From: Sporosarcina sp. Te-1 | Lineage (GTDB): Bacteria > Bacillota > Bacilli > Bacillales_A > Planococcaceae | Length of the DNA stretch: 64,000 nucleotides | Assembly (NCBI RefSeq): GCF_017498505.1 | Contig: NZ_CP071798.1 | Coordinates: 3,335,501-3,399,500, forward strand | Reading direction: 5' to 3' | Part shown: piece after piece, positions 1 to 64,000 of the stretch | How the letters are laid out: each line of letters begins with the position of its first letter | Numbering within the stretch: the stretch's first letter is position 1 | Made by a program: the position numbers and the translations under genes | The notes under the pieces: model-generated | The model's database searches: none | Told to the model about the DNA's origin: nothing | Seen by the model: only the letters and a program-made list of their open reading frames with translations

Positions 1-1
1 T

Positions 2-715
2 ATTACTGAAATCCCAGGCATGATCGCCCTTATTTTTGAACATGCCTTCGGAATTAAAGAGATGGCTGGGGCAGGAATCGGTGCTGCGATGATGCAAGGA
101 GTCCGGCGCGGTTTATTCTCCAATGAAGCGGGAATGGGGAGCGTTCCGAATGCGGCAGCGACGGCTAATGTGTCGCATCCGGCAAAACAGGGCCTTGTTC
201 AAAGCTTAGGTGTATTTTTCGACACGATTATCATTTGTTCGGCAACGGCCTTCATCATCATTTTGGCTGGATTGTATGATAAAGGGGAAGAGAGCGGCAT
301 CATTTTGACGCAATCGTCGATGGCAGTTCATGTCGGTTCATGGGCTCCGTATTTCGTTGCTGTCGCAATCATGTTCTTCGCATTCAGTTCGATCGTCGGC
401 AATTATTATTATGGTGAAACAAACATCGAATTCATCAAAGCACATAAATCGTGGATGATTCTGTATCGGATCGTTGTCCTTGGCTTTGTGATGTTCGGTG
501 CTTTGGCGAAAGTGGATATCGTCTGGAGCATGGCTGATCTGTTTATGGGCTTGATGGCTGTGTTGAACTTACTTGTCATTCTTTTACTTGGCAAGGTGGC
601 CTTTAAAGTGTTGGATGACTTTACAAGACAACGGAAACAAGGGAAAGACCCGATTTTCAAGGCAAGCACCATACCAAATTTGAAGGGTGCGGAATGTTGG
701 GAAGATAAGAAATGA
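2..715 (+). CDS. Amino acid:sodium symporter, AGCS family (C-terminal part)
   Basis: The reading frame is already open at the window edge (ITEIPGM...), so only the last about 237 residues are present. The motif RRGLFSNEAGMGSVPNAAA is the hallmark of the alanine/glycine:cation symporter family, which imports small amino acids with Na+. Four to five hydrophobic helices follow, then a basic cytoplasmic tail. A strong hairpin terminator follows, so it is not co-transcribed with the eut genes. The exact substrate (alanine or glycine) cannot be read from the sequence. Confidence 0.9.
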   Translation: MTEIPGMIALIFEHAFGIKEMAGAGIGAAMMQGVRRGLFSNEAGMGSVPNAAATANVSHPAKQGLVQSLGVFFDTIIICSATAFIIILAGLYDKGEESGIILTQSSMAVHVGSWAPYFVAVAIMFFAFSSIVGNYYYGETNIEFIKAHKSWMILYRIVVLGFVMFGALAKVDIVWSMADLFMGLMAVLNLLVILLLGKVAFKVLDDFTRQRKQGKDPIFKASTIPNLKGAECWEDKK

Positions 716-724
716 TGTTCAAAA

Positions 725-761
725 AGTGATGGGAATCCTTTGACAGTTCCCATCGCTTTTT
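725..761 (+). terminator. Intrinsic terminator after the AGCS symporter
   Basis: A 12-bp stem (AAGTGATGGGAA paired with TTCCCATCGCTT, one G-U pair) is followed by a T-run. It separates the symporter from the eutWV promoter. Confidence 0.8.
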
Positions 762-797
762 CTATTCTTATACTAAGTCGCATAGAAAATGTAAGTA

Positions 798-826
798 TTG
801 ACCGGTCATTTGAGAAGAACTATAAT
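798..826 (+). promoter_or_regulatory. SigA-type promoter of eutWV
   Basis: TTGACC (798-803) and a perfect TATAAT (821-826) are separated by 17 bp. The palindrome GACCGGTC (800-807) overlaps the -35 hexamer and could be an operator, but that is inference. Confidence 0.7.
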
Positions 827-877
827 TACATAAAAAATAATCCGACAATTATTTTATTTTAGAGGGATGTGAGAAGT

Positions 878-2341
878 ATGGTCACTTCTACGTTGGAACA
901 GCTATGCATCCTCTATACAGATTTGACTTACGAGGATATCGGGAGGCTGGAGGAAGTCGCCTCTACATTGCAATTATATGCTGATATGTCGGATTCCTAT
1001 ATGTTCATCGATTGCAAAATCAAGGACAACGATCATGCAATCGTTGTGGCAGAAGCGTTTCCCCGCAATGCAAACAACATTTATGAAAACTCGGTCGTGG
1101 GGAAAATTGTGTTTGAATCGTTTGAGCCCGGTGTTTTTTATAGTTACAAGAACGGTAAAAAGTCGATTATCCGTCAAGCGATTACACAAGAAGGAAAATC
1201 GGTCGATCAAACCGTCGTTCCCATTAAAAATAAATGTCACCAAGTCATTGGAGTATTAATTCAGGAGAAAGAAGTAACGCCCAAAACGCTGCAGGACGAT
1301 TCCTACCAGGAAGCAGATTTGTCTATCGTCCCGGCCCGCAATGGCGAATTTCTTGCTTCGACTGTCGGCGGCCCGCCGGTTGTTTCCGATTTACTGATGG
1401 AAATGCTCATTCTGACGGATGCCAAAGATCACCTCATCTATTCAAATCCCGTCGCGTTGAAATTCATTTCAGAAATGAGTCGGACAGAGGCAGTAGCCAA
1501 TGAGAAAATCACGGACTTGCTGCCATTCTTGAAGCCGGTTTATGACAATAAAGAAGATGTATTCGTGTTTGATCTAACAATTGATCGCAAAAGTTTGGTC
1601 GTGAAGAAAATCCGATTGAAGAAAAAGGATCGAGGTGAGACACTGCTCATCATTCAAGATTTGACCGAATTACGGATGAAGGAAAAAGAACTCATGATGA
1701 AATCAGTGGTCATCCAGGAAATCCATCACCGCGTGAAAAATAATCTGCAGACGATTGCGAGCTTGCTGCGGTTACAGATGAGGGGATTGCCGGAGGACAG
1801 TCAAGCATCATTCGAGGATACGTTAAATCGGATCTATAGCATTTCATCGGTCTATGAAATTATTTTGGCTAAAGAACGTGCGGATGATGACGATGTAAAT
1901 ATTATTGAATTGACGAGAAAAATCTGTTCTGCCATGGTATTGAACGACGTGCGTTCAAAAGTAGACTTGATTATTCAGCCGAATGGCAATAAAATAATTA
2001 CATCCTCCAGGAAAGCGGTTTCACTTGCAATTATTGTGAATGAGCTCGTTCAGAACTCGTTGAAACATGCCTTTGCTAAGGAGGGAGAAGGGGAAATCCG
2101 GATATGGTTTACTTCGGATCGGGACTTTCTCGAGCTTCACATTTCCGACAATGGGGTTGGAATGAAAGAGCCGAAACCGTCGCTTGGAACGGAAATTGTC
2201 CATAACCTCGTGACCAATGATTTGAATGGGGAATTTCTGTACGTTCCGCAAGAGGAAGGTACGCATGCCGTCGTGACATTTCCAGTGAGTCCGGAGGTGG
2301 AGATTTTCTATGAAAAAAAGGATTTTGATAGCCGAGGATGA
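878..2341 (+). CDS. eutW: Ethanolamine-sensing histidine kinase EutW
   Basis: Sensor kinase of the EutVW two-component system, which detects ethanolamine and phosphorylates EutV. The N-terminal about 160 residues are a soluble sensor region and are followed by a PAS-like segment (about 170-265). The H-box EIHHRVKNNLQTIASLL (His near 283) is the HisKA_2/HWE type found in EutW. The ATPase domain has the N-box VNELVQNSLKHAF and a DNGVGM G1 box. No membrane segment is seen, so it should act in the cytosol. I chose ATG 878 because GAGGG sits 11 bp upstream; an in-frame GTG at 869 is too close to that site. It overlaps eutV by 32 bp. Confidence 0.9.
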   Translation: MVTSTLEQLCILYTDLTYEDIGRLEEVASTLQLYADMSDSYMFIDCKIKDNDHAIVVAEAFPRNANNIYENSVVGKIVFESFEPGVFYSYKNGKKSIIRQAITQEGKSVDQTVVPIKNKCHQVIGVLIQEKEVTPKTLQDDSYQEADLSIVPARNGEFLASTVGGPPVVSDLLMEMLILTDAKDHLIYSNPVALKFISEMSRTEAVANEKITDLLPFLKPVYDNKEDVFVFDLTIDRKSLVVKKIRLKKKDRGETLLIIQDLTELRMKEKELMMKSVVIQEIHHRVKNNLQTIASLLRLQMRGLPEDSQASFEDTLNRIYSISSVYEIILAKERADDDDVNIIELTRKICSAMVLNDVRSKVDLIIQPNGNKIITSSRKAVSLAIIVNELVQNSLKHAFAKEGEGEIRIWFTSDRDFLELHISDNGVGMKEPKPSLGTEIVHNLVTNDLNGEFLYVPQEEGTHAVVTFPVSPEVEIFYEKKDFDSRG

Positions 2342-2879
2342 GTCGATCATCCGAATGGATTTGAAATTGACATTAGAGGACCACGGGTATGAGGTGGTCG
2401 GTGAGGCAGGAGATGGCGATCGGGCAGTTGAGCTTGCGTTTCTCCATAAGCCGGACCTGGTCTTGATGGACATTAAAATGCCGAAAATTGACGGATTGAA
2501 GGCAAGCCGGATCATCGGGTCTCAATTGGATCTTCCGATACTTCTCATTACCGCCTATAGCCAAAAGGAATTTGTCGAGAAAGCCCAGCAAGATAATATT
2601 GTCGGTTATTTGGTGAAACCGATTTCAGAAGCGAATTTAATTCCGGCGATTGAGGTGGCCCTCCACCAATCCGAAAAAGCGAAACGGCTGAAAGCGAGTA
2701 TTCAGGACGTGAAGCGGGAAGTGGAAAAGCGCAAGACGATTGAGCGGGCCAAAGGTTTATTGATGGAGAAGGAAAATCTCTCTGAACCCCAAGCATTCAA
2801 GAAAATGCGGGATGCCAGCATGTCCAGGCAACAGACAATGGAGTCAATTGCCATAGAAGTCATTGAGTTATATAAGTGA
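2310..2879 (+). CDS. eutV: ANTAR antitermination response regulator EutV
   Basis: Response regulator with an N-terminal receiver domain (phospho-acceptor Asp54 in VLMDIKMP, Lys in the YLVKP motif), a coiled-coil linker (about 120-140) and a C-terminal ANTAR RNA-binding domain (ERAKGLLM...ESIAIEVIE). In this family the phosphorylated dimer binds paired RNA hairpins with hexanucleotide loops and stops formation of leader terminators. The start ATG follows GGAGGTGGAG. Matching loop hairpins overlap terminators just after this gene (2887-2930) and before eutA (5270-5326). Confidence 0.95.
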   Translation: MKKRILIAEDESIIRMDLKLTLEDHGYEVVGEAGDGDRAVELAFLHKPDLVLMDIKMPKIDGLKASRIIGSQLDLPILLITAYSQKEFVEKAQQDNIVGYLVKPISEANLIPAIEVALHQSEKAKRLKASIQDVKREVEKRKTIERAKGLLMEKENLSEPQAFKKMRDASMSRQQTMESIAIEVIELYK

Positions 2880-2886
2880 ATAATTG

Positions 2887-2930
2887 AAGCAATGGCGCTT
2901 AAAGATGACCTTTCTTTAGGCGTCTTTTTG
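2887..2930 (+). promoter_or_regulatory. EutV (ANTAR) antitermination site overlapping a terminator, eutH leader
   Basis: The hairpin AAGC-AATGGC-GCTT (2887-2900) has a hexaloop with A at position 1 and G at 4, as required for EutV recognition. It is mutually exclusive with a 12-bp terminator stem (2894-2905 with 2913-2924) followed by TTTTT. I could not define the companion upstream hairpin with certainty. Confidence 0.65.
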
Positions 2931-3037
2931 TTTTGTTATATACCAAAATTTGGTTAAGGTGGTGGTTTGAAATTAGGCAATCTATCTCTATTTTTGGTTT
3001 TGTCATTCATGTAAGTTGATAAAAGGGGGAATTTATA

Positions 3038-4330
3038 GTGGAAATGATCGGTACAGTAATCGTCTGGATCATTATGATCTGTGCAGTGCTGGGTGCATTT
3101 GCTGCGATCAAAAATCCAGAAGAAGGATTAGGAAAGGAATTCATGTCCGGTTTGCATGCGGTAGGTCATATTTTCGTACCGGCTGCCGGTATTATGGCCT
3201 CCATTCCATATTTGACTTGGTTTATCAGTAAATTTATCGGTCCTATATTTGATGCCATCGGTGCGGACCCGGCCATAGCGGCGACAACAATCCTTGCGTC
3301 GGATATGGGTGGATATCAGCTGGCCGAAGCACTTAAAACATCCTATGAAGGTTGGATTATGGCACTCGTTGTAGGATTCATGTCCGGAGCGACGATTGTA
3401 TTTTCGATTCCGATGGGACTTGCTATGTTGGATAAGCGGGATCACAAATATATGGCGCTTGGCGTTATGTCGGGTGTTTTAACGATTCCGATTGGCGCTT
3501 TCGTCGCCTCTGTACTCATTGTGCTTTTCAATACGGATGTACGTGATGTTATTAGTACAACAGCGGCATCTAATTATGAATTCGTCATAAGTTACTTGCA
3601 AATCCTTGTCAACTTGCTGCCATTGCTCGTATTTGTTGTAGCGATTGCACTCGGATTGAAATTCTTCCCGCGTGTCATGATTTCGGGCTTTATGCTTTTC
3701 GGCCGAGTGATGGACGCGGCAATCAAACTAGTCCTCGTCTTTTCAATTGTTGAAGTTTTCACTGGTGTTTTCTCAACGGTCTTTGGCGCATGGGGCTTTG
3801 ACCCAATCATGGCGGATGAAAAAGACCAATTCCGGGCATTGGAAACAGCCGGTTATATCGGTATTATGCTGGCGGGTGCATTCCCGATGGTTTATTTACT
3901 TCGGAAATATGCCGCGAAACCACTTGAAGCAGGCGGACGCAAGCTTGGTTTGTCCTCGACGGGAAGCGCTGGCATTTTAGCGACAATGGCGAATATCTTG
4001 GCGATGTTCTCTCTTGTCCGTTTCATGAGACCGAAAGATAAAGTCATCAATATCGCGTTTGCAGTTTGTGCTGCTTTCTTGCTTGGTGACCATTTATCAT
4101 TCACTGCCAATTTCCAACCGACGATCATCTTGCCGGTTATCTTAGGTAAATTAACAGCGGGTGTCTGTGCGATTGCAATTGCCTACAAACTGTCTGTTCC
4201 AACTGCTTTGAAGCTTGAGGAAAAAGACCGGGCTGAAGGTGTCATCCGCCCGGGTGAATACTTGGAAGACGGTGAAGTGGAACAATCGGAAGGAAAGAAA
4301 GAGGAAGAAGCTGTACTGACAAACGCATAA
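3038..4330 (+). CDS. eutH: Ethanolamine permease EutH
   Basis: Multi-spanning membrane protein of 430 aa, the usual EutH length, which brings ethanolamine or ethanolammonium into the cell. It has about ten hydrophobic helices. The family segment DPAIAATTILASDMGGYQL (about 85) and GDHLSFTANFQP (about 350) are visible. The tail is acidic and charged. The GTG start is preceded by AAAGGGGGA at a proper distance. It is the first structural gene of the locus and follows the ANTAR-controlled terminator, so its expression should need EutV. Confidence 0.95.
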   Translation: MEMIGTVIVWIIMICAVLGAFAAIKNPEEGLGKEFMSGLHAVGHIFVPAAGIMASIPYLTWFISKFIGPIFDAIGADPAIAATTILASDMGGYQLAEALKTSYEGWIMALVVGFMSGATIVFSIPMGLAMLDKRDHKYMALGVMSGVLTIPIGAFVASVLIVLFNTDVRDVISTTAASNYEFVISYLQILVNLLPLLVFVVAIALGLKFFPRVMISGFMLFGRVMDAAIKLVLVFSIVEVFTGVFSTVFGAWGFDPIMADEKDQFRALETAGYIGIMLAGAFPMVYLLRKYAAKPLEAGGRKLGLSSTGSAGILATMANILAMFSLVRFMRPKDKVINIAFAVCAAFLLGDHLSFTANFQPTIILPVILGKLTAGVCAIAIAYKLSVPTALKLEEKDRAEGVIRPGEYLEDGEVEQSEGKKEEEAVLTNA

Positions 4331-4360
4331 GTACAATAAACTGAGAAGGAAGTGCTTAGA

Positions 4361-4702
4361 TTGAGCGAAGAAAAGAAACGATTCATACAGGAATTTGTAC
4401 CGGGAAAACAGCTTACGCTTAGCCATCTAATCGCTAATCCTGATCCAGATATGTTTCAGAAGCTGGGTATCCAAGAGGCCGGGGCGCTGGGCATCATGAC
4501 GTGCACGCCGAGTGAGACGGTCATTATTGCAGGAGATTTAGCGACCAAGGCGGCCAATGTGAAGCTAGGATTTTTGGATCGATTCACAGGAAGTCTTGTT
4601 ATTGTCGGAAGTGTTTCGGAAGTCGAGATGGCGATGCTGGAAATCAACCGATTCCTGTCTGAAAAACTCGGCTATACACCGGCATCCATTACGAAATCGT
4701 AA
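4361..4702 (+). CDS. eutS: Microcompartment shell protein EutS
   Basis: Circularly permuted BMC-domain shell protein. Residues IQEFVPGKQLTLSHLIANP at the start and the later GIMTCTPSETVIIAGDLA match EutS. Such proteins form bent hexamers in the facet or edge of the compartment. I chose TTG 4361 because GAAGGAAG lies about 8-11 bp upstream and the protein then begins MSEEKKRFIQ, near the usual N-terminus; a GTG at 4352 overlaps the ribosome site. 113 aa. Confidence 0.93.
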   Translation: MSEEKKRFIQEFVPGKQLTLSHLIANPDPDMFQKLGIQEAGALGIMTCTPSETVIIAGDLATKAANVKLGFLDRFTGSLVIVGSVSEVEMAMLEINRFLSEKLGYTPASITKS

Positions 4703-4715
4703 GGAGTGAACGGTC

Positions 4716-5228
4716 ATGCAAAACAAGGCAATGCTAATCGGGGCCATTGGTGCGGGGAAATCGACGCTGACGAATGCACTGTTAGGCAAGCAGGTTCCAG
4801 CTGTAAAAACACAGACGCTCATTTATTATGATTGGATCGTCGATACACCTGGAGAGTACACGGAAAATCCGTTGTTCTACAAAAATATTATGGCGACAGC
4901 CTTAGAAGTGTCTCATGTGTTTTACCTTCAAGATGCAACGAACGGCAAGACGATCTTTCCGCCGGGATTTAGCATGGGGGTCCCGAAACTTGCGGTCGGT
5001 GTCATTACGAAATGCGATCATCCGGAAGCTGATGTGGAAAGAGCGTACCGCATGATGAAGAATATCATTTCGGAAGGTCCTGTCATCATCACCTCATCTG
5101 TAACAGGAGACGGTGTAGGGCATTTGAAGGAATTGGTGAAGTGCCCTGACATGCAATCGATGAAAGAGTACATCCAGAAGACGGATGATGACCATGTCCG
5201 CTTCATCGGCCCACTTTACAGTGCCTAG
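4716..5228 (+). CDS. eutP: EutP, P-loop NTPase of ethanolamine utilisation
   Basis: Small P-loop protein with Walker A GAIGAGKSTL (about 9-18), DTPGEY (Walker B/G3) and TKCDHPEAD (G4-like NKxD variant). EutP/PduV proteins associate with the shell, and some EutP proteins have been described as acetate kinases. It lies 13 bp after eutS and is followed by a conditional terminator, so it closes the first eut transcription segment. Its exact role is not established by the sequence. Confidence 0.9.
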   Translation: MQNKAMLIGAIGAGKSTLTNALLGKQVPAVKTQTLIYYDWIVDTPGEYTENPLFYKNIMATALEVSHVFYLQDATNGKTIFPPGFSMGVPKLAVGVITKCDHPEADVERAYRMMKNIISEGPVIITSSVTGDGVGHLKELVKCPDMQSMKEYIQKTDDDHVRFIGPLYSA

Positions 5229-5269
5229 CAAGTTTGATATAGTTGGAGATAATACAAGTTCATGAAATC

Positions 5270-5326
5270 GGCAATGACGCCTTTACAACCCGAGGAGAAA
5301 TCTCCGGGTTTGTAGAGGCGTTTTTT
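5270..5326 (+). promoter_or_regulatory. EutV (ANTAR) site and long terminator, eutA leader
   Basis: A small hairpin GGC-AATGAC-GCC (5270-5281) shows the A1/G4 hexaloop seen upstream of eutH. It overlaps the 5' arm of a 16-bp terminator stem (5277-5292 with 5304-5320, one bulge) followed by TTTTTT. Binding of EutV would therefore block termination ahead of eutABCLEM. The EutV-hairpin stem is only 3 bp, so the call rests on the loop and the overlap. Confidence 0.6.
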
Positions 5327-5355
5327 ATTTCATTTTACCGAAATGGGGTGCGGAC

Positions 5356-6804
5356 GTGGACCAGTTCAATAAAAGGCATGAAACGATCATCAGTGCTGGC
5401 ATTGACATTGGCACAAGCACGACCAAATTGATCATCAGCCGATTTTCCTTGATGAATGTCGCGGGTACGACACATGTACCGCGAATTGAGATTGTGGATA
5501 AAGAAATTTTATATAAAAGTCCTGTCTTCCGAACGCCGCTCTTGGATGCATCGACAATCGACACGCAAGGAGTGGAACGGATCGTCCGCTCACAATATGC
5601 AGAGGCAGGAGTTACGCCCTCTCAAATTGAAACGGGGGCCGTTATCATCACAGGGGAAACGGCTACGAAACACAATGCGAGTGAAATGATCCATCATTTG
5701 TCGCATGAAGCCGGTGATTTCCTTGTTGCCACAGCAGGCCCGGATTTGGAAGGCATCATAGCGGCGAAAGGATCGGGGGCTTATGACTTTTCCGCGAAGA
5801 GCGGAAAAGTTATTGCCAACATTGATATTGGCGGCGGGACAGCCAATATGGCCGTTTACAAGGATAAGAAGCTTCTTGGTACATGCACGATGCATATTGG
5901 GGGGCGACTCATCGAGTTTCAAAATGGCCGAGTCTATTCCATCTCCTCGCCTGTCGAACGGCTGCTGGCCGAACAAGGCTGGCGCTTGCAAGTCGGAGAC
6001 CCAGCGGATAGCCCTGCTGTCCATCAAGTGACAGAATTCATGGCGGACTCGCTTGCACGGATTGTAAGCCGTGATGTTACTTTGGCAGACCATGTATTAT
6101 TGCTGGGACATACGCCTTCTTGGCAGGACGATGTAGATGCGATCGTCTTTTCGGGCGGAGTATCAGAATGTATGTATCAGCATGAGCTTGGACAGGTGCA
6201 GGTCGCTGAATATGATGATATCGGCGTCCGCTTAGCAGAAGCATTGAAGCACAATAACCGGCTGCAATCCTTTGAGTGGCTGGAGCCGGTAGAAACCGTT
6301 AGGGCGACCGTATTAGGTGCGGGCACGCAGACGACGGAAATCAGCGGTGCGACGATTCAGGTGGCACCGCATGAACTACCTCTGAAAAACATTCCGATTT
6401 ACCAGCATGATTTCATGTTTGATTTGCAAAAAGGATTGGATCTTTTTGACTCAGCCATTTCCGAAGCGATCGCCCTATATGATTCGACCCGGGAAGGGCA
6501 AAATTTTGCATTATATATATCGAATCTCCCCTATATGGGATTCCGGGACATCCAAACCTTGTCCCAGGCGATTATCCGCCTGATGGAAAAGCGGCCAGAC
6601 CCGGCGCAGCCGATCATTTTGATCATCCAATCGGATCACGCCAAGGTAATTGGCCAGACGCTGGTCGCCATGAATGTACAACAAAGTGTCATTTGTGTGG
6701 ATCAAATCAACGTAGAGACCGGCGATTACATTGATATCGGCAAGGCGCTCGATTCCGGTGTCGTGCCGGTTGTAGTGAAAACGTTAACATTCCACACATC
6801 GTAA
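5356..6804 (+). CDS. eutA: Ethanolamine ammonia-lyase reactivase EutA
   Basis: Chaperone-like ATPase that swaps damaged cobalamin out of inactivated EutBC. The actin/Hsp70-fold phosphate loops are visible: AGIDIGTSTTKLIISRF near the N-terminus and NIDIGGGTANMAVYK at about 155-170. Length (482 aa) is normal. Start GTG 5356 follows a GGGGTGCGG ribosome site. It lies 14 bp before eutB, so it is translated with the lyase it serves. Confidence 0.93.
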   Translation: MDQFNKRHETIISAGIDIGTSTTKLIISRFSLMNVAGTTHVPRIEIVDKEILYKSPVFRTPLLDASTIDTQGVERIVRSQYAEAGVTPSQIETGAVIITGETATKHNASEMIHHLSHEAGDFLVATAGPDLEGIIAAKGSGAYDFSAKSGKVIANIDIGGGTANMAVYKDKKLLGTCTMHIGGRLIEFQNGRVYSISSPVERLLAEQGWRLQVGDPADSPAVHQVTEFMADSLARIVSRDVTLADHVLLLGHTPSWQDDVDAIVFSGGVSECMYQHELGQVQVAEYDDIGVRLAEALKHNNRLQSFEWLEPVETVRATVLGAGTQTTEISGATIQVAPHELPLKNIPIYQHDFMFDLQKGLDLFDSAISEAIALYDSTREGQNFALYISNLPYMGFRDIQTLSQAIIRLMEKRPDPAQPIILIIQSDHAKVIGQTLVAMNVQQSVICVDQINVETGDYIDIGKALDSGVVPVVVKTLTFHTS

Positions 6805-6818
6805 AGGAGGCGCTGCAA

Positions 6819-8183
6819 TTGAATTTATCAACAGTATTAGGCGGCGAACGGTATGTGTTCACCGATTTGAAAGAAGTATTGGCCAAAGCGAATGAGGAAA
6901 AATCGGGCGACCGATTAGCCGGCATTGCAGCAGAGACGGTCCAAGAACGGATCGCAGCCAAAGCGGTCGTTAGCGAATTGCTGGTGAGCGATATTCGCAA
7001 CAATCCACTTATTCCCGTTGAAACAGATGAAGTGTCCCGAATCATTGAGGGTGATATCAACGAAAAAGTATATAGCGAAATTAAAAACTGGAGCATTGCA
7101 GAGCTGCGCGAATACATTCTGAGCAATGATGTAGGCGACCGTGAATTAAAACGGCTCAGCCGAGGATTGACTTCTGAAGTCATTGCGGCTGTGACGAAGC
7201 TTATGTCTAACCTTGATCTCGTCCATGCGGCGAATAAAATTGAGATTTTGTCTACATGCAATATTACGATCGGTCAAAAAGGGACGCTTTCCTCCCGTTT
7301 GCAGCCGAACCATCCGACAGACAATATAGATGGCATCATCGCTTCTCTGAAGGAAGGTTTATCATTTGGAATCGGTGATGCGGTCATCGGTATCAATCCG
7401 GTCGATGATTCCGTTGAAAGCGTCAAACGCATTTTGCATGCGACGAAAGATTTTATTAACGAGTGGGAAATCCCGACACAAAACTGTGTCCTTGCCCATG
7501 TGACAACACAAATGAAAGCAATCCAGCAAGGAGCTCCTGCCGATATGATTTTCCAAAGTATCGCAGGAACGGAAAAAGCACATCGATCCTTCGGTATTTC
7601 AGCGGAGTTGATTGAGGAAGCCCGGGATCTTGCGTTGAAACAAGGGACGGGTACAGGTCCTCAAGTGATGTACTTCGAAACGGGCCAAGGGTCTGAACTG
7701 TCAGCGGAGGCGCATTACGGTATTGACCAGCTTACATTGGAATCCAGAAACTATGGTTTCGCCAGACATTATGATCCATACATCGTCAACACGGTTGTTG
7801 GATTTATCGGGCCGGAATATTTGTATAACAGCAAACAGGTCATCCGGGCAGGGCTTGAAGACCATTTTATGGGCAAATTGCACGGCATTCCGATGGGCGT
7901 CGATATTTGTTATACGAACCATATCAAGGCCGACCAAAACGATATTGAGGACTTGAGTGTGCTGTTATCGGCTGCCGGTGTGAACTTCATTATCGCGGCA
8001 CCGATGGGCGATGATGTCATGCTGAATTATCAATCGATGAGTTATCACGATGTCGCGACACTTCTTCAGACGCTTGGAAAGACTCCAGCACCTGAGTACT
8101 TGAAATGGCTTGAAAAGATGGGCATTTATGAAAATGGCAAGCTGAGCGCACGTGCGGGCGATGCCACGTTGTTTAACCGATAG
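6819..8183 (+). CDS. eutB: Ethanolamine ammonia-lyase large subunit EutB
   Basis: Catalytic TIM-barrel subunit of the AdoCbl-dependent lyase that converts ethanolamine to acetaldehyde and ammonia. It is 454 aa, the usual length, with family segments SSRLQPNHPTDNIDGI, GLSFGIGDAVIGINPVDDS and FMGKLHGIPMGVDICYTNH. TTG start with AAAGGAGG 7-8 bp upstream. It lies 14 bp from eutC; together they form the lumenal enzyme of the compartment. Confidence 0.97.
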   Translation: MNLSTVLGGERYVFTDLKEVLAKANEEKSGDRLAGIAAETVQERIAAKAVVSELLVSDIRNNPLIPVETDEVSRIIEGDINEKVYSEIKNWSIAELREYILSNDVGDRELKRLSRGLTSEVIAAVTKLMSNLDLVHAANKIEILSTCNITIGQKGTLSSRLQPNHPTDNIDGIIASLKEGLSFGIGDAVIGINPVDDSVESVKRILHATKDFINEWEIPTQNCVLAHVTTQMKAIQQGAPADMIFQSIAGTEKAHRSFGISAELIEEARDLALKQGTGTGPQVMYFETGQGSELSAEAHYGIDQLTLESRNYGFARHYDPYIVNTVVGFIGPEYLYNSKQVIRAGLEDHFMGKLHGIPMGVDICYTNHIKADQNDIEDLSVLLSAAGVNFIIAAPMGDDVMLNYQSMSYHDVATLLQTLGKTPAPEYLKWLEKMGIYENGKLSARAGDATLFNR

Positions 8184-8197
8184 GAGGTGGATTTGGG

Positions 8198-9190
8198 TTG
8201 AATGAACAGCTGATTGAACAAATAACCAAAATGGTCGTAGAAAAACTTCAGGAAACGAAGGGGTTGTCTGAAACCCGGAAGTCGGATGAAACAATGCCGG
8301 TCAATCTCTTTGCAATAACACCTGTTGGCCGGGCAGTCACAGTGGAAAATCCAGAAACGGGACCAGCCGGAGCGGTGACCTTCCACCGTACTGCGGAACA
8401 GAAACAGCCTGCTGCTACTCCTTCCAAAATTACAGCCACTGAGGCGTGTAAGAAGCAGGACACAAAGAAGCAGTCGGATGGCAAGGAAACAGAATTGGCT
8501 GAGCTTCGCAAGAAAACGCCGGCTCGTGTGGGTGTCGGCAGAGCCGGTTCGCGTCCGAAAACAAAAACATGGCTTCAATTCCGGTTGGACCATGCGGCAG
8601 CCGTCGATGCGGTATACGGTGAAGTGCCGGATGAATTACTGAGCCGGCTCGATCTGTTCCAAGTCCATTCTAAAGTGGCGGATAAGGAAGAATATATTCG
8701 GCGTCCTGATTTGGGCAGAAGGTTATCGGATGAATCGAAACAGACAGTAATGGAGAAATGCAAGAAGGGGCCGACGGTTCAAATCGTCGCATCCAATGGA
8801 TTAAGTGCAAAAGCGATAGAAGAGAACTTGGAGGATGTCTATTTATCTCTCGAACAGTCCCTCCGCAACTTGAACATCGACATGGGAACGACCTTCTACG
8901 TTGATAAAGGAAGGGTCGCCTTGATGGACGAAATCGGCGAAATGTTGCAGCCTGATGTCGTCGTCATGTTAATCGGCGAACGCCCTGGTCTCGTGTCAGC
9001 GGAGTCGTTGAGCGCCTATCTTTGTTATCAACCGCGCATCGGCACGATCGAAGCGGATCGGATGGTCATTTCCAACATCCATAAGGGGGGCATCCCGCCG
9101 GTGGAAGCTGGAGCATACTTAGGTACGGTCATCCAAAAAGTGCTGAAATACGAGGCGAGCGGTGTATCCCTTGTGAATAAAGAAGGCTAG
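8198..9190 (+). CDS. eutC: Ethanolamine ammonia-lyase small subunit EutC
   Basis: Small subunit contributing to the cobalamin site. The C-terminal core (from RVGVGRAGSRPKTKTWLQF, about 108-325) is typical, including GERPGLVSAESLSAYL. At 330 aa it is longer than the usual about 295 because residues 25-105 are a Lys/Ala/Thr-rich linker. The extreme N-terminus, LIEQITKMVVEKLQE, is an amphipathic helix like known encapsulation peptides and should target the enzyme into the shell. TTG start after TAGGAGGTGG. Confidence 0.95.
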   Translation: MNEQLIEQITKMVVEKLQETKGLSETRKSDETMPVNLFAITPVGRAVTVENPETGPAGAVTFHRTAEQKQPAATPSKITATEACKKQDTKKQSDGKETELAELRKKTPARVGVGRAGSRPKTKTWLQFRLDHAAAVDAVYGEVPDELLSRLDLFQVHSKVADKEEYIRRPDLGRRLSDESKQTVMEKCKKGPTVQIVASNGLSAKAIEENLEDVYLSLEQSLRNLNIDMGTTFYVDKGRVALMDEIGEMLQPDVVVMLIGERPGLVSAESLSAYLCYQPRIGTIEADRMVISNIHKGGIPPVEAGAYLGTVIQKVLKYEASGVSLVNKEG

Positions 9191-9204
9191 GAGGCGGCAA
9201 TCCG

Positions 9205-9849
9205 ATGAAAATCCATGCTGACATATTGTCTATGCAAGTCATTCCGAATGTGAATGAAGAGCTTGCAAAGAAATTCAATCTGAAGCCGTATCAACGAAGC
9301 ATCGGGCTTGTGACAACGACTATTGATGATGTCGGCTATACCGCGATTGACGAGGCAACGAAAAAGACCGATGTAGAAGTTGTGTATGCGAAAAGCTTCT
9401 ATGCCGGAGCTGCACATGCATCAGGCCCCTTATCGGGTGAATTCCTCGGGGTCATCGCGGGCCCCTCTCCAGAAGAAGTGAAGAGCGGTTTGGATTCGAT
9501 ACGGATCACGATTGAAAATGACGCTTATTTTGAAGCGATCAATGGCAATCCGGATCATGCGCTTTATGCACATACCGTTTCGAGAACTGGCAGCTTTTTA
9601 GCGGAAATGGCGGGAATCCCGGTTGGACAGTCATTAGCCTATTTAATTGCCCCGCCGCTCGAAGCGATTGTCGGGTTGGATGCGGCCTTGAAGGCGGCGG
9701 ATGTAACATTATGCGAGTTTTTTGCTCCCCCATCGGAAACGAACTTTGGCGGCGGTCTGCTGACCGGCAGCCAATCATCCTGCCAAGCGGCGACGGATGC
9801 GTTTCGGGAAGCAATTCAAAATATGGCGCGAAACCCACTAGGGTATTGA
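9205..9849 (+). CDS. eutL: Trimeric shell protein EutL
   Basis: Tandem-BMC-domain shell protein (214 aa) that forms a trimer with a gated pore. The start MKIHADILSMQVIPNVNEEL and the internal SGPLSGEFLGVIAGPSPEEV match EutL. It has two BMC folds (about 1-105 and 106-214), ending with the conserved SQSSCQAATDAFREA segment. ATG after AGGAGGCGG, 14 bp from eutC. Confidence 0.95.
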   Translation: MKIHADILSMQVIPNVNEELAKKFNLKPYQRSIGLVTTTIDDVGYTAIDEATKKTDVEVVYAKSFYAGAAHASGPLSGEFLGVIAGPSPEEVKSGLDSIRITIENDAYFEAINGNPDHALYAHTVSRTGSFLAEMAGIPVGQSLAYLIAPPLEAIVGLDAALKAADVTLCEFFAPPSETNFGGGLLTGSQSSCQAATDAFREAIQNMARNPLGY

Positions 9850-9882
9850 TTGCCAATAGTAAGCGAGGAAGGAGTGATTGAC

Positions 9883-11391
9883 TTGGTGCAGGCACTAGAC
9901 GCTGATTTATTGGCCCTCCAAGAAATGCGTACAGCTGTTAAAACAGCAAAAGAAGCGCAACTAAAATTCATGAGCTACACGCAACAACAAGTGGACGACA
10001 TTGTCAAAGCTGTTGCAGAAGTCGCCTTCAAGGAATCCGAACGTCTTGCCTATATGGCGGTGGAAGAAACAGGTATGGGTGTTGCAGTTCACAAGAAAAT
10101 CAAAAATGAAGTGGGCTCCCGTGATGTATACGAAAGTATTAAAGATATGAAAACTGTCGGCATCATCGGAGAAGACAAAGTGAAGAAAGTCGTGGAAATC
10201 GCGGCTCCGTTCGGTGTGGTAGCGGGCATTATCCCGACGACCAATCCAACGTCCACTGCGTTCTTCAAGACACTCATTTCATTGAAAACAAGAAATGCGA
10301 TTGTTGTCAGCCCCCATCCATATGCGGTAAATTGCACGCATGAAGCATTGAAAGTGTGCGATGCGGCCGCAGTGAAAGCGGGTGCACCGGAAGGGTTGAT
10401 TCAATGCTTGACGATGTCTTCCATGGAAGCAACGCAGCAATTGATGAAACATCCGGACGTCAATCTCATCCTGGCAACAGGCGGAGGCGCACTCGTAAAA
10501 GCTGCGTATAGCTCGGGCAAGCCAGCCTATGGCGTCGGACCGGGGAACGTTCCGGTATACATCGAGCGCTCTGCGAAAGTGGAAAAAGCGGTCCGGGATA
10601 TTGTCAACAGCAAGTCGTTCGACTACGGTACGATTTGTGCGACAGAACAAGCGATCGTCGTCGATAAAAACATTTTGGAGCTCGTCAATCGGGAATTGAA
10701 GAAAAACGGTGCTTACATTTTGTCGGATGAAGAGAAGCGAATCATGGAGAAAGTCGTCTCCCCTTCACCGGGCAAAGTAAACCCGAAAATTGTCGGCAGA
10801 AGCCCGCAAACGATTGCAAAACTCGCTGGCATCTCCATCCCGGAAGGCACTCGCGTTATCATCGGAATGGAAACGAAAGTTGGCAAAGATGTTCCGTTCT
10901 CACTTGAGAAGCTGTCTCCAGTCTTTGCAATGTACGTAGCCGATGATGTCAACCATGCGAAGGAAATTTGCATGTCGCTGCTCGATATAGGCGGTCGGGG
11001 TCATAGCCTCTCGATCCATACCGAGAATGATTCCATTGCCCGCGAATTCGCAGTGGAAATGCCGGTTTCCCGTATCATGGTCAATACAATGTCTTCCGTC
11101 GGCGCTGTCGGGGGAACAACCGGACTTATGCCATCCTTCACATTAGGCTGCGGTACATTCGGCGGCAATATTACATCCGATAATGTGACAGCAAAACACC
11201 TGCTGAACATTAAACGGATGGCGTATGGCACCAAAGAGGTTACACTCCCTTCCCATCAGGAAGTGGAAAAGAATTCAACAACCGATCAGGTCGTTTCAGA
11301 GGTCATGACGAAAGTCGGATCTGATGGCGACATTGATCCAGAAGTAGTGAAAAACTTAGTCAGCGAGATTGTCAAGCAGTTGACGAAGTGA
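9883..11391 (+). CDS. eutE: CoA-acylating acetaldehyde dehydrogenase EutE
   Basis: Oxidises acetaldehyde to acetyl-CoA with NAD+ in the compartment lumen. Catalytic Cys about 252 is in DYGTICATEQ; IIPTTNPTSTAFFK and the glycine-rich YGVGPGNVPVY are also present. The C-terminus, after a Gly/Asp linker, ends in an amphipathic helix VVKNLVSEIVKQLTK that resembles an encapsulation peptide. The frame opens at TTG 9850, but GAGGAAGGAG at 9865-9874 points to TTG 9883 (or GTG 9886), giving 502 aa. Confidence 0.93.
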   Translation: MVQALDADLLALQEMRTAVKTAKEAQLKFMSYTQQQVDDIVKAVAEVAFKESERLAYMAVEETGMGVAVHKKIKNEVGSRDVYESIKDMKTVGIIGEDKVKKVVEIAAPFGVVAGIIPTTNPTSTAFFKTLISLKTRNAIVVSPHPYAVNCTHEALKVCDAAAVKAGAPEGLIQCLTMSSMEATQQLMKHPDVNLILATGGGALVKAAYSSGKPAYGVGPGNVPVYIERSAKVEKAVRDIVNSKSFDYGTICATEQAIVVDKNILELVNRELKKNGAYILSDEEKRIMEKVVSPSPGKVNPKIVGRSPQTIAKLAGISIPEGTRVIIGMETKVGKDVPFSLEKLSPVFAMYVADDVNHAKEICMSLLDIGGRGHSLSIHTENDSIAREFAVEMPVSRIMVNTMSSVGAVGGTTGLMPSFTLGCGTFGGNITSDNVTAKHLLNIKRMAYGTKEVTLPSHQEVEKNSTTDQVVSEVMTKVGSDGDIDPEVVKNLVSEIVKQLTK

Positions 11392-11438
11392 TGGAAGTAA
11401 AGACAAATCAAAATAAAACCCATTAGGAGGAAACAAAC

Positions 11439-11726
11439 ATGAACAGAGAAGGTACAGCATTAGGAATGGTAGAAACGAAAGGTTTGATCGGTTCAATCGA
11501 AGCAGCGGACGCAATGGTGAAAGCGGCTAGCGTTAATCTTGTTGGTAAAGTACACGTCGGCGGCGGAATCGTTACAGTACTCGTACGCGGTGATGTAGGC
11601 GCAGTAAAAGCGGCAACTGATGCAGGTGCAGCAGCTGCACAACGTGTAGGCGAATTGCTATCTGTCCACGTCATTCCAAGACCGCATAACGAATTGGAAA
11701 TGATCCTGCCTAAAATGGAAGGCTAA
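11439..11726 (+). CDS. eutM: Hexameric shell protein EutM
   Basis: Canonical 95-aa BMC-domain protein: [20 protein letters not shown] at the start, then [22 protein letters not shown]. It forms the major hexagonal tiles of the shell. A strong TAGGAGGAAA site precedes the ATG, which fits a highly expressed shell component. A second, longer BMC protein lies at 12909-13253. Confidence 0.97.
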
Positions 11727-11764
11727 TTCGTTAGCGAAAATGACAGTAGAAAGGTGGAAGTGGA

Positions 11765-12616
11765 ATGGATCAGCAATTGATTGAACGGATTGTCGGGGAA
11801 GTACTCGGCCAACTTTCAAAAGACGGGAGCCAATTGCCGGCACAAGCTGTTCCGATTGCCGTTTCTGCCCGCCACGTACATCTGAAAATCGAACATGTGG
11901 AAGCGCTGTTTGGAAAGGGTTATGAATTGACGAAGCGGTCCGACTTATCACAGCCGGGCCAATTCGCCTCAAACGAAACAGTGGTTGTCGCAGGACCAAA
12001 AGGCAGCATCGAGCGGGTGCGTATTCTGGGTCCTGCGCGTTCCCTTTCCCAAGTGGAAGTCAGCTTTACAGACGCCATGAAGTTAGGTGTAAAGCCACCG
12101 CTTCGAGAGTCTGGCGATATAGAAGGGTCCGCAGGCATCACGCTTATCGGCCCGAAAGGCAGCATTTACTTGGAAGAGGGCCTGATCGTCGCCCAAGCGC
12201 ATATTCATATGGCGCCAGGCGATGCTTCACGGTTCGGCGTGCAAAATGGCGAGTATGTAACAGTTGAGGTGGATGGTATTCGTCCCATATCATTCCGGAA
12301 TGTGAAAATCCGGGTATCCGATCGTTATCGGTTGGAAATGCATATCGACACGGATGAAGCGAATGCAGGATTCATTTCACAAGGAACGATTGGACGACTT
12401 GAGAAGCCAGGAACAGCAAAGACAGAATTGCATGTCCCTCAGAGCGCTCCTGAGCCTGTAAACAAATCGTATGAATTTAAGAAAAAGCTGCTTTCCAATG
12501 AAGATATCCGTTCTATTCAGGAACAGGACATTCTCGTCGAAAAAGGGACGATTGTGACAGCGCTTGCGAAAGATACAGCGAGGGAACTCGGTAAGACGAT
12601 TTCCTTCAGAAAGTAG
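11765..12616 (+). CDS. pduL: PduL-type phosphotransacylase with extra C-terminal module
   Basis: Converts acetyl-CoA to acetyl phosphate and regenerates CoA in the lumen. It replaces the unrelated EutD seen in enterobacteria. The N-terminus MDQQLIERIVGEVLGQLSK is an encapsulation helix. The two beta-barrel halves carry the zinc motifs SARHVHL and AQAHIHM. Family members usually end near 210 aa; this one is 283 aa. The extra tail (about 225-283: LLSNEDIRSIQEQDIL, KGTIVTALAKDTARELG) resembles the N-terminal module of EutQ and EutT (LITxxDI...IITPxARExA). Neither eutQ nor eutT is present in this locus. Confidence 0.9.
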   Translation: MDQQLIERIVGEVLGQLSKDGSQLPAQAVPIAVSARHVHLKIEHVEALFGKGYELTKRSDLSQPGQFASNETVVVAGPKGSIERVRILGPARSLSQVEVSFTDAMKLGVKPPLRESGDIEGSAGITLIGPKGSIYLEEGLIVAQAHIHMAPGDASRFGVQNGEYVTVEVDGIRPISFRNVKIRVSDRYRLEMHIDTDEANAGFISQGTIGRLEKPGTAKTELHVPQSAPEPVNKSYEFKKKLLSNEDIRSIQEQDILVEKGTIVTALAKDTARELGKTISFRK

Positions 12617-12631
12617 AAAAGGTGATTACGC

Positions 12632-12934
12632 ATGCGAATGGGAAAAGTGATCGGTAACGTATGGGCAACACGCAAGGAAGAGGGCTTGCAAGGGTTGAAA
12701 TTGCTGATTATCCAGCCGATTGATGCATACGGAGACGCCATCCAGACGCAAATGGTGGCAGCAGACCGGATTGGTGCAGGCATTGGCGATGAGGTCCTGA
12801 TTACGAGCGGCGGCTCCTCACGTTATATTATGAAAGACAATCCGATTCCTATCGATGCGGTAGTCATAGGAATCATTGATTCTACAGAAGTGAAGAGAGG
12901 CGAAATCGATGAGTCAAGCAATCGGAATGATTGA
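12632..12934 (+). CDS. eutN: Pentameric vertex protein EutN
   Basis: CcmL/EutN-family protein of 100 aa that caps the vertices of the polyhedral shell. [20 protein letters not shown] and the later [20 protein letters not shown] are diagnostic. It begins 16 bp after pduL, and its end overlaps the next BMC gene by 26 bp. Confidence 0.95.
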
Positions 12935-13253
12935 AACAAAAGGGTTGATCGGTTCCATTGAAGCGGCGGATGCCATGATTAAAGCATCCAATGTGTCCCT
13001 AGTGAAGCAAGAGATGGTCGATGGCGGGATAGTAACTGTCATCGTGCAAGGAGATGTCGGTGCAGTTCAGGCAGCCGTGGAGGCAGGCCGGGATGCTGCA
13101 GCCCGTGTCGGTGAACTATTGGGATCACATGTCATCCCACGTCCGGATGAATCGGTCTATGGCATGGTAAAGCCTGCTCCTGCGGTCGAACCACAGGCTG
13201 CCAAACAGGAAAAGCTAGGCGAACCTGCAAAACCGAAATCGGCTAAAAAATAA
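12909..13253 (+). CDS. BMC-domain shell protein with Lys-rich tail
   Basis: The first about 88 residues are a BMC hexamer domain close to EutM ([20 protein letters not shown]). The last about 26 residues are Pro/Ala/Lys rich and end KPKSAKK. The tail could contact lumenal enzymes or nucleic acid, as proposed for the C-terminal domain of EutK, although no folded domain is visible. Paralogue of EutM in the same operon. It overlaps eutN, so translation is probably coupled. Confidence 0.88.
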
Positions 13254-13255
13254 TA

Positions 13256-13321
13256 AGGTGCATGGCACCTGCAAGCAAGGGACTTTGATCCGTCGAATCT
13301 GGCGTATCATGAAAGTCCTTT
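13256..13321 (+). promoter_or_regulatory. Two stem-loops in the mdh leader
   Basis: A perfect hairpin AGGTGC-ATG-GCACCT (13256-13270) is followed by a long stem pairing AAGGGACTTT (from 13277) with GAAAGTCCTTT (to 13321). There is no clear U-run, so it could be an RNA-processing or stability element, or a weak attenuator between the shell genes and mdh. The role is inference. Confidence 0.35.
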
Positions 13322-13352
13322 CCTTAGGCATTGATAAAGGAGATGAGCGAGG

Positions 13353-14294
13353 TTGGCATTTCGTAGACATAAGATTGCGGTCATCGGAGCGGGTCATACC
13401 GGAGCCACTGTTGCTCTCATGGCAGCGCAAAAGGAATTGGGCGATGTTGTATTAGTGGACATCCCCGACTTGGTGAACCCGACAAAAGGGAAAGCGCTCG
13501 ATTTATTGCAAACGAGCCCTGTCCAGCGATTTGACTCTATGATTATCGGCACATCGGATTATGCCGATATTCAAGATGCCGATATGGTCATCGTGACCGC
13601 TGGCATTGCCCGCAAGCCGGGCATGAGCCGAGATGATCTCGTAACAACAAATGCGAAAATCATGCGATCTGTTTCCGAGCAGATCAAACAATATGCTCCT
13701 GAGAGCACCGTCCTTATTTTAAGTAATCCGGTCGATGCCATGACATATGTCTGCTACAAGACGACTGGTTTTCCGAAAAATCGTGTGATCGGCCAGTCCG
13801 GCGTGCTGGACACCGCCCGATTTAATACATTTGTCGCGGAAGAACTCAACATTTCCGTTGAGGATGTGTCCGGGTTTGTACTCGGCGGGCATGGCGATGA
13901 TATGGTGCCGCTCGTGCGTTATTCGAATGCGGGCGGAATTCCGCTTGAAAAAATCATTCCGGCGGATCGTCTGCAGGCCATTGTCGAACGGACAAGAAAA
14001 GGCGGCGGAGAAATTGTGGCTCTTCTCGGTAACGGAAGCGCCTACTATGCACCGGCAGCGGCACTCGTCCAAATGGCAGAAGCGATCATTAAAGATAAAA
14101 AGCGTATTTTGCCATCCATTGCTTATTTGGAAGGCGAATATGGCTACCAGGATATTTATCTAGGTGTTCCGACTGTAATTGGCGGCAACGGAATCGAAAG
14201 CATCATTGAACTTCCCTTGACGGATGATGAGCAACGGGCACTGGATAAGTCTGCGCAGTCTGTTCAGGTTGTGTTGGATATTTGCAATCGGTAA
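13353..14294 (+). CDS. mdh: Malate dehydrogenase
   Basis: LDH/MDH-family oxidoreductase of 313 aa, very like the Bacillus TCA-cycle enzyme. It has the NAD motif [10 protein letters not shown], the active-site loop [11 protein letters not shown] with the MDH-specific Arg87 and Arg93 that bind oxaloacetate, and the catalytic His in [14 protein letters not shown] start after AAAGGAGATGA. It is the last gene before the terminator at 14417. No encapsulation peptide is visible, so it is probably cytosolic. Its place at the end of a eut operon is unusual; the common context is citZ-icd-mdh. Confidence 0.93.
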
Positions 14295-14416
14295 ATATAC
14301 TGAATTTATGGCATAAGCACGAACCGTAATTGATGTGGTTCCTACCGAGCTGTCAGGTATCATATGGAATTCTGTTTGGTCGGTCCAATCAGCTAATCGA
14401 GGAATAAAAACTATAG

Positions 14417-14444
14417 AAAGCATTCCATTTTCGGAATGCTTTTT
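14417..14444 (+). terminator. Intrinsic terminator at the end of the eut locus
   Basis: AAAGCATTCC pairs with GGAATGCTTT around a short loop and runs into TTTT. The rest of the about 230-bp gap before the chemoreceptor gene holds one weak hairpin (AACCGTAATTGATGTGGTT) and nothing else I recognise. Confidence 0.85.
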
Positions 14445-14528
14445 CATTTGGATATTTAAAACAAATCCTTCATTTTTTTCTAGTCCGTACGATATAAGAG
14501 ATACAGGATAATTAGGAGGTATCACCCA

Positions 14529-16634
14529 GTGAAAAAAAAGAAAAGCATCGCTTGGAAATTGTCCGGTTTAATCATCGGATTGTTTGTCATCTTGTTTATT
14601 ATCTACACGGCGACGACGAGTACGTTTTTACATAAACAAAGCATGTCTGACGCCGAAGAGTTTGCCGTGGAGAATTCCAGATTGAATGCAACGATTCTGA
14701 GCGAGCGATTCAATAGGACGAATGAGATGCTTCACACGACGAAGCATATATTTGAGACACTTCAAGCCAATCATGATTTGACAACAGATGAAGTAATCAA
14801 TGTAATTGAAAATAATTTGAAGAAAAATGAGGATGCCACAGGGATGGCAGCCATTTTTGAAAAAGGATTCATCCCATTGGATGATACGATCCAGAGCGGC
14901 CTCGTAGATTCAACGGATCGATTCGTACCCTATTTGTATAAAAAGGAAAATGGCGTTGGTGTGGAAGCATTGAGCGGATATGACAATCCGGGCGAAGGGG
15001 ATTGGTATTTGATCCCGAAGAATGAAAAACGGGCTGTCTTAACTGAACCGTACGATTATAACGCGGGCGGTCAAACGGTCTTAATGACGACGATCTCTGT
15101 TCCGCTTATAACAGAGTCTGGGCAGTTTTTCGGCGTGCTGACTACGGATATTTCAATTGATTTCCTAAATGATCTTGTCCAATCGATTAAGCCGGATGGC
15201 GGCTATGCTTCCATCATTACAGACGCAGGGGATTTAACAGCGAACAGCATTAAACAGGAAATGAACGGCACAAACATGAAGGATGCGATTGATTGGGCAC
15301 CTGTCAAAGAAAAGCTGGATCGAGGCGAGACGGGAACATTATACGTGGATTCCAAAAGCTTGAACGAACTTGCTTTCAACTCGTTCGCTCCGATTATGCT
15401 GCCGAATATAGACGAAGTATGGACAGTGCAAACGGTAGTACCGAAATCTAAAATATTGGAGACCTATAACGCGATTCTTCTTATGACCATTCTCGCGGCA
15501 GTCGTTATGATTGTGCTGATGACAGCGGCGACGGGTTGGTTCATTTTCAAGCAATTAAAACCGCTATCCTTCTTGCAGAAGTCAATTGAAACAGCAGCAA
15601 CAGGGGATATGACTCATTATGTGGATGAAAAACATATCCGAAATGACGAAATTGGAGCGGTGGCAAAGGCCTATAATGATATGTTGCTTCAGACAAACGA
15701 AGCGATCCAGGCAGTTCAGCAATCATCTAATGCCTTGAGCGAATCCTCTTCACATGTTCATCAGGCATTTGAAGAGATTGTGGCTTCCAGCGAAGAAGTT
15801 TCATTGGCGACAAATGAAATTGCCCAAGGTGCTTCCAAGCAGTCCGAGGATACGGAAGAAACGAGCCGGGTCATGGCGGAACTTGCGGAGCAGATTACTA
15901 TTCTGTCCCAGTTATCGCAACAGATGAATGACTTATCCCATCAAACAGTCGAGTCAACGGAAAAAGGAATGACTGATGTCGCCAACTTGCGTGACCATAA
16001 CGCCTCAGCAAATGAAATGAATGCAAAAGTGCAAGAGCAAATGAACGCATTGTCATCCAAAATCGATGCCATCAATCAAGTCATCACGTCGATTCATGAT
16101 ATTACGGCACAAACGAACTTGCTTGCCTTAAATGCCAGCATTGAAGCGGCTCGGGCAGGTGAGCACGGCAAAGGATTTGCGGTCGTGGCGGAAGAAGTGC
16201 GTAAACTTGCTGAACAGTCGCGCACGGAAACCGAAGTCATCCAGCAAACCGTTCAAGAAATTCTGGAAGAGTCCAAACAAACGGCAGCTGTCATTGAAAC
16301 AAATCGAAAGGCGATGGAAGGGCAGAACGAATCTGTATCCAGTACGGAGGCCTCCTTCCGCCAGAATGCCGAACTAACGGAACGGATGAGTGAAGTCATT
16401 CAAGAATTGAATGCGGAGTTGAACGACATGCTGACAAATAAAGATCAAGCGATGCTATCGATCCAGAGTGTTTCGGCTGTATCCGAAGAGACGGCAGCAT
16501 CAGCGGAACAAGTCAGCGCCTCATCAGCAGCACAGCAGACGGAATTGGAGCGGGTGGCAGATTCCACAACCCGCATGAAAAATATAGCCAATGAGTTGCA
16601 AGAAGTAGTGGAGCGCTTTAAACTACAAGTATAG
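14529..16634 (+). CDS. Methyl-accepting chemotaxis protein (dCache type)
   Basis: Chemoreceptor of 701 aa with a first TM helix (about 10-32), a large extracellular double-Cache region (about 40-300), a second TM helix (about 315-338), HAMP (about 340-395) and a long signalling coiled coil. The hairpin tip is [16 protein letters not shown], followed by [21 protein letters not shown] start after TAGGAGGTATC. It follows the eut terminator, so it is a separate unit. Sensing of ethanolamine or a related amine is suggested only by location. Confidence 0.95.
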
Positions 16635-16660
16635 GACTCGAAAAATTGAATAGCAGACAT

Positions 16661-16862
16661 TGAACGATGAAATGGTACCGTAACGGTTTAAAAGGGAATC
16701 CGGAAATCCGGAGCTGTCCCCGCAACTGTAAGCGCAGACGATCACCGATAAGCCACTATAGGCAACTATGGGAAGGCAGGTGGGAGGAGGAAGCGCAAGC
16801 CAGGAGACCTGCCATCCATCGTCAAAGCGACACTTTCTTCGGGGGTTGAGAGGTGGAAGCGA
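16661..16862 (+). ncRNA. Cobalamin (AdoCbl) riboswitch 1
   Basis: The conserved core is clear: GGGAATCCGG...GGAGCTGTCCCCGCAACTGTAAGCG, then GCCACT (about 16752) and the B12 box AGCCAGGAGACCTGCC (16798-16813), followed by the kissing-loop region. It is nearly the same as the element at 21701 in front of nrdE. With the downstream terminator at 16923 it should switch off the next gene when adenosylcobalamin is abundant. Confidence 0.95.
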
Positions 16863-16922
16863 AACGGATCCCGGTCCAACGGGCTTTTTAGGGTTCCAAT
16901 TTGTTTCCCAATGATCAATTAC

Positions 16923-16963
16923 GAGCAATCGCTCTGCCGAAGTGGCAGGCGGTTGCTCTTTTC
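16923..16963 (+). terminator. Riboswitch-controlled terminator 1
   Basis: GAGCAATCGCTCTGCC pairs across a GAAG loop with GGCAGGCGGTTGCTC and is followed by TTTTC. Arm length and the GAAG loop match the corresponding hairpin before nrdE (21968-22006), consistent with duplication of the whole control unit. Confidence 0.85.
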
Positions 16964-16981
16964 ATTGAAAGGAGACGGAAG

Positions 16982-17815
16982 ATGAGAGCGATTCAACAGG
17001 AGTATGGCATTGGCGCTGAATTAAATGAGAAGTTTCCGGAACAACAGCTGACATGGGGAGAAGTCCGATATACTGAACGAGACATCGATAGATTGAAAAG
17101 GGAACTGGCAGATCGGTTTTACGCAGCTCCATCGACTTCCGGTGAGGATGACATGCTGTTTCTTGCAATGAAAGCGATGCAGCATGAACGGATGAATCGG
17201 ATTGAAAAAGTAGTGGATACGTATTGGGCATTATCAAACGGTTATATCTCGCTTTCCAAGGAATTGGCGAATGTGCTGTGGGGAGTCACCCCCCGTCTGG
17301 AGAAGGGGCGAAATATCATCAGCGTCGCAGATCAACAAACGACACGGCTCATGCAAGAAGGAACTCCTTTCACGGCTAGCCTGCCAGACCTCTTTTGGAA
17401 GCAAGTGATGGAGTGCGGCTCGTGGCAAACATTAGAAACTTCTAACGGGCTCGCAGACATAAGAGAAATTTCCGCAATCGGCCTGATGAAAGAACTATTG
17501 CGGCAACAGATGCAGAGCGGCCAACCATCCTTCTTCTTTGAAGATCAATTGAACCCGGCACATCCGAGAAAAATTCTGCCGTTTGGTTCCACTTTGCATG
17601 TAGAGCGGATACGGCAGAGAGGTAGGATCGATCAGGTTATCGCTATTCAAGTAAGGCTCGTCAATTCGATTTTGAGCCATTTGGATGCTGAAAAGGCGTG
17701 GATTGCACCGATTTATTTTCAATTGCCGGCAGCCTTCAAGGTAATTGACTTATATAATTTGCAGATGCAGGCATGGAAGAATGGAGCACGTTTGACCGTT
17801 TGCCTGCCCAATTAA
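16982..17815 (+). CDS. Mini-RNR: shrunken ribonucleotide-reductase large-subunit homologue
   Basis: 277-aa protein of unknown function, collinear with fragments of NrdE at 22045. Mini 56-98 (NRIEKVVDTYWALSNGY) matches NrdE 162-206 (NRLGKIAEAYWAMSNLY); 130-148 (FTASLPDLFWKQV) matches 325-344; 164-196 (IGLMKELLRQQMQSGQP) matches 392-425; about 216-231 (AIQVRLVNSI) matches 489-500; 245-275 (LQMQAWKNGARLT) matches 692-725. Counterparts of NrdE Cys216, Asn434/Cys436/Glu438, Cys470, Tyr723-Tyr724 and the C-terminal CEWC are all missing, so it cannot be a reductase. The frame is intact, ATG 16982 has AAAGGAGA 7 bp upstream, and it has its own AdoCbl riboswitch. A regulatory partner or decoy for NrdE/NrdF, or a decaying duplicate, are both possible. 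Confidence 0.8.
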   Translation: MRAIQQEYGIGAELNEKFPEQQLTWGEVRYTERDIDRLKRELADRFYAAPSTSGEDDMLFLAMKAMQHERMNRIEKVVDTYWALSNGYISLSKELANVLWGVTPRLEKGRNIISVADQQTTRLMQEGTPFTASLPDLFWKQVMECGSWQTLETSNGLADIREISAIGLMKELLRQQMQSGQPSFFFEDQLNPAHPRKILPFGSTLHVERIRQRGRIDQVIAIQVRLVNSILSHLDAEKAWIAPIYFQLPAAFKVIDLYNLQMQAWKNGARLTVCLPN

Positions 17816-17853
17816 TAAGGAAACCCGACCTGTGGTTTAATACGCGTTGAAAC

Positions 17854-19518
17854 TTACATTTCCCGCGGCGCTTGCATGCCGAGCAATCGCAGTGATTCCT
17901 CTAATACAATGCTGACACATTGAACGAGGGATAAACGGAACGATTGGTTGGCGGTGTCGGACAAGATATGGACATTGCCGTAGAACGAATTGAAGGCTTG
18001 CGCAAGATCAATGGCATACTTGGCAATGATGGAAGGGTCCAATTCAACTGTTGCTCTTCGAACCGCTTCTGGGAAGAGTTGGAGTTGTGTAATGATATCC
18101 CATTCAAAATCATTCACTTCAGTTATGCCTTGATCTCCGCGTCCTTCGGCTTTCCGCAAGACAGAATGAGCCCGTGCACAGCTATATTGGAGGTAGGGAC
18201 CTGTCTCGCCTTCAGTTTGCAGCATTTTCTCAAGATCAAATTCAATATCATGCTTCCGATGCTGCTTCAAGTCGCTGAAGAGGATGGCGCCGACACCAAC
18301 TGCTCTTGCCACTTCTTCTTTATTTTTCAATGAAGGGTTCTTCGCTTCGATGTTTCTCTTGGCGAGTTCGATGGCTTCTTTCAGCACTTCTTCCAGCAAG
18401 ACAATTTTCCCTTTCCGGGTCGACATTTTTTTTCCGTCTTTTAATATCATGCCGAATGGGATATGAGTAATGTCTTGTGCCCAATCGTACCCCATTTGTT
18501 TCAGCACTTGTGTAAGCTGCTGAAAGTGGAGGCTTTGTTCATTCCCGACAACATAAATGGATTGAACGAAATCATAAGTCGTTTTCCGATCGGTCGCCGC
18601 AGCCAAATCACGGGTTGCGTAAAGTGTCGCGCCGTCCGATTTCTTAATCAGACACGGCGGCATCTCCTCACCAAGGTCTACGACAAGCGCTCCATCAGAT
18701 TCAGTAAGCAATCCTTTGTGATCCAGAGCTTCTACAACGGGCTCCATCTTATCATTGTAATAGGCTTCGCCATTGTAGGAATCGAAGGTGACACCAAGCA
18801 AATCATAAATGCGCTGAAATTCCTTCAACGATTCCTCCTTGAACCATTTCCAAAGTGCCAAGGCATCCGGTTCACCATCCTCCAATGCTTTGAAGGCAGC
18901 TCTTCCTTCGTCATTTAATGAATCATCTGTCTCCGCTTCTTCATGGAACCGGATATACAGTTGAAGCAGCGCTGTGATCGGCGCCCGCTCGACTTCTTCC
19001 TGACTGCCCCATTTGCGATAGGCGGTCAGCAGCTTGCCAAACTGGGTGCCCCAGTCGCCGATATAATTAATCTTTACCGGACAGTATCCCGACTTTTCCA
19101 GCAATAAAGCGATCGAATTGCCAATGACAGTAGAGCGCAAATGCCCCATGGAAAAAGGCTTGGCGATATTAGGGGAAGACATATCAATCGTGGCAACACC
19201 ATCTGCCCCTAGTGTCGACGTTCCATAGGCTGCTCCCTCCGCCAAAATGGGGTGAAGAACCGATTCGGCTGCGGAATGCCGCTCAAGGAACAGATTGACA
19301 TAGCCATTTACGGCTTCTGCCTTTTGTATAGCAGGATGAGAAACAGACGCGGCGATTTCTTCCGCAATGAGCTTTGGCGACTTCCGCAACGTCTTCGCCA
19401 TCGAAAAACAAGGTAACGCATAATCCCCCATTTGCGAATGAAGCGGGCGTTCCACCATATGCGGTTCGATTGGCATTGGACTAGCAGTTTGCAAAGCCTC
19501 TACAACAACTTGTTTCAT
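17854..19518 (-). CDS. argS: Arginyl-tRNA synthetase
   Basis: Class I synthetase of 554 aa that charges tRNA-Arg. It has an N-terminal Add1-like domain, the HIGH-type motif in SPNIAKPFSMGHLRST (about 120), the KMSKS-type loop KMSTRKG, and a DALR anticodon domain at the C-terminus ending SLRLLGMQAPREM. ATG 19518 follows AAAAAGGGG. The longer open frame upstream to 19620 is the T-box leader read through and is not coding. Confidence 0.95.
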   Translation of the reverse strand: MKQVVVEALQTASPMPIEPHMVERPLHSQMGDYALPCFSMAKTLRKSPKLIAEEIAASVSHPAIQKAEAVNGYVNLFLERHSAAESVLHPILAEGAAYGTSTLGADGVATIDMSSPNIAKPFSMGHLRSTVIGNSIALLLEKSGYCPVKINYIGDWGTQFGKLLTAYRKWGSQEEVERAPITALLQLYIRFHEEAETDDSLNDEGRAAFKALEDGEPDALALWKWFKEESLKEFQRIYDLLGVTFDSYNGEAYYNDKMEPVVEALDHKGLLTESDGALVVDLGEEMPPCLIKKSDGATLYATRDLAAATDRKTTYDFVQSIYVVGNEQSLHFQQLTQVLKQMGYDWAQDITHIPFGMILKDGKKMSTRKGKIVLLEEVLKEAIELAKRNIEAKNPSLKNKEEVARAVGVGAILFSDLKQHRKHDIEFDLEKMLQTEGETGPYLQYSCARAHSVLRKAEGRGDQGITEVNDFEWDIITQLQLFPEAVRRATVELDPSIIAKYAIDLAQAFNSFYGNVHILSDTANQSFRLSLVQCVSIVLEESLRLLGMQAPREM

Positions 19519-19545
19519 ACAATTAACCCCTTTTTTCCAAAAATA

Positions 19546-19770
19546 AAAAGCCCCCGTCTCAATCAATGAGACGGAAGCTTGTTCCGCGGTACCACTCAAA
19601 TTGCCCGTTCGTCGGGCCACCTTTCTCCTAACGGCGAGACACCGGCCTTTCCTACTTCTTTCAGAAAAGCATCTATGAAGTGCGTTTCATGTACCCTCTT
19701 CGCCAGGCTTCCACCATCCCCGGCTCGCTATGGAAGTTGAGGAGCATTACTCTCTTCGTCAACGATATTG
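19546..19770 (-). ncRNA. T-box riboswitch of argS (Arg, specifier CGC)
   Basis: On the minus strand the leader contains the AGAGAGTA motif, the GGGATGGTGG loop of stem I, a specifier loop with CGC (forward 19682-19684) matching arginine, the T-box core TGGTACCGCGG (forward 19584-19594) and a terminator (GTCTCATTGATTGAGAC, then TTTTT). Uncharged tRNA-Arg should bind and permit read-through into argS. Confidence 0.93.
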
Positions 19771-19776
19771 TATACC

Positions 19777-19806
19777 AATGTAGCAAATGGGTGTGTTGCA
19801 TGTCAA
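19777..19806 (-). promoter_or_regulatory. Promoter of the argS transcript
   Basis: On the minus strand, a perfect TTGACA (forward 19801-19806) and TACATT (forward 19777-19782) are separated by 18 bp, just upstream of the T-box leader. Confidence 0.6.
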
Positions 19807-19860
19807 TGGGCAATTCTCTTGAGGGGATAGGAATGAAATTGGGCTGAATTGTAGTCTAGT

Positions 19861-20177
19861 GGTGATAAATTCAATTTAGGCGGTGATTGGCTGCGCTCAG
19901 GCGGTGATAACGGAGAGGCAGCCGGTGATAAACGGGCATTATGCGGTGATAAAGCTAGTTTACCCGGTGATAAAAAAATGCCACTGAAAGTTGTCGCGTT
20001 ATCTGTCCAGTTCGTAGAAAGATATTAGGAAATGGGTAAATTCACCTGTAAGATCTCGAAAGATGCAGCTGAATTGTAGTCAAATGGTGATAAATTCAAA
20101 TGAGACGGTGATTGGCTGCGCTCAGGCGATGATAAACGGGCATTAGGCGGTGATAAAGCTGGTTTACCCGGTGATAA
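19861..20177. repeat. Array A: GGTGATA word every 21 bp, two sub-arrays
   Basis: The word GGTGATA recurs at 19861, 19882 (GGTGATT), 19903, 19924, 19945 and 19966, each exactly 21 bp apart. A second run has words at 20086, 20107 (GGTGATT), 20128 (GATGATA), 20149 and 20170, also exactly 21 bp apart. Spacers of 14 bp differ within a run but are largely shared between runs, so a block of about 225 bp has duplicated, including the flank GCTGAATTGTAGTC. The array fills most of the argS-esterase gap (19807-20266). Stop codons in the second run argue against coding. Confidence 0.85.
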
Positions 20178-20266
20178 CTGAGCACCACCGAAAGTTGCCA
20201 CCTTATCTGGGACCGTTTCTCCAAGTGCTGCTTGGGTATGCTATGGAAAGGAGAGGAGAGAGGTTC

Positions 20267-21514
20267 ATGGCGAAGAAATTGAGAGAGGCAATAGAACGGT
20301 ACTCAATGCCGCTAGATGAGGAGGCGCTCGATGCTCTCGTGGAAGCGGCGGGAAACGCTGATGTTGTCATGATTGGTGAAGCGTCGCATGGGACACATGA
20401 ATTTTACAAAATCCGTGCGGAACTTTCCAAACGGCTCATTGAAAAGAAAGGCTTTACGGTCGTTGCAGTGGAGGGGGACTGGCCGGCTGCTGCGGCCGTG
20501 AATCGCTATGTCAAAGGGTTTGAACAAGATGGATCAGCCCAAGAGGTATTGTTGAAATCATTTGGACGCTGGCCGACGTGGATGTGGGTGAATGAAGAAG
20601 TAAAGGAGTTTGTTGAGTGGTTAAAACAGCACAACGATGACTTGCCCGAGAAGAAAAAAGCTGGATTTTACGGCATTGACATGTATAGCTTATATGAATC
20701 AATCGATGAATTGCTCCAGTTTCTTTCCAAAAATCCTCAATATGGAACGGATCTTACGTTGGCAAGACAAGCGTTTTCCTGCTTTGAACCATACAATCGG
20801 ATGCCCGAGCATTATGCGCTGTCGACAGCTCATTTTTCAGATGAATGCATTAGTGAAGTAGCGACCTTGCTGTCATCCATCCGGCGGAACGAAGAACGAT
20901 TTGCCAGTCACCATGAGGAAGATTTGAACGTCAAAATGAATGCCCTAGTTGCCAAAAATGCAGAGGCCTATTACCGAGAAATGATGCAAGATGACGCGAT
21001 TTCTTGGAATACACGTGATTTGCATATGGTGGAAGCGATCAATGAATTAAAGAACTATCACGGGCCGGATGCCAAGTTGATCATTTGGGAACATAACACC
21101 CATATTGGCGACGCCTCCGAAACATCCATGAAAGAGGACAAGATGATTAATGTCGGACAGCTTATCCGTGAACAATACGGTCACGACAATACGTTCGCCA
21201 TCGGATTTGGTACCTATGAAGGAACCGTTATCGCAGCTGATAGCTGGGGCGCTCCTCTGGAAAGAATGACGGTCCCGCCTGCCAAGTTCAATACTTGGGA
21301 AGGGCAGATGCATGCAGCAGGTGCGGAGGATCAAGTGCTTTTATTCACGGACGATAACCGTCAGCTGTTCAACGAATGGATCGGTCACCGGGCCATTGGT
21401 GTTGTCTACAATCCTGCATTTGAAGCGTACGGAAATTTTGTCCACTCTCGTGTTGGAAGCCGGTACGATGCGTTTATTTTTATCAATCAGTCAACAGCGT
21501 TACATCCTCTTTAA
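20267..21514 (+). CDS. Erythromycin esterase family hydrolase
   Basis: Ere-superfamily protein of 415 aa. Visible family motifs are IGEASHGTHEFYKIRAEL (about 33-50, with Glu and His), VAVEGDWPAAAAVN, FYGIDMYSL and IIWEHNTHIGDASETSM (about 280). Characterised members hydrolyse the lactone ring of macrolides, but many homologues lack known substrates, so resistance should not be assumed. ATG 20267 is preceded by AGGAGAGGAGAGAGG; the frame upstream of it runs into array A and is not used. Transcribed alone and closed by a terminator. Confidence 0.88.
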   Translation: MAKKLREAIERYSMPLDEEALDALVEAAGNADVVMIGEASHGTHEFYKIRAELSKRLIEKKGFTVVAVEGDWPAAAAVNRYVKGFEQDGSAQEVLLKSFGRWPTWMWVNEEVKEFVEWLKQHNDDLPEKKKAGFYGIDMYSLYESIDELLQFLSKNPQYGTDLTLARQAFSCFEPYNRMPEHYALSTAHFSDECISEVATLLSSIRRNEERFASHHEEDLNVKMNALVAKNAEAYYREMMQDDAISWNTRDLHMVEAINELKNYHGPDAKLIIWEHNTHIGDASETSMKEDKMINVGQLIREQYGHDNTFAIGFGTYEGTVIAADSWGAPLERMTVPPAKFNTWEGQMHAAGAEDQVLLFTDDNRQLFNEWIGHRAIGVVYNPAFEAYGNFVHSRVGSRYDAFIFINQSTALHPL

Positions 21515-21543
21515 AGCCGTGTAGTTACTTGCACGGCTTTTTA
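21513..21543 (+). terminator. Intrinsic terminator after the Ere-family gene
   Basis: AAAGCCGTG and CACGGCTTT form the stem, followed by TTTACA. Confidence 0.85.
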
Positions 21544-21700
21544 CAGCGGATCACATGAAAAACATCAACTAAGTCAAACAGAAGATCAAGCAAATTTCAA
21601 AGAAAATTTTCCGAAAATAATTCACATTCTTTTTACCTATTTACGATTAAACCACAACATGTTAGGGTAGTAGATGTACATAAAGCACAACATATAGTAT

Positions 21701-21905
21701 TTGAACGATGGAATGGTACCGTATTCGGTATAATAGGGAATCCATAAAATTGGAGCTGTCCCCGCAACTGTACACGCTGACGACTTGCTTATATCCACTG
21801 TGGCAAATGCCATGGGAAGGGAGCAGGGAGGAGGAAGCGCAAGCCAGTAGACCTGCCGTCCATCGTGAAGCGACACTTTCTTCGGGGGTTGAGAGGTGGG
21901 AGCGA
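21701..21905 (+). ncRNA. Cobalamin (AdoCbl) riboswitch 2, upstream of nrdE
   Basis: Same architecture as riboswitch 1: GGGAATCC...GGAGCTGTCCCCGCAACTGTACACG, a CCACTG core segment, the B12 box AGCCAGTAGACCTGCC (21842-21857) and the shared CGACACTTTCTTCGGGGGTTGAG region. Control of class I RNR genes by a B12 riboswitch is known in other bacteria that also carry B12-dependent class II RNR. Confidence 0.95.
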
Positions 21906-21967
21906 GCGGGTTTTTCGCCTTTCCATTCGAAGAGGTTTTGACCTGTCAGTTTCCTACATACATCGAT

Positions 21968-22006
21968 AAGCGATGTCTCACCGAAGAGGTGGGCGTCGCT
22001 TTTTTA
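21968..22006 (+). terminator. Riboswitch-controlled terminator 2
   Basis: AAGCGATGTCTCACC, loop GAAG, then AGGTGGGCGTCGCTT followed by TTTTT. It lies between the B12 riboswitch and nrdE. Confidence 0.88.
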
Positions 22007-22044
22007 TTCCCTGACATCCTATGAGTAGGAAAGGAGCCAAACAA

Positions 22045-24267
22045 ATGACGATAATTCAAGAAAACAAAAAGGTAAATGACATTCTGGTGCAATTGAGAGA
22101 GGAATTCGGCGCTGGCCATATTGCAGTTTTGGAAGCAGCGAGCCAAAAGTGGCTGGAACGCCATCCTGATGGAAGCAAGGAGAACTGGACGAAGGCGATG
22201 ATTTTGGAGGCGCTCAGCTATATTGACGAAGCCTCCACCCATTGGACATTTGTCGCGTCTCGTATTTACCTGGACTCTGTTTATGAACAGCAGCGCGTTA
22301 TCCGTGGAACAGAGGTATATGCGGATTTTGCTGGTCATGTGGAGCGGCTCGTCCGTCAAGGATTGTACACGCCAGAACTGCTAGATAGCTATTCAACAGA
22401 AGAGCTGACAACCATTGGGACATTCATCGAGCCCGAGCGGGACAAGCTCCTTACATATATCGGACTGAAGACGTTGATGGATCGCTATGCGGCTGTTGAT
22501 TTTAATAAAAAACCAGTGGAGCTGCCACAGGAACGCTGGCTCGTCATCGCGATGACGCTCATGCAAAAGGAGACGGACAATCGTCTCGGTAAAATTGCAG
22601 AAGCATATTGGGCAATGAGCAATCTATATATGACCGTCGCCACACCGACGCTTGCGAATGCGGGCAAGCCGCATGGTCAATTGTCCAGCTGCTTCATCGA
22701 CACGGTGGATGACTCGCTGCAGGGAATCTACGACAGCAATACCGATATCGCGAATCTCTCAAAATACGGTGGCGGCATCGGTGTATATATGGGCAAAGTA
22801 CGTTCGCGCGGTTCTTCCATCAGGGGATTCAAAGGGGCATCGAGCGGCGTCCTTCCGTGGATTAAACAACTGAACAATACGGCTGTGAGCGTCGATCAGC
22901 TCGGCCAGCGCCAAGGCGCCATTGCTGTCTACCTTGATGTGTGGCATAAGGATATATTCACGTTTCTAGATTTGAAGCTGAACAACGGGGATGAGCGGTT
23001 GCGTGCGCATGATATTTTCACAGGTGTCTGCCTGCCGGATATATTCATGGAGCAGGTTGAAGCACGGGCCGACTGGCATTTATTTGACCCACATGAAGTT
23101 CGGACGGTGATGGGCTACTCCCTGGAGGATTTTTATGATGAGACTAAAGGTTCCGGATCGTTCCGTGAAAAGTACGAGGAATGTGCAAACCATCCACAAT
23201 TAACGAAAGAGACAGTACCTGCCATCGAAGTGATGAAGCGCATTATGCGCAGCCAGCTTGAAACGGGTACACCGTTCATGTTCTACCGGGATGAAGTGAA
23301 CCGGATGAACCCGAATAAGCATGAGGGCATGGTGTATTCGAGTAATCTCTGTTCGGAAATTATGCAAAATCAGAGTGCGACGCAATTCGAATCGGTCACA
23401 CTTGAAGATGATATCGTCGTCACACGATCCAAGCCGGGCGATTTTGTCGTCTGTAACTTATCTTCCATCAATTTGGGACGAGCAGTGCCAGCAGGTGTAT
23501 TGGAACGGCTCCTTACCATTCAAGTGCGCATGCTTGATAACGTCATTGATTTGAATAAAATACCGGTCGTCCAAGCGCAACGGACAAATTCCCGCTACCG
23601 AGGCATCGGGCTTGGAACGTTTGGCTGGCATCATTTATTGGCACTAAAAGGAATCCAATGGGAGTCGGAAGAAGCAGTTCATTACGCGGATGAACTCTAT
23701 GAACAAATCGCCTTTTTGACAATCAAGTCCTCAATGGAGCTGGCGAAAGAAAAAGGGGCATACCCGTTATTTGATGGTTCTGATTGGCAGACAGGTGCTT
23801 ATTTTGAGCATCGTAGCTATGATTCCAAAGCATGGAAGGAACTTCGTTTTGACGTTCAGGCGAACGGCATCCGCAACGGCTATCTTATGGCGGTGGCACC
23901 AAACAGTTCGACATCGGTCATTGCTGGTTCTACGGCATCCATTGATCCGGTTTTCAAGCCTTTCTATCATGAGGAGAAGAAGGATTACAAACTGCCGGTA
24001 GTTGCGCCGGATCTGGACCATAACACATATAATGTGTACCGCAGATCTGCCTATATCGTTGACCAGCGCTGGTCGATCAAACAGAATGCAGCGCGTCAGA
24101 AGCATGTCGACCAATCGATTTCATTTAATATATACGTACCAAATAATATTCGGGCGTCCGTCTTGCTTGAACTACACCTGCAAGCATGGAAATCCGGCAT
24201 GAAGACGACGTACTATACACGTTCCACCGCATCGGACATCGAGGAGTGCGAATGGTGTCATTCCTGA
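22045..24267 (+). CDS. nrdE: Class Ib ribonucleotide reductase, large subunit
   Basis: Catalytic alpha subunit of 740 aa that reduces ribonucleotides to deoxyribonucleotides. All key residues are present: Cys216 (SSCFIDT) and Cys470 (VVCNLSS) as the redox pair, Asn434-Cys436-Glu438 (NLCSEI) at the active site, the PNSSTS loop (619-624), the radical-transfer pair Tyr723-Tyr724, and the C-terminal CEWC. ATG 22045 is chosen over 22021 because AAAGGAG (22030-22036) lies 8 bp before it. Its stop overlaps nrdI. Controlled by riboswitch 2. Confidence 0.95.
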   Translation: MTIIQENKKVNDILVQLREEFGAGHIAVLEAASQKWLERHPDGSKENWTKAMILEALSYIDEASTHWTFVASRIYLDSVYEQQRVIRGTEVYADFAGHVERLVRQGLYTPELLDSYSTEELTTIGTFIEPERDKLLTYIGLKTLMDRYAAVDFNKKPVELPQERWLVIAMTLMQKETDNRLGKIAEAYWAMSNLYMTVATPTLANAGKPHGQLSSCFIDTVDDSLQGIYDSNTDIANLSKYGGGIGVYMGKVRSRGSSIRGFKGASSGVLPWIKQLNNTAVSVDQLGQRQGAIAVYLDVWHKDIFTFLDLKLNNGDERLRAHDIFTGVCLPDIFMEQVEARADWHLFDPHEVRTVMGYSLEDFYDETKGSGSFREKYEECANHPQLTKETVPAIEVMKRIMRSQLETGTPFMFYRDEVNRMNPNKHEGMVYSSNLCSEIMQNQSATQFESVTLEDDIVVTRSKPGDFVVCNLSSINLGRAVPAGVLERLLTIQVRMLDNVIDLNKIPVVQAQRTNSRYRGIGLGTFGWHHLLALKGIQWESEEAVHYADELYEQIAFLTIKSSMELAKEKGAYPLFDGSDWQTGAYFEHRSYDSKAWKELRFDVQANGIRNGYLMAVAPNSSTSVIAGSTASIDPVFKPFYHEEKKDYKLPVVAPDLDHNTYNVYRRSAYIVDQRWSIKQNAARQKHVDQSISFNIYVPNNIRASVLLELHLQAWKSGMKTTYYTRSTASDIEECEWCHS

Positions 24268-24701
24268 TTGCCTATGCATCCTGGAGCGGTAATACCGAGG
24301 AAGTGGCGGAATTGATACGGGGTGCGCTAGGCAGGGAAGGAATTGAAACGACAATGTACCGGATCGGTTTTGGTCCGGTTCCCGACCCGAGGAAGTATGA
24401 GGCGATGGTAATCGGATCTTTCACATGGGATAAAGGCGCAACGCCTGATGAAGTGAAGGATTTCGTGGCAACAATCGGCTACAAACCGAAGCCTGTCTAC
24501 GTCTTCGGAACGGGGGACACACAATTTGGCGGGGACGATTTGTTTTGTCATGCAGCCGTCAAGCTCGCGCGTTTCTATGCATCGGGCTGTCCGCCTCTTA
24601 AAATTGAGCAAAGTCCGCGCGGCATTCAAGAAATGAAAGTCATTGAATGGACGAAAGGAGTCTATCAACATTGGTTACACTTACACGAGTTAAAGTGCTG
24701 A
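24252..24701 (+). CDS. nrdI: Flavodoxin-like NrdI
   Basis: Flavodoxin-fold protein of 149 aa. It has the FMN phosphate loop YASWSGNTEEVAEL (about 9-22) and the flavin loops GSFTWDKGATPDEV and GTGDTQFGGDDLF. In class Ib systems it supplies the oxidant that builds the dimanganese-tyrosyl radical of NrdF. ATG 24252 follows GAGGAGTG and overlaps the end of nrdE by 16 bp; the frame opening at 24186 lies inside nrdE. It also overlaps nrdF, so all three are translationally coupled. Confidence 0.88.
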   Translation: MVSFLIAYASWSGNTEEVAELIRGALGREGIETTMYRIGFGPVPDPRKYEAMVIGSFTWDKGATPDEVKDFVATIGYKPKPVYVFGTGDTQFGGDDLFCHAAVKLARFYASGCPPLKIEQSPRGIQEMKVIEWTKGVYQHWLHLHELKC

Positions 24702-25708
24702 ATCCGGCAAATCCGAACAAAGCGACAGCAATTTTCGGCGGAAAGGCGAGTGGCATCCTGAATTGGAATGATCTCGCACACCCCCATTTCTATACACTTC
24801 GACAACGAATTCGCTCGTTATTCTGGACGGCAAACGAAGTCGATATGACGCAAGACGTCAAGCAGTTCCCAAACTTGTCCAAGACGGAGCAGGATGCCTT
24901 CCTGAAAATTATCGGCCTGCTTGCGACGCTTGACGGTCCGCAGACGGTCATCGCAATGAAAATCGCCGATTTCACGACAGATCCTGCGGTGAAATCCATT
25001 ATGGCTACGATTGCGGATCAGGAAAGTGAACATAATCACAGCTATGCCTATGTACTTTCTTCTGTGACGACGCTTGACAAGCAGAACGCCTCATTTGAAA
25101 TGGGACGCACGGATGAAGTACTCATGAAGCGGAACGAACGGATTGTCGAGATATACAATGAATTCGCTGAAAACCCGACAATTGAGACCGTGCTGAAAGC
25201 GATGGTCTACACGACGCTGCTCGAAGGCCTGTTCTTCTACAGCGGCTTCGCGTTCTTCTACAATTTGGCGCGCCATCAGAAAATGGTCGGCACCTCAACA
25301 ATGATTTCCTATATTAACCGTGATGAGCTCCAGCACGGCAAGGCAATCAGCGACATCTTCCGTGCGGCCCTGGCGGAAAATCCGGAATACAACACTGAGG
25401 CGTTTACGGAGTGGATCTATGACCAATTCCGCCACTCCGTTGAACAGGAAATCATCTGGAGCCGCTATGTTCTCGGGGAAATCGACGGCATTGACCTTGA
25501 AGAAATGGCTGGCTACGTCAAATATCGGGCCAACAAAATGCTCCGCATGCTCGGCCTAAGCGAAATCTACCCTGAGTTCACGGAAAATCCGATGAAGTGG
25601 ATACGTGCTTACGTTGACAATTTTGACGACACGAAAACGGACTTCTTCGAGCAGACATCCCGACAATACGTAAAAACGAGTGATTTGAACGGGTTTGATG
25701 ATTTGTAA
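24671..25708 (+). CDS. nrdF: Class Ib ribonucleotide reductase, small subunit
   Basis: Radical-carrying beta subunit, about 345 aa. Metal ligands and the radical site are visible: Asp in VDMTQDVKQF, Glu and His in ADQESEHNHSYAYV with the radical Tyr after Ser, Glu in TLLEGLFFYSGFAFF, and Glu/His in NRDELQHGKAI. I chose TTG 24671, 10 bp after AAAGGAG; ATG 24647 is inside nrdI and has no ribosome site. Partner of NrdE and NrdI in the same riboswitch-controlled transcript. Confidence 0.93.
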   Translation: MVTLTRVKVLNPANPNKATAIFGGKASGILNWNDLAHPHFYTLRQRIRSLFWTANEVDMTQDVKQFPNLSKTEQDAFLKIIGLLATLDGPQTVIAMKIADFTTDPAVKSIMATIADQESEHNHSYAYVLSSVTTLDKQNASFEMGRTDEVLMKRNERIVEIYNEFAENPTIETVLKAMVYTTLLEGLFFYSGFAFFYNLARHQKMVGTSTMISYINRDELQHGKAISDIFRAALAENPEYNTEAFTEWIYDQFRHSVEQEIIWSRYVLGEIDGIDLEEMAGYVKYRANKMLRMLGLSEIYPEFTENPMKWIRAYVDNFDDTKTDFFEQTSRQYVKTSDLNGFDDL

Positions 25709-25716
25709 GAGCTAAT

Positions 25717-25755
25717 AAGCATGCATGGCTATAATAAAGCTGTGCGTGCTTTTTT
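25717..25755 (+). terminator. Intrinsic terminator after nrdF
   Basis: AAGCATGCATGGCT pairs with AGCTGTGCGTGCTT and is followed by TTTTT. Confidence 0.85.
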
Positions 25756-25963
25756 ACGTAATAAGATTAATTGTATCTGCTAAAATTCCTCATTGTTTCT
25801 CCCAAACGGTCAAGCGCTGAAAAGACTACTATTTCCCCATCCCCGTAAATAGTCGATAATTTATGTAAATTTTACATGCATAATTAAAAAAGCACAGAAG
25901 CTGAGTTAGTACAATGCTTATAATTGTTGTTGTCAAATATTCGATAAAATTAAACCTCTCAAA
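25756..25963. other. AT-rich intergenic stretch, no gene seen
   Basis: Base composition drops sharply after the nrdF terminator. I see no ribosome-site/ORF pair or structured RNA here. It opens the decayed region that runs to about 28.3 kb. Confidence 0.5.
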
Positions 25964-26038
25964 ATGTTACTAGGTGTGTTTATTTCTGCACTTGGTAATA
26001 ATCTACGTTTTTTACGAAAAAAGAGGTTTGTAATGTGA
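25964..26038 (+). pseudogene. Remnant N-terminus of an XRE-type regulator
   Basis: A 24-codon frame reads FISALGNNLRFLRKKR before a stop. That is how many Cro/CI (XRE) helix-turn-helix proteins begin (LGxxLRxLRKxRGLTQ). The recognition helices are gone and the frame ends at 26038. It looks like a truncated gene; the fragment is short, so chance resemblance is possible. Confidence 0.35.
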
Positions 26039-26107
26039 AGAGTTTTTTAAGAGAGAAATAAAATTCAAGCCAAATCGCTTGCTGGATTGTCTAATGAATA
26101 GAGGGGA

Positions 26108-26548
26108 GTGAGTTCCATTATTCGTTTAGTGAAGAAAGCACAAAAAGGAAATAAAAATGCCTTTTTAAAACTTTTTCAAATGTGTGAAGCAGATATTTAT
26201 AGAATGGCTTTTGTTTATATGAAAAATGAGCAGGATGCTTTAGATATTGTACAAGAAACGGCTTATAAAGCGTTCGATAAAATTGAAACTTTAAAGGAGC
26301 CTGCTTATTTTAAAACCTGGCTTGTTAAAATTGCCATCAGCAGCTCGCTCAATCGTCTGAAACAGCAACAAAGAAGTATTCCAATACAAGATGATCAGTT
26401 AGAAGCGCCCTCCACAACCAAGACCGATGCCACCTTATCCCTGCTACTTAAACAGTTACTGGATGAGCTAACCACCGAAGGAATGTCTTTTGTGATGGCT
26501 GACAAAGTTGAAGTATTTCTTCTTCCTGTAGCTGTTCTAGCAATTTGA
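26108..26548 (+). pseudogene. ECF sigma factor, truncated by an insertion
   Basis: Region 2 of a sigma-70 ECF protein is intact: GNKNAFLKLFQMCEADIYRMAFVYM, then DALDIVQETAYKAFDKI and FKTWLVKIAISSSLNRL. The linker and start of region 4 (LLDELTTE) follow, but around 26475-26480 the sequence changes to unrelated DNA (GMSFVMADKVEVFLLPVAVLAI) before a stop. The -35-binding helix-turn-helix is therefore missing and the gene is probably non-functional. The GTG start 26108 is very near the GAGGGGA site, so the true start is uncertain. Confidence 0.7.
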
Positions 26549-26742
26549 TTCTTTTTTGAAAGTTGATTATAAATCGTATTTACATCGACTTTCTCATTGA
26601 TAAAGTCGATTGCAATATCAATTCGAGATAGTCTTGAGGTATACAATGTGCTAGCATTGATATTCGCTAAAAACTGATGAATCTGTATTAGGGTGGAAAA
26701 TAACGATTCATATAATACCCCAAAATATCTTTGAGAAAACAA
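26480..26742 (-). pseudogene. Fragment of a plasmid/ICE-type replication initiator
   Basis: On the minus strand about 87 codons read SRLSRIDIAIDFINEKVDVN and IYNQLSKKNQIARTATGRR. This resembles the central part of Rep_trans-type replication initiators, where SRIDIAID is a typical motif. It lacks both ends, and its 3' part runs straight into the broken sigma gene, so it probably marks the DNA that interrupted it. The family call is tentative. Confidence 0.4.
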
Positions 26743-26943
26743 AATTTCAGAGTGAAGAATGGAAAGTTAAAACAAATTTAATTAACTCAATAAGGTAAAC
26801 TAATTGAAACATATCACGGATTTTAAAATACACGATGTAAAATAACTAAGAAGCAATCATGTGATTGCTTCTATATTTTTGATTTATATTTCTAATAAAA
26901 CTCTGCTCTCGCTTAAAAGGCCGTTCAAACTCGCTTTTGTTTA
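26743..26943. other. AT-rich gap, no gene seen
   Basis: About 200 bp of AT-rich DNA between the rep fragment and the small membrane-protein gene. A short hairpin AAGCAATCATGTGATTGCTT (about 26852-26871) could act as a terminator for the minus-strand gene; it is followed by CTATATTTTT on the plus strand. Confidence 0.4.
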
Positions 26944-27144
26944 TCATTCCGCTTTCCTATTCCAAAATGAATGTATAGCTAAACCTAAAGTTATAGCAGG
27001 TAATAAATACCAAAAAGTATATTTCTCAAAAATATATTTAAATTCAGGGATAAATACTAAATATTTATAAATAAACATAAACATAAAAAATGAACTGACC
27101 AATAAAATAGATTCAGAAATATTAATAGTTTTTTTGTTTTTCAT
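26944..27144 (-). CDS. Small two-helix membrane protein (unknown)
   Basis: A 66-aa protein with two hydrophobic segments (about 12-31 and 44-60) and a charged C-terminus, HSFWNRKAE. I do not recognise the family. ATG 27144 is preceded by AGGAGAGG. An 11-codon frame (MNGFIRIYRRG) with its own AAAAAGGAG site ends just upstream and may couple translation. A strong promoter with a palindromic operator drives it (27214-27242). The divergent neighbour encodes a secreted protein, so a membrane-immunity role is conceivable but unproven. Confidence 0.55.
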   Translation of the reverse strand: MKNKKTINISESILLVSSFFMFMFIYKYLVFIPEFKYIFEKYTFWYLLPAITLGLAIHSFWNRKAE

Positions 27145-27213
27145 TTGAATACCTAACCTCTCCTATATATTCGGATAAAACCATTCATAGCATAGCTCCT
27201 TTTTATTCTTTTG

Positions 27214-27242
27214 ATTATATAACATAATGTTATGTAAGACAA
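27214..27242 (-). promoter_or_regulatory. Regulated promoter of the small membrane-protein gene
   Basis: On the minus strand TTGTCT (forward 27237-27242) and TATAAT (forward 27214-27219) are 17 bp apart. The spacer contains a perfect inverted repeat, ATAACAT-A-ATGTTAT (27219-27233), placed where a repressor would block RNA polymerase. Confidence 0.6.
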
Positions 27243-27265
27243 AAATAAAAATTCTAAATTAATAG

Positions 27266-27295
27266 TTTACAATGTGGTAATATTTGTTATATGAT
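27266..27295 (+). promoter_or_regulatory. Promoter of the secreted-protein gene
   Basis: TTTACA (27266-27271), an 18-bp spacer and TATGAT (27290-27295), 30 bp before the gene at 27325. It is divergent from the promoter at 27214-27242 and close enough to share its operator. Confidence 0.5.
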
Positions 27296-27324
27296 TGTTT
27301 TAATACAAAAAGGGAGTGAAGCAA

Positions 27325-27923
27325 ATGAAATTAAAGACAATTTTATTTTCACTGTTAGCAGCTCTATTGTTTACTGTTACCTCTAGCCTATTAGCATAGC
27401 ATCAACAATTACTGAAGAACCAATTAATCTTTCTGATCGGGCGGACTACGACAACTTAAAAATCCAAGAAACTGATGGATCAATCCTTAGCTTTGATAAC
27501 CTGGAAGATATGGAAAAATACGTGAAGGCTTTTGAACAACCCGAGGAGTCTAACGAATCTATTATTCAACCTCTAGTTTTTGGAGAAACATTAATCGGTA
27601 CTGAATATAAGTATTTTGAATTTATGGGTTATTCGAAATACACTAAAGACTGGCAGAAGAATAGTCATTACACAACAACAAAAGGCGAATCACAAACTTT
27701 CTCCAATAAAGTTACTACAACATGGGGAGATGTATCTGTATCATATAGCCATTCAGAAGGTGTAACTAGAACCATACCAGCAGATGCATCTAGATGGAGT
27801 AGATTAGCTGGGTACGCAGATTTAAAAATTGAGAGATTTAAAATTACTCAACCTAGTTTTGGGACTATTTATACTACTAAAGTAACAAAGTTAAATCTTT
27901 ATACTGATGTGAAGTATAAATAA
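27325..27923 (+). pseudogene. Secreted protein gene frameshifted by a 5-bp tandem duplication
   Basis: ATG 27325 (after AGGGAGTGAAG) encodes a signal peptide, MKLKTILFSLLAALLFTVTS, then hits TAG at 27397. The sequence there is a perfect tandem AGCAT-AGCAT. Removing one copy restores one frame: signal peptide, cleavage near LLA-STITEEP, then about 172 residues ending LNLYTDVKYK. The mature part is Tyr/Thr/Ser rich with a WGDVSVSYSHSEG segment. I do not recognise the family. It may be a fresh mutation, a phase-variable tract or a sequencing error. Confidence 0.65.
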
Positions 27924-27933
27924 AATATAAAAT

Positions 27934-27967
27934 AAAAAAGAGTAACAAAAACATGTTACTCTTTTTT
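27934..27967 (+). terminator. Intrinsic terminator after the secreted-protein gene
   Basis: AAAAGAGTAACA and TGTTACTCTTTT form the stem with an AAAACA-type loop and a T-run. The A-rich left arm means it may also work on the minus strand. Confidence 0.8.
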
Positions 27968-28088
27968 ACTTATATACTCTTGGTTTTGTTCCTCTCGGAT
28001 CTCCATAGCTGTTGGGATAATTTCCGCATAAGCGAAGTCCAATTCATAATCGCTCGTTCCTAACTTGTGATTTTTACGCCAGATAGAG
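27956..28088 (-). pseudogene. Gene fragment of unknown family
   Basis: The minus strand carries an open stretch reading RRNISIWRKNHKLGTSDYEL and FAYAEIIPTAMEIREEQNQE before a stop at 27956. It has protein-like composition but no credible start. It probably is the 3' remnant of a lost gene. Confidence 0.25.
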
Positions 28089-28267
28089 ATATTTCTTCTC
28101 GCGCCTTTTCCACACCCCTTCACCTCTCCATCTCCCGACCTTGTTCCCCCCTATGTAAAATTAGCGAAGAAGTTGGATTATGTATTGAAAGAAACGTATG
28201 ATACTTATTTTATTAATCAAATGAAATAGATTTTGAGTCTTAATACAACTAAAAACTTAAGGAAAGA
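28089..28267. other. Junk-like gap with a short gene remnant
   Basis: The plus strand reads YVKLAKKLDYVLKETYDTYF and ends at a stop near 28230, about 25 codons without a start. It is followed by a perfect terminator (28269), which suggests the tail of a deleted gene. Confidence 0.3.
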
Positions 28268-28268
28268 G

Positions 28269-28299
28269 CGCATACATGCCTCTCATGTATGCGTTTTTT
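28269..28299 (+). terminator. Perfect intrinsic terminator
   Basis: CGCATACATG and CATGTATGCG (10 bp, no mismatch) are followed by TTTTTT. No intact gene precedes it. Confidence 0.88.
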
Positions 28300-28301
28300 C
28301 G

Positions 28302-28351
28302 TTGACAACACAAGATATTCAAGTTATATTTTTGATTAACAAGTCAGTCAA
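28302..28351 (+). promoter_or_regulatory. Promoter and probable TetR operator
   Basis: TTGACA (28302-28307), 17 bp, TATATT (28325-28330). Immediately downstream is the imperfect palindrome TTGATTAAC-AA-GTCAGTCAA (28332-28351), well placed for autorepression by the TetR protein encoded next. Confidence 0.65.
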
Positions 28352-28368
28352 TGATAAGAGGGATTGAA

Positions 28369-28953
28369 ATGCCAAAGACAGAACAACAAAATCAGGAATT
28401 GCGGGATGCAAGAAGGGAACAAATTTTACGTGTGGCGACCTCCATTTTTGCGAGAAGAGGGATGGCGGGTACTAAAATTAGCGATATTGCCAAAGAGGCT
28501 CAATTAAGTCACGGACTCGTCTACCACTATTTTTCTTCAAAGGAGGAGATATTTATCGAACTGGTTCGAAATGCGGCCGCGTCTTCCATTGAAGTAATTC
28601 ACATGGCAAATGAGCAGCCGGGCCAGGCGGCAGAGAAGATGTACTGGATGACGACTCAAATACTTCAGAGTTTACAAGGGGAAAGTAGATTATTATATTT
28701 ACTCATGATGCAGGCCAGTACGTCCGAAGCAGTACCAGTAGAAGTAAAAGCCATATTGAAGGAGCATTCTCCGGTTATGCAAACAATTCCTTTAATTAAG
28801 GAAGCACAAGAGGATGGAGAATTCCGATCAGAAGATCCCGTTACGTTGGCCACCACGTATTATGCCTTCATACAAGGGCTTGCAATGAACAAGATTCAGT
28901 GGGAGGATTGTCCGCTGCCGGATGCCGATACCATTTTGAAGGTCATGCGATAG
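28369..28953 (+). CDS. TetR-family transcriptional regulator
   Basis: Repressor of 194 aa with an N-terminal helix-turn-helix (about 13-60): REQILRVATSIFARRGMAG, then ISDIAKEAQLSHGLVYHYF. The C-terminal ligand domain is helical. ATG 28369 is preferred because AGAGGG lies about 7 bp upstream; ATG 28351 overlaps the operator. A small integral membrane protein gene follows within 12 bp and is probably its target, together with itself. Confidence 0.9.
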   Translation: MPKTEQQNQELRDARREQILRVATSIFARRGMAGTKISDIAKEAQLSHGLVYHYFSSKEEIFIELVRNAAASSIEVIHMANEQPGQAAEKMYWMTTQILQSLQGESRLLYLLMMQASTSEAVPVEVKAILKEHSPVMQTIPLIKEAQEDGEFRSEDPVTLATTYYAFIQGLAMNKIQWEDCPLPDADTILKVMR

Positions 28954-28964
28954 GGGGAAAGGTA

Positions 28965-29603
28965 TTGGATAGAATAAGGACGTTTATTATATTATCACCA
29001 CCCCTTATTATTTTGATCGGGTTCACAACAGCCAAGCTGTTCACTCCGGTCATTCAGGAGTGGGCATGGATTCCACTGGCGCTTGTCTACTGGTTGGTAA
29101 TGGGTATTTGCATTGGAGTTGGCAAGGGAGACAAACGGTTGGCCAATTGGATTCGAAAGCCGTTGCCAACGAAATTGACAATTGTCGGGATGTTGTTAGG
29201 GATGTTTCCTTTGACTGTTTTATTTACCAATATCCATCTTTTTGACTCGATTGGACTTGTGATCCTGTGGCTTGCATTTGCGATCATCAATCCATGGTTC
29301 GAAGAATATTATTGGCGTGGGATATTACTCGACAGCACGCTGAAAGTCATGCCGAAATGGCTTAGCATCGGGTATTCAACCTTCTTTTTCGTGGCAAGCC
29401 ACCCTCTCATGTGGGGTGTGTTTTCCATTGCGAATCGCAGCTCCCATGTCGTCATATTCTTATCCATTATCGGAGTCGTTTGGTCCCTCATGTCTCTTCG
29501 TTCCAAAAGCTTGCGGTGGGTGATTGTTTCCCATTGCATCGTCGATATCGGTATAATTACGGTTCTAGTCTTTTTAAATATTTATATTCCGCCGATTGGA
29601 TGA
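28965..29603 (+). CDS. CPBP-family (CAAX-protease-like) membrane protein
   Basis: Integral membrane protein of about 212 aa with six to seven hydrophobic helices. The glutamate motif is PWFEEYYWRGILLD (EExxxR), with later His-containing helices (ASHPLMWG, SHCIVDIG), as in the CPBP/Abi metalloprotease family. Family members range from prenyl-protein proteases to bacteriocin self-immunity proteins, so the substrate is open. TTG 28965 follows AGGGGGAAAGG; the frame upstream lies inside tetR. Confidence 0.8.
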   Translation: MDRIRTFIILSPPLIILIGFTTAKLFTPVIQEWAWIPLALVYWLVMGICIGVGKGDKRLANWIRKPLPTKLTIVGMLLGMFPLTVLFTNIHLFDSIGLVILWLAFAIINPWFEEYYWRGILLDSTLKVMPKWLSIGYSTFFFVASHPLMWGVFSIANRSSHVVIFLSIIGVVWSLMSLRSKSLRWVIVSHCIVDIGIITVLVFLNIYIPPIG

Positions 29604-29649
29604 GTAAATGTGTGCATTTCGCTAGCATCGTACATGGGAGGGGAATCAA

Positions 29650-30912
29650 ATGCTGGGGTTACAAGTTAAATTAGAAGCATATATGAATCAATACATGGAC
29701 TTATGGGACTTTTACGGAGTAATTCAAGTGATCAAAAAAGGCGAGGTACTATTTGAAAAGACAGATGGATATGCCAATATCGAATTTGGAGTGGAAAATG
29801 ATATTAATACACGCTTTTCACTCGCTTCCGTATCCAAGCAGTTTACAGCCTTCGCAATTATGCTTCTTTATGAAAAGAACATGCTAGACATTGATAAACC
29901 GGCTAGATTATACCTGCCAGCTGCGTTGAAAATTGATGAGTCGATCACTGTCCATCACTTACTGTCGCATACATCTGGTTTGTATAATTTCACTACCTTT
30001 GAGAATGACTTTTTTGCCGGCTACAACAGATTGGATTATTCACGTGACGACTTTTTCCAGCGTTATATAAATAAACAACCACAAAAGCCAGCAGGAACAG
30101 TTTATGAATACAACAACGCGAATTATAATTTGTTGGCATGGATTATTGAACATGTTTCAGGAGAAAGATACGAAGACTTCTTGAGAAGCCAAATATTCCT
30201 GCCTTTGGATATGGTGAATAGCGCGGTGGATGATGGTTGTAAGGTAATAAAAAACAGAGCATGTAATTATGTAAAAGATTTTGAGACAACCATCAAAGCC
30301 CCGTATTATAACGAGAAATTTAGCATTGGTGCAGGAGCCATCATTTCAAATTGCGAGGATTTATACAAGTGGTATACGTGCTTGAGAGATCAAAAAATGC
30401 TATCAGAGAAAGGGTATGCACGATTTTTTAATGAAAACATAAATGAGTACTGCTATGGGTTAGAGTACCATCGCAATTACGGCAGCTATTCCCACGGCGG
30501 CGATCACCTTGGAATCTGTACCTTTACGAAATATTTTTTTGATGAAGATATTTGCATCCTCATACTTTCCAATAATGAAGCGATCAATCAGTATAGGCTG
30601 GGCAACAATATTGCGGATATTCTGCAGGGTGTTGATGTGGATGTCCCTACAAAACATAAAGAGCTTCCCCTAAACGAAAGGAAGCTTCAAGAGTATTGCG
30701 GCACATATTTGAAAGATAAAATTGAAATAGAATTACTCGGCGGCAAATTGTATTTTACAAGATTCTCGGGCAATCTTCATATTGAGCTTTATCCAGTCGG
30801 TGAAGGGAAGTTTGCTCGTAGATATTTTGATCAAATTAATCCATACAGTATTGTGGAGGATGAAAACGGCAATATGTCGTTTTTCGGATATGAGAAAACC
30901 CCGGTTAACTAG
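29650..30912 (+). CDS. Serine hydrolase, beta-lactamase class C / PBP4 family
   Basis: Protein of 420 aa. Ser60 and Lys63 (SLASVSKQ) form the SxxK motif, VYEYNNANYNLL supplies the Y-x-N element, and HLLSHTSGLYNF is the family's helix motif. A C-terminal about 90-residue beta-rich domain follows. No signal peptide is visible, so it may be cytosolic, which is common for esterase-like members. ATG is preceded by GGGAGGGG. Codon use is AT-richer than the eut or nar genes. Confidence 0.85.
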   Translation: MLGLQVKLEAYMNQYMDLWDFYGVIQVIKKGEVLFEKTDGYANIEFGVENDINTRFSLASVSKQFTAFAIMLLYEKNMLDIDKPARLYLPAALKIDESITVHHLLSHTSGLYNFTTFENDFFAGYNRLDYSRDDFFQRYINKQPQKPAGTVYEYNNANYNLLAWIIEHVSGERYEDFLRSQIFLPLDMVNSAVDDGCKVIKNRACNYVKDFETTIKAPYYNEKFSIGAGAIISNCEDLYKWYTCLRDQKMLSEKGYARFFNENINEYCYGLEYHRNYGSYSHGGDHLGICTFTKYFFDEDICILILSNNEAINQYRLGNNIADILQGVDVDVPTKHKELPLNERKLQEYCGTYLKDKIEIELLGGKLYFTRFSGNLHIELYPVGEGKFARRYFDQINPYSIVEDENGNMSFFGYEKTPVN

Positions 30913-30927
30913 GGTAGTACAGAAATA

Positions 30928-30963
30928 GTCCAATTTCTTACTATTTCTGTTGAGAAATTGGAC
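30928..30963. terminator. Hairpin between the serine hydrolase and MOSC genes
   Basis: GTCCAATTTCT pairs with AGAAATTGGAC. The U-run after it is weak (TTATTAAT), so it may be a less efficient or bidirectional terminator. Confidence 0.45.
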
Positions 30964-31061
30964 TTATTAATATCAAAAATTGCTCCCTGTTATCTTTTGC
31001 CCAATAATCGTGCACTGGCATCCACTTCATTGCCCTCCAGCCGCTTTTCAAATGTCGTTCT

Positions 31062-31673
31062 TCAGTTGCGGGACAACTCGTTCACTTCCAATAGTTGTCG
31101 AATACCTACTAAGTCATTTTTATCATGATGCATGAGTCGATTTGCTTCTGCAACAGAGATGGCTTTTTCATGTGAATGAAGTGGAATCAATTCGTCTAAA
31201 GGGGAGACCATGCCCTCTTGCAGAACTCGAAAATAAAACCCTGTATATCCTGAATTTTGGACAAGCAGCGGCATGTCTTTGCGATCGTAAAGCAACGCCA
31301 ATTTAAAACAGGGCTGGCGGGGTTGGCTCACTTGTACGACGGCTTCCCCGAGTTGAAATGAATCTCCGATGCAAAGGTCTTTCTCCGTCAAGCCCTGTAA
31401 TGTTAGGTTTTCACCAAAAGCCCCGAAAGAAAGGGGTCGGCCCAATTGTTCTTCCCAGTAGGAGTAATGTTCGAATGGGTACGCACAAACGGCTTTATCG
31501 ATGCCGCCATGATGGACCAAATCACCTTGGCCGTCTCCATTAAAATTCAAAGTGGTTAATAAAATAGGTTTGTTGATCGGTTTTTTCTGAATGCCGGTTG
31601 TCACTTGTTTAGTTCCAAACGCAAGTTCAATTGGTTTTCCAATGTTCATTGAACGGATTTCCATTTTCTTCAT
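31062..31673 (-). CDS. MOSC domain protein (YiiM-like)
   Basis: Protein of about 203 aa with a MOSC (molybdenum cofactor sulfurase C-terminal) domain. It contains GDGQGDLVHHGGIDKAVCAY, FGENLTLQGL and VSQPRQPCFKLAL, where the conserved Cys is thought to handle sulfur or the Mo ligand. YiiM-type proteins reduce N-hydroxylated substrates using Moco. ATG 31673 follows GAGGTG; the in-frame GTG at 31682 is part of that ribosome site. It is divergent from the LysR gene next to it. Confidence 0.85.
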   Translation of the reverse strand: MKKMEIRSMNIGKPIELAFGTKQVTTGIQKKPINKPILLTTLNFNGDGQGDLVHHGGIDKAVCAYPFEHYSYWEEQLGRPLSFGAFGENLTLQGLTEKDLCIGDSFQLGEAVVQVSQPRQPCFKLALLYDRKDMPLLVQNSGYTGFYFRVLQEGMVSPLDELIPLHSHEKAISVAEANRLMHHDKNDLVGIRQLLEVNELSRN

Positions 31674-31749
31674 TGTTTGCACCTCATTTCATTTCGTAAC
31701 ACATGAAATTCTTTCCACTTCCAGTATAATCGATGTAGGGGGAATGGAT

Positions 31750-32634
31750 ATGGAATTGAGACAACTGGAATATTTCATTGCGGTATGTGAGGAGCTCCAC
31801 TTTACTCGGGCTGCTGAAAAACTTGGCATGACACAGCCATCGTTAAGTCAACAGATCGGCTTGCTGGAACACGAAGTGGGCATGAAATTATTTGACCGGA
31901 TCGGCAGGAAGATAGCGATCACTGAATCGGGCACCATTCTGTTGGAACATGCTTACCGTGTTTTCCATGAGTTATCCCAAGCGAAGGAGGCCATCGGTGA
32001 GTTGCATGGATTGGAGAGAGGTTCATTGAAGATCGGGGCATTGCTCACAGTCGTCAACACCTTGTTGCCGCCAACCCTCATCGATTTTCACCAAAAGTAT
32101 CCAAATATCGAACTATCCGTCTCTGGCATGCGGACAGATGATATTAAATCAGCCATCCTTCATAATGCAATCGACATGGGGATTGCCTATTTACCGCTCG
32201 AACATCCGGACATCGAAACGATTTCATTACAAAAAGAGGATTTGGTGCTTGTTATGTCCAACCACCATCCGCTAGCTGGAGAGTCCGTCATTCCCTTGAA
32301 TTTCCTTAAACAAACAGCCTCCATTTTACTGCCAGAAACGTATTATCTACGTCAATATATAAATAGACTTTGCCAACAGGAAGGATTTCTGCCGGTTCCT
32401 GCAATGGAGCTGACGACACTTGAATCCATCCTCACTATGGTCAAACGGGGAGTAGGCGTGACCATATTGACGAAATCCTATCTTGATTCTCTCCATCAGC
32501 CTGATCTTTGCATTGCCAAGATTGATCATCCGGCAATAGAAATGGAGATTGGCATCTTATATCGGAAACATAAACATCTTTGCTCGGCCAGCAGGGAATT
32601 CATTCGAATACTCAAACAAACCAAAGGGAATTGA
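31750..32634 (+). CDS. LysR-family transcriptional regulator
   Basis: Regulator of 294 aa with an N-terminal winged helix (MELRQLEYFIAVCEELHFTR, then TQPSLSQQIGLLEHEVG, about 1-60) and a periplasmic-binding-like effector domain. It resembles the CynR/CysB-like branch. ATG 31750 is 7 bp after GGGGGA. Divergent from the MOSC gene, its likely target. Effector unknown. Confidence 0.9.
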   Translation: MELRQLEYFIAVCEELHFTRAAEKLGMTQPSLSQQIGLLEHEVGMKLFDRIGRKIAITESGTILLEHAYRVFHELSQAKEAIGELHGLERGSLKIGALLTVVNTLLPPTLIDFHQKYPNIELSVSGMRTDDIKSAILHNAIDMGIAYLPLEHPDIETISLQKEDLVLVMSNHHPLAGESVIPLNFLKQTASILLPETYYLRQYINRLCQQEGFLPVPAMELTTLESILTMVKRGVGVTILTKSYLDSLHQPDLCIAKIDHPAIEMEIGILYRKHKHLCSASREFIRILKQTKGN

Positions 32635-32656
32635 GGCGTCACGAGGACGCCTCTTT
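32633..32656. terminator. Terminator between convergent genes
   Basis: GAGGCGTC-ACGAG-GACGCCTC stem with TTTG on the plus side, placed between the convergent LysR and glutaredoxin-like genes. Confidence 0.65.
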
Positions 32657-32657
32657 G

Positions 32658-32894
32658 TCATCCCTTCACTTCTTCCAAACTTGCACCATAATTAATGTGA
32701 TAGACGCTTCCGTCCAGTACCAAAGCTGGCACCGACTTGACTCCAGCCTTTTCCGCTTCATCGATCCGCTCCCGATCGGTACCTAGATGGACAATTTCCG
32801 GATTGACCTTAGACGAATCGAGATAAGTGATCAATACTTTTTCCGCATCCACACAAACCGGGCAACCGGCATGATAGAAAACCGCCTTTGACAT
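32658..32894 (-). CDS. Glutaredoxin/thioredoxin-like protein
   Basis: Small redox protein of 78 aa with active-site Cys11-Pro-Val-Cys14 near the N-terminus and the cis-Pro motif SVPALVLDG. It probably performs thiol-disulfide exchange in the cytosol. ATG preceded by AGGAGTGG. Monocistronic. Confidence 0.85.
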   Translation of the reverse strand: MSKAVFYHAGCPVCVDAEKVLITYLDSSKVNPEIVHLGTDRERIDEAEKAGVKSVPALVLDGSVYHINYGASLEEVKG

Positions 32895-33000
32895 AATGAA
32901 CCACTCCTTATCCTATTAATGCAGCGCTGCTAGCCTTATTATAGGATCAGTAAAGAATGGGGAACAATAGCAAATCCCCTATCCTAACGATAGGAGATTC

Positions 33001-34116
33001 CTATGATCCAATGGTTGGCTGTAATTCTAATGTGTTTTCTTTCTCAATCCAGTCAATCATTTGATATAAAAGTCTTTTCTCCATCTCCCCGCGCAAATAG
33101 AGGGGATGCCAGACCCCAAGCAGTTCGATCGCCTTCTTTAACAGCAGGACAGCGTTTTGTGTATCTCCTTGTATGTAAGATAAAAACGCATTTCTTTTCG
33201 TATCTGTAATAGCATCCAGTGTTCCGATGGATTGCAGCGCGTTTTCGATGCCGGGATGGCTTGCAAGCCGACCGGTGAATAACAGGGCGGTGGCGTATGA
33301 GATATCAGCTATATCCGCGTACAGGTCATCTGTCTTTCCTGTACGGGTAAAGGCGGTCTGGTGTCCAATCGATGCAGCTTTTTCAGCATGCTTTGGAAGA
33401 TGAAAGTAATTGATCGTATGCAAAAAACTTGTTGCCGACGGATCTTTCCCGGAGGTGATTAATTGCTCCACTGTGTCAATCAATGCCGAATCCCACTGTT
33501 TCACATCGGTATTCCGCGATTCTTCCAACAGAATTTGATGGCCCATTAAAAGGGCAGACTCATGCAAAGGCTCTGTTTTCAACTTTTGGATGACCAAACC
33601 GTCTGTGAACACGGATTTGACCGTAGCCGGTTTAAGATTTGAAGCACCAAGCAGGAAGTTCATGAGACCGAAGATAAGGAGAAAGGGATGATGCCAGACG
33701 CTAAACGCCGCCGTGATGGAAAGGATGCTGATTCCTATGTTCATAAGCGGCCCGCCATAAATATAGCGAATTAATCGGCTTCGCATATCTTCAAGATTCA
33801 ATTTCTCGGAAAACCCCATCATGGCACGTCCAACGTATCCTAAAGAGGAGGGGATGTAGTGGAAATGGAATTTGCCTCCATGCCGCTCCAAGACAAGGGG
33901 ACCGACACTTATATTTAATACTTTCATTCCTTGTGAAATTCCAAACAGCGCATGTCCTGCTTCGTGAATGAAGACAGTCAGAGCGAAACTGGCTAAAGCA
34001 TACAACGCCATACTGACGATCATGCCCAAAGACCATGACTCTGGATAAAAAATAAAGTACAGGACCGCCAATAACCCTATGGCAGCCCCGAGTAACGCTG
34101 AACCAAACTCTTTCAT
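33001..34116 (-). CDS. M50-family membrane metallopeptidase
   Basis: Protein of 371 aa with zinc motif HEAGH (51-55) at the end of a membrane helix and a later second-ligand region (FLLGASNLKPA...TDGL) typical of site-2-protease-like peptidases. The C-terminal about 170 residues are soluble. It starts 10 bp after a 26-aa peptide gene and lies at the end of an ABC-transporter operon. M50 proteases occur beside ABC transporters in peptide systems such as the Bacillus yyd operon, where they are proposed to process small peptides; a similar role here is inference. Confidence 0.8.
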   Translation of the reverse strand: MKEFGSALLGAAIGLLAVLYFIFYPESWSLGMIVSMALYALASFALTVFIHEAGHALFGISQGMKVLNISVGPLVLERHGGKFHFHYIPSSLGYVGRAMMGFSEKLNLEDMRSRLIRYIYGGPLMNIGISILSITAAFSVWHHPFLLIFGLMNFLLGASNLKPATVKSVFTDGLVIQKLKTEPLHESALLMGHQILLEESRNTDVKQWDSALIDTVEQLITSGKDPSATSFLHTINYFHLPKHAEKAASIGHQTAFTRTGKTDDLYADIADISYATALLFTGRLASHPGIENALQSIGTLDAITDTKRNAFLSYIQGDTQNAVLLLKKAIELLGVWHPLYLRGEMEKRLLYQMIDWIEKENTLELQPTIGS

Positions 34117-34126
34117 ATTGTCACCT

Positions 34127-34207
34127 CTAGCTGAAAAATGTCTTATAGACGAAGATAAGCACGACGCCTGCCAAGAATCCGATCAGTACCCGTCCAAGTT
34201 GTTTCAT
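34127..34207 (-). CDS. 26-aa hydrophobic peptide between ABC permease and M50 protease
   Basis: Minus-strand ORF encoding a peptide that starts MKQLGRVLIGFLAGVVLIF and ends YKTFFS. A strong AGGGGGAA site precedes the ATG (34207), and the stop is 10 bp before the protease start. It has a basic N-terminus, one membrane-spanning segment and a short polar end. It could be a small membrane subunit or a peptide substrate of the adjacent protease and exporter. No family recognised. Confidence 0.6.
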   Translation of the reverse strand: MKQLGRVLIGFLAGVVLIFVYKTFFS

Positions 34208-34227
34208 AACAATTCCCCCTAAGTGTA

Positions 34228-34935
34228 TTAATCGACCATCCGTTTCCGATAGATAACCACGGTAATCATAAAAGTTACGACCACCCATGCCGCAATGACG
34301 GCTAATGGAAGTAAGACATCACCAAATCCAGCACCTGCTTCTACTTTTGTTCCAATTTCAAGAAGTTGGATATTCGGTAAATAAGTCGCGGCCTTTAAAA
34401 TAGGATACTGTTCTGCCAGCGAGGTAATGAACGTTCCGAATGAGAAGATGATCATCACGGGAAGAACAAGAACAGATGCCTCCATAACAGACTTTGCAAA
34501 AAGGCCAAGTAAGGTGCCAAGACCGATATAAAAAAGAGCGGACAGAATGATGGCAATTGAAACTATGGCAATATTCGCCGGTTTGTATTCTGCCAAGAAC
34601 ATGCTGAGAAGTATGGTTAAAGTCGTCAATACAAAGGATAATAAGCTTTTACCAGTCAAAATTTCTGTCGTACTGGCAGGAGATAACATTAAGCCGCGCA
34701 ATGTGTTCTTTTCTTTTTCCTCGGCTATGAGACAACTTTGTACAAAAGCCGCAACCATTGAAAAGGCTAAATTGATCAACATATAGTGGGATTCAATTGC
34801 TGTAACGCCCATCCGTCCAAAGAACGCAGCCAATACCGGCGGCAAAAAAATCACGATTGATACGGCCATATTCCGTGAAAAATCCTTATAATCTTTCATA
34901 AAAATTGCGTTTACCCGTTTCCAAGAAAATGTCAT
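34228..34935 (-). CDS. ABC-2-type permease
   Basis: Membrane component of about 235 aa with six hydrophobic helices and the ABC-2 pattern (FMKDYKDFSRN near the N-terminus, then LIAEEKEKNTLRGLMLSPAS). It pairs with the ATPase upstream, whose stop it overlaps by 4 bp. Likely an exporter for a peptide or drug; the substrate is unknown. Confidence 0.88.
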   Translation of the reverse strand: MTFSWKRVNAIFMKDYKDFSRNMAVSIVIFLPPVLAAFFGRMGVTAIESHYMLINLAFSMVAAFVQSCLIAEEKEKNTLRGLMLSPASTTEILTGKSLLSFVLTTLTILLSMFLAEYKPANIAIVSIAIILSALFYIGLGTLLGLFAKSVMEASVLVLPVMIIFSFGTFITSLAEQYPILKAATYLPNIQLLEIGTKVEAGAGFGDVLLPLAVIAAWVVVTFMITVVIYRKRMVD

Positions 34936-35780
34936 GCCAGTTTCCTCCCTGTCACTTGTACAAAAATATCTCCGAGTGTCGGCTCATTCGAATGGATGGT
35001 CTCCACTTGATTGGATTGCATATATTCATAAAGCTGCTGGGCGCCTTCAGCGCCTGCTGGAAGAATAACTTTTTCTTCGCTTTTCAACTCGACAGTAATC
35101 GTCGAATCTGAATATTTCTTCTTTAACTTATCTGGCGTATCCAGTAATTGAATCCGTCCTTTGTTTAAGAAAGCGATTCGATCACAAAGTGTCTCTGCTT
35201 CTTGCATATCATGGGTCGTTAGGAATATTGTCGTTCCTTTTTTATTCAGGGACCGCAATCCTTCGTAGATATGAAGCGTGTTTACAGGGTCAAGAGCTGA
35301 CGTTGGTTCGTCTAGGAACAACAGCTCCGGTTCATGTAACAGGGCACGGGCCAAGGTGACTCGCTGCGTCATCCCTTTTGATAAAGTAGAGATTCGTTTT
35401 TTCTGATCCTCCTGCAAATTGACAGCAGATAAGACTTCATTAATTTTTGCATAGGGTACATCGTACAGATCACAATATAGTTTTAAATTATCATAAATAG
35501 AAAGTCTGCCGTACAGACCGCTATTATCTGTTAACACACCAAACCGTTTCCGATAAGAAGGTTGTTTCAACTTTTCAACGGATTCACCGAATACAAGTGC
35601 TTTTCCACTTGTTGGCAACATTTGACCCGTCAATATTTTAATTGTCGTTGTTTTCCCTGAGCCGCTGGGACCGAGAAACCCGAAAATTTCTCCTTTTTTT
35701 ACTTGGAAATCAACACTTTCGATTGCCGTTTGATTAGCGAAGATTTTCTCGAGGTTTTTCACTTCGATAATGTTTTCCAT
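34932..35780 (-). CDS. ABC transporter ATP-binding protein
   Basis: Complete ATPase: Walker A GPSGSGKTTT, signature TLSKGMTQR (LSGGQ variant), Walker B LLFLDEPTSALD and H-loop TTHDMQEAE, plus a C-terminal about 70-residue extension (EEKVILPAGAEG...). ATG 35780 lies 6 bp after AGGAGG; the ATG at 35786 abuts that site. First gene of the operon ATPase-permease-peptide-M50. Confidence 0.93.
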   Translation of the reverse strand: MENIIEVKNLEKIFANQTAIESVDFQVKKGEIFGFLGPSGSGKTTTIKILTGQMLPTSGKALVFGESVEKLKQPSYRKRFGVLTDNSGLYGRLSIYDNLKLYCDLYDVPYAKINEVLSAVNLQEDQKKRISTLSKGMTQRVTLARALLHEPELLFLDEPTSALDPVNTLHIYEGLRSLNKKGTTIFLTTHDMQEAETLCDRIAFLNKGRIQLLDTPDKLKKKYSDSTITVELKSEEKVILPAGAEGAQQLYEYMQSNQVETIHSNEPTLGDIFVQVTGRKLA

Positions 35781-36011
35781 GTTCATCCTCCTGGGAGCAA
35801 GTATTCATTTCGTATTTGCATCCTCAGATTACTAGGAAATGAAGAAGCGAGCAGTATATTTCCGATGAAAAGAGCATCCGGCCTACTCAATGGAGCAATA
35901 GAACCGTGAGTGGAGATGCAATTTCGCTGTTGCTAAGTAACAAACACTATTAAACTTCCGGTTTAAATGACTGCTATAGACAGAACACGGCACGAAATGG
36001 CTGGACAAGCG

Positions 36012-36050
36012 AAAAAAGCCGAAATATTTCCGGGGAAATAATCGGTTTTT
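36012..36050 (-). terminator. Terminator after the LytTR gene, possibly bidirectional
   Basis: CCGATTATTTCC and GGAAATATTTCGG form the stem on the minus strand, followed by CTTTTTT; the opposite flank is also T-rich. It separates the regulator from the ABC operon. The rest of 35787-36011 has no gene and probably holds the operon promoter. Confidence 0.7.
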
Positions 36051-36055
36051 CTACA

Positions 36056-37075
36056 TTACTTAAGCCCAAGCATCTCTTTTAACTCGACCATTTTCGATTT
36101 GGATAAAGGGACTGTCGATTTGGGGAGATCCTCCAATACAAGACTGTAACTATTTCTAGTCCATGTGACGACTTCCCGGACTTTTTGCAAATTAACGATA
36201 TAGGAGCGGTGACATCGGAAGAAACCAAACGGCAATAAACGCTCTTCCAACTCTGTTAACGTGAAGATACAAGGGAAGGATTCTCCCTTAATATGTAAAA
36301 AGGTTTGCCCTTCATTACTTTCAATATAATCAATCTCGGGTGGGTTAAATAGGACAATTTTTTCATTCACCTTTGTTGGGATTTTTTCAAAACGGACAGG
36401 CTGCGTACTCTCAACCATGCCGATTGGGTCAGATTTTTCGTCTATCTCATCCTCATCCGTTTTCAACTGAATGGACTGTAACCCGTTATCATCTAATTGA
36501 AAGACGGTATCCGCCGAAGTCACCGCACTTTCCAAATTTCCGGTTAAGATGAAAATCACTTTTCCAGCTGCGCGAAGATGCTGGAGTATGGACTGATAAA
36601 TTCGTTTTGATTCCAAATCCATATTTTGGTCGGGTTCCTCTAATACAAATATGGGAGGATTTTGGATGAGTAAACAAGCAAATTGCACTCGTTTTTGTTC
36701 AGAAAACGATAGCTGTTTGATCTTGACTGCACGTTTCGCATTTAGTTGCACCATGCGCAACATATCATCAACAGATACCTCAGAGGTGTATAGATTTTTT
36801 GTGAAGCGCAACATTTCTATAACAGAAAGACGTTCATACAGGCCGTGATGTAAAAAGAGGAATCCGGCGCAGTTTGTTTGTTTAAAACTCTCGTCCAAAC
36901 GAATTTCCCCATGGGAAAGAGAGGTTTTGCCCAACAACAGGTGAATCAGTTGCTCGCGTACATTGACGCTGGAATACACAGCGACCACTTGTCCTTTGTT
37001 GACAGTTAAATTAAATGAAGGGAATATCAAGGAATCAAGAATGCGTTTTTCTGCATTTACAAACTCAAGTGTCAT
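36056..37075 (-). CDS. LytTR regulator with an N-terminal degenerate ABC domain
   Basis: Two-part protein of 339 aa. Residues 1-200 follow the ABC ATPase fold, but Walker A is destroyed (VVAVYSSVNVREQLIHLLLG, no GxxGxGKS) and the signature is LSFSEQ; Walker B (IFVLEEPD) remains. Residues about 235-335 are a LytTR DNA-binding domain (IDYIESNEGQTFLHIKG, then FRCHRSYIVNLQKVREV). It probably senses the nearby ABC transporter or its substrate and controls that operon. ATG 37075 follows GAGG. No receiver domain is present. Confidence 0.82.
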   Translation of the reverse strand: MTLEFVNAEKRILDSLIFPSFNLTVNKGQVVAVYSSVNVREQLIHLLLGKTSLSHGEIRLDESFKQTNCAGFLFLHHGLYERLSVIEMLRFTKNLYTSEVSVDDMLRMVQLNAKRAVKIKQLSFSEQKRVQFACLLIQNPPIFVLEEPDQNMDLESKRIYQSILQHLRAAGKVIFILTGNLESAVTSADTVFQLDDNGLQSIQLKTDEDEIDEKSDPIGMVESTQPVRFEKIPTKVNEKIVLFNPPEIDYIESNEGQTFLHIKGESFPCIFTLTELEERLLPFGFFRCHRSYIVNLQKVREVVTWTRNSYSLVLEDLPKSTVPLSKSKMVELKEMLGLK

Positions 37076-37285
37076 CAATGTGCCTCATTTCATTTCATTC
37101 TCATATAAAGAGTATACCAGTAATTCTGATAGACTCGAATAGTTGAAGAGAACATTTTGAATGGGAAATGGACAGGTTGGAACGTGAGAAATTTAGATTG
37201 GAAACATTTCATAGGACCAAAACGTTCCTATAATATAGAACATCATAAAAATGCCAATTCAGTATTTGCAGGGAGATATGACGAA

Positions 37286-38056
37286 ATGGATGAACTTACA
37301 AAACAATACATGGGCGGTTTACGCGAAATAGGCAATGAATTAAAGCGTTTCTCGATGGTATATAAATTTGCATTGGATGAGATGAATACAAAAATCAATA
37401 TATTGAAGGAAGAATTCCTTCATATTCATGACTATAATCCAATTGAACATTGCAGTTCCCGTTTAAAATCGCCAGAGAGTATTTTGAAAAAAGTGCACCG
37501 AAAAAGGGTCGGTTTTTCGTTGGAGGCCATTAAAGACAATATTAAGGATATTGCAGGAATCCGGATTACCTGTCCCTTTGTTTCCGATGTCTTCAAGATC
37601 GGTGAAATGATTGGTAACCAGAAAGACGTGGAAATGATAGAGGTCAAGGATTATATTACTAATCCCAAGCCGAACGGGTACCAAAGTCTTCATCTTATCG
37701 TGAAAATTCCCGTGTTCATGTCGGACCGGGTCGAAGATGTGTTTGTGGAACTGCAAATCCGTACAATTGCCATGGACTTCTGGGCCAGCTTGGAACACCG
37801 GATCTTCTATAAGTATGACAAGGAGATCCCAGAGCGGATCAAGCAAGATTTGAAGGAAGCGGCGCTCGCTGCTTCGGCTTTAGACGCCAAGATGGAGAAT
37901 ATTAACAAGGAAGTCGTCATGATCAAAAAAAGTAACAAGGAAGAGGACATGGCGATTTTCGAGAATACGTTGAATGTCCCGCAGCCGATTATTGAATTGC
38001 TGTTCAAAGATGTCTTCGAGTCCTCGCTCAATGAACTGGCGATTTCAAACAAATGA
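37286..38056 (+). CDS. Small alarmone synthetase (GTP pyrophosphokinase family)
   Basis: RelA/SpoT-type synthetase domain without hydrolase or ACT domains: SILKKVHRKRVGF, then DIAGIRITCPFVSDVFKI, NPKPNGYQSLHLIV and VELQIRTIAMDFWASLEH. It should make (p)ppGpp or pGpp from GTP/GDP and ATP. At 256 aa it is longer than RelP/RelQ because of a helical C-terminal extension (about 200-256). ATG 37286 follows AGGGAGA. The frame open upstream lacks a ribosome site. Its own terminator follows. Confidence 0.9.
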   Translation: MDELTKQYMGGLREIGNELKRFSMVYKFALDEMNTKINILKEEFLHIHDYNPIEHCSSRLKSPESILKKVHRKRVGFSLEAIKDNIKDIAGIRITCPFVSDVFKIGEMIGNQKDVEMIEVKDYITNPKPNGYQSLHLIVKIPVFMSDRVEDVFVELQIRTIAMDFWASLEHRIFYKYDKEIPERIKQDLKEAALAASALDAKMENINKEVVMIKKSNKEEDMAIFENTLNVPQPIIELLFKDVFESSLNELAISNK

Positions 38057-38057
38057 G

Positions 38058-38096
38058 AAAAGGGTTGGAATCTAATCGATTCCAACCCTTTTTTTG
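38058..38096 (+). terminator. Intrinsic terminator after the alarmone synthetase gene
   Basis: AAGGGTTGGAATC and GATTCCAACCCTT form a 13-bp stem followed by TTTTT. Confidence 0.9.
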
Positions 38097-38154
38097 AACA
38101 CATACGTCAAAAAACAAGGATAATCGCCAAATGACAGCAAATCTGCATGCTTAT

Positions 38155-38350
38155 GCGCCAAAAAAAGCCTTGGTGCGCCAAATCATCATGCATTCGTGCC
38201 AAAAAAAGCAATGGAGCGCCAAATCGGTATGCTTATGTGCCAAAATAAGCCTTGGAGTGCCAAATCATCATGCATTCGTGCCAAAATAAAGCATTGGACC
38301 GCCAAATCAACATCCGCCCGCGCCAAAATGAGCAATAAAAAGCGCCAATT
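38155..38350. repeat. Array B: GCGCCAAA word every 20-22 bp
   Basis: The word (G/C)(C/T)GCCAAA starts at 38155, 38175, 38196, 38216, 38237, 38257, 38278, 38299, 38320 and 38342, a spacing of 20-22 bp. Two weaker copies precede it (38124, 38135). Spacers alternate between two types, AAAAGCCTTGG-like and TCATCATGCATTC-like, so a two-unit block has amplified. It fills the gap between two converging transcription units. Non-integral codon spacing argues against coding. Confidence 0.85.
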
Positions 38351-38392
38351 CCTTACTCCTCCCCGTCAAAAAAAACGCACTGATTGTACCTA

Positions 38393-39127
38393 CTAAATTT
38401 CTTTTCTCTTAAAATAGAACAATCCTGCCAAGAAAAAGACAACGAAGCTTCCAATAATGACGATAAACAATGTTGTCGCCGATGTATGTAGAGCACCAAA
38501 GCTTTCACTTGAATCGGGTATCATTAATAGGAAAGGCTGTGCCCATGGATAATAGGGTCCGAATCGTTCGGAATTGACGATCAGCATATTGGGAATCGTA
38601 AAAATAACATTGATGGCTAATGGTGCGGCAAAACTTGACCATGCAACAGAAACAAATAGTTGCAACGCGAGTAATGGCATGCATGCCAGCCATCCGCCTG
38701 CGATACTTGAACCGATTACATCCCACGGAATGTCCCCAGGGAATCCTTTTATCCAGCCAATTACCAGCAAAGCAGCGACGAACAGCAGCTGGGTCAGGCC
38801 AATCAACGTGGCGACCAACAGCATTTTCACGATATAGATGTTTCCACGGTGGACAGGCATTGTTAAGAGCTGCTTCCAGCCACCGCCCGCATGTTCATAC
38901 CGGCAGACAAAACTGGCAAACACACCGGTCAAGAGGGGAAGGAAAAGAATCGCATGGCCAACAGACATCATGCCAAGTGACGTTATCCATTGCATCCCTT
39001 CGTATTGCGGCACTTCATTAAACTCCAATAGGCCGATAAAAAAGGAAAGCAGCGGACTGACAAAGATTAGAAGCCAGATTGATGATTTTCGAAGTTTATA
39101 AAACTCGGATTTAAATAAGGCCGCCAT
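38393..39127 (-). CDS. ABC-2-type permease (lantibiotic-immunity/BcrB-like)
   Basis: Six-helix membrane protein of 244 aa beginning MAALFKSEFYKLRKSSIW, the usual start of the ABC-2 subfamily that protects against peptide antibiotics. RYEHAGGGWKQLLTMPV is a recognisable family segment also present in its neighbour. Last gene of the ATPase-permease-permease set; adjoins 39128 without a gap. Confidence 0.88.
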   Translation of the reverse strand: MAALFKSEFYKLRKSSIWLLIFVSPLLSFFIGLLEFNEVPQYEGMQWITSLGMMSVGHAILFLPLLTGVFASFVCRYEHAGGGWKQLLTMPVHRGNIYIVKMLLVATLIGLTQLLFVAALLVIGWIKGFPGDIPWDVIGSSIAGGWLACMPLLALQLFVSVAWSSFAAPLAINVIFTIPNMLIVNSERFGPYYPWAQPFLLMIPDSSESFGALHTSATTLFIVIIGSFVVFFLAGLFYFKRKEI

Positions 39128-39838
39128 TCATTTCACATCCCTTCGTGAAAAATCAATTAGACTGAGCGAATAAAGGCCGAGTCCAGTGACAATGCCGAAT
39201 AGAACAGAGTAAACCGGTTCATCCCATTCATTAACGAGCCACGGCCATTTCAATGGCATCCAGTCGGGGAAACCCGTCGCATACAAAGAGACGATCGTTC
39301 CCAAAATGCCGGTCGTCAGTGGGATCGCCTGGTTTTTCATCGAGATGGCGAGCCAGGTTTGCAACGCTAAAAAAGGCATAGCGGCCAGGAATGGAAAGAA
39401 GCACATTTTCATTAAATAGAGCAATGGAATATCTGTCCCGTACCTGAGGCAAATCCCTAAAACGATCGTACCGAAGAACAGAAATAGGCAGGACATGAAC
39501 AGAAGAATGAATGACAGCAATGCTTTTCCTGCGAAAATTTTCATCTTGGAAACAGGCAGGGCCACGAGCTGCTTCCAGGCATTCGTCTGGTGCTCTATGT
39601 TTGCAATCATAGACGTGAGAATCGTCAGGCCAATCAGAATGGTCGGCACAGAAAGCATCGTCACCTCTCCGATCAACCCTCCCCATAGATCCTCCTTATA
39701 CTGGCTGGTCAGCCAATCATAACGGAGACCAAAGTTGGCAGCCTGGAGACCAATGACACCGAGTGGACCGAGTATGATTAGGAAGAGAATGAGCTTCCGT
39801 TTGATTTTAATAAATTCTGACAGCATTACTCGTATCAT
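39128..39838 (-). CDS. ABC-2-type permease (paralogue)
   Basis: A 236-aa homologue of the next gene, with the matching segment IEHQTNAWKQLVALPVSKM and six hydrophobic helices. The two permeases probably form a heterodimer with one ATPase, as in NisEFG/LanEFG-type immunity exporters. It overlaps the ATPase gene by 4 bp. Confidence 0.88.
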   Translation of the reverse strand: MIRVMLSEFIKIKRKLILFLIILGPLGVIGLQAANFGLRYDWLTSQYKEDLWGGLIGEVTMLSVPTILIGLTILTSMIANIEHQTNAWKQLVALPVSKMKIFAGKALLSFILLFMSCLFLFFGTIVLGICLRYGTDIPLLYLMKMCFFPFLAAMPFLALQTWLAISMKNQAIPLTTGILGTIVSLYATGFPDWMPLKWPWLVNEWDEPVYSVLFGIVTGLGLYSLSLIDFSRRDVK

Positions 39839-40752
39839 AGAAGACCGCCCTCCTTGCCAGTCAGCTCAAGGAAGATTTCCTCCAATGATTTCTTCTGTTC
39901 TTCCACCCGATAAATGGAGAAGTCATGCTCTACAAGGGACTTCACAATGGCAGCAACATGATCGTCTGTCCCGCGATCGATATAAATATTGTTTTGGACC
40001 AAGTCGGTCGTGAAACCGTTTGATAACAACGTTTTCCATGCAGCTTCCACGTCGTTCACCGTCAATTTAATACTGCTCGATGCTTGTTCCCGGAGCTTCT
40101 GGATGGAGTCTTGAAAAATAATACGTCCTTTCGTAATAATGCCGACTTGGGTCGCCATCTGATCGATTTCCGACAACAAATGACTGGACACAACGATTGT
40201 GATACCGTGTTCCTTCGGCATGCTCTTAATCAGCTCACGCATTTCTAGGATGCCGGACGGATCCAGACCGTTTGTTGGTTCATCCAATATAAGCAGTTCC
40301 GGGTTGCCGAGCAGGGCAGTTGCGATTCCGAGGCGTTGCTTCATTCCCAAGGAAAAGCCTTTGACCGGCCGCTTGGCATCTTTTGTCAGCCGGACGATGG
40401 AAAGGACCTCATCAATTCGTGATTTGGGAACGTCCAGCAACACACGGACAGCTTCCAAATTTTCACGGGCTGTTAAATGTCCATAATAGGAAGGGTATTC
40501 AACGAGGGAGCCGACTTTCCGAAGGATAGCCAGTTTTTCCTTCCGAATATCTTTCCCAAACATATGAATCGATCCCTTTGAGGGGCGGGCCAGTCCCAAC
40601 AGCATGCGGATGGTTGTCGTTTTTCCTGCGCCATTTGGTCCTAAAAACCCGTAGATTTCTCCTTTTTTCACCTTCATGTCAACGTGGTTCACAACACGCG
40701 TTGCTCCAAACTTTTTCGTTAGGTTTTTCGTTTCAATAATTAATTCGCTCAT
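39835..40752 (-). CDS. ABC transporter ATP-binding protein (BcrA/LanF-like)
   Basis: Walker A GPNGAGKTTTI, signature FSLGMKQRLGIA (variant), Walker B LLILDEPTNGLD and H-loop VVSSHLLSEID. The 305-aa length and C-terminal tail suit the BcrA/lantibiotic-immunity group. ATG 40752 follows GAGGTGAT. A terminator lies upstream (40823-40863), so the exporter probably has its own promoter in 40753-40822, perhaps bound by the response regulator at 42582. Confidence 0.92.
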   Translation of the reverse strand: MSELIIETKNLTKKFGATRVVNHVDMKVKKGEIYGFLGPNGAGKTTTIRMLLGLARPSKGSIHMFGKDIRKEKLAILRKVGSLVEYPSYYGHLTARENLEAVRVLLDVPKSRIDEVLSIVRLTKDAKRPVKGFSLGMKQRLGIATALLGNPELLILDEPTNGLDPSGILEMRELIKSMPKEHGITIVVSSHLLSEIDQMATQVGIITKGRIIFQDSIQKLREQASSSIKLTVNDVEAAWKTLLSNGFTTDLVQNNIYIDRGTDDHVAAIVKSLVEHDFSIYRVEEQKKSLEEIFLELTGKEGGLL

Positions 40753-40822
40753 GTTTATCACCTCAATCATAAGCTTACCGGGGGGAGGTTAAATCAAAGA
40801 GGCATGGAAGTTTAAATTTCGT

Positions 40823-40863
40823 TTAAAAATAAAACCGGCTACACTTGGGTAAAGTGTAGCCGG
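40823..40863 (-). terminator. Terminator after the two-component operon
   Basis: On the minus strand CCGGCTACACTT-TACCC-AAGTGTAGCCGG is followed by TTTTATTTTT. It separates the DUF6176 gene from the ABC exporter genes. Confidence 0.88.
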
Positions 40864-40877
40864 CGTATAGATCTTGT

Positions 40878-41225
40878 TTATTCCTCCATGCAGCTTCGGA
40901 TCTTCTTTGGTATCATGACCACTTCGGTTGTCAGATCTTTTGACCCGAAGGAGGCATCGATGCATTCATCCCAATAGGCGAGGTGTTGTTTATCAATCCA
41001 ATGCTCCGATTCCTCCACGTCTTGACCGTCCTCTCCTCGAACGGAATACCAATACAAGTATTCTTCCCCGCTCAACGTCTCCCGGAAAATGGTTTCTACG
41101 TACATCTTTTCTCCTTCCAAGGTAATGAGAACCTCATCCATATTGTTATTAAGAAACGCCAGCCATTCATCGACGCGTTCTGTTTTTCCTTTTTTTACTC
41201 GGTATCTCGTTAATTCAATATTCAT
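40878..41225 (-). CDS. DUF6176-family protein
   Basis: A 115-aa acidic protein starting MNIELTRYRVKKGKTERVDE and ending KIRSCMEE; this matches the DUF6176 family as I remember it, whose function is unknown. It is cytosolic with no membrane segment. The ATG overlaps the kinase gene by 11 bp with AAAGGAGC upstream, so it belongs to the response regulator-kinase operon. Paired expression suggests an accessory role in that signalling. Confidence 0.75.
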   Translation of the reverse strand: MNIELTRYRVKKGKTERVDEWLAFLNNNMDEVLITLEGEKMYVETIFRETLSGEEYLYWYSVRGEDGQDVEESEHWIDKQHLAYWDECIDASFGSKDLTTEVVMIPKKIRSCMEE

Positions 41226-42585
41226 TATAAGTGCTCCTTTGTTTTTGTCTGATTGTCATTTGCGTGCCGCGGGTGTTGGTCTGGATGTCCCATTCCAATT
41301 TCATTTCCTTCATCATCAAGGAAACGATGGAAAGCCCGATGCCGACTCCTTGAGAGGGCGATTTGGATTTCATTCCGGGACCGTGGTCTTCGATCATAAG
41401 TGTTTCGTCTTGAATTCGAACAGCGATGAATCGTCCATCTGCCGCGTGCCGGTGAATATTTTGAAGAAGGTTGTCGAGAATCCGGCTGAACCATTGAGGA
41501 TCTGCCTGCCAAATAATTTGTCGATCGGGAATATCCAATTCCATTGTAAACTGAAGATCTTCGAAAATCGGATACCATGTGGCGAATGAAGTGCGGACGA
41601 GCCGGACGATATCAATCTGTTCAGGACGGAACGGATACTTGCCTGTCGTCAAAAGCGTATAGGATACGAGATTGTCAATGAGTCCGTCCGTATATCTGAT
41701 TTTTTCATCGAGCAGCTTCACCGATTCCATTCCTTTTTCACTCAAGTGTTCCTGTTGCAGCCGGTAGGCGTGACCGCGGATGGTCGTCAGCGGTGTCCGC
41801 AAGTCATGCGATAAATTGGCAATCAATTCTTTGCGCAATTCCTCTTCCTCGAGTTGGCGAAGCCGGCCTTCCTCTACTTCTTGAACCATCCGATTGAATG
41901 ACTGTTCCAGCCGTCCGATTTCATCCTCCCGCGAGACGGCCACGGGGGAAGGTATCCCGCTTTGATCCGGAATGGCCATGGCTTCTTGTAAATGAAGAAG
42001 CCGTTTTCGTATACGGTAGAAAAATAGAGTGGAAATTAAAATAAAGATGGCAAAAACGGCTGCCAACGCGACTGGAAAAAGGAAATTGTATTGTTCTCTC
42101 AATTTATCACTCGGACTTTCCATATCGGACCGAGGCAATTGGAACACAACAAAACCATTTTTTCCTTCCGCTCCAAGAAATGCGACTGTCGTGAATGGGT
42201 CGGCTGTCAGTCCCCTATGATCTTTCATGAATTGAATGGCATCTGTTGGACTCCATTGTTTTCTTACAGGAAGGTTCTCGGGGAAAGTCACGCGTGTCAT
42301 CCCTTTTTGATCTACCCAATACAGGTCGGCGTCAGTATACACCTCTTTTAGTTGACGGAACTTTTCCCGGATGTCTTCTTCTGTTGCTTGTTCAAGGCTT
42401 GTCGCCGTGCGGTGCCACATTTGTTCCAGATCAGTTCCGTTATATAAGCGGTCCTCGGAATTATCTTCATAAAGCGTGTTGTAAAATACAATGGACAACC
42501 CCGTAACAGAGATGGGCAAGATCATCGTCGCGAATAAGATAATTAGGATGTACTGGGCTAGCAGGGAACGTCTCAACCGTTTCAT
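41215..42585 (-). CDS. Membrane sensor histidine kinase
   Basis: 456 aa with a TM helix (about 9-32), an extracellular sensor domain (about 33-170), a second TM helix (about 173-195), a HAMP-like linker, a HisKA domain with ANLSHDLRTPLTTIRGH (phospho-His) and an HATPase domain (NLLQNIHRHA, then DHGPGM and GIGLSIVSLMM). Its gene overlaps that of the regulator by 4 bp. Stimulus unknown; the linked exporter suggests a cell-envelope-active compound. Confidence 0.92.
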   Translation of the reverse strand: MKRLRRSLLAQYILIILFATMILPISVTGLSIVFYNTLYEDNSEDRLYNGTDLEQMWHRTATSLEQATEEDIREKFRQLKEVYTDADLYWVDQKGMTRVTFPENLPVRKQWSPTDAIQFMKDHRGLTADPFTTVAFLGAEGKNGFVVFQLPRSDMESPSDKLREQYNFLFPVALAAVFAIFILISTLFFYRIRKRLLHLQEAMAIPDQSGIPSPVAVSREDEIGRLEQSFNRMVQEVEEGRLRQLEEEELRKELIANLSHDLRTPLTTIRGHAYRLQQEHLSEKGMESVKLLDEKIRYTDGLIDNLVSYTLLTTGKYPFRPEQIDIVRLVRTSFATWYPIFEDLQFTMELDIPDRQIIWQADPQWFSRILDNLLQNIHRHAADGRFIAVRIQDETLMIEDHGPGMKSKSPSQGVGIGLSIVSLMMKEMKLEWDIQTNTRGTQMTIRQKQRSTYNEY

Positions 42586-43250
42586 TGCTTCACCCGATAC
42601 CCGATGCCGCGGATCGTTTCAATGATCTTCGGCTTGCTCGGATCTTTTTCAACTTTCTCCCGCAAATAGCGGATATGGACTTGGAGCGTTTTATCCCCCT
42701 CCAGGTAGGGCTCCTGCCAAATGCCCTCATAAAGCTGTTCCTTCGTCAAAATCTGATTTGGATGGCGTAACAGATAAGTGAAAATTTGATGTTGCTTGGC
42801 AGTCAATAAAATTTCCTCACCCGCCATGGTCATAATTCGATTCTCCTTTAAATTGATGCGCAAATGATCCAAAGTGATTTCCTCAGCCACATCCCGTCCG
42901 GCTCTCCGCAATAACACATCAATCCGTGCCGCCAGCTCATCCGGATGGAACGGCTTGGTCAAATAATCATCTGCGAATTGAAGGCCGGCCAATTTGTCAT
43001 CAACAGCTGTACGCGCGGACAACAATAAAATCGGGATATCACCTTGCTTCCGCTTTAACCGCTGGCCAATGGTGAAGCCATCCAGGCCCGGCAGCATGAC
43101 ATCTAAAACGACAAGATCTGCCTCTGCCAAAGCTTCGTCCGCCCCTTCCCCCGACAACAGCCAGCGCACGGAAAATCCGCGTGCTTCCAAATCATCTTTT
43201 ACAAATCTTCCAATCTCCCGGTCGTCCTCAATATATAAAATGGTTCTCAT
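42582..43250 (-). CDS. OmpR-family response regulator
   Basis: 222 aa with a receiver domain (phospho-acceptor Asp in VVLDVMLPGLDG, Lys in YLTKPF) and a winged-helix output domain (LTAKQHQIFTYLLRHPNQIL, then LQVHIRYLREKVEKDP). First gene of the regulator-kinase-DUF6176 operon. It probably activates the three-gene ABC exporter downstream. Confidence 0.93.
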   Translation of the reverse strand: MRTILYIEDDREIGRFVKDDLEARGFSVRWLLSGEGADEALAEADLVVLDVMLPGLDGFTIGQRLKRKQGDIPILLLSARTAVDDKLAGLQFADDYLTKPFHPDELAARIDVLLRRAGRDVAEEITLDHLRINLKENRIMTMAGEEILLTAKQHQIFTYLLRHPNQILTKEQLYEGIWQEPYLEGDKTLQVHIRYLREKVEKDPSKPKIIETIRGIGYRVKQ

Positions 43251-43363
43251 GACGTTCCCCTCGCAATCTTCTATAGCTCTATCCTAGCCGATTAATTCCC
43301 AAAATGTAAATCATGAAAAGGAAGAGTTGGAAGGATAAAGACGATAGGAGGCTGATTTTTAGC

Positions 43364-43465
43364 ATGAAACAAAACGCAAGAAAGTCAAAAGGCAAAAGGA
43401 AAGGGACAGGAATCGAATTGACCAGGTGCTGGAAGAAAGAAATGAAAACGAGCGGTTATCAATGA
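43364..43465 (+). CDS. Possible 33-aa basic peptide
   Basis: ORF MKQNARKSKGKRKG... ending KTSGYQ, with AGGAGG 11 bp upstream of the ATG. Very basic. The last codons run into the first word of array C, so the 3' end may have been replaced by the repeat. It may be spurious. Confidence 0.25.
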   Translation: MKQNARKSKGKRKGTGIELTRCWKKEMKTSGYQ

Positions 43466-44215
43466 AATATGATCGGTTGATCAAACGAAATGATCGGTCA
43501 TCAGCCAGATACGAGCAGTTAAAAGAGGATACGATCGGTTAGAAGTCAATACGAGCGGTCGCCCGGAATAAATGAGCGGTCCGGCAGCAAATATGATCGG
43601 TTGTCCGACCTTAAGCAACGGCAAACGGACGTGACGATATCTCGAAAAAAATGAGCGGTTGCCGATGAAATATGATTGGTTCCTCATACGAAATGATCGG
43701 TCTCCAGCGAGATTCGAGCGGTTAATAGGGGATACGATCGGTTAGAAGTCAATACGAGCGGTCGCCGAAAATAAATGATCGGTCCGCTAGCAAATATGAT
43801 CGGTCACCCGATTGTGAGTAACGGCAAAGAAAAGTGTGAAGGAATCAAGAACGCAAACGAGCGGTTATCAATGAAATATGATCGGTTGATCATACGAAAT
43901 GATCGGTCTCCGGCCAGATACGAGCGGTTAAAAGAGGATACGATCGGTTAGAAGTAAATACGAGCGATCACAGGAATAAATGATCGGTCCGCTAGCAAAT
44001 ATGATCGGTCACCCGAACGTGAGTAATGGCAAAGAAAAGCGTGAAGGAATCACGAAAGCAAACGAGCGGTTATCAATGAAATATGATCGGTTGATCAAAC
44101 GAAATGATCGCTCATCAGCCAGATACGAGCGGTAAAGAGAGGATACGATCGGTTAGAAGTCAATACGAGCGGTCGCCGAGTATAAATGATCGGTCCGGCA
44201 ACAAATATGATCGGT
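43450..44215. repeat. Array C: GA(T/G)CGGT word every 20-21 bp, four blocks of about 205 bp
   Basis: Within block 1 the word starts at 43450, 43471, 43492, 43513, 43533, 43553, 43574 and 43595. The block, including a 58-bp tail with GGCAAA, repeats with first words at 43653, 43859 and 44064 (periods 203, 206, 205). The last word is at 44209. Spacers are conserved between blocks but different within a block. The array fills most of the gap between the two-component operon and narG. Short frames through it, such as the minus one at 43481-43687, are not conserved between blocks. Confidence 0.88.
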
Positions 44216-44316
44216 TGCTGGAAAGAAACGATCACCATCCGTACATATCGAAAAAAGCAGAAAATCTAACAGAATAATAGACAGGCATGTTAATCAGGAA
44301 AAGCCTTCTTTTGAAA

Positions 44317-44330
44317 TAGGGTTTTCCCTA
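44317..44330. promoter_or_regulatory. NreC operator 1 upstream of narG
   Basis: TAGGGTTTTCCCTA is an exact match to the TAGGG-N4-CCCTA palindrome reported for NreC in Staphylococcus carnosus. nreABC lie downstream in this window. Confidence 0.75.
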
Positions 44331-44468
44331 ATGGGAGAACAAAGTTTTCTACTTTATGATTAGGATACTAGATGGATTTGTCACGGTTACAGAAGAGAGA
44401 GTATTCCCTCATCTAAAAAATTTTATGTGATGTATAAATAAATTATTAGGGGTGTTTTCCCGCCGGTA

Positions 44469-44482
44469 TAGGGGGTTCCCTC
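44469..44482. promoter_or_regulatory. NreC operator 2 upstream of narG
   Basis: TAGGGGGTTCCCTC matches the TAGGG-N4-CCCTA palindrome at all but the last base, 152 bp downstream of site 1. A looser GGGG...CCC copy lies just before it (about 44448-44461). The rest of 44216-44580 has no gene. Confidence 0.6.
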
Positions 44483-44581
44483 ATATAAACATGTAGGATT
44501 ATTACGTATCATATAGGGTATAGGGAGCAAGAATACTTTTAATAGTTTGATATTTTAGTAAAGAAGGAGTGGGATCTACCG

Positions 44582-47500
44582 ATGAGGAAGTTCGGAATGA
44601 ATTACTTCAAACCAGTTGAACGGTATTCAGGGAATTGGTCGGTTCTTGAGGAAAAGAATCGGGATTGGGAGAACATGTATCGCCAGCGTTGGTCGCATGA
44701 CAAGGTGGTCCGTACGACGCACGGGGTGAACTGTACAGGTTCATGCAGCTGGAAAGTGTTTGTGAAGAACGGGATTATCACATGGGAGAACCAGCAGATT
44801 GATTATCCATCTTGCGGTCCTGATATGCCGGAATTTGAACCAAGAGGTTGTCCTCGTGGGGCCTCCTTTTCGTGGTATGAATATAGTCCGCTTCGCGTGA
44901 AATATCCATACATACGAGGGAAGTTGTGGCGGTTGTGGAGTGAGGCGCTGGCCGAGAAGAAGAATCCTGTCAAAGCATGGGCGAGCATTGTGGAGGATCC
45001 GGAGAAGACGGCTGCGTATAAGAAAGCCCGCGGAAAAGGGGGGCATGTCCGGATTCATTGGCGTGATGCATCGTTGCTCATCTCTGCTCAATTGATCTAT
45101 ACGATTCAGAAATACGGTCCGGACCGGATTGCCGGATTTACACCGATTCCTGCGATGTCGATGGTCAGTTATGCGTCGGGTGCCCGTTTCATCTCGCTCC
45201 TCGGCGGGGAAATGCTCAGTTTTTATGATTGGTATGCCGATCTGCCGCCCGCCTCTCCGCAAATCTGGGGAGAGCAGACAGACGTTCCCGAATCAAGTGA
45301 TTGGTTCAATGCAGGCTATCTCATTATGTGGGGTTCCAACGTGCCGCTCACACGGACACCGGACGCCCATTTCATGACAGAAGTCCGGTACAAAGGGACA
45401 AAGACGGTTTCTGTTGCACCAGACATGGCGGAAAACACGTTTCATGCAGACAATTGGATCGCTCCGCATCCCGGCTCCGATGCGGCATTGGCACAAGCGA
45501 TGACCCATGTCATTCTCGATGAGTTTTATGAAAAGAGAAAAGAACCGATGTTCTTGGACTACGCTAAGCAATTTACCGATATGCCTTTCCTCATTACATT
45601 AGAAGCGCACGAAGAGGGGTACAAAGCAGGACGTTTCCTCCGGGCCAGCGACTTAGGAATGGAAAGTGAACATGCCGACTGGAAACCGGTCATCTTCGAC
45701 GAGACGAAAGGGGAGGTCATCGTTCCGAACGGCACTATGGGCCAACGCTGGGAAAAAGAGGCCAAATGGAATCTCATCTTAGAAAACGAAGACGGCTCAC
45801 GTGTTGAGCCTGCATTATCCGTGCTCTCGCATGGCGGCGAATGGCAGGAAATCAGCTTCCCATTCTTCGACAATCGGGGAAATGGAACATTCAAGCGCTC
45901 GATTCCGGCTATGAAAGTCACATGCGGCGACGGTTCAGAGAAATTAGTGGCAACTGTATATGATGTCATGACGAGTCAATACGGAATTCAAAGATCGGGC
46001 AGTCAATGGGATGCCAAAGGATACGATGACGCCTCTTCCATTTACACGCCGGCATGGCAAGAGAAGGTGACGAGTGTCAAACCGGAACTGGTCATACAGA
46101 TTGCACGGGAGTTCGCGCAAAATTCATTGGATACGGGGGGCCGTTCCATGATTATCATGGGGGCAGGCATCAACCACTGGTTCAATAGCGATACGATCTA
46201 CCGAGCCATTCTGAATCTGGTGACACTGACCGCTTCCCAAGGCGTAAACGGCGGCGGTTGGGCCCATTATGTCGGGCAGGAGAAGTGTCGACCGATTGAA
46301 GGATGGAGCACGATCGCCTTCGCCCGGGATTGGCAAGCGCCACCACGGCTGCAAAATGCGACATCGTTTTTCTACTTTGCGACAGATCAATGGAAGTACG
46401 AAGAGGCGGGCGTTCATTCTTTGCGCTCACCACTGGGGAACGAAACCCGTTATGAGCATCCGGCAGACTACAATGTGTTAGCGGCACGATTAGGTTGGCT
46501 GCCATCCTATCCGCAATTCAATCGGAACAGCTTGCAGCTGACGGAAGAAGCAGCGAAGGCAGGGAAGACGACGACGGAGGAAATTGTGTCTCATACAGTG
46601 GAGCAGTTGAAGGATGGCAAGCTGCGTTTTGCGGTTGAAGATCCGGATGCGCCGGAAAACTTCCCACGTTCCTTGTTCGTCTGGCGTTCCAATCTCGTCT
46701 CGAGTTCAGCCAAAGGGCAGGAATATTTTATGAAGCATCTATTCGGTGCCTCTTCTGGACTATTGGCGCAACCGAATGAAAATATGAAGCCGAATGAAGT
46801 CGTGTGGCGGGAAGAGGTGGAAGGCAAGCTTGATTTGCTTGTCGCTCTTGATTTCCGGATGACCGCTACGCCGTTGTACGCGGATCTTGTGTTGCCGGCC
46901 GCCACTTGGTATGAAAAGGTCGATTTGTCTTCGACGGATATGCATCCGTTCGTCCATCCATTCAACCCGGCTGTCGATCCGCTATGGGAAGCCCGGTCGG
47001 ATTGGGACATTTACAGAACGCTCGCCCAGACGTTCTCTGAGTTTGCGAAACAGCATTTGCCAGGTGTGTATAAAGATTTGATTACGACGCCGCTCGCCCA
47101 TGATTCGGTACAGGAAATCGCACAGCCGCTTGGTCAAGTGAAAGACTGGAAAAAAGGCGAGATTGAACCGATTCCGGGGAAAACAATGCCAGGCATGACG
47201 ATTGTGGAGCGAGATTACACCAAAGTGTACGACAAATACATTACGCTCGGTCCATTGCTGTCGACAGGAAAAGTGGGGGCGCACGGCGTCAGCTTCTCGG
47301 TCGCGGAGGAATATGAATTGCTGAAAGGCATCAATGGCGTACATTTCGACGATACGATTAAAAACGGCCTTCCGAAATTGCATACGGCAAAACATGTTGC
47401 CGAAGCGATGCTGACGTTATCGTCCGCCACGAATGGCCGCGTTTCGCAACGGGCGTTCGAATCAGCGGAGGCAGATACTGGCGTAGAGCTGAAGGACATA

Positions 47501-48253
47501 TCAGCAGATCGGGCTGCGGAGCGGTTTACCTTTGCAAGTATCACAGCACAACCTCGAGAAGTGATCCCGACGCCTGTCTTCAGTGGGTCGAATAAACTTG
47601 GCAGACGGTATTCGCCGTTTACGACGAATATCGAAAGGCTCGTCCCTTTCCGTACCCTGACAGGCAGACAGCATTTTTACATTGATCATGAATTATTTCT
47701 CGATTTCGGGGAAGCTCTGCCGGTTTATAAGCCGACGTTGCCTCCGATGGTGCTCGGTCCGCGAGATAAGCAAGTTGTTGGCGGTCAGGATGCACTCGTG
47801 CTGCGGTATTTGACGCCGCACGGAAAATGGAATATCCACTCGACTTACCAGGATAACCAGCATATGCTGACGCTGTTCAGAGGCGGTCCGACTGTCTGGC
47901 TTTCCGACCTGGATGCAGCTGAACATGGCATCGATGATAATGAATGGCTTGAAGTGTACAACCGCAATGGGGTCGTCACTGCACGGGCGGTGGTCAGTCA
48001 CCGGATGCCGAAGGGCACAATGTTCATGTACCATGCGCAAGATAAACATATCCAAGTGCCAGGCTCTGAAATCACCGAACTGCGAGGCGGAAGCCATAAC
48101 GCACCGACCCGCATCCATATGAAACCGACGCAAATGGTCGGAGGATATGCTCAGCTCAGTTATGGATTCAACTATTACGGACCGATCGGAAATCAACGGG
48201 ACGAATATGTAGCCGTCCGGAAAATGAAGGAGGTCAACTGGCTTGAAAATTAA
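44582..48253 (+). CDS. narG: Respiratory nitrate reductase alpha subunit NarG
   Basis: Molybdenum enzyme of 1223 aa, cytoplasmic side of the membrane, reducing nitrate to nitrite with quinol electrons. The FS0 ligands His47, Cys51, Cys55 and Cys90 (HGVNCTGSCSW...RGCPRG) and the Mo ligand Asp220 (WYADLPPASPQIWG) are present; length is normal. ATG follows AAGAAGGAG. Upstream are two NreC palindromes. It overlaps narH by 11 bp. Confidence 0.98.
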   Translation: MRKFGMNYFKPVERYSGNWSVLEEKNRDWENMYRQRWSHDKVVRTTHGVNCTGSCSWKVFVKNGIITWENQQIDYPSCGPDMPEFEPRGCPRGASFSWYEYSPLRVKYPYIRGKLWRLWSEALAEKKNPVKAWASIVEDPEKTAAYKKARGKGGHVRIHWRDASLLISAQLIYTIQKYGPDRIAGFTPIPAMSMVSYASGARFISLLGGEMLSFYDWYADLPPASPQIWGEQTDVPESSDWFNAGYLIMWGSNVPLTRTPDAHFMTEVRYKGTKTVSVAPDMAENTFHADNWIAPHPGSDAALAQAMTHVILDEFYEKRKEPMFLDYAKQFTDMPFLITLEAHEEGYKAGRFLRASDLGMESEHADWKPVIFDETKGEVIVPNGTMGQRWEKEAKWNLILENEDGSRVEPALSVLSHGGEWQEISFPFFDNRGNGTFKRSIPAMKVTCGDGSEKLVATVYDVMTSQYGIQRSGSQWDAKGYDDASSIYTPAWQEKVTSVKPELVIQIAREFAQNSLDTGGRSMIIMGAGINHWFNSDTIYRAILNLVTLTASQGVNGGGWAHYVGQEKCRPIEGWSTIAFARDWQAPPRLQNATSFFYFATDQWKYEEAGVHSLRSPLGNETRYEHPADYNVLAARLGWLPSYPQFNRNSLQLTEEAAKAGKTTTEEIVSHTVEQLKDGKLRFAVEDPDAPENFPRSLFVWRSNLVSSSAKGQEYFMKHLFGASSGLLAQPNENMKPNEVVWREEVEGKLDLLVALDFRMTATPLYADLVLPAATWYEKVDLSSTDMHPFVHPFNPAVDPLWEARSDWDIYRTLAQTFSEFAKQHLPGVYKDLITTPLAHDSVQEIAQPLGQVKDWKKGEIEPIPGKTMPGMTIVERDYTKVYDKYITLGPLLSTGKVGAHGVSFSVAEEYELLKGINGVHFDDTIKNGLPKLHTAKHVAEAMLTLSSATNGRVSQRAFESAEADTGVELKDISADRAAERFTFASITAQPREVIPTPVFSGSNKLGRRYSPFTTNIERLVPFRTLTGRQHFYIDHELFLDFGEALPVYKPTLPPMVLGPRDKQVVGGQDALVLRYLTPHGKWNIHSTYQDNQHMLTLFRGGPTVWLSDLDAAEHGIDDNEWLEVYNRNGVVTARAVVSHRMPKGTMFMYHAQDKHIQVPGSEITELRGGSHNAPTRIHMKPTQMVGGYAQLSYGFNYYGPIGNQRDEYVAVRKMKEVNWLEN

Positions 48254-49841
48254 AGCACAAGTCGCAATGGTCATGAATCTGGATAAGTGCATCGGCTGCC
48301 ATACGTGCAGCGTGACATGCAAAACGACATGGACGAACCGGGAAGGCGCCGAATATATGTGGTTCAACAACGTGGAAACAAAACCGGGTATCGGCTATCC
48401 GAAACGGTGGGAGGACCAGGAAGTCTATAAAGGCGGCTGGCAGCTGCGCAACGGCAAACTGGAATTGAAGTCCGGCTCCAAGCTGTCCAAAATTGCGCTC
48501 GGAAAAATCTTCTACAATCCCGATATGCCGGAAATGAAAGATTACTATGAGCCGTGGACGTACGACTATGAAAAATTAACGACGGCGGGCGACAGCGAAC
48601 ATACGCCGGTTGCCCGGGCGAAGTCAGTCGTCTCCGGTGAATATATGGACTTGGAGTGGGGCCCGAACTGGGAAGATCAGCTGGCGGGCGGTCATATTAC
48701 AGGACCAACCGATCCGAATATCCAAAAAATCGAAGAAGAAATCAAGTTCAACTTTGAGCAGGCGTTCATGATGTACTTGCCGAGACTTTGTGAACATTGT
48801 CTCAACCCGAGCTGCGTCGCTTCCTGTCCTTCAGGTGCCATCTATAAGCGGGATGAAGACGGCATTGTTCTCGTCGATCAGGAAGCATGCCGCGGCTGGC
48901 GATATTGCATGACGGGCTGCCCGTATAAAAAGGTCTACTTCAACTGGAAGACCAACAAAGCGGAGAAATGCACATTCTGTTTTCCGCGCGTTGAATCCGG
49001 TTTGCCAACGGTTTGTTCGGAAACGTGTACGGGCCGGATCCGTTACTTGGGCGTTCTTCTCTACGACGCCGACCAGGTACTGGAAGCAGCATCGACAGAG
49101 GATCCGCAAGACTTGTATAAAGCGCAATGCGATCTATTCCTTGATCCGAATGACCCAGAAGTCATTGAACAGGCGCGAAAGGACGGCATTTCAGAAGATT
49201 GGATTACCGCTGCCCAAAATTCACCTGTCTACAAATTGGCGATTGAATATAAGCTGGCCTATCCGCTGCACCCGGAATATCGGACACTTCCGATGGTCTG
49301 GTATGTGCCGCCGCTTAGTCCGATCATGAATTATTTCGAAGGCAAGGATTCCATCAAAAATCCGGATATGATTTTTCCGGCAATCGAGGAAATGCGCATT
49401 CCGATCCAGTATTTGGCGAATATGCTGACAGCCGGTGATGCGGAAACCGTAAAGCAAGGATTACAGCGAATGGCGATGATGCGTTCCTATATGCGTGCTT
49501 TATCCTCCGGCAAAGAATTTGATGAATCGAAGCTGGAGCGCGTCGGTTTGACTGCGCATCAAACAAAGCAGATGTATCGCCTGCTTGCGATCGCCAAGTA
49601 TGAAGACCGTTTTGTCATCCCGACTTCCCATAAGGAAGGTCAGATGAATGTGTATCGTTCCCAAGGGTCGGCAGGGTACACCGAAATGGGGACATATGGG
49701 GAAAGCGTCTCACAAGATCAGTTCAGCTACTCGATCATGGGAGCGAATGGAGAATGCGACGGCTGCGGACCGGTCAACCCGCAAAAAACAGGGAAAGAAA
49801 TTTACGAAGAGAACTTCTATGGAGGGATTTGGCGTGATTGA
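48243..49841 (+). CDS. narH: Nitrate reductase beta subunit NarH
   Basis: Iron-sulfur electron-transfer subunit of 532 aa. Four Cys groups are visible: CIGCHTCSVTC near residue 16, LCEHCLNPSCVASC, CRGWRYCMTGCPY (with the Trp that gives the [3Fe-4S] cluster) and CTFCFPR...CSETC. The C-terminus GECDGCGPVNPQ is typical. TTG start. Overlaps narJ. Confidence 0.97.
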   Translation: MKIKAQVAMVMNLDKCIGCHTCSVTCKTTWTNREGAEYMWFNNVETKPGIGYPKRWEDQEVYKGGWQLRNGKLELKSGSKLSKIALGKIFYNPDMPEMKDYYEPWTYDYEKLTTAGDSEHTPVARAKSVVSGEYMDLEWGPNWEDQLAGGHITGPTDPNIQKIEEEIKFNFEQAFMMYLPRLCEHCLNPSCVASCPSGAIYKRDEDGIVLVDQEACRGWRYCMTGCPYKKVYFNWKTNKAEKCTFCFPRVESGLPTVCSETCTGRIRYLGVLLYDADQVLEAASTEDPQDLYKAQCDLFLDPNDPEVIEQARKDGISEDWITAAQNSPVYKLAIEYKLAYPLHPEYRTLPMVWYVPPLSPIMNYFEGKDSIKNPDMIFPAIEEMRIPIQYLANMLTAGDAETVKQGLQRMAMMRSYMRALSSGKEFDESKLERVGLTAHQTKQMYRLLAIAKYEDRFVIPTSHKEGQMNVYRSQGSAGYTEMGTYGESVSQDQFSYSIMGANGECDGCGPVNPQKTGKEIYEENFYGGIWRD

Positions 49842-50403
49842 TCTGAATCGGCTCTATGAAGAGAAAAACGTATTCGGCTTTTTTGCCAATCAGCTTGCCT
49901 ATCCCGACAAACAAACGTTTCATCCTTCGGTATTGGAAGAGTCCATTGACTCTTCCGATCCCTGCTATCCACATGTGAAAACGTATTGGGATTTGATGCA
50001 TACGTATAGTTTGGAAGAAATCCAGGAACTGTACACGCAAACGTTCGACTTTCAAAAAGATGCGACGCTGTTCATGACCTATGTGAAATATGAAGACTCC
50101 AAGGAACGGGGACAGATGCTCGCGAGATTGAAGGTGCTTTACGAAATGTTCGGTTTGCTGATGCCGGACAACGAGCTTTCCGACTATCTTCCTCTCATGT
50201 GCGAGTTTATCTATGCGGCCGAGTGGCGAGGCGATCCGCGGGCACAGCAAAGCTTTGCCATGCTGATTGCGGTTTTGGAGGATGGTTCTTACCATCTCAT
50301 GAAGGCGCTCGAAAAGTATGACAGCCCTTATTTTCATTTAATCAAGGGAATGAGGGAAGTATTCAAGTCTTGTATTCAACAGGAGGTTCCCGCTCATGAC
50401 TGA
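49834..50403 (+). CDS. narJ: Nitrate reductase assembly chaperone NarJ
   Basis: All-helical TorD/NarJ-family chaperone (189 aa) needed to load the Mo cofactor and Fe-S clusters into NarG; it is not part of the final enzyme. GTG 49834 has GGAGGG 7 bp upstream and overlaps the narH stop. The frame open further upstream lies inside narH. Its stop overlaps narI. Confidence 0.92.
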   Translation: MIDLNRLYEEKNVFGFFANQLAYPDKQTFHPSVLEESIDSSDPCYPHVKTYWDLMHTYSLEEIQELYTQTFDFQKDATLFMTYVKYEDSKERGQMLARLKVLYEMFGLLMPDNELSDYLPLMCEFIYAAEWRGDPRAQQSFAMLIAVLEDGSYHLMKALEKYDSPYFHLIKGMREVFKSCIQQEVPAHD

Positions 50404-51070
50404 TCAATTACTTTGGGTGATTTTCCCTTACGTTTGTATCGCTGTCTTCATCGTCGGACATATCTTTCGCTATCGTCACGACAAGTTCGGCTGGACTGCC
50501 AAATCGAGTGAGTTTATTGAAAAAAAGCAGCTGATGATCGGCAGTCTGTTATTCCACGTCGGCATCATTCCGGTTATCCTTGGCCATGTTGCGGGCCTGG
50601 GCATACCGAAAGAGTGGACGCGGGCTATGGGCGTCAGTGATCATATGTACCACATGGGTGCGATTTACGGAGGCGGATTTTTTGGCCTCGTCACACTTGC
50701 TGGCATGTTCATTTTAACGTCCCGGCGCTTAACAAAGAAAAATGTGCGCCAGTTGTCTTCCACTTCGGATATTGTCGTCAATTCGCTGCTCCTATTTATT
50801 GTGTTCATCGGTGTGTATGCATCGCTTGTCACGAACAATCTGAACCCGGGATTCGATTACCGGGATTCGATTTCCGTCTGGTTCCGGTCCCTGCTTATTT
50901 TCCAGCCGGAGGCGGGGTATATGGGTGCCGTTCCATTGGCATTCAAGCTGCATATCATCGCTGGATTCCTAATTTTCGCCATGTGGCCGTTTACAAGGCT
51001 TGTGCATGTATGGAGCGTCCCATTGAATTACGTAGGACGAAGTTATATTCTGTATAGAAAGCATGTCTAA
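50396..51070 (+). CDS. narI: Nitrate reductase gamma subunit NarI
   Basis: Membrane cytochrome b of 224 aa with five helices that passes electrons from quinol to NarH. Haem-ligand histidines are in FIVGHIFRYRHD, LLFHVGIIPVILGHVAG and FKLHIIAGF, and the tail reads FTRLVHVWSVPLNY. ATG after AGGAGG, overlapping narJ by 8 bp. Confidence 0.96.
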   Translation: MTDQLLWVIFPYVCIAVFIVGHIFRYRHDKFGWTAKSSEFIEKKQLMIGSLLFHVGIIPVILGHVAGLGIPKEWTRAMGVSDHMYHMGAIYGGGFFGLVTLAGMFILTSRRLTKKNVRQLSSTSDIVVNSLLLFIVFIGVYASLVTNNLNPGFDYRDSISVWFRSLLIFQPEAGYMGAVPLAFKLHIIAGFLIFAMWPFTRLVHVWSVPLNYVGRSYILYRKHV

Positions 51071-51076
51071 TTAAAT

Positions 51077-51102
51077 GGAAAAAGGCTCTTCGCCCTTTTT
51101 CC
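51077..51102 (+). terminator. Terminator-like hairpin between narI and nreA
   Basis: GGAAAAAGG and CCTTTTTCC form a stem around CTCTTCGC. The T-run is within the 3' arm, so it may lower read-through from narGHJI into nreABC without blocking it. Confidence 0.5.
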
Positions 51103-51119
51103 GTCAGGGAGTCGTAGCC

Positions 51120-51581
51120 ATGAAACAGGAAGCGTTTAATATCCAACAGGAAATCGAACGAATCAAGGAAGAGTTCGATTTCGATTATGTAGGCGTAGCA
51201 CTCGTACAATCGCCGGATCGTCGGTTTGAATTGCGTTGGAAACATGTGACGGGAAACCAGAGTGACCGGCACCGGCGAATTTCATTGCAATCGGGAAAAG
51301 GGATTGCGGGTCTGGTCTTTAAAACAGGGAAACCGATGTTTATTGCAAATGCGGATGAGGAGCTGGGCCGAGAGGATCTTTATAATTATCCCATCGTTGT
51401 CGCGGAAGGTCTCAAAAGTTTTGGCGCCATCCCGCTTTATAAGTATAACCGTGTAAAAGGTGTGCTGTTAGTGGGATACCGGACAGATGAGAAACTGACG
51501 GTTGAGCTTTTTCAGGAATTCCGGAAACGGATCGGTTCGGAGTTCGGCCCGTTTTACAGTAAGGAGATGGTATTGGAATGA
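51120..51581 (+). CDS. nreA: Nitrate receptor NreA (GAF domain)
   Basis: Cytosolic GAF-domain protein of 153 aa. In the Nre system NreA binds nitrate and releases its inhibition of the NreB kinase. GKGIAGLVFKTGKPMFIANA is the central GAF segment. ATG 51120 follows CAGGGAG; the frame from 51075 lies in the hairpin. Overlaps nreB by 4 bp, as expected for nreABC. Confidence 0.9.
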   Translation: MKQEAFNIQQEIERIKEEFDFDYVGVALVQSPDRRFELRWKHVTGNQSDRHRRISLQSGKGIAGLVFKTGKPMFIANADEELGREDLYNYPIVVAEGLKSFGAIPLYKYNRVKGVLLVGYRTDEKLTVELFQEFRKRIGSEFGPFYSKEMVLE

Positions 51582-52642
51582 ATGGAATCAGTGGACTTCA
51601 GTTATCGGACCTGTTGATGAAACTGTATGGCAACTCAGCTGAAGCCATCTTCTTTTTTGATCAGGACGGCAACGTGCTCGGAATGAATGACGCAGCAGCG
51701 GATATCTTAGAGGAAGATGTGTACCGGCAATTAATGGCTGGCCAGTCAGGGGCGATCTGCCAAACGTGTAAAGGCTATATGAGTTCAGATGAATTGCAGA
51801 CATGCGCCTCTTGCTATATGTCCAATCCGGAAGAGGATATCAGCTCCTTCCAAGTGTATTTCGATACGAAAGGGAAGGGCGTCATCCCGTATTCCGCCAG
51901 TATTCAAACGATTGATAAGGAGAATGGCATCCGGGCCTTTCTGCTCCGGGATATGACGCACCAATTTCAGACGCAGGAGGAGCTAAACCAGAAGCGGATG
52001 ATGAAGCGTGTGATTAAAGCGCAGGAGAATGAGCGAAAACGGATTTCCCGCGAACTGCATGACGGTGTCGCGCAGGAAATGCTCAGCTCCCTAGTCGATT
52101 TGCGCGTGCTGAAATATATGAACATCAGTGAAGAAGCGCTGAAAAAATTACAGCAGACAGAAGGGTCGCTCATGAGGCTGTTGGATGATATTCGCCATCT
52201 GTCCGTCGAGCTCCGTCCTGCGACACTGGATGATCTTGGCTTGAAGGCGGCGTTCCGGACGCATTTCAAATGGATTGAAAAGAATTATGGGTTGGTGATC
52301 CATTTCTATACTGATCTGGAGTCAGAACGCTATGGCGGAGAGGTGGAAACAGTCGTCTACCGGGTCTGTCAGGAAGCTGTATTCAATGCATTAAAATATG
52401 CGGAAGTCGACGATATTACAGTCCAACTTTACGAACGGGATGAGTTACTTCAATTGATTGTAAAGGACGAGGGTAAAGGATTCGATTTAAATGAAATTGA
52501 ACCAAAAGGAACGGGTCTCGGCCTATTTGGAATGAAGGAACGCGCGGAACTGGTGGATGGCGACTTGATGGTGGAATCGGTAATCGGAAAGGGGACGTTG
52601 ATCCGATTGCGTGTACCTGTGAAAAGGAGAGAGGACGGTTGA
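51578..52642 (+). CDS. nreB: Oxygen-sensing histidine kinase NreB
   Basis: Cytosolic kinase of 354 aa. The PAS domain carries Cys61, Cys64, Cys76 and Cys79 (C-x2-C-x11-C-x2-C), the ligand pattern of the O2-labile [4Fe-4S] cluster in NreB. The HisKA_3 motif [15 protein letters not shown] has phospho-His161; the ATPase domain has DEGKGFD and [12 protein letters not shown]. It phosphorylates NreC under anaerobic, nitrate-rich conditions. Confidence 0.95.
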
Positions 52643-53286
52643 AGATTGTCATTGCCGATGATCATGCGGTCGTGCGCAGCGGATTCATGTATATCTTGAA
52701 TTATCAGGAGGACATGGAAGTGGTGGCCACGGCGGCAGATGGTCTGGAAGCGTATGAAATGGTGGCAAAGCATTACCCGGACATTCTGTTGATGGATTTA
52801 AGCATGCCGCCAGGGGAAAGCGGATTGATTGCCACTGGGAAAATTAAAGAGGATTTCCCAGAAACGAAAATCATCATTTTGACGATGTATGATGACGAAG
52901 AGTATTTATTTCATGTATTAAAGAACGGGGCATCCGGTTATGTGTTAAAAAACTCCCCGGATGAAGAGTTGCTCACAGCGATCCGAACCGTATATGACGG
53001 CGGTACATATATCCATCCATCTATGGCGACTTCGCTCGTCCGACAATTTGTCCAGAAGGATTTCCAGGAAGAAGAGACGGATCCTTATAAAATCCTTTCG
53101 AGACGGGAAATCGAAATTCTGCCGCTTGTCGCCAAAGGCTACGGGAATAAGGAAATTGCAGAGAAACTGTATATTTCTGTGAAAACAGTCGAAGCCCATA
53201 AGTCGAAGATGATGGAAAAGTTGAATTTGAAAAGCCGTCCGGAGCTCGTTGAGTATGCGTTGAAAAAGAAATTTCTGAACTTCTGA
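52639..53286 (+). CDS. nreC: Response regulator NreC
   Basis: LuxR/NarL-type regulator of 215 aa with receiver Asp53 ([10 protein letters not shown]), Lys in YVLKNS and a C-terminal helix-turn-helix ([20 protein letters not shown], then [15 protein letters not shown]). It should bind the TAGGG-N4-CCCTA palindromes before narG. TTG start overlapping nreB by 4 bp. Confidence 0.95.
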
Positions 53287-53302
53287 AAAGGAGGGGCAAG
53301 AA

Positions 53303-53824
53303 TTGGAATCGACATTTAAATTTGAATTGCCTGCTCTCCGTGTACTTGAGAATGAACATCGATTCTTAACATCGCTGATGGAACATTGGCATACGATTGT
53401 TCTCGATTTTGAACGGGACATCTACTCATTGGACGAAGGAAGAGAAGCCTTGCAGTCACTGCGTAGGCAGTTGATCGACTTTATCGAACCATATAAGAAT
53501 CATACAGAAAAAGAGGAAGCGTTCCTTTTTCCATTGCTCTCAAAATATGTGGGGGATGAGCAAGGTCCGGTTCTTGCAGTGGAAGAAGAGCATGAAGAGA
53601 TCGATGCGTATATCGGGCATTTTCTTCATCATACGCGCGGGGACTGCAGCAACATGTCGTTGGAAGAGATGAAAGCTGTCGTCAAGGATGCGGGGGAAGC
53701 ATTTGAAGTGATCACCGTCCATTTCATCAAAGAGGAATCAATTCTGTTTCCGATGGTGATCAATATTCTTCGGATTCAAGAACAGGATCGGCTGTTTGAC
53801 GATCTGTATACGCCGATCATTTAA
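53303..53824 (+). CDS. Hemerythrin-like HHE protein
   Basis: A 173-aa helical-bundle protein with histidine/glutamate ligands of a di-iron site: LENEHRFL, NHTEKEEAFLFP, EEEHEEID and HFIKEESILFP. Such proteins bind O2 or NO or repair Fe-S clusters. It sits 16 bp after nreC in the same operon, so protection of the nitrate-respiration Fe-S proteins from O2 or NO is a fair inference. TTG start after AAAGGAGGGG. Confidence 0.85.
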   Translation: MESTFKFELPALRVLENEHRFLTSLMEHWHTIVLDFERDIYSLDEGREALQSLRRQLIDFIEPYKNHTEKEEAFLFPLLSKYVGDEQGPVLAVEEEHEEIDAYIGHFLHHTRGDCSNMSLEEMKAVVKDAGEAFEVITVHFIKEESILFPMVINILRIQEQDRLFDDLYTPII

Positions 53825-53911
53825 GTGCCAGTAGGGGTGTGGGTAGTCTGTCGGATGCCTGGGTTTTGGTAAATCGCATGTTGGAATCACACTACTTACA
53901 GAAACGGACTG

Positions 53912-55429
53912 ATGACAATGATTAAAAAAGCGCAATTGCCTTTACAGACCGCCAATCTCGTCGTCGGATTCATGGTATGGGTGCTCTTGTCCTCCCTTTT
54001 ACCGTTCATCCGTGAAGACATTTCGATACCACCCGAAAGATTGGCGATTGTGACTGCGGTACCAGTCGTTCTCGGATCAATTCTGCGTATCCCTCTCGGA
54101 TATTACGCGAACATTTTCGGGGCGCGCCTCATCTTCATGATCAGCTTCATTTTGCTCTTATTTCCGGTATACTTCATCAGCGAGACCTCCTCATTCACAG
54201 GGTTGATTATCGGAGGGACCTTCCTTGGTATCGGTGGAGCGGTGTTCTCAATCGGAGTCACTTCCCTTCCGAAGTATTACCCGAAAGAAAAGCACGGTCT
54301 GGTTAACGGAATTTATGGAATGGGGAATATCGGGACGGCTGTCTCTACATTTGCGGCCCCTGTCGTTGCCACCCAGATTGGCTGGTCCGCTACCGTTAAG
54401 CTTTATCTAATCATTTTGCTCGTTTTTGCCGCATTGAACTTTATCTTCGGCGATCGTCAGGAAGTGAAAGTGAAAACGCCGATTGTCGAGCAGATTAAAG
54501 GTGTCTATAAGAATGAAAAGCTATGGTTCTTCTCATTGTTTTACTTTATCACGTTCGGCTCTTTCGTCGCATTCACCGTCTTTTTACCGAACTTTCTCGT
54601 AACCTATTTCGAACTTGAGAAGGTCGATGCCGGAATGCGGACAGCGGGATTCATCATCGTGGCCACATTGCTGCGGCCGGTTGGAGGCTGGCTTGCGGAT
54701 AAATTCCAGCCGCTCTTCCTGCTGATGGGATGCTTCGCGGGCTTGACCGTTGCGGCAATTATTCTCGCATTTTCCCCTGGGATTGCACTTTACACGGTCG
54801 GCAGTATGCTGATCGCTTCCATGGCGGGAATCGGGAACGGTGTCATCTTTAAGCTGGTCCCGTTTTATTTCAACAAACAAGCGGGTATTGCAAACGGTAT
54901 CGTCTCAATGATGGGCGGACTAGGCGGATTTTTCCCTCCTTTGCTTCTGTCGACCATCCATTCGATGACCGGTTCTTATTCCATCGGCTTCATGGCATTT
55001 TCGCAGGTGGCGCTTGTCAGCCTCGTACTAGTTGTCTGGCTGTATTACATGGACCGCGTTGCTCTTTCAAGGGAAGTATTCGATTCGACGGGGCAAGGGA
55101 TCCTCGTCACAGATCCGAACGGCACGATTCTTTCCGTAAACCCTGCATTCACTCGATTGACAGGCTATACTGAAGAAGAGGTCGTAGGAAGCAACCCGAA
55201 TGTCCTGAGCTCGGGTCGCCAGACGAAACAGTTCTACACGACGATGTGGAGCATTATTGGAGATCAAGGTTCATGGCAAGGTGAAATGTGGAATAAAAAG
55301 AAGAACGGGGAAGAATATTTGGAAATGCTGACGATTAATGCAGTGAAGGATGACGCGGGTGATGTCATCCGCTATGTCGGTACATTTGTCGATATGACTT
55401 CAAACCGTTCCGAGGGCGTCCGATCTTAA
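53912..55429 (+). CDS. narK: Nitrate/nitrite transporter NarK fused to a PAS domain
   Basis: Residues 1-385 are a 12-helix MFS transporter of the NNP (NarK) family: GFMVWVLLSSLLPFI, RIPLGYYANIFGAR and GIANGIVSMMGGLGGFFPP. Residues about 395-500 form a cytosolic PAS domain (ILVTDPNGTILSVNPAFTRL, then NGEEYLEMLTINAVKD). NarK proteins usually lack such a domain. The ribosome site is weak; ATG 53918 is an alternative start. A terminator overlaps the 3' end. Confidence 0.9.
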   Translation: MTMIKKAQLPLQTANLVVGFMVWVLLSSLLPFIREDISIPPERLAIVTAVPVVLGSILRIPLGYYANIFGARLIFMISFILLLFPVYFISETSSFTGLIIGGTFLGIGGAVFSIGVTSLPKYYPKEKHGLVNGIYGMGNIGTAVSTFAAPVVATQIGWSATVKLYLIILLVFAALNFIFGDRQEVKVKTPIVEQIKGVYKNEKLWFFSLFYFITFGSFVAFTVFLPNFLVTYFELEKVDAGMRTAGFIIVATLLRPVGGWLADKFQPLFLLMGCFAGLTVAAIILAFSPGIALYTVGSMLIASMAGIGNGVIFKLVPFYFNKQAGIANGIVSMMGGLGGFFPPLLLSTIHSMTGSYSIGFMAFSQVALVSLVLVVWLYYMDRVALSREVFDSTGQGILVTDPNGTILSVNPAFTRLTGYTEEEVVGSNPNVLSSGRQTKQFYTTMWSIIGDQGSWQGEMWNKKKNGEEYLEMLTINAVKDDAGDVIRYVGTFVDMTSNRSEGVRS

Positions 55430-55450
55430 CGATCGGAAGCTCTCGGTTTA
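55410..55450 (+). terminator. Terminator at the end of the nar cluster
   Basis: CCGAGGGCGTCCGATC and GATCGGAAGCTCTCGG pair and run into TTTATTTATT. The 5' arm is inside the narK stop region. Confidence 0.75.
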
Positions 55451-55472
55451 TTTATTGGAAAGGGGTGTGTGA

Positions 55473-56492
55473 ATGGACAGCAGGTATTCAAGACAAATGC
55501 TTTTCAGGCCAATCGGTGAAGCGGGGCAAAAGCTGATCCGTTCCGCTCATGTCGTTATCATCGGGTGCGGGGCACTCGGTTCTCCGATTGCGGAAATGCT
55601 GCTCCGTGCGGGCATTGGAAAATTGACGATAGCGGACCGCGACTATGTGGAACGATCCAATTTGCAGCGCCAGCAATTGTTCACAGAGCAGGACGCGGAT
55701 GAAGGCATCCCCAAAGTCGTTGCGGCGGAGCGTCGTCTGAAAGAAATACGGCGGGATAGTAATATCCGGATAGTGCTGGACCATGTGGACGGTCCATTGC
55801 TGGAGGAACTCGTCACTGACGCCGATCTGATCATGGATGCGACCGATAATTTTGAAACACGCCTGCTGATGAATGACGTGGCTTGGAAGATAGGAATCCC
55901 ATGGATCCATGGTGCCTGCGTCGGCAGTTCGGGGACCGTATTTCCGTTTATCCCGGGCAGGACCGCCTGTTTCAGATGCCTGTTGCCTGTTCTTCCTGCT
56001 GTCAATGAAACGTGCGATACAGCGGGAATCATCGCGCCGGCAGTTCAACAGGTGGCAGCACGACAGACGGCAGAAGCGTTGAAATGGCTGACAGGGAACA
56101 AAGACGCCATGATGACGAAACTGCTCCATTTTGATATGTGGAACAATACACAGGTCGAAGCAGGCATTTCACGTCTTCGCCGTCCAACTTGCGAAACATG
56201 CGGCGATCTACCGACATACCCGTCCTTACATAAGCCGGAAGGGACGAATTATGCGGTTCTTTGCGGTCGAGAAACAGTGCAGATCATTCCAGATAACGGG
56301 CGACTGCTAACGATGGAGGATGGAGAAGACGTTGCAAAACGGATTGGCAGCGACTACAAGCGGACACCGTTCTTCATTGAGTTTCATGTGAATGGCTATC
56401 GCTGCGTCCTATTCCAAAACGGCCGCCTGCTGATCCATGGATTGCGGAATTTGAAGAAAGGCCGTCAGTTATACCATCAATTATTCGGATAG
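55473..56492 (+). CDS. moeB: MoeB/ThiF-family adenylyltransferase
   Basis: E1-like enzyme (339 aa) that adenylates the C-terminal Gly-Gly of MoaD. It has the nucleotide motif IIGCGALGSP (about 28-37), DRDYVERSNLQRQQLF, and paired CxxC zinc sites (CFRC and CETC). A C-terminal about 75-residue MoaD/ThiS-like or rhodanese-remnant extension follows. First gene of the Moco cluster; ATG after AAAGGGGTG. Confidence 0.9.
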   Translation: MDSRYSRQMLFRPIGEAGQKLIRSAHVVIIGCGALGSPIAEMLLRAGIGKLTIADRDYVERSNLQRQQLFTEQDADEGIPKVVAAERRLKEIRRDSNIRIVLDHVDGPLLEELVTDADLIMDATDNFETRLLMNDVAWKIGIPWIHGACVGSSGTVFPFIPGRTACFRCLLPVLPAVNETCDTAGIIAPAVQQVAARQTAEALKWLTGNKDAMMTKLLHFDMWNNTQVEAGISRLRRPTCETCGDLPTYPSLHKPEGTNYAVLCGRETVQIIPDNGRLLTMEDGEDVAKRIGSDYKRTPFFIEFHVNGYRCVLFQNGRLLIHGLRNLKKGRQLYHQLFG

Positions 56493-56503
56493 GAGGAAGG
56501 CAG

Positions 56504-57016
56504 TTGTCGGAACTGTTACCAACAGATAAAAGAAAGCCGATTGTCTTAGGCATCTTGACTGTCAGCGATACGCGAACGAAAGCAAATGATAAGAGCGGAG
56601 ATGTAATAGAGGAGTTAGCGAAAACTGCAGGGCATACGATTCAGGAGCGTCGTATCTGCCCCGATGAACGGGAATCAATCGAAGTGGTGCTGAACCAATG
56701 GCTGCAGGATTCAGAGGTTGAGGCTATTTTAATAACAGGCGGAACGGGGATCGGTTTGCGGGACGTGACGATTGAAACGGTAACGCCGTATTTCACGAAG
56801 CCGCTCGATGGCTTCGGAGAACTGTTCCGTTTTTTGAGCTACACGGAGGATGTCGGATCGAAAGCGATGTTAAGCCGCGCCACGGCTGGCGGGATCGGGG
56901 AAAAGGCGCTTTTCGCCTTGCCGGGTTCTTCCAAAGCTGTGAAACTCGCAATGGAAAAGTTGATTTTGCCGGAGCTCCATCACATTGTATATGAGTTGAC
57001 GAAGCACCGGCTCTAA
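56504..57016 (+). CDS. moaB: Molybdopterin adenylyltransferase family, MoaB
   Basis: MogA/MoaB fold, 170 aa. ILTVSDTRTKANDKSGD at the start and LITGGTGIGLRDVTIE in the middle are diagnostic. It adenylates molybdopterin before metal insertion. TTG start after AGGAGGAAG, 11 bp after moeB. Convergent with moaC. Confidence 0.92.
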   Translation: MSELLPTDKRKPIVLGILTVSDTRTKANDKSGDVIEELAKTAGHTIQERRICPDERESIEVVLNQWLQDSEVEAILITGGTGIGLRDVTIETVTPYFTKPLDGFGELFRFLSYTEDVGSKAMLSRATAGGIGEKALFALPGSSKAVKLAMEKLILPELHHIVYELTKHRL

Positions 57017-57026
57017 AAGAGTGGTA

Positions 57027-57521
57027 TCAGTTGGGTTGCCGTGAATAATCGCCGTTTTTGCCACCCGTCTTGGATAGCAGCATGGTCGGCCCGATGACCA
57101 TGTCCTTGCCGGCTGCTTTGCACATGTCATAAATGGTGAGGGCTGCAGCCGAGGCGGCGGTGAGGGCTTCCATTTCGACGCCTGTCACGCCTTTTGTTTT
57201 TACTTCCGCTTCTATTGCAACTTCGTAATGATGGGCAGCCTCGTCAATATTCCAGCTGAAACGGACATCGACTCCCGTCAAGGCCAGGGGGTGGCACATC
57301 GGAATGATAGAGGAAGTATTTTTTGCCGCCATGATGGCAGCGACTTGCGCAACGGCAAAGACATCACCCTTTTTATTCGTCCCTTCCGTAATTTGAGAAT
57401 GGATCGTTTCGTTGACGACAATGGATGAAACTGCAACTGCTGTTCGTGTCGTAATCGATTTGTCGGAGACGTCGACCATCTTCGCACGTCCTTGCTCATT
57501 AAAATGCGTCAGTTCAGACAA
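57027..57521 (-). CDS. moaC: Cyclic pyranopterin monophosphate synthase MoaC
   Basis: Second Moco step, acting on the MoaA product. [20 protein letters not shown] at the start and [14 protein letters not shown], then [18 protein letters not shown] identify it. The open frame extends far upstream, but GGAAGGA lies 9 bp before TTG 57521, giving a normal 164-aa protein; ATG 57530 directly abuts that site. It is on the opposite strand to the rest of the cluster and divergent from moeA. Confidence 0.9.
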
Positions 57522-57634
57522 TGGATTCATTCCTTCCGTCATAGTACTGTTAGTAGAGGATAGTACGAATTTGAAGAGTTCGGAGAGAACTTGTTTCATG
57601 ATACTAGTATAACAGAAGAGAGGAGCGGATTTGC

Positions 57635-58891
57635 ATGGTGGAAATGAGAAAGCCGATTCCAGTTTCGGAAGCCGTCCGTCTGGTAATAAAACATGTTGCT
57701 TCGAACGGGACAGAGCGGGTAGCGCTGGATGAGGCGTATGGAAGAATACTAGCGGAGCCGATACTGGCGAAGCACGATGTACCGCCTTTTGACCGATCGC
57801 CTTATGACGGTTTCGCCATCCGGTCGATCGATACGGATGGAGCGTCCGGCGATAATCGGATGTCTTTCCGAGTGATTGGCGAAATTGGGGCGGGTTATGT
57901 AGGAGATAAGCCGATTGGTGAAAAGGAAGCATATCGGATCATGACTGGAGCTCAGTTGCCGGAAGGGGCGGATGCTGTTGTTATGCTGGAGCAGACAGTG
58001 GAAGAGGAAGATGGTTTCACGCTGCGCAAACCTTTTGTACCCGGTGAAAATATTTCCTTTAAAGGGGAAGACGCCAAAGAGGGAGAACGGCTGGTAGAAG
58101 CGGGTTCTCTCATTCATCCAGGTACGATCGCGCTGCTAGCGACATTCGGCTATGCTCAAGTGAAGGTGGCGAAAAAACCGGTGGTGGGTGTGCTGTCAAC
58201 AGGAACCGAGTTGTTGGATGTCGCTGATGAACTGGTCCCAGGGAAAATCCGCAATTCGAACGGACCGATGATTCAGGCCCAGCTCGAGCGGATGGGGATC
58301 GCGTACCGTTCATACGGAATGATGGCGGATGATCTCAACGCCTGTACAGACCTAGTCGCCAAGGCGATCGAGGAGACGGATCTTCTTCTGACGACCGGCG
58401 GTGTTTCTGTCGGCGATTATGATTATTTGCCGGCCATTTATAAACGGCTCGGGGCTGAAGTGTTGTTCAATAAGGTAGCGATGCGTCCAGGCAGTGTCAC
58501 GACTGTCGCGGTTTTAGGGAAGAAATTGCTGTTTGGGCTATCCGGTAATCCGTCCGCTTGCTTTACGGGATTCGAATTGTTTGCCCGTCCAGCTATTCTG
58601 GGCATGATGGGCAGCAATGCGCCTTATATGCCAAGGATGCGAGCGCGGCTTGGAGAGGACTTCACGAAGCCGAATCCATTCACACGATTCATCCGGGCGA
58701 CTTGGGAATTCACGTCCGATGGGATCGTCGCTTTGCCAGCGGGATTCAATAAATCGAATGCCGTTTCGTCGATTGCGCGCGGCAATTGTCTGATTGGTCT
58801 GCCGAACGGGACTCGTGGTTTTGTGGCTGGAGACGAAGTCGATATTCTTCTTCTTGGAAGTGAGCAAGGCGTAAGTGAGTGGACATTATGA
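57635..58891 (+). CDS. moeA: Molybdenum insertase MoeA
   Basis: 418-aa enzyme that inserts molybdate into adenylylated molybdopterin. [49 protein letters not shown] and [15 protein letters not shown] are family motifs; the C-terminal beta domain IV is present. Its stop overlaps mobB (ATGA). Confidence 0.95.
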
Positions 58892-59391
58892 AAACATTGC
58901 ATGTCGTCGGGTATAAAAATAGCGGGAAGACGACACTCATTTCGAGATGGGTCCGGTGGCTGAAGAAACAGGGATTATCGGTTGCCGTACTGAAACACCA
59001 CGGCCATGGCGGTAAGCCTGAAATGCCTGGTGAAGGGACGGATACCGATAGATTTTTGGACAGTGGCGCAGATGCGACGCTCGTTGCGGGAGGCGGCTCG
59101 ATTCAATTTATCTGGAATGAAGAACCGGAATTTATGCTATTGAAAACGCTCATTTCCCAAGGAAAGCCTGATATTTTATTGATAGAAGGGTATAAGAGAG
59201 AAAAAGGAGATAAAGTAATTCTCCTTCGAAACAAGGAAGATTGGGATGCCCTGCGAGATTTAGAGGGGATGCAGCTGGTGATCGGCTGCTCTGGAATCAA
59301 GCCGGATTGCATGCATATTGATTCGAGGGAAAGTGAACGCGCGATCGATGAATGGTTTGCTAAATGGATAGCAGAGGGGGCTGGCGGATGA
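58888..59391 (+). CDS. mobB: Molybdopterin-guanine dinucleotide biosynthesis protein MobB
   Basis: P-loop GTPase (167 aa) that helps MobA or delivers MGD. Walker A GYKNSGKTTLI, then HHGHGGKPEMPGEGTDTDRF and ILLIEGYKREKGDKV. ATG 58888 overlaps the moeA stop and its own stop overlaps moaE, so the group is translationally coupled. Confidence 0.93.
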   Translation: MKTLHVVGYKNSGKTTLISRWVRWLKKQGLSVAVLKHHGHGGKPEMPGEGTDTDRFLDSGADATLVAGGGSIQFIWNEEPEFMLLKTLISQGKPDILLIEGYKREKGDKVILLRNKEDWDALRDLEGMQLVIGCSGIKPDCMHIDSRESERAIDEWFAKWIAEGAGG

Positions 59392-59828
59392 AACCGTTTG
59401 AAATTGTAGAGGAACCGATTGATGTAAAAAAATATATGGATTACGTCCTGCATCCGTCTGCTGGTGCAGTGACCGTTTTTACAGGCAATGTGCGGGAATG
59501 GACACACGGTGTGCGTACATTGTATTTATCATACGAAGCCTATGTTCCGATGGCAGAAAAGAAGATGGCCGAAATCGGAGCTGAGATGGAGGAAAAGTGG
59601 CCGGGAGTACGAGTTGCGATAGCCCACCGGATCGGAGAGCTTCAAATTTCCGATATTGCGGTCGTCATTGCTGTGTCGTCCCCGCACAGGAAAGCGGCGT
59701 ATGAGGCGAATGAGTATGCCATTGACCGCATTAAGGAAGTGGTGCCGATCTGGAAAAAAGAGATTTGGGAAGACGGCGAAGAGTGGATCGGCGCGCAGAA
59801 AAAATATCCGTCGAAAGGGGTGGAGTGA
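59388..59828 (+). CDS. moaE: Molybdopterin synthase large subunit MoaE
   Basis: 146 aa; catalyses sulfur transfer to precursor Z together with MoaD. Family segments are GAVTVFTGNVREWTHGV, LSYEAYVPMAEKKM and the Lys-containing PIWKKEIWEDGEEWIGA. ATG 59388 overlaps the mobB stop (ATGA); the frame from 59364 is inside mobB. Confidence 0.95.
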   Translation: MKPFEIVEEPIDVKKYMDYVLHPSAGAVTVFTGNVREWTHGVRTLYLSYEAYVPMAEKKMAEIGAEMEEKWPGVRVAIAHRIGELQISDIAVVIAVSSPHRKAAYEANEYAIDRIKEVVPIWKKEIWEDGEEWIGAQKKYPSKGVE

Positions 59829-59829
59829 G

Positions 59830-60063
59830 TTGATCACTGTAAAATACTTTGCAAGGCTTAGAGATGTCGCTGGGAAAGGTGAGGAGACGCTTGACCGGGA
59901 GGAACTGACCGTGTCGGAACTGCTCGATTGGGCGGAATCGACTTATCCAGGGTTCGGTGCAGACAACGTTCAAGTGGCGGTGAATGAAGAATATGCCCTA
60001 AAAGAAGATACAATTCGATCGGGAGACGTTTGCGCATTCATCCCTCCTGTGAGCGGAGGCTGA
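59830..60063 (+). CDS. moaD: Molybdopterin synthase small subunit MoaD
   Basis: Ubiquitin-like sulfur carrier of 77 aa ending in Gly-Gly (FIPPVSGG), the residue adenylated by MoeB and then thiocarboxylated. TTG 59830 lies 1 bp after the moaE stop, with GGGGTGGAG upstream. The stop overlaps mobA (TGATG). Confidence 0.93.
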   Translation: MITVKYFARLRDVAGKGEETLDREELTVSELLDWAESTYPGFGADNVQVAVNEEYALKEDTIRSGDVCAFIPPVSGG

Positions 60064-60656
60064 TGCGGACGGCAGGAATTATCCTTGCAGGCGGTTTGTC
60101 CAGCCGGTTCGGCTCCCCAAAAGCGTTTGCGAAGTGGAGGGGGAAACGGTTTTATGAGTACTCCTTGCAGGCGCTCTCCCCTTTTTGTGATGAGTGCATG
60201 ATTGTCACGAGACCCGAGTTAATGTTGCGCTTTCCGCAGGAGATGAAGGTTGTGACGGACCTCGCTGGATTTGCGGGGCAAGGGCCGGTTGCCGGTATTT
60301 TGTCGGGTATGGAGGCAATGGAAGCCGATCGTTACATCGTGTTGCCATGCGATATGCCATTCATGGATAGGGATGTAATTGGTGAGTTATTAAAGAAGCA
60401 TCAATCAGATGTCACGGCAGTCGTTTTAGACGGCAAGCATCATCCGCTCGTATCGGTGTGGGATTGCTCTGCAAAGGCAGAATTGAAGCAGGCGCTGGTC
60501 AATGGGCAAAGGCGTGTGTTGGAAGTGCAGGAGAAGATCGGCGTTAGATGGGTGGATGGCCGTTCATTGACATGTAACCCTGCAAAAGTTTTCGAGAATG
60601 TGAACAGGCCTGACATGTTGGAAAGGAGAGGATCACATGGAGGCGATAGTAGATAA
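60063..60656 (+). CDS. mobA: Molybdenum cofactor guanylyltransferase MobA
   Basis: Adds GMP to Mo-molybdopterin to form MGD, the cofactor used by NarG. The nucleotide motif [20 protein letters not shown], the metal site LPCDMPFMD and HHPLVSVWD are visible. 197 aa. ATG 60063 overlaps the moaD stop. Confidence 0.93.
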
Positions 60657-61647
60657 ACTGGGACGTCCGATCCGTGATTTGAGGATTTCGGTGACAGACC
60701 GATGCAATTTCCGATGTACGTACTGCATGCCGAAAGAAATATTCGGGGATGATTATGCATTTTTGCCGAAAAGCGAACTGCTGTCCTTCGAGGAAATCGA
60801 GCGATTTTCAAACATCTTTGCTTCTCTCGGTGTAAAGAAGCTACGATTGACGGGCGGCGAACCCTTGATGCGGCGAAATCTTCCCGATTTGATTGCCAAG
60901 CTGACGAACATCGAAGGAATCGAAGACATTGGGCTGACGACGAACGGCGTGCTGCTCGGCCAGTATGCCAAGCCGCTCTATGACGCAGGCCTCCGCCGAT
61001 TGAATATGAGTCTCGATGCGCTAGATCCGGAGCTGTTCGGGAAAATGAACGGCCGCGGCATCAAGCCGGATCTCATCCTTTCCAATATCAATCGGGCGAA
61101 GGAACTCGGCTTTGAGATCAAGATGAACATGGTCGTCCAAAAGGGTCTCAATGAAAAGGAAATCCTCCCGATGGCTGCCTATTTCAAAGAGCGGGGCATT
61201 ACGCTCCGATTCATTGAATTTATGGACGTCGGCAACGACAACGGTTGGAGCTTCGAAAAGGTTGTGACGAAGAAGGAAATCTACGACATGCTGAGCGCGG
61301 AGTATGGGATGGAGTCAGCAGAGGAAGCGTATTACGGTGAAGTTGCGAAACGTTACCGCTACTTTGATAATGGGGCGGAAGTCGGCTTTATCACATCTGT
61401 ATCCGAATCCTTCTGTTCCTCATGCACGCGGGCAAGGCTTTCCTCGGACGGCAAGCTGTACACCTGCCTGTTCGCATCCAACGGTTTTGATTTGCGCGAA
61501 CTGATCCGCAGCGGAATGACAGATGAAGAGCTTCGTGAACGGATCGTATCAGTTTGGGAAAGCCGCGGCGACCGATATTCTGATGAGCGGACAGAACAGA
61601 CGGCGAAAAACCGGAAAAAGATTAATATGAGTTATATAGGTGGATGA
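60637..61647 (+). CDS. moaA: GTP 3',8-cyclase MoaA
   Basis: Radical-SAM enzyme (336 aa) for the first Moco step. The SAM cluster motif CNFRCTYC lies near residue 23; [15 protein letters not shown] follows. The C-terminal second cluster motif is [20 protein letters not shown], and the tail ends in the conserved Gly-Gly (MSYIGG). ATG after GAAAGGAGAGG, overlapping mobA by 20 bp. Last gene of the Moco operon. Confidence 0.97.
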
Positions 61648-61994
61648 TAAGTTTTTGACTAATGAAGTATGCGTGACTTTCTAACCTTATACAATTTACC
61701 TGATTATATCGATATTTTTATTGTGAAGAAAAGAGCAAACGTAAAAACTGTAATTGGTATTTAAAACAAAGGAGCTGTGATAAAACCATTTGGTTTATCA
61801 CAGCTTCGTCAATATTGGGATGAAATTTTAGACTTTTGTCGAGGGTACCAATGAGATTATGAATTATATTGATGCGGACAATTTTAGCGTTGCTCGCTGA
61901 CAACCCGCTTCAACATCAAAACTTGTGGGAGGGACTTCCTTTTTTTATGGTGTTGTCCTTCTCCTGCAAGGGAGGGAATTATGAAATTGAGATA
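61648..61994. other. AT-rich intergenic stretch with a large inverted repeat
   Basis: No convincing gene. A strong hairpin, AGCTGTGATAAA...TTTATCACAGCT (61773-61805), has no U-run on the plus strand but is followed by CCTTTGTTTT on the minus strand, so it could end a minus transcript. At 61981 an ATG with AAGGGAGGG upstream opens a 27-codon frame (MKLRYYWMRKIG...) that is antisense to the dehydrogenase end; it may be the start of a gene cut by a rearrangement. Confidence 0.4.
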
Positions 61995-63083
61995 TTATTG
62001 GATGCGTAAAATCGGTTTAATTGCCTCACCGTTTTTTGATGCTAGGAACGCTTCGTTAATTTGATCAAAGTTATAGAACTTTACCAGTTTATCAAATGGG
62101 AATTGACCTGCTTTGTAGTAATCAACTAATTGTGGAATAAAGACATTTGGCACTGAATCGCCTTCAATTACCCCCACCATTGTTTTACCTTCAGCCATTA
62201 AATCATTATGCACATCAATATTCATTTCTGGTGTAACACCAACGATTGCTGCAATGCCTAGTGGGCGTAGTGCCTGTAAACATTGGCGAACAACTGGTGG
62301 AACCCCCGTTGTATCAACTGCGTATTTAGTACCACCTTTTGTTAGCTCTTTAATTTCTTTTACGACATCTACTTTTGATCCGTTAAATGCATGTGTTGCA
62401 CCCAGCTCTTTCGCCAGCTCTAAGCGTGAATCATGTACATCAACGGCGATAATTGTTTTACAACCTACAATTTTCGCAGCCATAATAGCGCTTAAACCAA
62501 CTGCACCTGCACCATAAATGGCAATTGTTGAGCCGAATTCCGGTTTGAGTTTATTCAACACAGTGCCTGCACCGGTTTGAATCCCACAACCTAAAGGACC
62601 CAATAATGCCAAATCTACCTCTTTATCTACTTTCACCACATTGCGCTCGTGAGCAATCGCATAGGTACCGAATGAAGATTGACCAAAGAACGTGGAAAGG
62701 GGCTGACCGTCTTTGGATAAACGATGTGTGTAATCGTCATTTGTACCACCAAAGTTTAAGTCATTGAAAGTCTCACAAACTGTAGGGTGACCCGTTAAAC
62801 AGTGATCGCAATGACCGCAATGTGCAAACGATAATACAACATGATCGCCTTTTTCAAAACGAGTAACCCCTTCCCCAACTTCTTCTACAATACCTGCACC
62901 TTCATGTCCCAGTACTGCTGGCAGTGGTGCGATTGCTAAATCACGAGCAACTGCATCTGTATGGCAAACACCCGTAGCAACAATTTTAACTAATACCTCA
63001 TTTGCTTTTGGTGTCGCTAAGTCTACTTCTTCAAGAACAAAGTCTTGACCTTGTCCATTTGTCACTGCTGCTTTAATTTTCAT
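61995..63083 (-). CDS. Zinc-dependent alcohol dehydrogenase
   Basis: Medium-chain dehydrogenase (362 aa) with catalytic zinc ligands in GVCHTDAVARD and GHEGAGIVEEVG, structural zinc Cys in CGHCDHCLTGHPTVC and NAD motif GAGAVGLSA. It resembles aryl/benzyl-alcohol dehydrogenases. ATG 63083 follows GGGAGG at 8 bp. Codon use is clearly AT-richer than in the Moco genes, suggesting separate origin. The divergent LysR gene probably regulates it. It could also reduce acetaldehyde from the eut pathway, since no eutG is present, but that is speculation. Confidence 0.9.
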   Translation of the reverse strand: MKIKAAVTNGQGQDFVLEEVDLATPKANEVLVKIVATGVCHTDAVARDLAIAPLPAVLGHEGAGIVEEVGEGVTRFEKGDHVVLSFAHCGHCDHCLTGHPTVCETFNDLNFGGTNDDYTHRLSKDGQPLSTFFGQSSFGTYAIAHERNVVKVDKEVDLALLGPLGCGIQTGAGTVLNKLKPEFGSTIAIYGAGAVGLSAIMAAKIVGCKTIIAVDVHDSRLELAKELGATHAFNGSKVDVVKEIKELTKGGTKYAVDTTGVPPVVRQCLQALRPLGIAAIVGVTPEMNIDVHNDLMAEGKTMVGVIEGDSVPNVFIPQLVDYYKAGQFPFDKLVKFYNFDQINEAFLASKNGEAIKPILRIQ

Positions 63084-63220
63084 GCTTAAACCCTCCCAAA
63101 AGGATCGTTCAATTTGATATAACATATTGAATTCCGCTATCATTGTATTCGTTTGCAGAAATCGCTACAATATACCCAAATCAATATCTATATTCATTAT
63201 GATTCATAAAGGGAGATAAT

Positions 63221-64000
63221 ATGCAATTATTGCAGTTACAGTATTTTTTATCTGTTGCGAGGACGGAGCACATGTCTCAGTCTGCACTTTCTTTAAATAT
63301 AACGCAGTCATCCTTAAGTAAAACGATTGCTAAATTAGAAGATGAATTAGGTGTTCCCTTATTCGATCGAAAAGGAAAGACAATCCGTTTAAATAAATAT
63401 GGGAAATATTATGCAGTAGAAGTGGAGAAGGCGTTAAATATCTTACAAAATGCGCACGAAGAAGTATTGGAAATGGCCGACATAGGGGAAGATCGGGTGT
63501 CGATTAGTGTGATGAGCTCCACAATCCTGCCGCCCATATTGAGAAGTTTCTATGAACATAGACCGAATATTAGAATTCAACAATCGATCCTGCCTGATTC
63601 TATAGCAAAGGAACGCCTGATCAGCGGAGAAATTGAGTTATGCGTTTCCAATACACCCATCACTGGGCCTACAATTGAATGGCTCCCCATCTTAAAGGAA
63701 CGATTGGATTTGATTGTACCTAAAAATCACAGGCTTGCGCAATTTGATGAAATAGATTTATGGGAAGCTAAAGACGAACAGTTTATAGGATATAAATCTG
63801 GATTAGAATCGATCAGCATGTTTGAAAAGTGTTGTCTACAAGCGGGGTTTACTCCAAACATTATATTTGAAGGAACGGAAATGTCGATTGTTTTGCAGCT
63901 TGTTAACGAGGGACAAGGAATTACATTTTATCCGCAGTATTCATTTTTAGGAGAACAACTAACAAATACCAAGATCATTCGTTTGAAAAATAGCCACTGT
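63221..64000 (+). CDS. LysR-family regulator (3' end beyond the window)
   Basis: The frame starts at ATG 63221 after GGGAGATA and is still open at the window edge (260 codons). The winged helix is MQLLQLQYFLSVARTEHMSQ, then TQSSLSKTIAKLEDELGVPLF, and most of the effector domain is present. Divergent from the zinc alcohol dehydrogenase gene, its likely target. Effector unknown. Confidence 0.9.
   Translation, partial: MQLLQLQYFLSVARTEHMSQSALSLNITQSSLSKTIAKLEDELGVPLFDRKGKTIRLNKYGKYYAVEVEKALNILQNAHEEVLEMADIGEDRVSISVMSSTILPPILRSFYEHRPNIRIQQSILPDSIAKERLISGEIELCVSNTPITGPTIEWLPILKERLDLIVPKNHRLAQFDEIDLWEAKDEQFIGYKSGLESISMFEKCCLQAGFTPNIIFEGTEMSIVLQLVNEGQGITFYPQYSFLGEQLTNTKIIRLKNSHC

Follow-up and report, generated by a model that had tools for sequence, protein, structure and literature searches.

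Why should a cell make a dead RNR subunit in response to the vitamin that also controls the live one, and why is such a gene found only next to its ethanolamine genes? These questions are posed by a short gene of Sporosarcina sp. Te-1, here called the mini, which lies about 4 kb upstream of nrdE. In Streptomyces, B12 riboswitches are known to control class I RNR genes. The window, i.e., the whole stretch of 64,000 nucleotides that was analysed, holds the following features.

869..2879, + strand: eutW/eutV-like pair, a PdtaS-type histidine kinase (869-2341) and an ANTAR response regulator (2310-2879).
3038..14294, + strand: eut operon (eutH, BMC protein, eutA, eutB, PTAC and others) with a lactate/malate dehydrogenase gene.
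16655..16830, + strand: cobalamin (AdoCbl) riboswitch aptamer of the mini gene (RF00174, 116.4 bits, E 1.6e-28).
16831..16981, + strand: expression platform and leader, with a terminator hairpin (16923-16958) and T run, and AAAGGAG at 16968-16974.
16982..17815, + strand: the mini, a 277-aa catalytically dead NrdE paralogue (mini pseudo-R1), on ORF, family-model, alignment and dN/dS evidence.
21696..21874, + strand: cobalamin riboswitch of nrdE, the probable source of the mini riboswitch (RF00174, 103.6 bits).
22045..24267, + strand: intact class I RNR large subunit NrdE, 740 aa.
24186..24701, + strand: RNR-associated flavodoxin ORF, 171 aa from the upstream-most start (TIGR01754 150 bits against a cut-off of 163.8; PRK09271 over its cut-off).
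24647..25708, + strand: class I RNR small subunit NrdF, the proposed partner (PF00268, E 7e-72; tail QYVKTSDLNGFDDL).

The argS gene is convergent to the mini gene, with about 40 bp between them, and has a T-box leader upstream (19564-19771, - strand). An erythromycin-esterase-like gene (20150-21514) lies between argS and the nrdE riboswitch, and a similar ORF is present at the same place in three relatives (L033-L035).

The mini is read from an ATG start through 277 codons in an unbroken frame; the range first marked out from the sequence, 16661-17815, takes in the riboswitch as well. Its best NCBIfam model is PRK09209, the NrdE-type model (33.4 bits, E 1.5e-8), which is likewise the best model for the window NrdE. 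The scores stay below the cut-offs of PRK09209 (1057 bits), TIGR02506 (17.1 vs 341 bits) and Pfam PF02867 (19.5 vs 23.9 bits). With the mini as query, phmmer retrieved the window NrdE at E 1e-12 among the ORFs supplied, and when the whole genome was searched up to E 10, the only other matches were two stretches of the same NrdE. The sequence-only reading had paired separated segments of the two proteins (YWALSNGY with YWAMSNLY, MKELLRQQMQSGQP with MKRIMRSQLETGTP, LQMQAWKNG with LHLQAWKSG), and all of these pairs are present in the alignment. Common descent from an R1 is found by family model, phmmer, alignment and tree; judged by sequence comparison, the homology to NrdE exceeds chance.

The residues on which catalysis depends have not survived. 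The active-site residues C216, N434, C436, E438 and C470 (NrdE numbering) are absent or replaced in every family member. The radical-transfer pair Y723/Y724 has become V/C in the minis and other non-tyrosine residues in the longer members, while the tail cysteines C735/C738 are missing or replaced throughout. The loss of catalytic cysteines, radical tyrosines and the C-terminal cysteine pair, noticed earlier in the mini, was borne out at 9/9 catalytic, radical-transfer or tail positions checked, and in all members. The claim that the protein is not an enzyme is supported by the loss of these positions; as selection has preserved it in related species, a regulatory function is probable, and an enzyme or a relic is not.

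Relatives were sought with the mini itself in 68 Sporosarcina genomes, and with a profile of minis and smalls in 261 genomes of the bacterial family at E 1e-40. It had been suggested that homologues of this size should be looked for behind B12 riboswitches, and they are indeed present in three other Sporosarcina genomes (87, 68 and 67% identity), with longer and more distant members in 17. Altogether, 21 of the 68 Sporosarcina genomes carry a member at E 1e-40: four minis (271-279 aa), 14 smalls (406-471 aa) and three mids (614-618 aa). The frame is intact in 20/21 members and in 13/14 smalls; in the exception, G032, the ORF that begins at the leader ATG ends after 66 aa, and homology is picked up again in another frame. 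No member was found in the 193 other genomes of the bacterial family at E 1e-40, a threshold and a sample with which more distant members would be missed. Within the genus, the next best profile matches score about 120 bits and lie in NrdE-size frames. A class-level sample of 398 genomes gave five matches, all Sporosarcina, and a collection of named genomes gave 11 loci, all Sporosarcina (including S. luteola, S. cyprini, S. cascadiensis, S. obsidiansis, S. aquimarina and a S. ureae MAG).

Outside Sporosarcina, G201 (genus g14) has two dead-R1 profile matches at E 1e-12 or better. In four genomes of genus g8 (G098, G115, G118, G119), N-terminal NrdE-like matches occur in open frames of 434-499 aa only, which are perhaps interrupted or truncated nrdE genes. 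A phage or defence origin of the mini was rejected: a scan of viral contigs found no relative of it, a PADLOC defence scan of two proteins gave none, and in a PHROGs scan of two proteins RNR models alone matched.

All members share the same gaps. NrdE stretches 315-325 and 427-451 are missing in 21/21 members and stretch 212-286 in all of them save four aligned residues, and the same stretches are missing in a separate alignment of 15/21 members. They hold the redox cysteine C216 and the finger loop (N434, C436, E438) and, by sequence position, should also hold the dimer helices and the specificity loops. In a maximum-likelihood tree of 16 of the 21 members and 11 NrdE proteins, the 16 members are separated from the NrdE proteins by a single branch (support 96/96, recovered in 97% of bootstrap trees). 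The minis sit on a long branch in that tree, with 37-38% of columns filled, and the shared deletions are therefore the better evidence for a single origin.

The switch points to the same source as the gene. The mini and nrdE riboswitches are 80% identical, while the next best among the other five of the genome reaches 64%; gene and switch were thus most likely copied together from nrdE. The aptamer was confirmed by Rfam in 16/16 loci examined (the window and 15 others, of 21), and the leader motif, from the end of the riboswitch to the ribosome site, is recognisable together with that site in 21/21 members. The mini terminator is a 36-nt hairpin from 16923, followed by a T run, and the AAAGGAG ribosome site ends 7 nt 5' of the ATG. 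The intact frame with ribosome site, AdoCbl riboswitch and terminator, as described from the sequence alone, was confirmed. The terminator is the best simple hairpin before the T run in 20/21 members; in G028, another hairpin scored higher. Its placement suggests the usual OFF switch, in which the mRNA is predicted to be terminated by AdoCbl, so that the mini protein would be made along with NrdEF when B12 is short.

It is probable, then, that a single duplication, next to the eut operon, copied both nrdE and its B12 riboswitch. In the shared ancestor, the copy would have lost the common stretches, and with them the finger loop and one redox cysteine as well as, judged by position, the dimer helices and the specificity loops. 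Shrinkage may then have gone in steps (about 618, 471, 424/406 and 277 aa): from a mid-like form, the smalls would have been cut further, to 471 aa and later to 424 and 406 aa, and the minis furthest of all.

The reading frame is under purifying selection as a protein. Among the minis, dN/dS is 0.17-0.22 by NG86 and 0.23-0.30 by YN00 in 6/6 pairs; this was a check proposed at the outset, and the value is not near 1. The mids give 0.14-0.16 in 3/3 pairs, and the smalls 0.09-0.18 in the eight pairs with dS 0-2, out of 28 pairs of eight sequences from which saturated or failed pairs were left out. For comparison, NrdE gives 0.02-0.03 and NrdF 0.006-0.017. Differences between members are concentrated at third codon positions. 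When as many nucleotide differences as observed were placed at random, a stop was gained in 294, 292 and 300 of 300 copies for three mini pairs, in 300/300 for one mid and one small pair, and in 261/300 for the close small pair G066/G065. In every simulation, the amino-acid changes outnumbered the observed ones. The earlier suggestion of a duplicate that carries its own B12 switch and is preserved, not decaying, is supported by the riboswitch likeness, the relatives and dN/dS together.

What has been kept of the R1 fold was considered through predicted structures, in which both folding alignments held NrdE rows, so that the models are biased toward R1 matches. The mini prediction has a mean pLDDT of 77 and a pTM of 0.74, with residues 1-53 unreliable. 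The Foldseek matches listed against the PDB (the best 50) are all R1 chains, at E 4e-6 to 8e-5. None of these 50 gives a global superposition, the TM score being about 0.3, and the mini is therefore modelled as a remodelled remnant and not as a small R1. The 471-aa member (pLDDT 83, pTM 0.81) is predicted to keep the R1 scaffold, with TM 0.66-0.78 to its best 50 chains.

According to parts of a study of yeast Rnr1, the helices alphaI, alphaD and alpha13 line the cleft that takes the tail of the small subunit, and the R2 tails of yeast and E. coli bind differently (PMC3483043). In an excerpt on B. subtilis, the NrdF tail is placed in a hydrophobic cleft of NrdE (PMC6572854), and in another source, as excerpted, alphaA and alphaB are named as dimer helices (PMC9669993). 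The blocks retained across the family include the equivalents of alpha13, alphaD and alphaI; alphaH is lost in the minis, and with it half of subsite 2. At subsite 1 of the R2-tail cleft, 9/9 positions have an aligned residue in the mini when mapped via the PDB alignment, a mapping by sequence alignment that is unsure in the alphaI region. Of these, 8/9 are invariant among the four minis, against 147/262 other columns (one-sided p 0.048), while the hydrophobic class is kept at 78% of the cleft and at 77% elsewhere. Invariance at the cleft is 78% vs 76% in the mids, and 56% vs 37% in the smalls. Conservation of the aligned cleft above background is marginal, and the retained helices would permit NrdF binding, for which the cleft is a candidate site.

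The reading favoured here, tentatively and at somewhat less than an even chance, is that the mini is a pseudoenzyme which would bind the NrdF tail through the retained cleft helices and so tune class I RNR. A B12-regulated modulator that may bind NrdE or NrdF had been suggested from the sequence alone. AdoCbl binding would end the mini mRNA, and the protein would appear alongside NrdEF under B12 scarcity, at a time when the B12-dependent NrdJ cannot work. As a one-sided mimic of R1, it would take the C-terminal tail of NrdF with its equivalents of alpha13, alphaD and alphaI. It might then limit or buffer the assembly of the active NrdE-NrdF complex, or hold NrdF until NrdE becomes available. 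Holding NrdF would be the simplest RNR-related job for a protein that has kept the tail cleft but neither catalysis nor the dimer stretch. The direction of the switch, NrdF as the partner and the effect on RNR activity are what we infer. Slightly less probable still is the wider proposal of a bacterial RNR pseudoenzyme family, progressively miniaturised, whose members may now be B12-gated regulators of class I RNR acting through NrdF.

The distribution of the partner was also considered. NrdF is present in 21/21 member genomes, and its 14-residue tail is identical in 21/21. The tail is equally conserved where the gene is absent (18 of 20 genomes sampled from the 46 NrdF-bearing non-member genomes), and no co-variation of tail and gene was found among the 21 member and 20 other genomes compared; 46 of the 67 NrdF-bearing genomes do without the gene. 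Some precedent for a co-induced RNR tuner may be taken, by analogy, from Hug1, which is described as binding the small subunit and accumulating when RNR is induced (PMC4245953). Two further points count against NrdF tuning: the co-expression of an inhibitor with its target is an odd logic, and nothing that points to NrdF is as strict as the link to eut, found in 21/21 genomes.

As for the class II enzyme, NrdJ was detected at E 1e-100 in 11/21 member genomes. In the remaining 10, a looser search found a further R1-type locus in 10/10, all interrupted or broken and presumably NrdJ, so that the count of 11/21 is a threshold artefact. These split loci (G002, G003, G029, G030, G031, G032, G046, G063, G065 and G066) consist either of long frames, of up to 1266 aa, that contain inserts, perhaps inteins, or of stops and separate frames.

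The eut link is the ground for the reading that survives best beside NrdF tuning, namely that the mini is a pseudoenzyme whose role is unrelated to RNR and tied to ethanolamine use or another B12-linked process, its old R1 scaffold binding a different protein or ligand at low AdoCbl. In 15/16 mapped loci (the window and L033-L047), no more than 6 kb separates the member, which may be on either strand, from the lactate/malate dehydrogenase gene that closes the eut operon; the stretch mapped for the remaining locus, L044, begins inside a chemotaxis receptor gene. In 21/21 genomes, eutB is on the contig of the member, within about 13 kb, and this proximity holds even where nrdE is remote (in G066 on another contig, in G065 at a distance of 0.56 Mb). 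Every member genome (21/21) has eutB, a member is absent from all 43 genomes without eutB, and four eutB genomes lack one (Fisher p 7e-14, ignoring kinship and linkage). Neither this link nor the longer family members had been noticed in the sequence-only reading. A further point for an unrelated role is offered by the betaherpesvirus R1 homologues, which, in the parts of the literature cited, lost catalysis and acquired unrelated partners (PMC5469499). Against it, linkage alone can account for the co-occurrence, since a gene born beside an operon that is gained and lost as a block would yield the same table; moreover, the strong library matches of the mini are to RNR only, with none from PADLOC. 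This role outside RNR is unlikely in our judgement, and is kept because the strict eut link is left unexplained by NrdF binding.

Other observations concern the same neighbourhood. In G027, the dehydrogenase gene and nrdE are 7 kb apart and no remnant of a member was found between them, so nrdE may have been close to eut for a long time. One of the four eutB genomes without a member is G026, a single-contig Sporosarcina genome that has two eutB copies; NrdE and NrdF were not found there, and the sole R1-type locus found is NrdJ-like, in two frames. In 7/9 mapped small loci (L036-L039, L044-L046), the dead RNR gene is followed, at a distance of at most 80 bp, by a same-strand gene of 368-374 aa, which could belong to one transcript with it under the B12 switch. 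In L044 (7896-9020), the only locus scanned, it is a sugar-diacid/PucR-type regulator by Pfam.

It may also be asked whether the RNA, and not the protein, is the active product. The riboswitch transcript would then act like EutX/Rli55, sequestering a EutV-type regulator when AdoCbl is absent, with the frame as a passenger. In the parts of the report cited, AdoCbl riboswitch RNAs in eutV-type loci of Enterococcus and Listeria are described as sponging EutV (PMC5821096). The window likewise has the kinase/ANTAR-regulator pair 5' of eutH, and the mini riboswitch is, of the seven cobalamin riboswitches in the genome, the one closest to the eut operon; none lies inside the operon. What the window has in common with the EutX/Rli55 loci, as excerpted (PMC5821096), is thus that an AdoCbl riboswitch and an ANTAR regulator occur together at a eut locus. 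The difference is that the mini transcript carries a conserved, selected reading frame and is not non-coding; selection at the amino-acid level and 20/21 intact frames point to a protein. A simple scan of the window mini transcript found no dual hairpin with AxxGxx loops, and among 12 member transcripts two had one pair each, not common to relatives. The scan is crude, as stems of at least 4 gave no pair before the eut genes either, and the negative is a weak one; nothing convincing for a EutX-like sponge came of it. We regard an RNA sponge as rather improbable.

Two further hairpin types were noted. A TGGCATTGG[CT]GCTG hairpin stands early in the ORF of 4/4 minis (17005 in the window) and resembles one before eutH (2887); a second of this type lies nearby in G012 only among the minis, and the likeness to the eutH leader is probably chance. 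The terminators before eutH (2880-3037) and eutA (5229-5355) carry short AATG[GA]C-loop hairpins in their 5' arms, which are possible EutV (ANTAR) sites.

Very improbable is the idea that the dead R1 associates with NrdE in mixed dimers or oligomers and so poisons it. Descent directly from NrdE and B12 control of the same kind would suit this idea, but NrdE 212-286, which by position should contain alphaA/alphaB and loop 1, is missing almost entirely from every member, and this speaks against pairing with NrdE. Least probable of all is a slowly decaying duplicate with no function, for which the stepwise shrinkage, an evolution faster than that of NrdE, the frameshifted G032 and the absence of the gene from 47/68 Sporosarcina genomes may be cited, and which is rejected on dN/dS well below 1 in minis, smalls and mids, the third-position bias, the stop simulation, the intact frames and a leader kept in 21/21.

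The mini can thus be set beside the known systems. With NrdE (PRK09209/TIGR02506; PF02867), it shares descent in separated blocks and the same type of riboswitch, and the 471-aa member has, in its model, an R1-like scaffold. It differs in lacking the active-site cysteines, the finger loop, the radical-transfer tyrosines and the tail cysteines, by position also the specificity loops and dimer helices, and in being 277 and not 740 aa long. Unlike the mini, Hug1 is presumably not an RNR homologue. Among the yeast RNR regulators (Hug1, Dif1, Sml1), it is Hug1 that the proposed way of working of the mini would resemble; Hug1 is intrinsically disordered, and in the abstract cited its site on Rnr2 is called a new binding region (PMC4245953). 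The R1 homologues of betaherpesviruses (HCMV UL45, MCMV M45) have, according to passages of a report, lost their catalytic residues and been kept for another role (PMC5469499). The mini resembles them as a dead R1 descendant kept by selection; they are viral and act on host signalling, and the comparison is one of description alone (PMC5469499, as excerpted). No bacterial inactive R1 with a new job was found in searches of the open-access literature, subscription papers being outside this coverage.

With R1 descent, loss of catalysis and preservation by selection all found in it, the mini is an RNR pseudoenzyme: bacterial, miniaturised and B12-switched. If the proposed tuning through NrdF is true, one vitamin signal would set the amount of both a B12-independent enzyme and its built-in brake or chaperone. 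As Sporosarcina offers a graded series of sizes, from 740 through about 618, 471 and 424/406 to 277 aa, the parts of R1 that are needed for a non-catalytic function may be read there by evolutionary deletion.
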